Shown: positions 1 through 30,456 of the stretch, in pieces | Layout of the letters: the number at the start of each line of letters is the position of its first letter | Position numbering within the stretch: position 1 is the first letter of the stretch | Virus record (IMG/VR): IMGVR_UViG_3300006733_000034 | Span: 1-30,456 of that record | DNA: 30,456 nucleotides | DNA from: a virus | Reading direction: 5' to 3' (one strand) | Program-made: the position numbers and the translations under genes | Notes under the pieces: generated by a model | What the model saw: only the letters and a program-made list of their open reading frames with translations | What the model was told of the DNA's origin: nothing | Databases searched by the model: none

Positions 1-32
1 AACTTGACTGTTACGTCAAGATTTACTCTCAC
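1..32 (-). CDS. Possible start of a protein cut by the window edge
   Basis: A GTG codon at 32-30 opens a frame that stays open to base 1, giving fMet-RVNLDVTVK. A good ribosome binding sequence (GAGGGT) lies 7 bases upstream, one of the few convincing ones here. The frame is also open upstream of the GTG as far as a TGA near base 90, but has no ATG there. Only ten codons are visible, so no function can be given. It would be the next gene after the lysis cassette. Confidence 0.35.
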   Translation of the reverse strand, partial: MRVNLDVTVK

Positions 33-115
33 AGTGTTACCCTCGAAGAGTAAGTAGGAAGCCAGGACCCAAAAAGGTTCGGGTCAAATCTTACCGACGA
101 GGTAGGCCTTCAGCC

Positions 116-250
116 TTAATCTGCTTCATCATTTCCTTCCTCTTCTCCATCACCTTCTTCGATGTCTTCTGCTACTTCTTCCTCAGCAACAGCAGCTTCT
201 TCTTCGTTGAGAAGAGGCAAGACTTGAGGGTCTTTTGTTTCGTAGTACAT
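116..250 (-). CDS. Small acidic protein, possibly expressed by -1 frameshift
   Basis: From an ATG at 250-248 this frame encodes 44 residues, MYYETKDPQVLPLLNEEEAA followed by a Glu/Asp-rich tail ending GNDEAD, stop TAA. The ATG has only a weak purine stretch before it, and the frame is open further upstream with protein-like codons (…KNPYTKI-M). An ATG at 300-298, close behind GGAGGGA, opens a different frame (MTLATSKGRLK). That frame meets T-TTA-AAA in the correct phase; slipping back one base there joins it to the acidic frame and would give a 61-residue product. Function unknown. A lost A in the A5 run (assembly error) would give the same picture. The highly acidic tail is seen directly; the frameshift is inference. 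Confidence 0.4.
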   Translation of the reverse strand: MYYETKDPQVLPLLNEEEAAVAEEEVAEDIEEGDGEEEGNDEAD

Positions 251-267
251 AATCTTTGTATATGGGT

Positions 268-274
268 TTTTAAA
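268..274 (-). promoter_or_regulatory. Candidate -1 slippery heptamer T TTA AAA
   Basis: On the minus strand the frame starting at 300 reads GGT CGT TTA AAA ACC, so T TTA AAA lies exactly in the X XXY YYZ phase needed for tandem slippage. After a -1 shift the next codon is AAC and translation continues in the open acidic frame to 116. An AAAGG lies a few bases upstream. No strong downstream pseudoknot was recognised by eye. Confidence 0.3.
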
Positions 275-296
275 CGACCTTTGCTGGTGGCTAGTG

Positions 297-356
297 TCAT
301 TCCCTCCAATAAGTTATAAATCTGTGTATGTGATTATATAGATGTTTACTAGCCAT
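297..356 (-). CDS. Possible 19-residue peptide, weak
   Basis: ATG at 356-354 encodes MASKHLYNHIHRFITYWRE and stops at a TGA that overlaps the ATG at 300-298 by four bases (ATGA), a typical translational-coupling arrangement. GGAAG lies upstream but only one base from the ATG, which is poor spacing. The overlap is the only real argument that this is used; it may be chance. Confidence 0.2.
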   Translation of the reverse strand: MASKHLYNHIHRFITYWRE

Positions 357-371
357 ACTTCCAGTATACCA

Positions 372-398
372 AGTCCTCTATCTTAGCAATAGAGGACT
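372..398. repeat. Perfect 10-bp inverted repeat (stem-loop)
   Basis: AGTCCTCTAT at 372-381 and ATAGAGGACT at 389-398 are perfect reverse complements separated by seven bases. It lies just after the holin-like gene in the transcript. No T-run follows on either strand, so it is not a standard intrinsic terminator; it may be an mRNA-stabilising hairpin or a protein-binding site. It also falls inside the open frame that continues past the UAG of the holin-like gene. Confidence 0.6.
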
Positions 399-423
399 GT
401 ATAATTTGTTCGATAAGTTTAGC

Positions 424-654
424 CTAGTTGTTGTCTATTAATCTCTTAAGAATTAAGTTGTGAAGACCTGCTCCATAGAGCAACGCTTGTGCAACAGTTT
501 CCCAAAATGGAAATGCGAGGAAGTATACATAAGCCCAACCTCCAATAAGAGACACAATCAATAGTGCAATCATCGTGCCAAATCCTTCGGTTTGACCATA
601 CTTCTTAACTCCTTCTACAACGATTGCCACTACTACACCTAATAAATATTCCAT
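424..654 (-). CDS. Holin-like small membrane protein
   Basis: This 76-residue protein is almost entirely hydrophobic, with candidate membrane segments around residues 3-16, 24-44 and 48-66 and a short polar end (LKRLIDNN). Size, topology and position as the last gene of a block containing two peptidoglycan hydrolases suggest a holin that lets the endolysins reach the wall. No holin family signature was recognised. The gene ends in TAG, and the same frame remains open for 23-24 further codons before TAG-TAA at about 350. That extension is amphipathic (…AKLIEQIIQSSIAKIEDLVYW…), so amber read-through or an ancestral longer protein is possible. The start has no clear Shine-Dalgarno sequence. Membrane nature is well supported; the holin role is inference from context. 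Confidence 0.6.
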   Translation of the reverse strand: MEYLLGVVVAIVVEGVKKYGQTEGFGTMIALLIVSLIGGWAYVYFLAFPFWETVAQALLYGAGLHNLILKRLIDNN

Positions 655-663
655 GATAATTGT

Positions 664-1146
664 TTAGTTGTTTGCGACCTTTATTCCCGAACTTCCTTCT
701 TTGGGATTTCTTGGAAGATTCAAGGACATAAAACTAGTATACCAGTGTTTCCAGCCGTTAGGCTCTAATAACACTAACTTAGTGAGTTCTTCTTGGAACT
801 CACAATCATTAATCCAATTCATATATTCAGCTTCTTCAGCATCTGGTAATAAGTCATGTTGTTTAATTTTTTCTATAAAAGTAGGTGGTTGATATTGATA
901 GCAACCTATACTAGGATAACCAGTTTTCTTAGCGTCCTCGTGGTTTATTGCATAGGCATCTCCACCACTCTCTTGTTTCTTTAACTTTGGTAATACGTCG
1001 CTTAACCACCTTTCTTCCAGAGTTGGTGGAGGAATGTATTGAACATCTTTATTTTCCATCTTATCTGACATGACATAACCGATAGTGAATGCGGTTAGCA
1101 CTATAATGATTAGCCAGAAAAGACCTCTATTTTTGTTATTACTCAA
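664..1146 (-). CDS. Membrane-anchored lytic transglycosylase-like protein
   Basis: This 160-residue protein starts at TTG (1146-1144), which overlaps the TGA of the upstream M23 gene (TTGA), supporting coupling and this unusual start. Residues about 9-26 form one N-terminal hydrophobic segment after a basic start (MSNNKNRG), fitting a signal anchor or SAR-type signal. Residues 56-95 contain QESGGDAYAIN and later PSIGCYQYQ, matching the ESGG…N…G-x-x-Q pattern of lysozyme-like/SLT transglycosylase folds; E59 would be the catalytic acid. Such enzymes cleave the MurNAc-GlcNAc bond of peptidoglycan. It lies between an M23 peptidase and a holin-like gene, so a role in lysis is likely. A virion-associated wall hydrolase is the alternative. 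The family call rests on this short motif. Confidence 0.6.
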   Translation of the reverse strand: MSNNKNRGLFWLIIIVLTAFTIGYVMSDKMENKDVQYIPPPTLEERWLSDVLPKLKKQESGGDAYAINHEDAKKTGYPSIGCYQYQPPTFIEKIKQHDLLPDAEEAEYMNWINDCEFQEELTKLVLLEPNGWKHWYTSFMSLNLPRNPKEGSSGIKVANN

Positions 1147-1790
1147 AACTTACTCAACAAAGAGGTGAGATAGCTTTTTATATTTGCGAGAACTATCATT
1201 AGCCCCTCTACATTTTTGCCCTCAGTGATAAATGGCAAAGGATCAAGTGAACCCTTCATAGGATTATTATACCTTTTTTTTCCATCTTTGAACTCATACA
1301 TCCCAAAATGGAGATGGATTCCCTTACCAGCAGGAGCATTTCCCCAATACGGAGTACCTCCTGATATCACAAAGCCCGTGTTACCCTCTAAACCGATGAT
1401 GTAGCCCTTTTCTACCCGTTGTCCTATATTGACCTTAATTTCGCTTAAATGTCCGTACACAGAGGAAACTACAATGATTTCTCCATTGTCGTCTAACTCA
1501 TCACTTGCTATCCAAATGACTAGACCGCCGAGTGAGTGGCGGTCTGTTTTAATAGCATAGACATATCCATCGTGCATTGATAACACATCGTCTCCTTCAA
1601 AGGTAGCTACGTCTATCCCTGGGTGTCCAGCTACATGATAATTTAATTGATCGTTCTCCTTAAAAAACTTTGAATAGAGTCTGGGATTCTCTGCCCAGTA
1701 TTGTCTGACATTACCGAAGGGATATTTTTTCCACTTAACATCTTTAAGAGGAGACCCTATATTATCTAAAAACTCTTTGCGTGTTTTCAT
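1143..1790 (-). CDS. M23-family metallopeptidase, probable endolysin
   Basis: This 215-residue protein carries the lysostaphin/M23 zinc signature: GHPGID with H56 and D60, YGHLS with H114, and HLHFG with H159 and H161. The core spans about residues 50-170 with the usual glycine-rich strands (…VEKGYIIGLEGNTG…). M23 enzymes are zinc endopeptidases that cut peptide cross-bridges or stems in peptidoglycan. No signal peptide is visible, so export would depend on the neighbouring holin. The gene overlaps the XhlA-like gene upstream and the transglycosylase downstream by four bases each. The C-terminus (about 195-215) is a hydrophobic/amphipathic stretch (MIVLANIKSYLTSLLSKF) that could contact the membrane. 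The family is clear; the role in release rather than entry is inferred from position. Confidence 0.85.
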   Translation of the reverse strand: MKTRKEFLDNIGSPLKDVKWKKYPFGNVRQYWAENPRLYSKFFKENDQLNYHVAGHPGIDVATFEGDDVLSMHDGYVYAIKTDRHSLGGLVIWIASDELDDNGEIIVVSSVYGHLSEIKVNIGQRVEKGYIIGLEGNTGFVISGGTPYWGNAPAGKGIHLHFGMYEFKDGKKRYNNPMKGSLDPLPFITEGKNVEGLMIVLANIKSYLTSLLSKF

Positions 1791-2020
1791 CTAAGGATTA
1801 AACCAAATAAAGCAACCAGAATAGCACCTGTCGATGTACTCATTATTAACCAAAAGAATTTCTTTAACCACGTTACATCCGTACCTATTTTTGTTACGTC
1901 TTCTCTGATACACGATACATCCTTTTTAATACCGCTGATGTGATTGGTCGTTTGGATTTCTATATTTTCCAGTCTTCTTTCAATCTGCTTTAGGTTGTCA
2001 TTATTGCTTTTCATACCCAT
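1787..2020 (-). CDS. XhlA-like coiled-coil membrane protein
   Basis: This 77-residue protein has an N-terminal heptad-like region (LKQIERRLENIE…ISGIKKDVSCIREDVTKI) followed by TDVTWLKKFFWLI and one C-terminal membrane helix at about residues 55-76. This order matches the haemolysin XhlA family, found in phage and prophage lysis operons, where the protein works with a holin and an amidase. Its place directly before the M23 endolysin fits. It starts inside the stop codon of the preceding ejection-type gene (TAATG) and its TGA overlaps the ATG of the M23 gene. A second in-frame ATG is at codon 3. It could instead be a holin itself, leaving the 76-residue protein at 424-654 as a partner. Confidence 0.6.
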   Translation of the reverse strand: MGMKSNNDNLKQIERRLENIEIQTTNHISGIKKDVSCIREDVTKIGTDVTWLKKFFWLIMSTSTGAILVALFGLILR

Positions 2021-3459
2021 TAAAATCTTCTTCTCTCAAAACTTCCTCTAACAGTTGGTCTTCTTCTTTCTCGTTCTGGTTCAGTTATTCGAGCTGTAGG
2101 AGTTAAAGAGCGAAGGAAAGCTCTACTCTGAGGACTTAATGGTCTCTTTTTTCTTTTCGCAAGTTTATTAAGGGCGATGGCTAATCTCGATTTTATACCT
2201 GGGCTATCGATTACCCGTTTAACTAATCCTAGAGCCAATCCTCCAATCCCTCCTGTTGCCACCGCTCCTGCTCCTGCTGCACCTATTTCACCTAATCCAA
2301 CAACATCTCTATTCTTCATTCTTCTAACAGCCGTTATCAATGCTTTGTCCAGACCGATAAGTTGTCTTTCTCTTGCGTTTAATTCTTTAACTTCTGGAAT
2401 TACTTTTTCTATTTCTTCTTTTACCCCCCTAACCAATCCTTTTTTTCCTTCAATTTGAGCACTTTTCAGTTCACCGTAAGATTTTCTAAGACGTTTGTAC
2501 GAAGATATTTTAATTTCTTGAGCTCGCTTAGGAGTTAATCTTGTACCATGAGCTCCTCTAAAATCCTTTTCTAACGCTTTTAATAGGGCTAAGGATTCCC
2601 CAGGTGAAACATCTGACATCAACTGAGTTCTCACATCTTCTAAACTTTTAACAATATCCTTAGTTTTTATTACTGCTCCTGTTTTAGTGGATTTCGCAAT
2701 TCTTGCCGTAATCTCATCATTTAGTTTATCAATAACATTTCTTGCTTTCTCTAAACCATCAGCACCTACTATAATCTCTTCTTTTATACTAGTCTTAACT
2801 ACATCAGGAAATTTTTTTTCAACAGCTACAGTAGGCTTCAAAGCGGATTGATAAAATTTAATTGCACGTTCTTCTAAAGGAACTGCTAATGATGGTATTC
2901 TTTCTCCTACTTTTCTTCCTGTTACCCCAACTCCTCGTCCTAGTAATCTAAGAGGGTCGGTTACCCTACCTACTTTTCCTACACGTCCAGCTAATTGGGT
3001 TAATTTAGGTATCCTAGCTCCCGCAGCTGCCCCACCAGTAGCCAGTGCTGAAAAATCAGCCAATACTCCCACAGGATCTTCGGCGATGGCTTCTTTAAAT
3101 CCTTCGTAACTTCCATACCTATCTGTATAAAAATCTGCTACTACATCAAAGGTTTCTTCTTGTTTTTGTCTTCCTGGAATTAATTTTTGAACTGCACCAG
3201 CACCAAGAGCCGCTACACTTTCAAGGGTTTTTATGGGACTAGTAAGAGCTGAAAATATATCTCCTACAAATCTTGCACCGCTTTTAGGTATTTGAGTAAC
3301 ACCAGTTCCTAATGCTTGGAGAAGGTTCATTTGAGGTTTAGGTTGAGCTACTTGTGCTGGTAACGCTTCAAACATCTCAGCACTAATAGTCTCACCAACG
3401 CCTGGTAATTTAACAAATTCTTCCGCACTAATTGTTTCTCCTATTTTTGGTAATGCCAT
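2020..3459 (-). CDS. Putative ejection/internal virion protein, Lys/Arg-rich
   Basis: This 479-residue protein begins with a tandem duplication, KIGETISAEEF then GVGETISAEMF (residues 5-30). Gly/Ala-rich amphipathic stretches follow (…VAALGAGAVQKLIPG…, …GVLADFSALATGGAAAGA…), then a long helical Lys/Glu-rich middle (about 200-370), another Gly/Ala segment near 390-415 (GAAGAGAVATGGIGGLALGL) and a very basic tail (RERRRPTVRGSFERRRF). Proteins of this build, with membrane-active Gly/Ala helices among charged helices, are common in short-tailed phages between tail genes and lysis genes, where they are ejected with the DNA. No enzymatic motif was seen. TAAAAT lies exactly six bases before the ATG, and no Shine-Dalgarno sequence is present. 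The role is inferred from composition and position. Confidence 0.5.
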   Translation of the reverse strand: MALPKIGETISAEEFVKLPGVGETISAEMFEALPAQVAQPKPQMNLLQALGTGVTQIPKSGARFVGDIFSALTSPIKTLESVAALGAGAVQKLIPGRQKQEETFDVVADFYTDRYGSYEGFKEAIAEDPVGVLADFSALATGGAAAGARIPKLTQLAGRVGKVGRVTDPLRLLGRGVGVTGRKVGERIPSLAVPLEERAIKFYQSALKPTVAVEKKFPDVVKTSIKEEIIVGADGLEKARNVIDKLNDEITARIAKSTKTGAVIKTKDIVKSLEDVRTQLMSDVSPGESLALLKALEKDFRGAHGTRLTPKRAQEIKISSYKRLRKSYGELKSAQIEGKKGLVRGVKEEIEKVIPEVKELNARERQLIGLDKALITAVRRMKNRDVVGLGEIGAAGAGAVATGGIGGLALGLVKRVIDSPGIKSRLAIALNKLAKRKKRPLSPQSRAFLRSLTPTARITEPERERRRPTVRGSFERRRF

Positions 3460-3463
3460 ACTT

Positions 3464-4900
3464 TTATTTTACTCGGGTATAAGACCCATCTTCATTTCTT
3501 CTGAAAGAGCCTCCTCCTCTTTCTATTTCAATACTTTCTTCGCCTATAATCTCTATCCCTTTGGTTACATCTGGGGCTACTGTCAAAGGATCTAATCCAA
3601 ACGACTGGGCAGTTGTGGAAAATTCCTTTCTTAAAGTATTTTGGAAGTTTCTTTGTGACTTATATAATTTTCCTGCTCTATCTACGAAATCATCACGTTG
3701 ATTTTGAGACAATCTTGTTCCTTCAATAATGTTATTATATTGAGCCCGTATTCTATCTGGTACACTTCCTGAATTTTGTGCAGTAGCAAATTCTCCTTCA
3801 CGAACTGTTGAACCAGGGTCAAGTACTTTCATGTAGTTAAAGATAAGTGCCAGGTCTCCTGCTGCTGATGGGTCCGCAGCTGAGGCCTTTATTCTGCCAT
3901 AAGCATCTCTTACCTTTATGAACTCCTTAGACTGGCTATTAAAATCTTTCCTCAGACTCATAGTATTACCTATAATCTGCTGTCTGGTTAGAGGATCGAG
4001 ATTAGGGTCTGCTTCAAAGATAACTTTAGGAGGTTGTCCTGGGATTAGTTCTAATAGCTGGTTTCCCACTGTTCTCAATGTTGGTTCGGGTGTAGTAGGA
4101 AATGCCCTCTTAAATATTTCTGTCTGGATTGCAGCAGGTAATTCAGCGGGTCGTCCTAATTGAGCCATAGCTTGTCTAATCTCCGCTTCTGCTCCAAGTG
4201 CGGTTATTCCAGCTTGAGCTCGTTGTGCTTGAGCTGCTCTTCTCTGACCGAGAGCAGAGCGTTGAAATAACAATTCAGTGAGTTCTGTTTGAACTGGAGC
4301 TCTCCGAGCTCTAGCTTCTAACTCAGCACCTCTTAATGTTTCAGCCCTACCTACTAATGCTTCTGGTCTAGTTCTTGCAATTTGTCGTTGCATTTCTCCA
4401 ATCTGAGTATCTAATTGAGTGATGGCTTCGGAAGGAGCTTGGGCTTGAATTAATTGTTGTCTGAAGGGGATTAGTTGTTCTAAAATCTGACGAGTTTGTG
4501 CTTCTTCCTCTATCATTTCTGGAGTTCTCTGTTGACCCATCAACTCTCTAAACTGTGTTATTTGTTCTTCGCTAATTCCACCAAGACCAGCATCAGGAGA
4601 TACTTGAGTTACGCCTCCTGGGACTAGGGGAGTAGTAGGAGCACCAACTTGACCTCCCGCAGTAGGAGTTGTTCCTACTCCTGTTGGAGGAAGCGGTTGA
4701 GTTTCTGCAATAGAAGCAGGTGCTGGTGTTCGTTCAGTTACATCTACTGTTTCACTTATATCTACCTGTTCGCCTCCAGCAGGAAGTTGAGCGAGTTTTG
4801 CTTTTAGTGCTTCTGCTTGTACTTGTGAAGTCCGTGCTCTACGGCGTTGTCCACCAAAGAGGAGGGGGAGTGATTTTAATTGTTCTAAAAATGATGGCAT
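3464..4900 (-). CDS. Putative internal virion/ejection-type protein, Gln/Ala-rich coiled coil
   Basis: The chosen start is the ATG at 4900-4898 (MPSFLEQLKS), giving 478 residues. The frame is open 20 codons further up, but that part (MSRCSRNNFS…) lies inside the preceding gene and is not protein-like. Residues about 45-130 are Pro/Thr/Gly-rich and probably disordered. Residues about 135-270 are Gln/Arg/Ala-rich helical coiled coil (LRGAELEARARRAP…). A folded C-terminal part contains FNYMKVLDPGSTVREGEFAT, a pattern (DP-x-S-x-VREGE-x-A) known from structural proteins of short-tailed phages. With the next gene it forms a pair of long helical proteins at the end of the tail operon. Exact function unknown. 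Confidence 0.5.
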   Translation of the reverse strand: MPSFLEQLKSLPLLFGGQRRRARTSQVQAEALKAKLAQLPAGGEQVDISETVDVTERTPAPASIAETQPLPPTGVGTTPTAGGQVGAPTTPLVPGGVTQVSPDAGLGGISEEQITQFRELMGQQRTPEMIEEEAQTRQILEQLIPFRQQLIQAQAPSEAITQLDTQIGEMQRQIARTRPEALVGRAETLRGAELEARARRAPVQTELTELLFQRSALGQRRAAQAQRAQAGITALGAEAEIRQAMAQLGRPAELPAAIQTEIFKRAFPTTPEPTLRTVGNQLLELIPGQPPKVIFEADPNLDPLTRQQIIGNTMSLRKDFNSQSKEFIKVRDAYGRIKASAADPSAAGDLALIFNYMKVLDPGSTVREGEFATAQNSGSVPDRIRAQYNNIIEGTRLSQNQRDDFVDRAGKLYKSQRNFQNTLRKEFSTTAQSFGLDPLTVAPDVTKGIEIIGEESIEIERGGGSFRRNEDGSYTRVK

Positions 4901-4905
4901 AGTTT

Positions 4906-5397
4906 TTATTGAAATAAGTCTACCCTTCTGAGAGAAGTTGTTACGACTACATCTTGACAATCTGAGCCACTCACTTGTTGTAATCGGAGGGCTAATCTAT
5001 CGTCCTTATTTAATATTCTAACATTTGTATTTACTAAAGTCCCATTAACTACTGTTTCTGCAGTATCTGTCAAGTCAAAAGCTGTGGTTAATAAGTCATC
5101 TCCACTCCCAGTTGCTTCTGTTCCTTGAAGTCTTTGTACTTGCATAGTGTAAGGATCAGCCGTCGCTTCTGCTGCGGTATGAACTTCGCTTATAGCTGTA
5201 ACTTCACATACATAAGGAGCTATAAAAAACTTGTCATAAAACTCTTGTTTTCTAGCATCCGCTCCATCTACAACAGCGGTAACTATTAAGTTAGGGGCTC
5301 TGTCAAGGTTTTGATAATCAACACGAGGAGAGTCCATCCCATTGTGATAATGTGATTCAACTAATCTTGGTTGTTGTGGTTCTATGTTTTGTGGCAT
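4906..5397 (-). CDS. Phage structural protein with HxHNGxDSP motif
   Basis: This 163-residue protein has near its start SHYHNGMDSPRVDYQNL (residues 15-31), a His/Gly/Asp pattern (H-x-H-x-G-x-D-S-P) recurrent in phage fibre and decoration-type structural proteins. A beta-rich remainder contains DRLALRLQQVSGSDCQDVVVTTSLRRV at the C-terminus, similar in style to trimerising decoration domains. No enzymatic motif is present. It sits between the propeller-like tail protein and the helical ejection-type proteins with one- to five-base gaps, so co-expression with the tail is expected. Specific function unknown. Confidence 0.5.
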   Translation of the reverse strand: MPQNIEPQQPRLVESHYHNGMDSPRVDYQNLDRAPNLIVTAVVDGADARKQEFYDKFFIAPYVCEVTAISEVHTAAEATADPYTMQVQRLQGTEATGSGDDLLTTAFDLTDTAETVVNGTLVNTNVRILNKDDRLALRLQQVSGSDCQDVVVTTSLRRVDLFQ

Positions 5398-5398
5398 G

Positions 5399-6925
5399 TT
5401 ATCTGGTAGCTTCTGAATACTCTAATGAGAAGCCTCTTAATTGAGTGGTAGTTACCGAACCTGAGGTGTTAATTTGTATTCTAATTTCTATATTACGACC
5501 TGTAACTCCGATGGGAATGTATCTGTTAGGATCGGGATTAACACCACTATTCTCCCCCTCAACAGTTGTTAATGTTGTGAAAGATGATGCTTGGTCAACT
5601 TTATAGCTAATAGTAATTGTCCTATTAGAGTTGTAGCTATCTTGGTCAAGCTCACTGTTTAATTGAATACCATGCCACATCTTTGGCTTGTCTGGTATTC
5701 CAGCGTCAATAGGATTTGAACTCCAAATCCCTGCTGTTTGTTGGTCAGTAGATTGCAATTCCCAAATCTCATCAGCACTAGAGCTGTTATTGGTAGTTCC
5801 TACGAATACTAAATTATTAGGAGCGGCGAATATCCCTCCTATTGTGGTTTCAGTAACTCCATTAGAAGGGTTGTAAGCTAAAACAGGTTCGTATGGTTGT
5901 CCTGGAGCTTTTTTACCGATAGTCCAAATGCCTCCCACACCATCTCCGTAGCTAGCTATATTACTGCTTTCCGTACTACCTATAAGTAGGTTGCCATCGT
6001 AAATAGTAGCTCCATCTCGCCCTGCATGAATGCCTGCTGGTAACTCTAAAAACTTTTGAAAACTAGCCCCGTCAAAAATATAAATATTAGTAAACTGAGT
6101 GTTATTAGAAGTCGGTGCAATACTAATAGCCCATAATCTTCCGTCAAAATAAATTAGTTGAAGTCCTGTAGATTCACCAAAAACGTTGAAAGTGCTTATT
6201 GGAAATAGCGATGAGCCGTCCCAAGAAAACACTCGTGAAAAGCTACCGTTTTGAGCGGCTATATAAATGCGTCCACTATAAATAGCCATTGATTCAATCG
6301 TCCACTCACTGTCTAAAGTGAGGGCTTTTTGTGTCCAGATAGGAGTAGAGTCTCCACTTAAAGAGGATACAAAGTTATTATTTCCAAAATACGCTTTTTC
6401 CTCAAACTCTAAAGATGGCCTTGATGAGCTAGTAGTAGATGAGAAGTTAGCGTTGTTAGTTCCATCGTTATAAGGAGCAGTAAGTCCACCAGTCGGAGCT
6501 GTAATTCTATTGACATCTCCATTGGTTACTACCCATAAAGAATCTTGAAAAGCGAGTAACCCTCCTCCATCAGTTGTATTTCTAGCTGCCACGAAGTCCA
6601 CTCCAGCTCCTGCATAACGTTTAGTCCAAGTAGTACCCACTCTTTCATAGACTCTTAAACCATCCCCTAAAGCCCAAGCATTAGAAGATACGCTATTATT
6701 CAGAGCAAACCTACGACATAAGTCAGTTATCTCATTGGGTGAGCCTGCTTCTGTTCCAACAGCCATAACTCGTAAACCTTGTAAAACTCCTGGGAGACCA
6801 TCTGTGTCCACGTTATTGTGCATACCAACAACATCAACGCCCATTACATATTTACCGAAGTTTTGTTTCCAAGCGTCTTCAGCTAGGTTCACTCCTCTAA
6901 AATTGTTGAATGTGAGTATTGCCAT
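5399..6925 (-). CDS. Tail protein with beta-propeller-like repeats
   Basis: This 508-residue protein begins MAILTFNNFRGVNLAEDAW, a start typical of tail-tube or tail-hub proteins of short-tailed phages. Its middle carries repeated blade-like segments: YSGRIYIAAQNGSF…VFSWDGSSLF, FDGRLWAISIA…IYIFDGASFQKF, YDGNLLIGST and LVFVGTTNNSSSADEIWEL. This suggests a Kelch/YncE-style propeller at about residues 90-400, followed by a beta-sandwich-like C-terminus (ITISYKVDQASSF…TQLRGFSLEYS). It may be the tubular B-like protein or a receptor-contact protein. Its start is among the better ones, with GGAGTAGGAAG ending about seven bases before the ATG. The propeller is read from repeats; the tail location is from context. 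Confidence 0.55.
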   Translation of the reverse strand: MAILTFNNFRGVNLAEDAWKQNFGKYVMGVDVVGMHNNVDTDGLPGVLQGLRVMAVGTEAGSPNEITDLCRRFALNNSVSSNAWALGDGLRVYERVGTTWTKRYAGAGVDFVAARNTTDGGGLLAFQDSLWVVTNGDVNRITAPTGGLTAPYNDGTNNANFSSTTSSSRPSLEFEEKAYFGNNNFVSSLSGDSTPIWTQKALTLDSEWTIESMAIYSGRIYIAAQNGSFSRVFSWDGSSLFPISTFNVFGESTGLQLIYFDGRLWAISIAPTSNNTQFTNIYIFDGASFQKFLELPAGIHAGRDGATIYDGNLLIGSTESSNIASYGDGVGGIWTIGKKAPGQPYEPVLAYNPSNGVTETTIGGIFAAPNNLVFVGTTNNSSSADEIWELQSTDQQTAGIWSSNPIDAGIPDKPKMWHGIQLNSELDQDSYNSNRTITISYKVDQASSFTTLTTVEGENSGVNPDPNRYIPIGVTGRNIEIRIQINTSGSVTTTQLRGFSLEYSEATR

Positions 6926-6926
6926 A

Positions 6927-7577
6927 TTATCTTCCTACTCCTAATGTCATCAGGTTTCTAACGACTGTTGTGACGGCTTCTGGAGCTGGAGCAAATGAAG
7001 CTACTACTCCCACATTTCTTCCTGAACCACTCCAAGTAGTTCCTATTGAATATGAGCCAGCGGGACTTTGGTCAGCATTAGTATCACCCATAGCAATAGA
7101 GCTTGCATTTCTCATTGTGGTATTAGAACCAGCAATGTTAACACCCTGTTCATTTCTAAAGATACCAGTTATCCAACAATTATCTTCCACAGTTGTCGTG
7201 CTAATGGTTAAAGAGCTTCCCGAACTAGAACCCCCTGTATTATCAGAATCAGGAACTCCACTTTGCTTAGCTCCTGTATAACTAACTGCCACTCCTAATA
7301 AAGCATTCGTTGAAGTTGACCTCGTAACAACAACATTATTAGCCCCCGTTGAAGGAGCTATCAAATACCATAAACTAACCGAATTATTGGTTTGGGAACT
7401 GCTGTCTATTTGCGTCAAAGCCACTCCATCATATGTTACGCCAGTAACTGTGCTACTAGATTCTTGGTTAAACGCACCAACAAATAAAATGCGGTTTGTG
7501 CCTGAACACGTATGAGAGAAGGTCTGAGAAGTTCCTCCATTTCCTCCTGAAGATACTGCGTCAAATGCGATTGCCAT
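6927..7577 (-). CDS. Ser/Thr/Gly-rich beta-sandwich structural protein
   Basis: This 216-residue protein is rich in Ser, Thr, Gly and Asn, with alternating beta patterns: TFSHTCSGTNRILFVGAF, VTGVTYDGVALTQID, VSLWYLIAPSTGANNVVVT and ALLGVAVSYTGA. The phrase VTYDGVALT…LWYL…P-x-TG-x-NNVVVT is a recognisable beta-sandwich module common in environmental phage and cell-surface proteins. It lies between the Ser-Ala repeat protein and the propeller-like protein, suggesting a fibre, appendage or decoration role. The C-terminus ends RNLMTLGVGR. No catalytic motif is seen. Its high Ser/Thr content makes it a second possible target for the glycosyltransferases encoded upstream; this is speculation. Confidence 0.5.
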   Translation of the reverse strand: MAIAFDAVSSGGNGGTSQTFSHTCSGTNRILFVGAFNQESSSTVTGVTYDGVALTQIDSSSQTNNSVSLWYLIAPSTGANNVVVTRSTSTNALLGVAVSYTGAKQSGVPDSDNTGGSSSGSSLTISTTTVEDNCWITGIFRNEQGVNIAGSNTTMRNASSIAMGDTNADQSPAGSYSIGTTWSGSGRNVGVVASFAPAPEAVTTVVRNLMTLGVGR

Positions 7578-7600
7578 TTTTAGTTAAGAGTTATTTATTT

Positions 7601-9022
7601 TTAGAGATAGTCTAAGCTAACTGACATCGCTGAAGCTCCTGCTGTAGCACCATTTGGTGCGGATACAACAGCCACAACGATTCCAGCACTAAAGGTTGGT
7701 GGAATCGACCAAGCTAAGTTTGCACCACCATTAGCGGGTACAAAGATTTCCTTATCAGGTACGGTTGTACCCAATGTAACTGCTCCCACAGTAGCTGCAT
7801 TAAACATAGTCAACCATTGGTCAACACCTGCTCGGTTTCCTAGTTGGTAGCCGTATAGGTTTGCTTTAGAACCCTTAACAGCTATTTTCGTTGCTACACC
7901 TGCAGAAGTTTGAAAGATAGATAACTTAGTAGCTGCATCTGGTTGAAGGATAGCTGAGGTCATCAAATTGGAAGCATCACCCTGAATAGCTGAGGAGCGT
8001 AGCAAGGCTGCATCATCTGACTTGGCTGACACATTTAGGTTAGAAGCATCGGCTTGAACAGCAGATATTCTATGATTGCTAGCGTCTGCCATAATTGCCG
8101 ATACTCTCAAAGTACCTCCATCGAGAGACTTAGCTGAAACATCTAAATTAACTGCGTCTGTTTGAACTACTGTAACATCTCCAATTGCTGACACGTGGAA
8201 TGTTCCAGCATCATCAGAGAAAGCTGACACTCTAAGATTATCAGCGTCTGGTTGGTCTACATCAATAGTTCCTGAAACGGTAAGAGTTCCGATGGCTGAC
8301 ATCCTTAATAGACCTGCATCATCTGATTTAGCCGATACGTCTAGATTACTTGCGTCATCTTGTACAGCCGAAGCACGTAATAATGCTCCGTCCTTTGACT
8401 TAGCAGAGACGTTTAAGTTTGAGGCGTCATCTTGAATAGCGGATACTCTGTGATTAGCTCCATCACCTCCGATAGAAGATACCCTGAGCAGTCCAGCGTC
8501 ATCACTTTTTGCTGAAACAGATGCCTCATTAGCGTCTTCAGTTCCTATTCGTACTGCTAATTGCTCACTAGCTGATGTAGCTAAACCGCTAAAATCAACG
8601 GTTTTTGAGCTTAACACCATTGCTGATACAGTCTGGACACGTCCATCTACTAGAACACTGTCCCCAGTTGTTCCTCCAACGGCAGACATACGAAGCAAGC
8701 CCGCATCATCGCTCTTGGCAGACACCATTAAGTTACCTGCATCTCCTTGAATAGCGGACATACGGTGAGTTGAAGCATCTCCTTGAAGTGCTGAAACCCT
8801 TAACAAGCCTCCGTCATCGCTTTTTGCGGACATCATTAGATTTCCAGCGTCAGTTTGAAAAGCTGATACTCGGTTATTACTAGCGTCACCATCAAGGGTA
8901 AGTGTTCCACCAGAAGTAATAGAGGACACCTTAAAAACAGGAGTACCATCACTTGAGATAGCAGTAGTAGCATTCACCACCGCTTGACTGGTTTCCATTC
9001 TTCCTTTGTCGTTAATAGGCAT
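7601..9022 (-). CDS. Repetitive structural/fibre protein with about 21 Ser-Ala repeats
   Basis: This 473-residue protein has three parts. Residues 1-45 are a short head. Residues about 46-357 are a repeat array with units such as SAKSDDAGLLR-VSA-IQGDASN; the SA core with V/M/I/A/S/T before it occurs about 21 times, and the SAKS-x-D-(A/G)-(A/G)-x-LR form occurs seven times. Residues about 358-473 form a non-repeated C-terminal domain (NLYGYQLGNR…DQWLTMFNA…IFVPANGG…MSVSLDYL), a type frequent at the ends of phage structural proteins. Even spacing suggests a beta-helix or beta-prism shaft. It is the third gene downstream of the adaptor and is probably a tail fibre or surface appendage. The regularly placed serines could be O-glycosylation sites; that is inference. 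Confidence 0.6.
   Translation of the reverse strand: MPINDKGRMETSQAVVNATTAISSDGTPVFKVSSITSGGTLTLDGDASNNRVSAFQTDAGNLMMSAKSDDGGLLRVSALQGDASTHRMSAIQGDAGNLMVSAKSDDAGLLRMSAVGGTTGDSVLVDGRVQTVSAMVLSSKTVDFSGLATSASEQLAVRIGTEDANEASVSAKSDDAGLLRVSSIGGDGANHRVSAIQDDASNLNVSAKSKDGALLRASAVQDDASNLDVSAKSDDAGLLRMSAIGTLTVSGTIDVDQPDADNLRVSAFSDDAGTFHVSAIGDVTVVQTDAVNLDVSAKSLDGGTLRVSAIMADASNHRISAVQADASNLNVSAKSDDAALLRSSAIQGDASNLMTSAILQPDAATKLSIFQTSAGVATKIAVKGSKANLYGYQLGNRAGVDQWLTMFNAATVGAVTLGTTVPDKEIFVPANGGANLAWSIPPTFSAGIVVAVVSAPNGATAGASAMSVSLDYL
7952..8887 (-). repeat. In-gene repeat array (Ser-Ala motif, roughly 10-15 codon units)
   Basis: Within the structural gene at 7601-9022, imperfect repeats recur through residues about 46-357. 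At the DNA level, phrases such as 'gcatcatctga' and 'gcatc(a/t)cc(t/a)tgaa' keep returning on the plus strand with synonymous differences. This indicates an old array under protein-level selection rather than a fresh tandem duplication. Confidence 0.75.
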
Positions 9023-9024
9023 AT

Positions 9025-9363
9025 TTACTTATAAATTATTGTTATATTTGTATCACTCGACCCAGAACTGATTACCAGTCCGTTATCAAATTTCAATCCA
9101 TACTGGACTGTGATGCCGTCTGCAGTGGCAGCACCAATGTCTCCTATTGTAGTTCCACCTGATACAGTGTTGTCATATAATCTGAACGCACTGGTTGGGG
9201 ATTCTCCAATCACTATTTGTTTCAAAAACCCTGCTCCACTTTTAACTAGAGTTTGTGCAGAGGTGGTTATGTTGGTATAAGAATATCCGTCGCTTAAGGG
9301 AGCATCTACATCTGTGTCCCAGTTAGCGTTTTGAATTTCTTGTACTGATATTAATTTTGCCAT
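9025..9363 (-). CDS. Small phage structural protein
   Basis: This 112-residue protein has a mostly beta composition: QTLVKSGAGFLKQIVIGE, FRLYDNTVSGGTTIGDIG and a C-terminal strand TNITIIYK. The theme G-FLK-x-I-x-I…YDN…GTxIG…G-x-x-x-x-x-GL resembles short structural or decoration domains of phages and is related in style to the C-terminal domain of its downstream neighbour. Its ATG follows the upstream stop by one base. No enzyme motif is present; exact location in the virion is unknown. Confidence 0.5.
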   Translation of the reverse strand: MAKLISVQEIQNANWDTDVDAPLSDGYSYTNITTSAQTLVKSGAGFLKQIVIGESPTSAFRLYDNTVSGGTTIGDIGAATADGITVQYGLKFDNGLVISSGSSDTNITIIYK

Positions 9364-9364
9364 G

Positions 9365-9853
9365 TTATGCTATTGCTCTTAATGCTAATTTTAATTGATG
9401 TTTTAGCGATGCGACTTTTTGTATTGCTAATTTACGCTTATATTCCTCCAAATATCCATCCGATGATTTTTTGTTGCTGATAGATGCTTCGGTGAACATT
9501 CTCTCTAAAACTCTGACTCCTCCTTTTTGTAATAGTATGCTTTCTAGTGATTCGGGTAATCCTTCTAGTAAGCGAGTCAGTGTCATATCATAACCAGCTG
9601 TTGTTTCTGCATGCGATTGACCTCTTATAAAATCATCTACTGCTAAGGCTTTAGCTTCTACGGCTGGGTCTATTCTGAAATCATTACGTATTCTTAATTT
9701 TTCAACGATGTACGGGTGTCCCTCTCTAGCTTCAAACTCACTAATCTCTCTGGCTTCTGGTCCAACATCTTCGGCTACAGGTCTATTCTCTGGCATTGGA
9801 TGCCTGTTCGGATTTGCCTCTCTATCTTTTTCAAGCCACTTTACTTCGTTCAT
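9365..9853 (-). CDS. Conserved-looking hypothetical phage protein
   Basis: Function not recognised. The 162 residues are highly charged. The N-terminal third is rich in Glu, Pro and Arg (KDREANPNRHPMPENRP), and the remainder is helical (LTRLLEGLPESLESILLQKG, EEYKRKLAIQKVASLKHQLKLALRAIA). The gene starts inside the stop codon of the adaptor gene (TAATG) and ends one base before the next start, so it belongs to the tail operon. It could be a small chaperone or a tail-assembly or adaptor-associated protein; nothing in the sequence decides this. Confidence 0.45.
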   Translation of the reverse strand: MNEVKWLEKDREANPNRHPMPENRPVAEDVGPEAREISEFEAREGHPYIVEKLRIRNDFRIDPAVEAKALAVDDFIRGQSHAETTAGYDMTLTRLLEGLPESLESILLQKGGVRVLERMFTEASISNKKSSDGYLEEYKRKLAIQKVASLKHQLKLALRAIA

Positions 9854-10560
9854 TAATTTATTCTATTAAACATATTTATAACTGGGTCAGTTGAACGACC
9901 TCTGACTCTAGTAACATCTCTGGTGGTGAGAATTTGTCTAACTCCCGTAGTCTGATTATTCAAATCTCTAATCATTTGTTGCTTCATTCTTTCGTACTCA
10001 TTTCTAATCTGCATAGCTTCAGCACTTCTCCCTCTCCGTCTTAATCCTAAGGATTCTCCATAAAGAACTAGAGCTTCATAGTATTTCTCTGGGATTTCAG
10101 GAATAGCAGATGCCACTGAAACCGAAGGTATTTCTTTCTGATAATCAAAGTTTAAGGTAACTCCTCCTCCTGGCACTGGGAAAACTTCTAATTGAGCGTT
10201 TACTCCTTGACCTCTAAGAGTGTATATCATTGGTATGCCAGTTTCAGTAGCTGAAGGTTGTAAAATATCAAAGTCTTGTGGTGATAGGTATTGCAAGGTT
10301 ACATCTCCACCTGGATAGGTAACTGTGTTCATCTTTTCAAAATCACTAGCGATAGCAGACATTGTATAAAATCTAGTTCCCGCTGTTAGAGCTTTATTAG
10401 CAGAAGCATAGAGAAAAGGAGCGAACCCAAAAGTATTGGTGATATCTCTCATTGCAAGGTTAATCCAACCCGTGTAAGTACTTGTGTTATCACTCTCTGC
10501 TTCATTGAGTCGCAGAGCAATCTCAGTCCTTATTGATCCTGTTGATGATATTAATGCCAT
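9853..10560 (-). CDS. Head-tail adaptor / gp4-like tail adaptor protein
   Basis: This 235-residue protein begins with a helical domain (SIRTEIALRLNE…YTGWINLAMRDITNTFGFAPF), continues with beta strands (YPGGDVTLQYLSPQDFDI…AQLEVFPVPGGGVTLNFDYQKE) and ends with IPEIPEKYYEALVLYGESLGLRRRGRSAEAMQIRNEYERM. The last pattern (IPE-K-YxEAL-x-YG…RRRG…A-x-x-x-x-x-YE) is typical of phage adaptor proteins that sit beneath the portal and connect to the tail. It is the first gene after the terminator closing the sugar island and heads the tail operon. There is no Shine-Dalgarno sequence, and its own promoter is not evident. Confidence 0.6.
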   Translation of the reverse strand: MALISSTGSIRTEIALRLNEAESDNTSTYTGWINLAMRDITNTFGFAPFLYASANKALTAGTRFYTMSAIASDFEKMNTVTYPGGDVTLQYLSPQDFDILQPSATETGIPMIYTLRGQGVNAQLEVFPVPGGGVTLNFDYQKEIPSVSVASAIPEIPEKYYEALVLYGESLGLRRRGRSAEAMQIRNEYERMKQQMIRDLNNQTTGVRQILTTRDVTRVRGRSTDPVINMFNRIN

Positions 10561-10570
10561 CTTATATATG

Positions 10571-10591
10571 AAAAACCAGCAGATGCTGGCT
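10571..10591 (-). terminator. Intrinsic terminator at the end of the sugar island
   Basis: On the minus strand the sequence reads AGCCAGC-ATCT-GCTGGTT followed by a run of T and C. This is a 7-bp stem (one G-T pair) with a 4-base loop and a T-tract, located about 30 bases after the last glycosyltransferase stop and before the tail adaptor start. A second short hairpin (AACCT/AGGTT) precedes it. It should end or reduce transcription between the two operons. Confidence 0.7.
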
Positions 10592-10623
10592 CTTCTTTAA
10601 ACCTGTGCTTAGGTTATATTTTC

Positions 10624-11823
10624 CTAAGCTAATTGTTTATATTTACCTTTCTTAACCTTCTTGAAAACCTTTTTCTTTCCGAAGAAATCGTGGTACTTCT
10701 TATGAATTTCTTTGTACACTGCATCCCATTTCTTACAGTTGTTCCTTATGTCGAAATCTTTACTGATTCTTTCAAAAGCGTTCTCCCCTATATTATACCT
10801 TAGCTTCTCATCTTTTACCAAGCTGTCAATAGCTTCGTACCATTCATTCCTCTCCTTTACTAGTATACCATCTTTGCCATTGTTGATACATCTGTAAGGC
10901 TCAACATCCGAGGCGACAGTCGCCCATTTACAAGCTGAGTATTCCATCCAGCGTAAATTAGACTTTCCTCGATTAAACATATTATCTGCTAATGGAGCTA
11001 AGCTGATATCCAATCCGAGAGCTCTTAACTCTTTAGGCCACGTCTCCAGCTCTAACCAGGGAATCCACTCTATTCTGTCTTTCAGCTCTTTTGGCCAATC
11101 CTCGAAATGAGATCTATAAACATGTGTTATGAAAAGAATCACATTAGAATGTTCTTCTAAGATTCTCTTTAATGGAGGTTTAATAATCTTTATTCCTTCT
11201 GTGTGAGCAGACGAGCCAATGAATCCTACTCTAATCTTGCCGTCATCAAATTTCTTAATAGGGTATTTCTCCCATTCCTTAACATCAATGTTATTGGGAA
11301 GATGATAGATTTTAGGATTGTCCTCTTTATAAACTTCTACCAAGTTTTCGGTGCTTACAGTGATGGCATCAAAAACTTTACCAACAGCGTGCTTGTTCCA
11401 CATCAGAGCCTCTGACCCTGGATGATAACCTGTATAGCCAGGGTTGCTCGGTCTCACATGCTGAACATTATCGTCTGTATCCATTACTATCGGCATGTTA
11501 AAAAACTCTCGTATCCCTCCCCATTGGGCGTAATAGTCACCTTTATCATGTCTCCCTACAACAATCAAATCTGCCCACATAGCAACCTCAAATAAGGTGT
11601 GCATATCCATTAAAGCGTGATCTCCTTTGCCAAATCTAAAATCACTTATCGTTGCATTTTGTATATCCAAGTCTCTTAATACTTTGGCTGGTAGATATTG
11701 ACGATAGAATCCTACGCCAGAATTTTCTGCTACGTGATAATAAACATTTAACTGACCCTCTGTCTTCTTGGGCATCCTACCCAAAACATCTACTCCTTTT
11801 TTCTTCGGTTTCTTTTTAGACAT
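10624..11823 (-). CDS. GT-B glycosyltransferase (GT4-like)
   Basis: This 399-residue protein has a GT-B layout. The N-terminal acceptor half contains NSGVGFYRQYLPAKVL and PIVMDTDDN. After PKIYHLPNNIDV, a linker leads to a donor half with KIRVGFIGSSAHTEG, then ISLAPLADNMFNRGKSNLRWMEYSACKWATVASDVEPY and NGKDGILVKERNEW. The last segments match the GT4/Glycos_transf_1 pattern of nucleotide-sugar binding. Both ends are Lys-rich (MSKKKPKKKG; FKKVKKGKYK), which may help it bind acidic surfaces. It overlaps the epimerase gene by eight bases and is the final gene of the island. It probably transfers an island-made sugar; acceptor unknown. Confidence 0.75.
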   Translation of the reverse strand: MSKKKPKKKGVDVLGRMPKKTEGQLNVYYHVAENSGVGFYRQYLPAKVLRDLDIQNATISDFRFGKGDHALMDMHTLFEVAMWADLIVVGRHDKGDYYAQWGGIREFFNMPIVMDTDDNVQHVRPSNPGYTGYHPGSEALMWNKHAVGKVFDAITVSTENLVEVYKEDNPKIYHLPNNIDVKEWEKYPIKKFDDGKIRVGFIGSSAHTEGIKIIKPPLKRILEEHSNVILFITHVYRSHFEDWPKELKDRIEWIPWLELETWPKELRALGLDISLAPLADNMFNRGKSNLRWMEYSACKWATVASDVEPYRCINNGKDGILVKERNEWYEAIDSLVKDEKLRYNIGENAFERISKDFDIRNNCKKWDAVYKEIHKKYHDFFGKKKVFKKVKKGKYKQLA

Positions 11824-12799
11824 ATTTGTATAAGGTATCTCTTATTTTTTTATTAGCTCCAAATTTAGGAGGAGTGATTGGTCTTCCTTTAAAATCTTTA
11901 ACTGCATCATAGACCTTTCTCATATCTGCACCAACTAAAACTCCTCCCCGTTTATTAATTATTTCTGTCCATTCTGTTGTATCTCTTAGAATGATGACTG
12001 GCTTTTGCATCCAATAACCTTCCCTTTGGATTCCTCCCGAATCAGTAATTACTTTGGTGCAATTAGAGATTAGGGAAAGGATGCTCTTATATTCTTGCGG
12101 AGGAATAACCTCAATGTTTTTAGGAATTTTTATCTTAAACTTCCTGAGCATCTTCTTGGTTCTAGGGTGAATAGGAAAGATAATGCGTTCATTAGATAAA
12201 TCTAACGCCTTCATAATGTCTCTTAATCGGCTCTTATTGTCGGTATTAAAATCTCTATGAAGCGTAAGAAGCATGTATTTTTTATAGTCCTTAGTCCTTT
12301 TAACAGGCATAAACTTATTCAGTGCATCAAAGGAAGAATCGCCTACCACATGGATTCCTTTTTTAATCCCTTCCTTCATGAGATTGATTGCTGCATCTTG
12401 ATTGGGACATAATTTAACCTTTGCAATTCGATCAATCAAAACTCTATTAACTTCTTCTGGCATTTCCCAGTCATAACTTCTGACACCAGCTTCTAGGTGA
12501 GCCACTGGTATTTTTGCGTAAGCGGCGGCTAATGCACCTGCTAAAGAGCTGTTAGTATCTCCGAAAACCACCACTATATCTGGTTTATTTTCAAGGAATA
12601 GCTTGGTTAGTTTGTCTATCATTTGCCCTACCTTTTTACAACCTAAATTATATTTTGGTTTAGGAAGTTTTCTCTGGTCAAAGAAAGACTGCGACATTTC
12701 ATAATCGTAATGTTGGCCAGTATGAACAATAGTTTGTTTTAGCTTAGGGTCTATTTTAATGAAGTTGGGTCTAGCTCCAACCACTGTGTATATCTTCAT
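11816..12799 (-). CDS. UDP-GlcNAc 2-epimerase family enzyme, WbpI-like
   Basis: This 327-residue protein belongs to the non-hydrolysing UDP-N-acetylglucosamine 2-epimerase family. It has VGARPNFIK (7-15), HTGQHYD (26-32), FGDTNSSLAGALAA (D81), HLEAGVRS (E103), MPEEVNR (E115/E116), LLTLHRD (H181), HPRT (H211) and DSGGIQREG (253-261). The segment LRDTTEWTEI (271-280) has Trp where WecB/MnaA enzymes usually have Arg-Pro, as I recall for WbpI/WlbD enzymes, which epimerise UDP-2,3-diacetamido-glucuronate to the manno form. The protein is shorter than the usual 350-380 residues. About ten residues are missing between FIK and VHTGQ, where the first helix usually lies, so activity should be tested. 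It overlaps neighbours by four and eight bases. Confidence 0.75.
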   Translation of the reverse strand: MKIYTVVGARPNFIKIDPKLKQTIVHTGQHYDYEMSQSFFDQRKLPKPKYNLGCKKVGQMIDKLTKLFLENKPDIVVVFGDTNSSLAGALAAAYAKIPVAHLEAGVRSYDWEMPEEVNRVLIDRIAKVKLCPNQDAAINLMKEGIKKGIHVVGDSSFDALNKFMPVKRTKDYKKYMLLTLHRDFNTDNKSRLRDIMKALDLSNERIIFPIHPRTKKMLRKFKIKIPKNIEVIPPQEYKSILSLISNCTKVITDSGGIQREGYWMQKPVIILRDTTEWTEIINKRGGVLVGADMRKVYDAVKDFKGRPITPPKFGANKKIRDTLYKYV

Positions 12800-13569
12800 A
12801 AGTCATCTACTGAAGTTATATTTTTGTCTACAGTGTTTTTAAACATTTCAGCTCTAGCTTCTATCCCATACTTGCCACGCAATATATCTTTGCAGATAAC
12901 TTTCATATCTTGCCTTCGCCAACCCGCAGCCTCTCCATGAACATTGATAGAATCGGGTGAATCGGTGTACTCGTATAAATTCTTATAGAGAGGTTGAAAC
13001 TTCACATCGTTAAGAGCGAACTCCAATAACATCTGGTAATCATCACAACACCTTATTCTTTCGTCATAAGGATGTCTCATGATTATATGTCTTTTATAGG
13101 CTATCTGACCTGGAATATACTGCTCACTCAAGAGATGGTCTTTCGAGTAGGGACGAACTGGTCTTATTCCTCTTACAATGGAGTCGTGATAAACATCGTA
13201 AAACTTTAGGTACATTCCATGATAGACAGCTTCTGCATAGGGATGTTGCTCAAAGCACTTGACAATCTCCTCTAATCGGTCTGGAAAGGCAACGTCATCA
13301 CTGTCATGAACCACTATTATGTCGCCTTTAGCTAGTTTATTCCCTATATTCCTCACCTTTGACACATAACCAGAATGTTCTGCTTTGTGGTAGACAATTT
13401 TGGGATAAGCAAAGTTTTTGACAATTCGCTCTGTATGGTCGTCTGAGCCGTCATCAACGATGATTAGCTCCCAATCCTTATAAGTCTGGTCAATCACGCT
13501 TCTAATCGCATTCTGGATCACTCTAGCCCTATTGTAAGTGGGCATGACTACGCTTACTTTAGGTCGCAT
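12796..13569 (-). CDS. Family 2 glycosyltransferase (GT-A)
   Basis: This 257-residue protein has a classical GT2 start: VSVVMPTYNRARVIQNAIRS (5-24), then WELIIVDDGSDDHTERIV (33-50) and GDIIVVHDSDD (82-92) with the metal-binding DSD at 89-91. Later CDDYQMLLEFAL supplies the acidic region usual for the catalytic base. Such enzymes use a nucleotide sugar and a divalent metal and invert the anomeric centre. The length fits a single-domain cytosolic enzyme without membrane segments. It overlaps the large three-domain gene by 16 bases and the epimerase by four, so all three are likely made together. Confidence 0.8.
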   Translation of the reverse strand: MRPKVSVVMPTYNRARVIQNAIRSVIDQTYKDWELIIVDDGSDDHTERIVKNFAYPKIVYHKAEHSGYVSKVRNIGNKLAKGDIIVVHDSDDVAFPDRLEEIVKCFEQHPYAEAVYHGMYLKFYDVYHDSIVRGIRPVRPYSKDHLLSEQYIPGQIAYKRHIIMRHPYDERIRCCDDYQMLLEFALNDVKFQPLYKNLYEYTDSPDSINVHGEAAGWRRQDMKVICKDILRGKYGIEARAEMFKNTVDKNITSVDDL

Positions 13570-15704
13570 AATAGAATTGTCTTATCTTTTAGCTTAACTT
13601 TCTTTAAGACCTTGAAGTTCTTTTCATAAGGATGGTCATGACAATAGTATCTTGATGGGAATCCCATTGGTTCTATGAGAAGTAGCTTTTTGCCCATCGC
13701 CTTTAACGCTTTAACTGCCTTAGGCCATTCTTTAGCTGTTATATGTTCAAAACAAGTATAGGAAAAGATAAGCTCATGCTTTTTCTCTGGCTTGTAATCT
13801 TCTACCTTAATAGCTTCTAGGTTGTCTTTTTCGTGAGGGAATCTTAATTGAGCTGCTTCTATTAGATTCTTTGAGATATCAATACCCTTATACTTCTCAA
13901 CTCCCCATTCTTTGAGATGAGTATACCAACGAGCATCACCACACCCAACATCAACCACATCTTTAGCATTTACTTCTTTAAATACTTTATGCACCTCATC
14001 AACTTCAATCCTCATTTCTCTAGCTTGGTCTGACCATGACCTAGCTCGACTTTCCCAATAAGATTTAGGGTCATAAGTGGATAACTTTTTCATTGTTTTT
14101 CGGTATGTGCTGTGATTTAATACTTTTCTCCAATGAGCCGATCCTTTTTTGTTCTGACCTTCCTCACACATTTCTTTTAATTTTTTAATACCATCTACTG
14201 CGTGTTTTACTGTAAAGTTTTTAAGACTCAACGTTCCATAGATAGGCACACTTTGGATTGAATGTCTGCCTGCTAGGATAAACTCTAAGACACTGATGGG
14301 TAATCCATCGTGTTGAGGAAATCTCATGATAGCTGAGCATTCCTTAATGAAACCCTCCATGTCATGAACATAGCCCATGTACTCACAGTTCTTACCTAAT
14401 GCTGGGTCTTTTCCTGTTTGTCTAGGATTACCGAAGAACTTGAACTTAACATCAGGAAGTTTCTTAACTATTTCCTGCATTTCTTTTGGTCGGTAGAACT
14501 CCCTATTAACAGCTGGCATATAACAAGCAACGGTAAAGTCTTTAGGAAGTGGTTGCATTTTATAGAGCTTGGCTGGCGGTAAAGGTACTATCTTAGCGTC
14601 AATACCCAACTCCTTTAACTCGTCTTGAATAAAGTCGCTCTCACACAAAACTTCATCAACGGCATTCTTAAAGTAATTACGCCAAACCTTTAGATTGTTA
14701 AGGGAAACATTAAATAGTTGCCATACATCTGTACCTACAAAATGAACAATCTTTTTAGCTGGTGTTCTCCCTTCTTCTTGTCTATAAAGATTATTGAAGA
14801 ACATCTGGTCTTGCTTTACTCCAAACTGCGGATAGAAACCAATGGAATAAAGAGCGTCATATTCATGCGGTTTAAACGAAGGCATTTCTTTATAATCTGC
14901 TCCCAGAATATAAGCTAATCTTTTGGCATGAAACCCTGCTCCTAGTGAAGCTACGCATAGCTTTCTCTTTGGAATACCATGCTTCTTTTTAATAGCATTA
15001 GTTCTAGCAAGCCAGTTCTCGGCTGAATCATAAGATAATCCTCCCTTATGAGGAATGGTTGTGCCAAAGAATATATCTTGAACAAAAACTCCCTTTCCTC
15101 CGTTCTTCACTACTGATAACCAATAATCCCAGTCTTGTAAGGATTTAATCTTCGAGTCCCAGAGTCCGTCTGGTTGATTCATTTTCTCAGCATATTCCCA
15201 GAACTTCTCTCGCCTAATAGGAAATGAGCCATCAATGTAGTTAGTTACTTCTAGTAGATAAGGGTCAAAAGCTCCTCCCATATAATCTTGACCTTCCAAT
15301 GGCTCGCCATCCTCATCAATGAAACGATACCCTCCGTACATAAAGTCATATTCTGGGAAGTCCTCTAAAGTGTCATGCCATATCCGTGCCATTCCTGCAT
15401 AAAGGATTGCATCGGCTGGAAGGAACGCTAGATACTTTCCTGTCGCTACCTTTGCTCCTTTATTTCTTGCTATGCAAGCACCTTTGTTTTTCTCGAAGTT
15501 AATAAATTTATCTATTAATCCTACAGCTTTTAAGTTCTCTAATACCTCCTTGCTCTTATCGGTTGAGCCATCATTAATAGCGATAATTTCTATGTTAGGT
15601 AAATCTTGATCTCTAACAGATAACACCATCTTCTCAATAGTGTCGGCATCGTTATAACAAGGGACGATAAAACTAATTGTTGCTTCTTTATTTTTTGTGG
15701 TCAT
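13554..15704 (-). CDS. Three-domain fusion: GT2 + GT-B glycosyltransferase + SAM methyltransferase
   Basis: This 716-residue protein combines three enzymes. Residues about 8-240 are a GT-A domain (ISFIVPCYNDADTIEKMVLS, IAINDGSTDKSKEVL, KNKGACIARNKGAK). Residues about 250-530 look like a GT-B glycosyltransferase (KIVHFVGTDVWQLF, VKFKFFGNPRQTGKD, MRFPQHDGLPISVLEFILAG). Residues about 548-716 are a class I SAM-dependent methyltransferase with motif I VVDVGCGDARWY (near 583-594), GIDISKNLIEAA and FSYTCFEHI. It could add two sugars and cap or decorate the chain by methylation; methyl capping is a known way to end O-antigen chains. It overlaps neighbours by 16 and 17 bases. No frameshift or joint is visible, so the fusion looks genuine. 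Confidence 0.8.
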   Translation of the reverse strand: MTTKNKEATISFIVPCYNDADTIEKMVLSVRDQDLPNIEIIAINDGSTDKSKEVLENLKAVGLIDKFINFEKNKGACIARNKGAKVATGKYLAFLPADAILYAGMARIWHDTLEDFPEYDFMYGGYRFIDEDGEPLEGQDYMGGAFDPYLLEVTNYIDGSFPIRREKFWEYAEKMNQPDGLWDSKIKSLQDWDYWLSVVKNGGKGVFVQDIFFGTTIPHKGGLSYDSAENWLARTNAIKKKHGIPKRKLCVASLGAGFHAKRLAYILGADYKEMPSFKPHEYDALYSIGFYPQFGVKQDQMFFNNLYRQEEGRTPAKKIVHFVGTDVWQLFNVSLNNLKVWRNYFKNAVDEVLCESDFIQDELKELGIDAKIVPLPPAKLYKMQPLPKDFTVACYMPAVNREFYRPKEMQEIVKKLPDVKFKFFGNPRQTGKDPALGKNCEYMGYVHDMEGFIKECSAIMRFPQHDGLPISVLEFILAGRHSIQSVPIYGTLSLKNFTVKHAVDGIKKLKEMCEEGQNKKGSAHWRKVLNHSTYRKTMKKLSTYDPKSYWESRARSWSDQAREMRIEVDEVHKVFKEVNAKDVVDVGCGDARWYTHLKEWGVEKYKGIDISKNLIEAAQLRFPHEKDNLEAIKVEDYKPEKKHELIFSYTCFEHITAKEWPKAVKALKAMGKKLLLIEPMGFPSRYYCHDHPYEKNFKVLKKVKLKDKTILLCDLK

Positions 15705-16176
15705 AAAAATCTTTTAAGTTCTTTTTAATTCGTGCGGGATTCCCAGCGACAAAGCATTCGTCTGGAACATCTTTAGTAACTACTGCTCCATCAGCAATAA
15801 TGGCTCTCCGACCAATTTTAATTCCTCCCACTATTGTTGCGTTTGCACCAATCGAAACTTCATCTTCAATGATTATATCCAATATCTTTTTAGCTTTGCG
15901 ATAAGCAAATGGCTTCCTTACATTGGTGAAGTTAGCACCATTACCGATAAATACCTTGTTCTTGATAATAGTCCCAGGGTATATGTTTACGTTGTTGCCT
16001 ATCTTAACATCATCACCAATAATAGACCCTTCGCCGATGTAACATTTTTCTCCGACATTAGTATCTCGTCCTATCTTTGCACTATTACAAATGTGGGTGA
16101 AATACCACACCTTGCTTCCTTGTCCTACCGATACATCTTCCTCAATTATTGAGCTTACTGAATAAAAGAAATCCAT
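15688..16176 (-). CDS. Left-handed beta-helix N-acetyltransferase, WbpD/WlbB-like
   Basis: This 162-residue protein is a run of hexapeptide repeats (VGEKCYIGEGSIIGDDVKIG…, VSIGANATIVGGIKIG) forming a left-handed parallel beta-helix, the fold of trimeric acyl-CoA transferases. The opening EEDVSVGQGSKVWYFTHI, the central NGANFTNVRKPFAYRK and the closing GNPARIKK resemble WbpD/WlbB enzymes, which acetylate the 3-amino group of UDP-2-acetamido-3-amino-glucuronate. It starts one base inside the stop of the WbpB-like dehydrogenase, and the two families act in the same pathway. The alternative is another amino-sugar acetyltransferase of the same fold. It is slightly shorter than typical WbpD. Confidence 0.75.
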   Translation of the reverse strand: MDFFYSVSSIIEEDVSVGQGSKVWYFTHICNSAKIGRDTNVGEKCYIGEGSIIGDDVKIGNNVNIYPGTIIKNKVFIGNGANFTNVRKPFAYRKAKKILDIIIEDEVSIGANATIVGGIKIGRRAIIADGAVVTKDVPDECFVAGNPARIKKNLKDFYDHKK

Positions 16177-17006
16177 TAATTCATTTGTATTAATTGTTTA
16201 ATTGTTCGACCAATTTCACTGAGAGGTACTTTTTTACCCTCCAAAGCATCCTGATAAACTTTCGTATGCAAGTTTTCAAAATGTCTTGTTAAATCTATGT
16301 CTCTTTCTCCGATTACAAACTTTCTAAACTGATTATCCATTGGAGCTTTTAGAGACAGCTCCCATTTGATATTGACATTGGGAAACCAAATCTTTCCTTT
16401 GGCATAGTCTGTTTCTAAAGTTTCTATCTTCCACTCCACTGGCTTACCAAAGAACCAGAATAATAAATCAAAATAATGAACGCCTATGTTGAATAATATC
16501 CCTCCCGATTTTTTGTCATCACCTTTCCAGCCTTTCCAGTAGAAATCACCACGATGCATTCTCAGCGTCAACTCTCCATCCAACACAGGACGATCTTTGT
16601 CAATCCATTCTTTTATCTCTTGCAATTCAGGGTTATGTCTGAGTTGGAGAACTGGAAATAGGTTACCGTTAGCTACATCTTCAAGTTTATTAAAATGCTC
16701 TACCGATGTAACTAGAGGTTTTTCACAAATAACTTTTTTACCTTTCTCGATACACACCATAACATGTACATAGTGAAGATGGTTAGGGGTACAAACACTA
16801 ACCCACTCAACTTCCTTAAATTCTTCAGACTCTATTAAATCTTTAAAGTGGTCAAAGAAGGCTGTTTCCTTAGGTAGCTTTTGGTGTTTTTCCACATCAA
16901 TATCACAACCAGCGATGATCTTTCCTCCGATATCTTTAATAGCATCTATATGTCGTTGGCTTATAAAGCCAAGTCCTACAATCGCCCATTTAGTTTCTTT
17001 TTTCAT
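16176..17006 (-). CDS. Gfo/Idh/MocA oxidoreductase, WlbA/WbpB-like
   Basis: This 276-residue protein has an N-terminal Rossmann fold (WAIVGLGFISQRHIDAIKD, residues 7-25), VSVCTPNHLHYVH (69-81), the signature ICEKPLV (93-99; K96 is the usual active-site lysine) and LQLRHN near 120. It then has WKGDDKKSGGILFNIGVHYFD (160-180, H177), then HFENLHTKVYQDALEGK. The latter parts follow WlbA/WbpB, which oxidise C3 of UDP-GlcNAcA to a 3-keto sugar. At 276 residues it is shorter than the usual 310-350 because the C-terminal region is compact. It overlaps the cytidylyltransferase by 17 bases and abuts the matching acetyltransferase. The WlbA assignment is good but rests on motif comparison from memory. 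Confidence 0.75.
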   Translation of the reverse strand: MKKETKWAIVGLGFISQRHIDAIKDIGGKIIAGCDIDVEKHQKLPKETAFFDHFKDLIESEEFKEVEWVSVCTPNHLHYVHVMVCIEKGKKVICEKPLVTSVEHFNKLEDVANGNLFPVLQLRHNPELQEIKEWIDKDRPVLDGELTLRMHRGDFYWKGWKGDDKKSGGILFNIGVHYFDLLFWFFGKPVEWKIETLETDYAKGKIWFPNVNIKWELSLKAPMDNQFRKFVIGERDIDLTRHFENLHTKVYQDALEGKKVPLSEIGRTIKQLIQMN

Positions 17007-17397
17007 GTCTAATTCTGTGGATTAATTCTGATGTCGAGTAATTATGTTTTCTAGTATTGAAATAGGTTTTAATCTTTAAGGTATGCCCTGTGAACTTCCT
17101 TTCCTTCCAGTCAGCTCCGATGATTCTTATATCTGGCTTTAGTTTCCTTAATAGTTTTATTAAATCATCTTCAGTCTCGTATATATGTATTTCATCTATA
17201 TATTTTAAAGCTGATAGCTGTATCCATCTTTCTTCTAATGACTGGATTGGGTTCTTTTTGTTTCTTGGTCTATCTATTGCTGGATTAGTCTGCAGTCCAA
17301 CGATGAGATAGTCGCATTGGCTTCTAGCTTCTTTAAACATTTTTATATGCCCTGCGTGGCATAAATCAAAAGCTCCGCATGTAAATCCTTTAATCAT
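16990..17397 (-). CDS. TagD-like nucleotidyltransferase
   Basis: This 135-residue protein begins GFTCGAFDLCHAGHIKMFKEA, with the HxGH nucleotide-binding motif at 14-17 (HAGH), followed by CDYLIVGLQTNP and ADWKERKFTG. This matches the glycerol-3-phosphate cytidylyltransferase/RfaE C-terminal family, which activates a phosphorylated sugar or alcohol with CTP or ATP. The usual final RxxxISTT loop is represented by HNYSTSELIHRI, a weaker version. It overlaps the aminotransferase gene by eight bases. Its substrate is not evident, and no kinase or CDP-dependent partner is present, so it may make a CDP-activated linker such as CDP-glycerol or serve an unrelated step. Confidence 0.75.
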   Translation of the reverse strand: MIKGFTCGAFDLCHAGHIKMFKEARSQCDYLIVGLQTNPAIDRPRNKKNPIQSLEERWIQLSALKYIDEIHIYETEDDLIKLLRKLKPDIRIIGADWKERKFTGHTLKIKTYFNTRKHNYSTSELIHRIRHEKRN

Positions 17398-18415
17398 ATT
17401 CTTTTACAGCATCGATTACATATTGAACTTCTTTGGGTGTCATATCGGGATAAAGAGGTAATGAAACTATGTGTTCTCCCGTCCATTCTGTGTTGGGCAA
17501 AGTTCCTTTTAACGCATATTTTTTATAAGCTGTCATTTCGTGCAGTGGTCTAAAATGTACTGTCGTCTGTATTCCTTTCTCGTGCATATGATCCATAAAG
17601 TTCTCTCTATTATTAACAAGAATAGGATAAACGTGGTTTCCAGTATTACTTTCCAAAAGTCCCTCATTATATTTATTAACAATCTCATTACGCCGTTTAG
17701 TCATTTCTGGGAGCTTTTTTAATTGCTCGATTCCAATAGAAGCTCTAAGATCATCACCTTTGTACCGATAACCAACGAACTTGATGTCATATTGTTTGTA
17801 TCTTCCTTTATATCTTTCGGCTGTCCCAAAATCTAAGCCATGATCTCTGGCTGACCTGAACCATTCCGCTTCCTTATCATAGTTAGTAACAATCATACCC
17901 CCTTGACAAGTGGTCATATTCTTAGTGGCATAAAAGGAATAACACCAAATAGAAGGGGAATTAACTACATCATCAGCTTCGATGCGGTGAGCTGAGTCAT
18001 AAATTGGTGCATTTGTTTTATTTCTTTCTCCACAAAGATGTACATGAATCCCATTTAGATAAGGTTGGTTAATTAAAAGAGAGTGAGTTTCAGTATCTAC
18101 AAAGTCTGGCTTAAATCCATTATTAACTATTACTTCTGCGGTAGCAGCAAAAGTTAAGCTCGGAACTTGTAGACTTGGCTGATGTTTACAAAACAAAAAC
18201 TCCTCTCTATGGATTTTTATATACTTAACGGCTAGGTCTAAAGCTGCCGTTCCACTATCAACAAAAATAGCGTGCTTGCCTCCAACATAATCAGCAAACC
18301 TTTCTTCAAATTCTTTGGACTTAGGACCAAGTACAACCCAGCCACTGTCGATAGTTTCGCAAATAGCTTTCTTTTCTTCTTCTCCTAGTGTTGTTTTACA
18401 GAATGGGATTTTCAT
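17390..18415 (-). CDS. DegT/DnrJ/EryC1/StrS aminotransferase (WbpE- or FdtB-like)
   Basis: This 341-residue protein is a PLP-dependent sugar aminotransferase. It has SGWVVLGPKSKEFEE (24-38), HAIFVDSGTAALDLAV (48-63), VPSLTFAATAEVIV (84-97), PIYDSAHRIEA (137-147, D140 at the pyridine-contact position) and CYSFYATKNMTTCQGGMIVT (158-177, K165 the expected PLP lysine). It transfers an amino group from glutamate to a keto-sugar nucleotide. Neighbours suggest either the 3-keto product of the WlbA/WbpB-like dehydrogenase (as WbpE) or a keto-6-deoxy sugar from the RmlB-like enzyme. It is a little shorter than the family norm of 360-400. It is preceded by a 52-base gap with a GGGAGG/CCTCCC hairpin, and its ATG lacks an accessible Shine-Dalgarno sequence. 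Confidence 0.85.
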   Translation of the reverse strand: MKIPFCKTTLGEEEKKAICETIDSGWVVLGPKSKEFEERFADYVGGKHAIFVDSGTAALDLAVKYIKIHREEFLFCKHQPSLQVPSLTFAATAEVIVNNGFKPDFVDTETHSLLINQPYLNGIHVHLCGERNKTNAPIYDSAHRIEADDVVNSPSIWCYSFYATKNMTTCQGGMIVTNYDKEAEWFRSARDHGLDFGTAERYKGRYKQYDIKFVGYRYKGDDLRASIGIEQLKKLPEMTKRRNEIVNKYNEGLLESNTGNHVYPILVNNRENFMDHMHEKGIQTTVHFRPLHEMTAYKKYALKGTLPNTEWTGEHIVSLPLYPDMTPKEVQYVIDAVKEYD

Positions 18416-18420
18416 AAAAT

Positions 18421-18440
18421 GGGAGGTTTGACCCCCTCCC
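18421..18440 (-). promoter_or_regulatory. GGGAGG/CCTCCC hairpin before the aminotransferase start
   Basis: On the minus strand GGGAGG, an 8-base loop and CCTCCC form a 6-bp all-GC-rich stem five bases before the aminotransferase ATG, followed by only ATTTT. This is the largest gap inside the otherwise overlapping island. It could be a weak terminator/attenuator or an RNA structure covering the only purine-rich ribosome-binding-like sequence in the gap. The structure is seen; the role is not. Confidence 0.5.
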
Positions 18441-18467
18441 GTAGGTTATAAAGGAAAGTCGCTAGTA

Positions 18468-18905
18468 TCACTGACTCTCTTTGATCTTGATGCCAAAGTA
18501 GAACTTAGCAGGATTACCCCACCACGCTTCAAGCGAAGGAATGTTTCTGGTAACAACCGAGCCTGCACCTATCTGAGAGCTTTCACCAATCTCAATACCA
18601 GGAAGGATAGTGGCGTTAGCTCCGATAGATACTCCGTCATTGACCTTAGTTTTCATCCAATGCTTCCCTCCAGATGGAGGATGTTTGTCATTGGTGAATA
18701 CCACATGAGGTCCAATAAAGACATTGTTTCCAATTGTTACTCCGTTAGGAATAAAGCATCCCGCTTGAATCTTGCAGTTGTTGCCAATTATTACATCATC
18801 GCCTATCCAGACATGGCTATGAATTGTACAATTATCCCCAATGACACAATCACCAATGTTACTGAGTTCTTGATGCCAAACTTCAGTCCCTTTACCAATT
18901 TTCAT
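18468..18905 (-). CDS. Left-handed beta-helix sugar acetyltransferase (FdtC/QdtC/WbbJ type)
   Basis: This 145-residue protein is built from hexapeptide repeats (IGDCVIGDNCTIHSHVWIGDDVIIGNNC, GVTIGNNVFIGPHVVFTND, GVSIGANATILPGIEIGESSQIGAGSVV) and ends with WWGNPAKFYFG. This is the trimeric left-handed beta-helix acyltransferase fold. Size and the FTNDKHP segment resemble the dTDP-amino-sugar acetyltransferases FdtC/QdtC. Standing directly after RmlB- and RmlD-like genes, it may acetylate a dTDP-amino-6-deoxy sugar or an O-position. It has the best ribosome binding site of the island: AAAGGAGT five bases before the ATG, in a three-base gap after the preceding stop. Acceptor specificity cannot be read from sequence. 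Confidence 0.75.
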   Translation of the reverse strand: MKIGKGTEVWHQELSNIGDCVIGDNCTIHSHVWIGDDVIIGNNCKIQAGCFIPNGVTIGNNVFIGPHVVFTNDKHPPSGGKHWMKTKVNDGVSIGANATILPGIEIGESSQIGAGSVVTRNIPSLEAWWGNPAKFYFGIKIKESQ

Positions 18906-18908
18906 TAG

Positions 18909-19742
18909 TTACTCCTTTATTCTTTTGTTAAATTCCTCGACCACATCATTCACTCTATCTCTTACATTCGGTAATAGAGTGTTTCTTACCGAAGTCGCAT
19001 ATGTCGTTACTCGTTGAGCCTTACCCTCTTTTTTCATATCTTCGTCTTGCACTTCTTTAGAACGGATTGTAAAGGTATGTCCCATTTTCTCTCCTAGTTC
19101 TGCTGGTGAGATAGTACCTTCATTGACTAAATGGAAGACTCCATGCCCTCCATCAGTCATTAGTTTTAATAAAACAGGGAACATATCTTCAACAATCGTA
19201 ACTGTTTCTTGGTTATCATTGAGCTTCTCATAGCCGAGGAGCTTGTTCAGAGTATTGCGTGGATGTGGAATAGCGGAGATAGGTAATCGAGGTCGGATAA
19301 TAATTGATCGAGGATTAGCTTCTAATATCAAATGTTCTGCTACAACTTTGGATAAAGCATAGAAGCATTTAGGATTAGGGATACTTTCTTCAGTCTTGAC
19401 ATCCTCTTTATCTTTACTCTCAAAGATACAAGCTGAGGAAATAAAGACGTGCAGTTTACCATGATCCTCACACAATCCAGCTATATTAGCCGCAGCTAAG
19501 GTATTGATGCCTAAAGTTTCGTTTTTGTTCTTCTCACACCAGTCAATTTGTGTTTTAGCCACAGCGTTGATAACTACATCACACTCATTAAAATTAGTCA
19601 GGTCCTTGATAGGTTGCATTCCGACAGCTCTGATGTCAGTTCTCTCGATCATAGACGAGAATCCTTTTTGTTCATTAAAGTAATCGTTTAACCGATTCCC
19701 TAACCAACCATCGCCATAAATTAAAATCTTAGTATTTTCCAT
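18909..19742 (-). CDS. RmlD-like extended short-chain dehydrogenase/reductase
   Basis: This 277-residue protein has a nucleotide-binding start ILIYGDGWLGNRL (6-18, G10-x-G12-x-x-G15), CDVVINAVAKTQIDWCE (54-70) and a catalytic YALSK (Y128, K132) in NPKCFYALSKVVAEH. The segment VFISSACIFES replaces the usual hiSTDYVFDG. This pattern is that of RmlD-type dTDP-4-dehydro-sugar reductases and related 4-keto reductases. It overlaps the RmlB gene by 14 bases, so the two probably act in sequence on a dTDP-4-keto-6-deoxy sugar. RmlA and RmlC are not present. The altered SSACIF segment makes the exact reaction uncertain; a general SDR epimerase/reductase is the alternative. Confidence 0.7.
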   Translation of the reverse strand: MENTKILIYGDGWLGNRLNDYFNEQKGFSSMIERTDIRAVGMQPIKDLTNFNECDVVINAVAKTQIDWCEKNKNETLGINTLAAANIAGLCEDHGKLHVFISSACIFESKDKEDVKTEESIPNPKCFYALSKVVAEHLILEANPRSIIIRPRLPISAIPHPRNTLNKLLGYEKLNDNQETVTIVEDMFPVLLKLMTDGGHGVFHLVNEGTISPAELGEKMGHTFTIRSKEVQDEDMKKEGKAQRVTTYATSVRNTLLPNVRDRVNDVVEEFNKRIKE

Positions 19743-20697
19743 TTTTATATTTATCTATGTACCACTTAATTGTTTTTACCATCTCACGCTCGAATGTTCC
19801 TTGTTTATGACAGCATTTAGGCTTCCAGCCTAGATTCTCTAAATTCTCGGTAGACAAAGCGTACCGAGCATCATTGCCTGGTCGGTTCTTTATCATCTTT
19901 ATTTCCCCTCCAAAATGTTTAATCCCAAATTCAGCTAACTGACGGTTAGATAATTCGTTATGAGCGGATACGTTATAAAAATCTCCTGCTTTTCCTTTAT
20001 GTAAAACAAGGTCAATGGCTGAACAGTTGTCTATTACCCACAGCCAATCTCGTACCTCTGTCCCTTCACCATGAACAGTTATAGCTCTATTCTTGGCGAT
20101 GCATTCGGCAATAACGTGGACGTACTTCTCTTGGGACTGGTATTTTCCGAAGTTGTTAGCAGACCTTGTATAAAGAATATCAAGGTTATGAGGAGGAAAC
20201 AGGTAAGAATAAGTAAATACTTCTGCCGCTGCCTTGCTTCCTGAATAACGATTTTTGGGTAGAAGTCTGTCTGTTTCGCTGAAGACTCCTTTTTTAATTT
20301 CTCCATATACTTCATCAGTACTAATATGAACCATTCGCATATTGTAGTTCATCGCTACCTCAGCAATGACTCCTGCTCCAATAATGTTGGAGTGAATATG
20401 TCTATTTGATTTTACTATTGCTCTACCTACGTGAGATTCAGCCGCAAAGTTAACTACCGCATTGCACATATACAAAGCGTCAAACATTGCTTCCTCATCA
20501 CAGATGTCTGCGGTAAAGAATTTAAAGCGTGGGTTGTGTTTAAATTTGTCGAGGTTCTCCCAACTGAAACCTCGTTCACTGGCGGCGTAGGTCAACTTGT
20601 CTATAAGGACAAAGTCGTAAGAGGGATATTTGTCAGCCATGTAATGGATGAAGTTACTCCCAATAAATCCTGCCGCTCCTGTTACGGCTATTTTCAT
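19729..20697 (-). CDS. rmlB: dTDP-glucose 4,6-dehydratase (RmlB)
   Basis: This 322-residue protein matches RmlB through its whole length: GAAGFIGSNF (7-16), VNFAAESHVGRAI (82-94), STDEVYG (126-132), RYSGSKAAAE with Y151 and K155, TRSANNFGKYQSQEKYV, HGEGTEVRDWLWVIDN, YNVSAHNELSN and RPGNDARYAL…LGWKP. The enzyme converts dTDP-glucose to dTDP-4-keto-6-deoxyglucose using bound NAD. The consensus PYSASKA is RYSGSKA here, still with the catalytic Tyr and Lys. It is the first gene of the sugar island, downstream of an extended -10 promoter and a terminator. Substrate dTDP-glucose would need the host's RmlA. The ATG has no strong Shine-Dalgarno sequence (ACGAG at five bases). Confidence 0.9.
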   Translation of the reverse strand: MKIAVTGAAGFIGSNFIHYMADKYPSYDFVLIDKLTYAASERGFSWENLDKFKHNPRFKFFTADICDEEAMFDALYMCNAVVNFAAESHVGRAIVKSNRHIHSNIIGAGVIAEVAMNYNMRMVHISTDEVYGEIKKGVFSETDRLLPKNRYSGSKAAAEVFTYSYLFPPHNLDILYTRSANNFGKYQSQEKYVHVIAECIAKNRAITVHGEGTEVRDWLWVIDNCSAIDLVLHKGKAGDFYNVSAHNELSNRQLAEFGIKHFGGEIKMIKNRPGNDARYALSTENLENLGWKPKCCHKQGTFEREMVKTIKWYIDKYKNGKY

Positions 20698-20725
20698 AAT
20701 GCTCGTTAAAGTACTTAACTAATTA

Positions 20726-20753
20726 ATTATACCACATAAAAGAAAAAGGTGAA
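20726..20753 (-). promoter_or_regulatory. Extended -10 promoter of the sugar island
   Basis: On the minus strand TTCACC (20753-20748, four of six matches to TTGACA) is followed after 16 bases by TG-G-TATAAT (perfect -10 with TGn extension, -10 at 20731-20726). It lies 29 bases before the rmlB ATG and immediately after the terminator closing the capsid operon; the -35 overlaps the terminator stem. Confidence 0.65.
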
Positions 20754-20768
20754 GACAATCTCTCCACC
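20738..20768 (-). terminator. Intrinsic terminator after the capsid operon
   Basis: On the minus strand GGTGGAGA-GATTG-TCTTCACC gives an 8-bp stem (one G-T pair) with a 5-base loop, followed by TTTTTCTTTT. It directly abuts the TAG stop of the zinc-ribbon-like gene. This is the clearest intrinsic terminator in the window. Confidence 0.8.
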
Positions 20769-21005
20769 CTAATCTGCGTCATTGGGAGTTTGGTCTGCAT
20801 TAAAGCAGTCAATCCCGCAAAAGCGATATTGATTTCGGCTACCTTTAAAGCATCTATGAGTCCTTTTCATTCCACAGTTCCAGCATAAAGTCTCGTCATA
20901 ACTATCAACTTTACTTACTTGTTTCTTTACTACTTTTTCAACCTCAACTTTAGGAGCTTTCCGTGGTCTTCCCACAGATTTTTTTACTGCTTTTTTAATA
21001 GGCAT
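20769..21005 (-). CDS. Small basic protein with a zinc-ribbon-like Cys cluster
   Basis: This 78-residue protein has a basic N-terminus with an AT-hook-like GRPRK (residues 12-16) and many Lys/Val (KVEVEKVVKKQVSKV). A C-terminal cysteine cluster follows: CWNCGMKRTHRC and FCGIDC, that is CxxC…C…CxxxC. It suggests a zinc-binding fold able to contact nucleic acid. It is the last gene of the capsid operon, starting one base after the preceding gene, and its stop abuts the terminator. It might regulate late transcription or bind DNA in the head; no specific family was recognised. Confidence 0.55.
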   Translation of the reverse strand: MPIKKAVKKSVGRPRKAPKVEVEKVVKKQVSKVDSYDETLCWNCGMKRTHRCFKGSRNQYRFCGIDCFNADQTPNDAD

Positions 21006-21006
21006 A

Positions 21007-21207
21007 TCAAGAGTGAGTTAGTGGAACTTCGGTGTTATGTTCCCCATGAGATGGTTGTTTGAACTGAGCTGGGTTAGCAATACGGTAAGCATTAGCAGAT
21101 GCTGGAGAGCGAAATACTAATCCATGTGCTGCTGAAGTAGCTAAAGTAATAAACCCTTCACCTAATGGTTGGTTATTGTTATCGTCTCTTCCGTCTGATA
21201 AACTCAT
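21007..21207 (-). CDS. Small hypothetical protein after the coat gene
   Basis: Function not recognised. The 66 residues (MSLSDGRDDNNNQPLGEGFI…HGLVFRSPASANAYRI…) are polar with a central possible beta stretch, without cysteines or membrane segments. The start is preceded by an A-rich stretch with no Shine-Dalgarno sequence and ends one base before the zinc-ribbon-like gene. Position after the coat gene would suit a head decoration or minor structural protein, but nothing in the sequence proves it. Confidence 0.45.
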   Translation of the reverse strand: MSLSDGRDDNNNQPLGEGFITLATSAAHGLVFRSPASANAYRIANPAQFKQPSHGEHNTEVPLTHS

Positions 21208-21259
21208 TTTTTTATTTATTAGCTTAATGTTTGATGACGACCTTTACTTCTTCACCAAA

Positions 21260-21307
21260 GGGAAGCTAATAAACTTCCCCTAACCATTGAGTTATAAAGC
21301 TGGTTAG
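21260..21307 (-). repeat. Two tandem hairpins downstream of the coat protein gene
   Basis: In the 129-base gap after the coat gene, TGGTTAG/CTAACCA (21301-21307 with 21281-21287) and GGGAAG/CTTCCC (21260-21265 with 21274-21279) form two successive stem-loops. The second is followed on the minus strand by TTTGG, a poor T-tract. They may be a leaky terminator or a 3' structure that stabilises coat mRNA. The second hairpin also contains AAGCTAATAAA, matching TTTATTAGCTT nearer the next gene, so an alternative pairing exists. Confidence 0.5.
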
Positions 21308-21336
21308 CCACTTCGATACTTGTCTTCATCCCAATT

Positions 21337-22413
21337 CTAAGTAGAAGTTGGAATTGCGGACAAAGTAAGACCTGCATTTTCTCGAGCAGAAGTAGATGAA
21401 GTACCAGTCATAACATCATCAGAGCCAGTCCAAAGAATCAAACCTGAGGAGACGTTCAACACCTTAGAGGTGAAGTGTGCCTTCCAACCGTAAGTGGTTG
21501 ATTGGTTCAATGGGTCAGACTTAGATGGACCTTGTACTAAGAAGGTTTTAACACCTCCATCCAGTTCGGTTGCACCATAGAATGAGCGACCAAAGATCAC
21601 AGTTCCGTATGCTAGGGCTGATACACCACCAGCAACAGAGATAGCAAATCCATTACCAGAACCAGCAGAAACTGGGGTTTGAGTAGTTTCGACGAATCGA
21701 ACACCCTCAACTCTTCCAATTTCACCCCTGTATAAGAACTCAGGAGTTGTGTACTGATGCCAGTTCTGCCATGTGCTGTCAGAACGTAAGTCTTCAGAAA
21801 TCAACGGGTGAATAATACCGATGTAGTTCTGTCCATCCACTGTAGGAGCGTTTCTTCGGCGGAGTTCGCCAGCAGAACGTCTAATATCGGAAACAGCGAT
21901 CAACACATTACTGTAAGTATTTGCAACAAAGTTATCTGTTGAAATAAGTAATTCAGAAGATGTCTTGACAATGTTGATGGATGACACTGCAGTATCAGGG
22001 TCATCGAAGAATAGGATTGCTTGCATGATTGACTTATCAATCGTTTCGGCAGCTTGGTGAGCCAATTCTTGAGTAGCCATGTCTAGAACATCAGTGATTG
22101 ATGCTAGTTCAACAGTGTCTTCAAGAACGGTGTAACCTCCATAAACTTCAATGAGCGATGATACTTTCAGTGTGGAAAGAACGTTAGCAGATGGTCTAAT
22201 ACCAGCAGTAACCTTCTGACCGTAACCCAATCGTCGTGGTCTGTTCCAAATAACGCTAGTACCTTCGTTTAACGGAAGGGGCTTTTTAACAGCGAATTGA
22301 AAGAACTTAGTCTCTGGATTTAAAGTTTCGAGAAGCATGCGGTCATAGTAACTTTTAATGGTATTCGTCAACGACGTAGTCGTTGTAAATGTACCAATAT
22401 CAATTGCAGGCAT
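21337..22413 (-). CDS. Major capsid protein, N4-gp56 family
   Basis: This 358-residue coat protein starts MPAIDIGTFTTTTSLTNTIK and continues YYDRMLLETLNPETKFFQFA, VKKPLPLNEGTSVIWNRPRR, VYGGYTVLEDTVELASITDVLDMATQELAHQAAETID. This succession (SYYDRxLLE…F…KKP-P-x-x-x-G…RxxR…GGYxxL-x-D…) is the hallmark of the N4-gp56/P22-like HK97-fold coat family. Later segments (YIGIIHPLISEDLR…WQNWHQYTTPEFLYRGEIGRVEGVRFVE) also fit that family. It follows the scaffold-like gene as expected. The stop is TAG, and a hairpin-rich untranslated stretch follows. The start codon has only a weak purine match upstream, surprising for the most abundant virion protein. Confidence 0.88.
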   Translation of the reverse strand: MPAIDIGTFTTTTSLTNTIKSYYDRMLLETLNPETKFFQFAVKKPLPLNEGTSVIWNRPRRLGYGQKVTAGIRPSANVLSTLKVSSLIEVYGGYTVLEDTVELASITDVLDMATQELAHQAAETIDKSIMQAILFFDDPDTAVSSINIVKTSSELLISTDNFVANTYSNVLIAVSDIRRSAGELRRRNAPTVDGQNYIGIIHPLISEDLRSDSTWQNWHQYTTPEFLYRGEIGRVEGVRFVETTQTPVSAGSGNGFAISVAGGVSALAYGTVIFGRSFYGATELDGGVKTFLVQGPSKSDPLNQSTTYGWKAHFTSKVLNVSSGLILWTGSDDVMTGTSSTSARENAGLTLSAIPTST

Positions 22414-22438
22414 GCGTTTCTAAATTTAGTTTATGTTT

Positions 22439-23278
22439 CTATTGAGAGAATCTCTCTTTTTCTAAGATCATTTTTCTGATCTCAGATAGGGGAATGCTTT
22501 TATCTTCCACAAGACTTTCAACAGACCGAGTGTCTCTAGGAGTTGGTTTAGCTACTCCTGTAATTGCAGCTTGTTTTAATTGCTGCATGTCTTGTGCTTC
22601 TTGCGTTCCTTGTACGTTAGCTTGCTTACTAACGTCATCGAATTTAGCTGCCTTGTAAGCGACTTCCCAACTAACTCCTGGATTATCTTTAACTACTTTA
22701 GCCATTTGCGTAGCGTAGTTCTTCGCATCTGGACTCTTGTTAAAAAGATTCATTAGAGCTATTTGGTCCTGAAGGGGTTTCGTTTGCTGTTTGACGATAT
22801 TCTGAACAACTCGGAGGGCTTCTTCTTGAGTATCGACTTGTCCAACAGGTTCGTTGAATGACTCTTGAGGAAGTTCCTGTTCTTCAGTTTCTCGTGCGGT
22901 TGCCAACTCTGCCATGCTCATTTCGACTTTAGTGTTGTGGCTTTCTAGGTGTGCGTAGGCTTTTGCCATATCTTCTGGCGACTGCCAACCTTTTTTAGCC
23001 GCAAGTTCAGCGAAGGTTGTCTCTGTTGGAGAGGCCTGGACTTCACCTGGCTGTTGAGCATTAACACTGCCAACAGACTCAGACTGAACCTGAGTGGGCG
23101 AGTTCTGATGAGCTTGTCCAACGGTATCCCGACTAGTAATAGTTCCATCGTTTCCGATTGGTTCTGTACCAGAGGGAATAACAGGGGCTTGATTCTCGTT
23201 ATCCATAGGTTTATCTTTTTTTACCTTTACAGGTATAAGTCCTACTCCAAGCGGACTTAGAATAGGGATTATACCCAT
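22439..23278 (-). CDS. Probable scaffold protein
   Basis: From the ATG at 23278 the product is 279 residues; an in-frame ATG at codon 25 (MDNENQAPVIPSG, 23206) is equally plausible and gives a more typical scaffold start, since the first 24 residues are unusually hydrophobic. The body is acidic, Gln/Glu-rich and helical (FAELAAKKGWQSPEDMAKAYAHLESH; EEALRVVQNIVKQQTKPLQDQIALMNLF), with a disordered Pro/Ser/Gln-rich N-terminal third. It ends with ESLVEDKSIPLSEIRKMILEKERFSQ. Scaffold proteins guide coat assembly and then leave or are degraded. Position immediately before the coat gene strongly supports this. No protease signature is present. Confidence 0.7.
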   Translation of the reverse strand: MGIIPILSPLGVGLIPVKVKKDKPMDNENQAPVIPSGTEPIGNDGTITSRDTVGQAHQNSPTQVQSESVGSVNAQQPGEVQASPTETTFAELAAKKGWQSPEDMAKAYAHLESHNTKVEMSMAELATARETEEQELPQESFNEPVGQVDTQEEALRVVQNIVKQQTKPLQDQIALMNLFNKSPDAKNYATQMAKVVKDNPGVSWEVAYKAAKFDDVSKQANVQGTQEAQDMQQLKQAAITGVAKPTPRDTRSVESLVEDKSIPLSEIRKMILEKERFSQ

Positions 23279-23304
23279 AAAGTATATTAATGTAGCGACT
23301 TAAT

Positions 23305-23634
23305 TTATTTATTGAATGCACCTGGGGTAGATTCAAACTCGTTTGGTCTTACCCATCTAGTGCCGAGGTTTTGGTAAGGATTAGACCATTCCTTTGTGAA
23401 TGCTTGTCTTAATGGTTTATTAGTTTTTTCTAAGTCTAATGAACCAATCTTACCCGCTCGATTTGTTTCCAAAGTAACAGTTGGCATATTAGGGTCTTTG
23501 CTCAACTTGTAACTATAAGGAGTCTTGGTCTCTGCTTGAAAAGCATTATCCTGTTTCCTTACTGGGTCTGGGCTACCTAAAGTGGCTACTGTCTTTGGAC
23601 CTTTTTGATAAGGAGGAAATCTTCCTTCTGCCAT
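23305..23634 (-). CDS. Hypothetical protein in the head operon
   Basis: Function not recognised. The 109 residues are polar with many Pro, Lys and Thr (GRFPPYQKGPKTVATLGSPDPVRKQ) and end NLGTRWVRPNEFESTPGAFNK. No membrane segments, cysteines or enzyme motifs are visible. It lies between the basic 88-residue protein and the scaffold-like gene, so it is probably a small head protein; its likely disorder would fit a packaged or assembly-associated peptide. Confidence 0.45.
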   Translation of the reverse strand: MAEGRFPPYQKGPKTVATLGSPDPVRKQDNAFQAETKTPYSYKLSKDPNMPTVTLETNRAGKIGSLDLEKTNKPLRQAFTKEWSNPYQNLGTRWVRPNEFESTPGAFNK

Positions 23635-23662
23635 ATTACTTTAATTAATTGATTTAGTTCGA

Positions 23663-23929
23663 CTACTTGTTTCGTTTCCTCACAGCAGCTGGTCTGAGAG
23701 AAGGATACTTCTTGTAAACTGCTCTACGAATACCTGCTGGTCTTGGTGCATTGCGAGCATAAGCTAATGCTGCAACGGCTCGTTTTCTAGTGTTAATTGG
23801 GTAGCTTCCAGCTGGAGCTCCACCTGAAGGACCTGCAAACGCTTTCACTCCTGCATAACGTCCAACGTTAGAACCTCCTGGTCTTTTCCTTGCTGCAGCT
23901 AACTTTTTTGCTCTTGCTGTTCTTGCCAT
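23663..23929 (-). CDS. Small strongly basic Ala/Arg-rich head-operon protein
   Basis: This 88-residue protein is rich in Arg, Lys and Ala, from MARTARAKKLAAARKRPGG to KYPSLRPAAVRKRNK. A central GGAPAGSYPINTRKRAVAALAYARNAPRPAGIRRAV resembles a small basic domain (…YPIN-x-x-RA-x-AAL-x-YAR…P-GIR) found in many phages near portal genes. High positive charge suggests nucleic-acid binding, for example DNA condensation or assistance in packaging. It is the third of three such basic genes in a row. Function not established. Confidence 0.5.
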   Translation of the reverse strand: MARTARAKKLAAARKRPGGSNVGRYAGVKAFAGPSGGAPAGSYPINTRKRAVAALAYARNAPRPAGIRRAVYKKYPSLRPAAVRKRNK

Positions 23930-23940
23930 AATCTATAGGT

Positions 23941-24192
23941 TTACCTCATTGTTCCGACATTGTAGGCACGCCGACCAGCGGCCTTACGAACTCCTTTACT
24001 TACATCTCGTCTACCTTTCATTGTCATCTTCTTACCAGCTTCTTTACCTCGTCTCATACCTAACGACTCATCTAGACGAGCGTTGTATCCTTGCTTCTTT
24101 AGGGTTGCAACATGAGCCCTAGCAGCTTTTCTGCCAGCCGTTGTGTAAGGAAAGTGTCTACTTCCACCTGTGATTTTTACTCTTGGAGACAT
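23941..24192 (-). CDS. Small basic head-operon protein
   Basis: The start is placed at the ATG at 24192 (MSPRVKITGGSRHFPYTTAG), giving 83 residues. The frame extends to 24312, but that extension lies inside the preceding basic gene and looks like its shadow. The protein has few acidic residues (RKAARAHVATLKKQGYNARLDES; GKKMTMKGRRDVSKGVRKAAGRR), with a predicted alpha/beta part and a very basic tail. It is probably DNA-binding or packaged. The ATG follows the previous stop by four bases. Confidence 0.5.
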   Translation of the reverse strand: MSPRVKITGGSRHFPYTTAGRKAARAHVATLKKQGYNARLDESLGMRRGKEAGKKMTMKGRRDVSKGVRKAAGRRAYNVGTMR

Positions 24193-24196
24193 TATA

Positions 24197-24379
24197 TTAT
24201 TTCTTTTTTCTTGTTGCCGACCTTTTAAAAGGATTTTTAAATCCCTTTCTCCTGGCTTCTGAGAGGCCAATGGCAACCGCTTGTTTGAGAGATACCTTTC
24301 TCTTACGGACACCTTTCTTTCTTACTTCCCTTATCTTTCTTGATATGGCTGATTGTGCTTTTGTGGAAAGTTTTGCCAT
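24197..24379 (-). CDS. Small basic protein with KQAVAIGLSEARRKG motif
   Basis: These 60 residues start MAKLSTKAQSAISRKIREVR and contain VSLKQAVAIGLSEARRKG, followed by NPFKRSATRKKK. The K-Q-AVAI-x-LS-x-AR-(R/K)-KG pattern is known from small conserved proteins of many environmental phages and bacteria, of unknown role, and looks like a helix-turn-helix-sized DNA-binding module. It is the first of three consecutive basic genes after the portal gene. A TAAAAT box lies seven bases before the ATG. Confidence 0.6.
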   Translation of the reverse strand: MAKLSTKAQSAISRKIREVRKKGVRKRKVSLKQAVAIGLSEARRKGFKNPFKRSATRKKK

Positions 24380-24384
24380 ATAGT

Positions 24385-24600
24385 TTATTTTAACAGATTA
24401 ATCACTTGTTTGAAAAAATTCTCTAAAGATAGGGCTTCAGCCGAGTACCAAAGTCGCTTTTCTAGCTCTACTTCAGGTTGGGTGGCCATCTTCCTTAATA
24501 CCCTTATTTTTTCTTCTCCCATTACTTTAATATGCTTCCAACCCTCACTTTTAATAGTATCTCTAACAAAGTTCTTTTGGTCATCATTTAGTTTAATCAT
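24385..24600 (-). CDS. Small hypothetical protein coupled to the portal gene
   Basis: Function not recognised. This 71-residue helical protein (MIKLNDDQKNFVRDTIKSEG…RLWYSAEALSLENFFKQVINLLK) has mixed charge and no cysteines. Its ATG overlaps the portal stop (ATGA), so it is translationally coupled to the portal and probably serves in the head, for example as a minor portal partner. The C-terminal half is amphipathic. Confidence 0.5.
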   Translation of the reverse strand: MIKLNDDQKNFVRDTIKSEGWKHIKVMGEEKIRVLRKMATQPEVELEKRLWYSAEALSLENFFKQVINLLK

Positions 24601-26495
24601 ACGTTGGATGCTTCACCTCCAATGGTTTCGCCTTCTCCTCTTACTTCGCCTTTAGTTATTTCTTCGATTTGGACATCACCTAAATCTCGTTTAATCCTAG
24701 TTTCTTTTTTGGCTTTCATTTCTCCTACATCTCGTTCTTCTGGACCTTTCATAAGTTCACGTAATGATTCTCGGAGTAGAGGATCAGCTCCTGCTGGGTC
24801 TACACCTGGTATAGTCTTGTAGATTTCATCTACTTCTACTTCGTTAAGTTCACCTCTTAAACCAATACTAATCTTTGGAGGCACAGGTCCTGGCGGTTGT
24901 GGTGGTTGGTAGTATTCACTGATATTAACATTATCTTGAAATGACTCTAGTACATCAACAAAGAACTTACCGATGTTAGCTCCTGGAATAGTTTTAGCTT
25001 GGTTCAACATTAAGAGTTTAAGCTGTTGTGCAGTAGTTGTATCTTGTAGAGTTCTCATCTCGACATCCAAGTCAAAGTTTCCTTGAATAGACTTTTTGTC
25101 TAGGACGTGGAATTGTTCCGCTCCATCTTCCAATACTCGCACAGTAAACTTCTTGTCTAAGAATGTCTGAGAGAATGCGAGGATGATGCGATACAAGTGG
25201 TTTAGAGAAACCTTTAGAACATTAATCTCGTCAGCTACTAATACATCTGCTTCACCTTTAGCGATGATAGTTCCTCTAGCTGTATCTATATCCAGACCTG
25301 CTTGAACAGCACCTGGAGCAGAGAAGTCTATTACACCAGTAACCTGAGCTATATCTCCTCTGATAATTCTTTCTTCTTCAATAGCAGCTCTAACTCCTTG
25401 CATGTCTGGTGGAATCCATCTAATTCCGTTTGGAACATCACTGTGGTAGTACCAACCTCGTCTTGGCAACAGTTCTTCTTCGTTAATGTTAGCTGCATTA
25501 AGGATTTCTTTTGGAGGGTCAATGTTAAATGTAACCACATCCATTCTTTGGTTTCGGGTGTCATTCAATTCATTAAACAATTTTTCGGCTGGTTCAATAT
25601 CTCCAACAGGATATAGCTCTTGTCCTAGTGGGTTAGCCACAATAGGTACAAAAGGAATGGGATTATCTAGAATATCTTTATAAGGGTTCTTCTCCATTCG
25701 GAGAATAATGTTCTTATCTGCTAGAACGATTAAGTAATCATCTTCTTCACCATCCACTTCAAATTTTCCCCAATACTCCGTTATCTCAAACCTCTTAGAA
25801 AACTGGTCTCCTCCTTCCTGTTCTCTCTCGAATATAAATCTAGCTTGTTGTAGAACTGATGGGTCTTGTCCAGTTACATCTCCTCCTCCTCGTTTCTTGA
25901 GCATGTCCAAATCCTTTTTATCATAGTTAGGATTCTTTTCTAGTTCACTTAGGTCTGCTTCGTATCGGTTAATTAACCATTTGTAAGTTCCTTCAAACAC
26001 ATCAAGGATTGTAGCTGTATCATCTATTAACACTTGGTCAACAGAGTGCATAGTCATATCAAATCCTTTCCAGGGTTTATCCTTTTCTTCTTTATCTAAA
26101 AGCCATAAGCATTTAATCCAGGCCATGCCTGTTATTCTGGATTCTTGAATTGCTGCTCGCTCAATTAGAAACCAGTTCAGTTTCTTTCTGAGCCAGTTAA
26201 TCATGTTACTAGCTGACCTAGCAGTCTGAACATCGTTCTCAGTTTCAGGTATAACTGCCACTGTTTTAATAGCATTAGCTAGTTTAGCTGTCTTCTTTCT
26301 AACAATTCGATAAGGTTCAGGAACGAATAGGTTAGCTAACCCTTCGTAGTTCTTTACACTTTGTATTCCTCGAAAGAGATCGTAGTATCTAGCGAACCGA
26401 GTAAAGTCTTGTGTGGACGCATTTCGAGCTGAGGTTAGTCTTCCTTGAATAATAGAGATAACCTTGCTCTCGTCTAAGTTTGGTAGTTTAGCCAT
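24597..26495 (-). CDS. Portal protein
   Basis: This 632-residue protein sits directly after the large terminase (start and stop share TAATG) and has portal-type features: RFARYYDLFRGIQSVKNYEGLANLFVPEPY at the N-terminus, helical wing segments, a central DIEPAEKLFNELNDTRNQRMDVVTFNIDPPKEIL and AINSTEAD-like GTIIAKGEADVLVADEINVLKVSLNHL. It ends in an acidic disordered tail (EERDVGEMKAKKETRIKRDLGDVQIEEI…). Length and layout agree with the large portals of short-tailed, N4/P22-like phages. It forms the twelve-part ring through which DNA is packed. No family profile was run, so the call rests on composition, characteristic segments and position between terminase and coat genes. Confidence 0.8.
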   Translation of the reverse strand: MAKLPNLDESKVISIIQGRLTSARNASTQDFTRFARYYDLFRGIQSVKNYEGLANLFVPEPYRIVRKKTAKLANAIKTVAVIPETENDVQTARSASNMINWLRKKLNWFLIERAAIQESRITGMAWIKCLWLLDKEEKDKPWKGFDMTMHSVDQVLIDDTATILDVFEGTYKWLINRYEADLSELEKNPNYDKKDLDMLKKRGGGDVTGQDPSVLQQARFIFEREQEGGDQFSKRFEITEYWGKFEVDGEEDDYLIVLADKNIILRMEKNPYKDILDNPIPFVPIVANPLGQELYPVGDIEPAEKLFNELNDTRNQRMDVVTFNIDPPKEILNAANINEEELLPRRGWYYHSDVPNGIRWIPPDMQGVRAAIEEERIIRGDIAQVTGVIDFSAPGAVQAGLDIDTARGTIIAKGEADVLVADEINVLKVSLNHLYRIILAFSQTFLDKKFTVRVLEDGAEQFHVLDKKSIQGNFDLDVEMRTLQDTTTAQQLKLLMLNQAKTIPGANIGKFFVDVLESFQDNVNISEYYQPPQPPGPVPPKISIGLRGELNEVEVDEIYKTIPGVDPAGADPLLRESLRELMKGPEERDVGEMKAKKETRIKRDLGDVQIEEITKGEVRGEGETIGGEASNV

Positions 26496-27760
26496 TAATA
26501 ACCTGTTGTTTTATTATATTTGACGATTAGTGGTGGACGGTATTGTCTGACCTTGCCTTTATATGATACCACAAAATATCTTAAAGCATCCATACAATGA
26601 TCATTTACCTTTTCAGGTTTTTGTGGCGTGTTCATTTCTTTAAGAGATTCTCGCCATCTGTATGTCTCAAACTCTTTAATAGTCTTTACACAGTTATTTA
26701 ATAAATATAACTTAGGTCTTTGTGTTTGAGGGTCTAGCTTTAGCTTTTGACGTACTGCATCTATTCCAGAGTTAACCCAACCATCACCGCTATTAAATAG
26801 TTTATTAGCTGGTGTTACCACTATCCCCATACTTGCATAGTCTAAACGTTCTTGTTCGGCTGAGGGGTCTCCATAGGTTACTAGTATCTCATTAGCTGGG
26901 TCTCCTTTAGCACTTATTATATTAACGTGGGATTGGGTGGTTAGTCCCGATTGATAGTATTCATCATAAACATAAATATTGCCTGGGCTATCAATAGCTA
27001 TCCATAGACAGACAGTAGGGTTGTCAGCTCCAAAGTCCATAGCTCTGAAGTGTTGCCAAACAGCAGGAATCTGGAAAGGTTCTATAACATGAATAGTTCT
27101 ATCAAACTCTTTATAGATTAAGCCTGTATGCTTCCTAAAGTCAGCTAAGACTTCTTGAGCGAACTGGTCATCAGTCATCTCAACCTTCATCTTCTCTATC
27201 TCATCTTCTGGCATATGAGGATTGTCATAAGTTGTGAAGTGAAACGTCTTATAATCAGGGTCGTTGTCTTCTTCTCTAGACAGCTCATAAAAGTGATCAA
27301 ACCCTCTTGGGGTAGATATAAACATTCCAATCCCCTTACTATCTAAAAGCGTAGCTCTTAGTATTTCATTCCAGTTAGTATTCCAATACCTCATGTCCCT
27401 AACCTCATCACAGACAAGCATATCGAACCTCTGACCTCGGAGTGTATCTACTGACTCCCAACCTCTCAAAACTATTTGGGATGTTCCGCCGTCTATAGTT
27501 CGGACGATTATCTCTAATCGTTGTTCATTAGAATTAACTAAAAGGGGAGCACACCTTCCCTTTAACTGAACCCAAGCAATATCTCTAGCCTGTTGATAAG
27601 TCGGAGCGATATAAGCTATTCGTATTCCTGACTTATGAATAGCCATAGCAAACATCTCTTCGATAGCGAGAGTTGTTTTGCCGAAGCGTCTACCACATCT
27701 AAGAACTCTAAACCTCGCCTTGCTCTTGGCTATCTCCCTCTGTGCTTTCGTTAAGATCAT
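26495..27760 (-). CDS. terL: Terminase large subunit
   Basis: This 421-residue packaging motor has an N-terminal ATPase and a C-terminal nuclease. The Walker A-type GRRFGKTT lies at 23-30, the Q-like APTYQQARD at 52-60, the Walker B MLVCDE at 114-119 (D118, E119), and the coupling motif FISTPRG at about 147-153. The nuclease has MDFGADNP (D242), TYGDPS (D298) and NDHCMDALRY (D387, D391). It pumps DNA into the head at the portal and cuts concatemers. It overlaps the small-subunit gene by 53 bases, an unusually long overlap for this region, and the ATG is within that gene. The full motif set is present, so it should be active. Confidence 0.92.
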   Translation of the reverse strand: MILTKAQREIAKSKARFRVLRCGRRFGKTTLAIEEMFAMAIHKSGIRIAYIAPTYQQARDIAWVQLKGRCAPLLVNSNEQRLEIIVRTIDGGTSQIVLRGWESVDTLRGQRFDMLVCDEVRDMRYWNTNWNEILRATLLDSKGIGMFISTPRGFDHFYELSREEDNDPDYKTFHFTTYDNPHMPEDEIEKMKVEMTDDQFAQEVLADFRKHTGLIYKEFDRTIHVIEPFQIPAVWQHFRAMDFGADNPTVCLWIAIDSPGNIYVYDEYYQSGLTTQSHVNIISAKGDPANEILVTYGDPSAEQERLDYASMGIVVTPANKLFNSGDGWVNSGIDAVRQKLKLDPQTQRPKLYLLNNCVKTIKEFETYRWRESLKEMNTPQKPEKVNDHCMDALRYFVVSYKGKVRQYRPPLIVKYNKTTGY

Positions 27761-28088
27761 ACTTGTCCATTATCTCACTCGGAATAAAGATTGGTTTTTT
27801 ATCCGATGTAACGTCTAGGTTAGCTTGTGGTAACCCGTCTATATAATTCCAGATCAGTTTCTGAGTACTACTATCTCCTTCAACGATAGCTTTCTTGAGT
27901 AGCTCTCTTATAAATAACTCTGCATAAGTACTCTCCTCACCTTCGGGTGCTTTATCTAATTCAGCTTTAACTAAAGAGGTGATACTTAAACCCTTAGGTC
28001 TACCTGGACCTCCTAAGTTACCTTTGGCAAACCTTCCCTTCTCATCTCTTTCCCCGTTTGCCTCGGTTTTTATCGGCTCATTACTCAT
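27708..28088 (-). CDS. Terminase small subunit-like protein
   Basis: This 126-residue protein begins with a charged stretch and RDEKGRFAKGNLGGPGRPKGLS (residues 14-35), a motif common in phage DNA-packaging and DNA-recognition proteins. A helical middle follows (ITSLVKAELDKA…AELFIRELLKKAIVEGDSSTQKLIWNYIDGLP), then an acidic tail. Small subunits recognise phage DNA and start packaging. The gene overlaps terL by 53 bases and precedes it, as expected. A TG-G-TATAAT box ends six bases before the ATG. The role is inferred from position and motif. Confidence 0.65.
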   Translation of the reverse strand: MSNEPIKTEANGERDEKGRFAKGNLGGPGRPKGLSITSLVKAELDKAPEGEESTYAELFIRELLKKAIVEGDSSTQKLIWNYIDGLPQANLDVTSDKKPIFIPSEIMDKYDLNESTEGDSQEQGEV

Positions 28089-28094
28089 GGTTTT

Positions 28095-28103
28095 ATTATA
28101 CCA
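28095..28103 (-). promoter_or_regulatory. Extended -10 box (TGGTATAAT) six bases before the small terminase ATG
   Basis: On the minus strand TG-G-TATAAT-AAAACC-ATG. The distance would place the transcription start at or within a base of the A of ATG, giving a leaderless mRNA for the packaging operon. No good -35 is visible. Confidence 0.5.
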
Positions 28104-28110
28104 CTAAGTT

Positions 28111-28728
28111 TTAAGTTTCATGAGTCCATGCAATAGGACCATAGTGATTCGTTGTGAATCTTGGGTCTATAGCTATCTTAAATCCTTTCTCTTCAACCTT
28201 TCTACAGAACTCGAAGTCTTCTGGCATTACATCAGTATTAGGCTTATCTATAATAGTGAACCACGGGTCTTCTAGTTGTCTTAATACTATATTATTAATT
28301 AGCATTATTCCTGTTCCTACACTGTTTACTAATTGAGGTTTAGTTAATTTACCGTGAAGGTTCTCATACTTACCTACCTCCTCTGTACGTTTCCCCGCTA
28401 TGTAGGTTATTTCGTTCATATCGGGCTTTTTCATCCTATATGCACCTCCTACTACGCTTGCATCAAATTTGTACGCTGTCTCCAGCATTTTATCTATAAA
28501 CGTCTCGTCATTGATTCCTGTATCCGAGTCTATAAATAAAAGATAATCATAGTTTTCTTTTAAAGCAGTGTGGCAACAGATGTTTCTGTTCCTACAGAGA
28601 TGACTAGAGACTGGGAATAAGAAGTCTAAGTGATACTTCTGCAATCGCTCTACCTTCATCATCACTTTCATTAGATCAATGTCTATCCTCCTATCATAAG
28701 TGGGTACTCCTACTAATATTTTAATCAT
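28111..28728 (-). CDS. Glycosyltransferase, GT-A/family 2-like, next to the terminase
   Basis: This 205-residue protein starts ILVGVPTYDRRIDIDLMKVM, has HLCRNRNICCHTAL (43-56), and then YLLFIDSDTGIND with DSD at 67-69, the metal/nucleotide-sugar motif. Later DASVVGGAYRMKKPD, VNSVGTGIMLINN and MPEDFEFCRKVEEKGFKIAIDP follow the GT-A plan with a possible catalytic ED. Such short GT-A enzymes occur in phages and large viruses. It is coupled to the DUF1064-like nuclease (ATGA overlap) and lies 8 kb from the main sugar island, so it may act on a different substrate, such as DNA, a virion protein or a host glycan. Donor and acceptor are unknown. Confidence 0.7.
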   Translation of the reverse strand: MIKILVGVPTYDRRIDIDLMKVMMKVERLQKYHLDFLFPVSSHLCRNRNICCHTALKENYDYLLFIDSDTGINDETFIDKMLETAYKFDASVVGGAYRMKKPDMNEITYIAGKRTEEVGKYENLHGKLTKPQLVNSVGTGIMLINNIVLRQLEDPWFTIIDKPNTDVMPEDFEFCRKVEEKGFKIAIDPRFTTNHYGPIAWTHET

Positions 28729-29072
28729 GTTTCTATTGTTAATTTAGCTTCAGGTTCTTCTTGGGCCATCTTGGCCTTAAACATCTTCCACTTCAATCTA
28801 GCTGTGGATGTCCAATATCCTTTAACCTCTATATATTCAACACTACCGTCCTTGTGTCTCACCTTAAAGTCGACTGTATAGTTACAGACCTTTTTACCAT
28901 ACGCTTCTAATTCAAATTTAACTTGGGGCGTCCAATATCTTATCTCCCCAGCCTTCTGGAAAAGGTCTAGTTCCATAGCGAAGTTCATTTCTTTTTTGCT
29001 ATCATAGACCTTCCCTTTATAAGACCTTTCTAGGGGAGAACTCTTGCCTCCAAAGTAATTAATTCTCGGCAC
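28725..29072 (-). CDS. DUF1064-type phage nuclease
   Basis: This 115-residue protein starts at GTG (29072-29070, MPRINYFGG…). It contains GKVYDSKKEMNFAMELDLFQKAGEIRYWTPQVKFEL and NYTVDFKVRHKDGSVEYIEVKGY, matching the DUF1064 family: the DSKKE start and the D-F-…-Y-x-E-V-K-G end of a PD-(D/E)XK-type nuclease, where D68, E80 and K82 or near neighbours would be metal-binding. Such proteins are found in phage replication and recombination regions and are proposed resolvase-like nucleases. A TATAAT box lies six bases before the GTG. Residue numbers are approximate. Confidence 0.75.
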   Translation of the reverse strand: MPRINYFGGKSSPLERSYKGKVYDSKKEMNFAMELDLFQKAGEIRYWTPQVKFELEAYGKKVCNYTVDFKVRHKDGSVEYIEVKGYWTSTARLKWKMFKAKMAQEEPEAKLTIET

Positions 29073-29078
29073 TTATTA

Positions 29079-29084
29079 ATTATA
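29079..29084 (-). promoter_or_regulatory. TATAAT box six bases before a GTG start
   Basis: On the minus strand AAGG-TATAAT-TAATAA-GTG. It has the same spacing as the box before the small terminase gene and the same following TAAT as the sugar-island promoter, again suggesting a leaderless transcript. A -35 was not recognised. Confidence 0.4.
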
Positions 29085-29086
29085 CC

Positions 29087-29476
29087 TTAAAAGGGATAAT
29101 CAGGTGGTGTTCCGTCTACTAGAGAATCAATAGAGCCAGTTGATGTATCTTTACTATCAAAGACCGCTTCCTCTAATTTAGTTACTCTTTCCTCTAGCAA
29201 GTCTCCCTTTGTTGGGATACGGAAATTCCAGAAGTCATCTCTTTTAGAGATTAAGATTTGTACTTCTTGTCCCTCCTTCCACTCTCTCATCTCATCACTG
29301 TCTCTGAATGAGAAGCTAGATAGCCAAGTATCCCCATGACTATCGGTTTGAATCGCTACTCTTTTAAAAGGCTTACCGTTCTTGTCGATAAACTTTGTTC
29401 CGTCTTTCTTCTCATCGCTGATATATATTTTAGTCAGCACTATTTTTACTAAGGTTTCTTCGTTTAAGATTTTCAT
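29087..29476 (-). CDS. Single-stranded DNA-binding-like protein
   Basis: This 129-residue protein has a beta-rich N-terminal region with an OB-fold look (TLVKIVLTKIYISDEKKDGTKFIDK…FKRVAIQTDSHGDTWLSSFSFRDS…WKEGQEVQILISKRDDFWNFRIP). A short helix (LLEERVTKLEEAVF) and a disordered acidic tail ending GTPPDYPF follow. SSB proteins typically end in an acidic tail finishing DIPF or similar that recruits repair and replication partners; the PF end here fits. The position between an exonuclease and a DUF1064 nuclease supports a role in replication or recombination. The family is inferred, not proven. Confidence 0.6.
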   Translation of the reverse strand: MKILNEETLVKIVLTKIYISDEKKDGTKFIDKNGKPFKRVAIQTDSHGDTWLSSFSFRDSDEMREWKEGQEVQILISKRDDFWNFRIPTKGDLLEERVTKLEEAVFDSKDTSTGSIDSLVDGTPPDYPF

Positions 29477-29529
29477 ATAATTAACTTATAAATTAGGTAA
29501 TAGAATAATAATGCATAAATAGTACTCAT
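29473..29529 (-). CDS. Possible 18-residue membrane microprotein
   Basis: ATG at 29529-29527 encodes MSTIYALLFYYLIYKLII, a single hydrophobic helix, and stops at a TGA overlapping the ATG of the SSB-like gene by four bases (ATGA). It begins one base after the TAA of the exonuclease gene. It therefore fills the only gap between these genes exactly, in the style of the real neighbours. There is no Shine-Dalgarno sequence. Function unknown; the arrangement, not the sequence, is the evidence. Confidence 0.4.
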   Translation of the reverse strand: MSTIYALLFYYLIYKLII

Positions 29530-29530
29530 A

Positions 29531-30298
29531 TTATTTTTTTAATAATCTATATAGTCCGACTGCATTTCTAAAGCCCTCCTTATAGCTATCAACGTTGTGA
29601 AGTATTTTTGGTTCAACAACTTTAGCTCCAAAGGGTACTATTATTAATGCGTCAAACTTCTTTGCGACCTTTTTGTTTTTCTTACCATCTTCACTCCATA
29701 AACCATTCTTTTCTATCTGAATTGCGTATCCAGCACATTGAATATAGTGGGTAGGATATGCGTCTTTACTTGATTTGAAGTCTATAATCGCTCTCTTGCC
29801 GTCTTTTAATTCTACTCCTGTGTCTGATATTCCACCAACCCAGAGTTCCTCATCATAACAATGAGCTTCTGACCAAAGGAATTTCTTAACATTTTCTTCT
29901 GACCACTCTATAAAGGGTTGTATCTTTTCATCGTATTTTCTTTTTGGGCGAATCCCCATCATTCCTTTAACATAATCCTCCAGCTCTGCATGGAGATCAG
30001 TTCCCTTCTTAGCTGACTTACCCAGACTATCTTGATGAGCTCTATATGCCTTATTAAGAAGTTCTTTATATTTAGTTAAAGACAACCCCTTAATGAGAGC
30101 TAATCCTTTCTCTGCTTTCGTATCTACCTTTTTGTCGGTATTGTATTTTGGATTGACCCAGCCGAATACCTCACAAGCTAAGCCACTAGCCCACCAAGTT
30201 AAAGGTTTTGCCAACACATTTCCGACAGATGATGTTCCTGTTAAAGGTTTTCCATTTAGTAAGTGTAAGTGTTCTTTTTCTTTAAATTCGTATTTCAT
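29531..30298 (-). CDS. PD-(D/E)XK exonuclease, Cas4/RecB-like
   Basis: This 255-residue protein has GTDLHAELEDYV (99-110, H103), LWSEAHCYDEELWVGGISDTGVEL (141-164, D159), KRAIIDFKSSKDAYPTHYIQCAGYAIQIE (168-196; D173, K175, Q187, Y191). This is the RecB/Cas4-type nuclease order: H, then G-x-x-D, then D-x-K, then Q-x-x-x-Y. It probably degrades one DNA strand to support phage recombination with the SSB-like protein, or processes replication intermediates. It follows a Cys-rich gene with a short AT-rich gap and has no clear Shine-Dalgarno sequence; an AATAAT box lies six bases before its ATG. Confidence 0.8.
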   Translation of the reverse strand: MKYEFKEKEHLHLLNGKPLTGTSSVGNVLAKPLTWWASGLACEVFGWVNPKYNTDKKVDTKAEKGLALIKGLSLTKYKELLNKAYRAHQDSLGKSAKKGTDLHAELEDYVKGMMGIRPKRKYDEKIQPFIEWSEENVKKFLWSEAHCYDEELWVGGISDTGVELKDGKRAIIDFKSSKDAYPTHYIQCAGYAIQIEKNGLWSEDGKKNKKVAKKFDALIIVPFGAKVVEPKILHNVDSYKEGFRNAVGLYRLLKK

Positions 30299-30309
30299 AT
30301 TTTTATTAT

Positions 30310-30456
30310 TTATTGTTTGTAAGCCCTATAACAACACTCACTACACTCTACAAATCCCTTTTCGTCTTCGGATAATTCCTCGTAACATAATTCGCAATGT
30401 ACTGGACACTCTGCACCATATCCATCTGTACACATTTGGCATTCTTCCTCTTTAGG
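30310..30456 (-). CDS. Cys-rich zinc-binding-like protein, 5' end missing
   Basis: The last 48 residues are visible: PKEEECQMCTDGYGAECPVH then CELCYEELSEDEKGF then VECSECCYRAYKQ. Eight cysteines and a histidine in CxxC…CPVHCELC…CSECC spacing suggest one or two zinc ribbons. The frame runs off the window, so the true start is unknown (an in-frame ATG lies at residue 8). It is the most upstream gene in the transcript and could be a DNA-binding or primase/helicase accessory zinc domain; nothing decides this. Confidence 0.55.
   Translation of the reverse strand, partial: PKEEECQMCTDGYGAECPVHCELCYEELSEDEKGFVECSECCYRAYKQ

Follow-up and report, generated by a model that had tools for sequence, protein, structure and literature searches.

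A serine-locked beta-repeat stalk protein beside a viral sugar island as a candidate O-glycan acceptor

The 30456-base record of an uncultivated virus analysed here (the window, a partial contig) encodes a 473-aa repeat protein in which nearly every 12-residue unit carries a serine at the same place, next to an island of genes for making and transferring sugars. The best single explanation for this array is that it serves as a multivalent acceptor for O-linked glycans, a reading to which we give somewhat less than an even chance. It draws on the constancy of the serine across homologous arrays and on the restriction of these arrays to viruses with the island, and it has to be weighed against a structural role for the serine and against other acceptors.

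The repeat protein and its array

The repeat protein is encoded on the minus strand, as are the head and packaging genes of the window (SU10-like portal and adaptor, major capsid protein, and terminase) and the tail-side genes. This structural-gene neighbourhood and the relatives of the protein point to its presence in the virion. The coding region is organized as follows:

7601-9022, minus strand: putative SA-repeat virion fibre or stalk protein, 473 aa, from its SA spacing and a DUF7486 match above the Pfam cut-off
7952-8887, minus strand: array, residues 46-357, of 12-residue units D[AG]xxLxVSAxxx, from repeat counts; low-confidence models give each unit a strand and a short turn
7604-7942, minus strand: C-terminal domain, about residues 361-473, common to proteins of many unrelated island-less phages

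An earlier note on this DNA had described about 21 regularly spaced SA motifs, and the count bears this out, with 22 in residues 46-357, most pairs of them spaced exactly 12 residues apart. The whole protein holds 26 SA dipeptides, far above the number in shuffled sequences (mean 9.3, sd 2.6, and maximum 21 in 5000 shuffles), and identity at a lag of 12 residues amounts to 94 matches, vs 25.6 in shuffles (maximum 43). The seven copies of SAKSxD[AG][AG]xLR in the same account were all located as exact matches, at residues 65, 101, 170, 206, 230, 296, and 332; an example of a repeat peptide is VSAKSDDAGLLR. The label “serine-rich”, by comparison, is inapt. Serine makes up 13% of the protein, and its combined Ser and Thr content of 20% is not above that of neighbouring proteins (22% in the major capsid protein, 22% in a 112-aa protein, and 29% in a 216-aa protein), leaving regular placement as the feature that sets the array apart.

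Structure models of the array reached a pLDDT of 46 without an alignment and 56 with one, and at this level of confidence each 12-mer is modelled as one strand followed by a short turn, with VSA in the strand and the serine at its centre. No solved structure matched the repeat protein by sequence, nor by fold at E<=0.001 with the low-confidence model as query. The window protein scores 36.5 bits against DUF7486 (PF24307; curated cut-off 27) over residues 172-236, and its relatives score 16-25 bits, just under the cut-off, or give no match. The C-terminal domain (VTLGTTVP) has a wider distribution, with 25 distant loci in other viruses at E<=1e-3, among which are small single-domain proteins as well as stalk proteins with ordinary repeats (L185, L187, L188, L192, L194, and L195); no matches to island proteins were found at the loci of these relatives. 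On the strength of this C-terminal homology, the window protein belongs, as judged from sequence, to a broad class of modular virion stalk proteins. Its N-terminal part resembles a beta-repeat stalk in models of low confidence, and the fold support from BFVD is weak, the low-confidence model retrieving general viral matches only.

The sugar island and its distribution

The island lies upstream of the repeat protein gene and encodes the following proteins:

10624-11823, minus strand: GT4-type glycosyltransferase, the island gene closest to the fibre (Pfam Glycos_transf_1, phrog_7162)
11816-12799, minus strand: UDP-GlcNAc 2-epimerase family protein (WecB); best PDB matches are UDP-2,3-diacetamido-2,3-dideoxy-glucuronic acid 2-epimerases
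12796-13569, minus strand: GT2 glycosyltransferase, by family match
13554-15704, minus strand: large fused enzyme, GT2 N-terminal and methyltransferase domain C-terminal, by family match
15688-16176, minus strand: hexapeptide sugar acetyltransferase (best PDB match 3mqg, an LPS biosynthesis acetyltransferase)
16176-17006, minus strand: Gfo/Idh sugar dehydrogenase, WbpB-like (best PDB matches 3o9z and 3oa2)
16990-17397, minus strand: cytidylyl/adenylyltransferase-like protein, by family match
17390-18415, minus strand: DegT/DnrJ/EryC1 sugar aminotransferase, by family match
18468-18905, minus strand: second hexapeptide acetyltransferase, by family match
18909-19742, minus strand: RmlD-like NAD-dependent reductase, by family match
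19729-20697, minus strand: dTDP-glucose 4,6-dehydratase-like (RmlB-like) protein, by family match

The ten genes at 11816-20697 and the GT4 gene give a total of about eleven sugar genes, placed between those for capsid and tail, with phage-encoded glycosyltransferases placed among structural genes as in a phage virion glycosylation system. The distance of about 1.6 kb given earlier between the last glycosyltransferase gene and the repeat protein gene measures 1602 bases, from the ORF end at 10624 to the start at 9022. Because no obvious membrane segments are present in the island enzymes, a cytoplasmic acceptor would be their natural reading. The island includes counterparts of the WbpB dehydrogenase, WbpE aminotransferase (the DegT protein, assigned at family level only), WbpD/WlbB acetyltransferase, and WbpI epimerase, and the island ORFs include no WbpA UDP-GlcNAc 6-dehydrogenase, a function that the host could supply. 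Without WbpA, this enzyme set fits the established Wbp/Wlb biochemistry of UDP-ManNAc3NAcA-type sugars, and it suggests a sugar of that type as the island product. A separate 205-aa GT-A-like glycosyltransferase ORF is located at 28111-28728, upstream of the terminase genes and outside the island.

Besides the window, seven contigs (L002, L003, L007, L008, L009, L015, and L065) have arrays, and all of these viruses carry the island. L002 is 98% identical to the window, and L007 and L008 are near-identical to each other, giving six distinct arrays in total. No array relatives were detected in 50,697 phage records or by an alignment scan of 84,980 genomes, and a Ser-blind tandem-unit pattern returned only the known array viruses, plus chance or unrelated repeats. 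One match, in Phage C48C1, was rejected as an array relative; it is an unrelated repeat protein of 3347 aa (L004:10930-20973) consisting largely of short TRxRxS, GNYSR, and GEYTG repeats.

In all lineage contigs of sufficient length, the island itself comes after the capsid gene, array or no array. It is conserved between capsid and tail genes throughout the G000-G011 lineage, in which capsid identity falls to about 42%, and so seems to belong to the core traits of the group. HNH-type endonuclease-like ORFs occur in L003, at 4743-5195 and 18301-18714, one of them within the island and the other close to the lysis genes. In L034, a 166-aa ORF for a LAGLIDADG-like endonuclease, probably marking an intron or intein, interrupts the capsid gene at about 10001-10500. 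In a capsid tree, where the L034 row is a 306-aa partial frame, arrays fall in two separate MCP clades, beside the island in both, and at least two changes are needed to account for this. The L007 array protein appears to share its N-terminal type with the other clade, which suggests exchange of fibre genes between clades. The co-occurrence of array and island is partly common descent, since the array lineages are related.

At least three genomes keep the island and lack the array, namely G002, where the array slot holds no gene, G003, which encodes a 199-aa relative (P0020), and G004. The array therefore cannot be the sole or obligatory acceptor of the island, and across the lineage members none of the island enzymes was observed to follow array presence. 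An acceptor shared by every genome that keeps the enzymes would be found in the capsid protein and not in the SA array:

21337-22413, minus strand: major capsid protein, a rival acceptor with a Ser/Thr-containing C terminus (phrog_1357, E 3e-47)

The island may instead glycosylate another component, most simply this capsid protein or some other shared structural protein, or feed another acceptor, with the fibre as a syntenic neighbour whose serines are conserved for adsorption or another reason. We consider this improbable, though it has evidence on its side in the constant place of the island after the capsid gene, in the Ser/Thr-rich C terminus of the window capsid protein (TGTSSTSARENAGLTLSAIPTST), and in reports of mycobacteriophage glycans at the C termini of capsid and tail-tube proteins (PMC12619734). 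It accounts neither for the constancy of the serine in the arrays nor for the lack of arrays in viruses without the island. All of the data can be reconciled with an island that acts on several targets, or on targets that differ from virus to virus. The array-less, island-bearing contig L014 encodes a 332-aa protein (16324-17322) with a poly-Ser tract of about 90 residues, nearly all Ser, and its gene immediately precedes one for a propeller-type tail protein, a place comparable to the array slot.

The constant serine and its possible roles

Unit sites in the six array proteins were located by the D[AG] anchor, of which the serine is not a part. The site is serine in 80 of 91 cases, and the 11 exceptions comprise six that are apparently off register and five Asn, so that serine occupies 80 of the 85 in-register sites. 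Thr, Ala, and Gly are each absent from these 85; for zero Thr in 80, given the S:T ratio of the arrays themselves, the chance is 6e-17. The residue after the serine is nearly always small (mostly A, S, or G), while neighbouring strand positions vary freely and the other columns of the array have diverged widely. The serine codons are equally varied, with all four TCN codons used in the window and AGT and AGC as well in its relatives.

This codon record bears on the possibility that the regularity of the array reflects recent tandem duplication alone. Such repeats expand readily, yet the unit codons have diversified across AGY as well as TCN and the other columns have diverged where the serine has not, and duplication as the full explanation is refuted on this ground, leaving it with almost no weight. 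The same pattern suggests that the unit serine has been kept by selection.

What that selection acts on is the main question. The serine may be structural, its hydroxyl forming a hydrogen-bond ladder and the small Ser-Ala pair allowing close strand packing in a probably trimeric stalk, with the sugars placed elsewhere; to this we give a substantial minority share of belief. Its central place in each modelled strand and the small residue that nearly always follows are in keeping with such a role, and the best argument for it comes from the alternation of unit types. A hydrophobic residue lies two places past the serine in about every second unit, giving roughly half of the serines a hydrophobic neighbour on the same face, and both strand types keep the serine; for this reason, part of the unit serines may sit at an interface. 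Packing alone, however, would permit Ala, Gly, or Thr, and none of the in-register sites has any of them. Comparison with related stalks is also unfavourable to a structural role. With a Ser-blind strand pattern, 40 of 55 strands in the arrays have Ser vs 2 of 31 in island-less stalks with the same C-terminal domain (Fisher p 1e-9), a comparison of comparable strands and not a position-by-position alignment. The island-less stalks have T, D, A, N, or E at these strands, and P0020, an array-less relative from the same lineage, has VAA and VQA. Because these proteins carry other residues, the stalk fold probably does not demand serine.

If the array is instead an O-glycan acceptor, the fibre or decoration stalk would consist of a lineage-specific N-terminal segment, the array of 12-residue beta units, and the widespread C-terminal domain. 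Soluble island enzymes would make the sugars and attach them to the array serines in the host cytoplasm, before assembly, resulting in a fibre with regularly spaced O-linked glycans. The serines would then face outward and be glycosylated, and the glycans might act in the virion in, for example, shielding or adsorption. The absence of Thr counts for this acceptor reading, since Thr would be expected if a small beta residue sufficed. Also in its favour are the placement of arrays beside the island in both MCP clades and the poly-Ser protein of the array-less L014. A more specific version, in which the virus makes its own diacetamido-uronic-type sugar and offers a single acceptor site of the form [VIM]-S-[ASG] in every 12-residue beta unit, with glycan number set by repeat number, is tentative and on balance unlikely to hold in full.

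The earlier proposal of the array as a candidate acceptor thus survives in part. The serine lock, the diversified codons, the lack of Thr, the confinement of arrays to island viruses, the unlocked island-less stalks, and the enzymes without obvious membrane segments speak for it, and retention of the island without the array in at least three genomes, with no island enzyme tracking the array, speaks against it.

Comparison with known glycosylation systems and stalks

Phages are already known to carry glycosyltransferases that act on capsids and tail tubes (Freeman et al. 2023, cited in PMC10877033 and PMC12619734). Mycobacteriophage genomes, like the window, encode glycosyltransferases predicted to act on the phage’s own virion proteins, and the glycans are reported on capsid and tail-tube subunits, whereas the candidate here is a repeat fibre. 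Unlike the mycobacteriophage arrangement, the window island also makes its own sugars. Flagellin O-glycosylation by FlmG and Maf offers a second likeness, in that soluble cytoplasmic enzymes modify Ser/Thr of a filament protein with no lipid carrier (PMC7591256). The island enzymes likewise have no clear membrane segment, though the acceptor here is putative and no FlmG or Maf homologue is among the best family matches of the island proteins.

Serine-rich repeat glycoproteins such as Fap1 (PMC5207161) and the SRRPs of L. reuteri (PMC6291802) also combine a Ser repeat with a neighbouring cluster of glycosyltransferase genes, as in the window. The comparison fails on composition: in place of Ser-dominated low-complexity repeats, the window protein has its 13% Ser (20% Ser and Thr) in ordered 12-residue beta units. 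The enzymes differ, no accessory Sec export or GtfA/GtfB pair appears by name among the island family matches, and no secretion or cell-wall anchor would be expected.

Known phage glycoprotein acceptors are few. If the acceptor reading is true, having a short repeated motif so close to its enzymes would make a phage O-glycosylation sequon open to testing, and the array would explain why so many sugar genes are retained between those for capsid and tail. Should the serines be structural instead, the arrays would remain a Ser-locked type of beta stalk that differs from its relatives. The modular VTLGTTVP stalks place the same C-terminal domain behind a beta-repeat stalk but, unlike the window array, have no Ser lock and lie at loci without island matches. 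Each ingredient was known on its own, from phage enzymes that glycosylate virions to stalks of modular build and Ser repeats that carry glycans; what is new is a Ser-locked beta stalk confined, in the collections searched, to a lineage with a sugar-making island.
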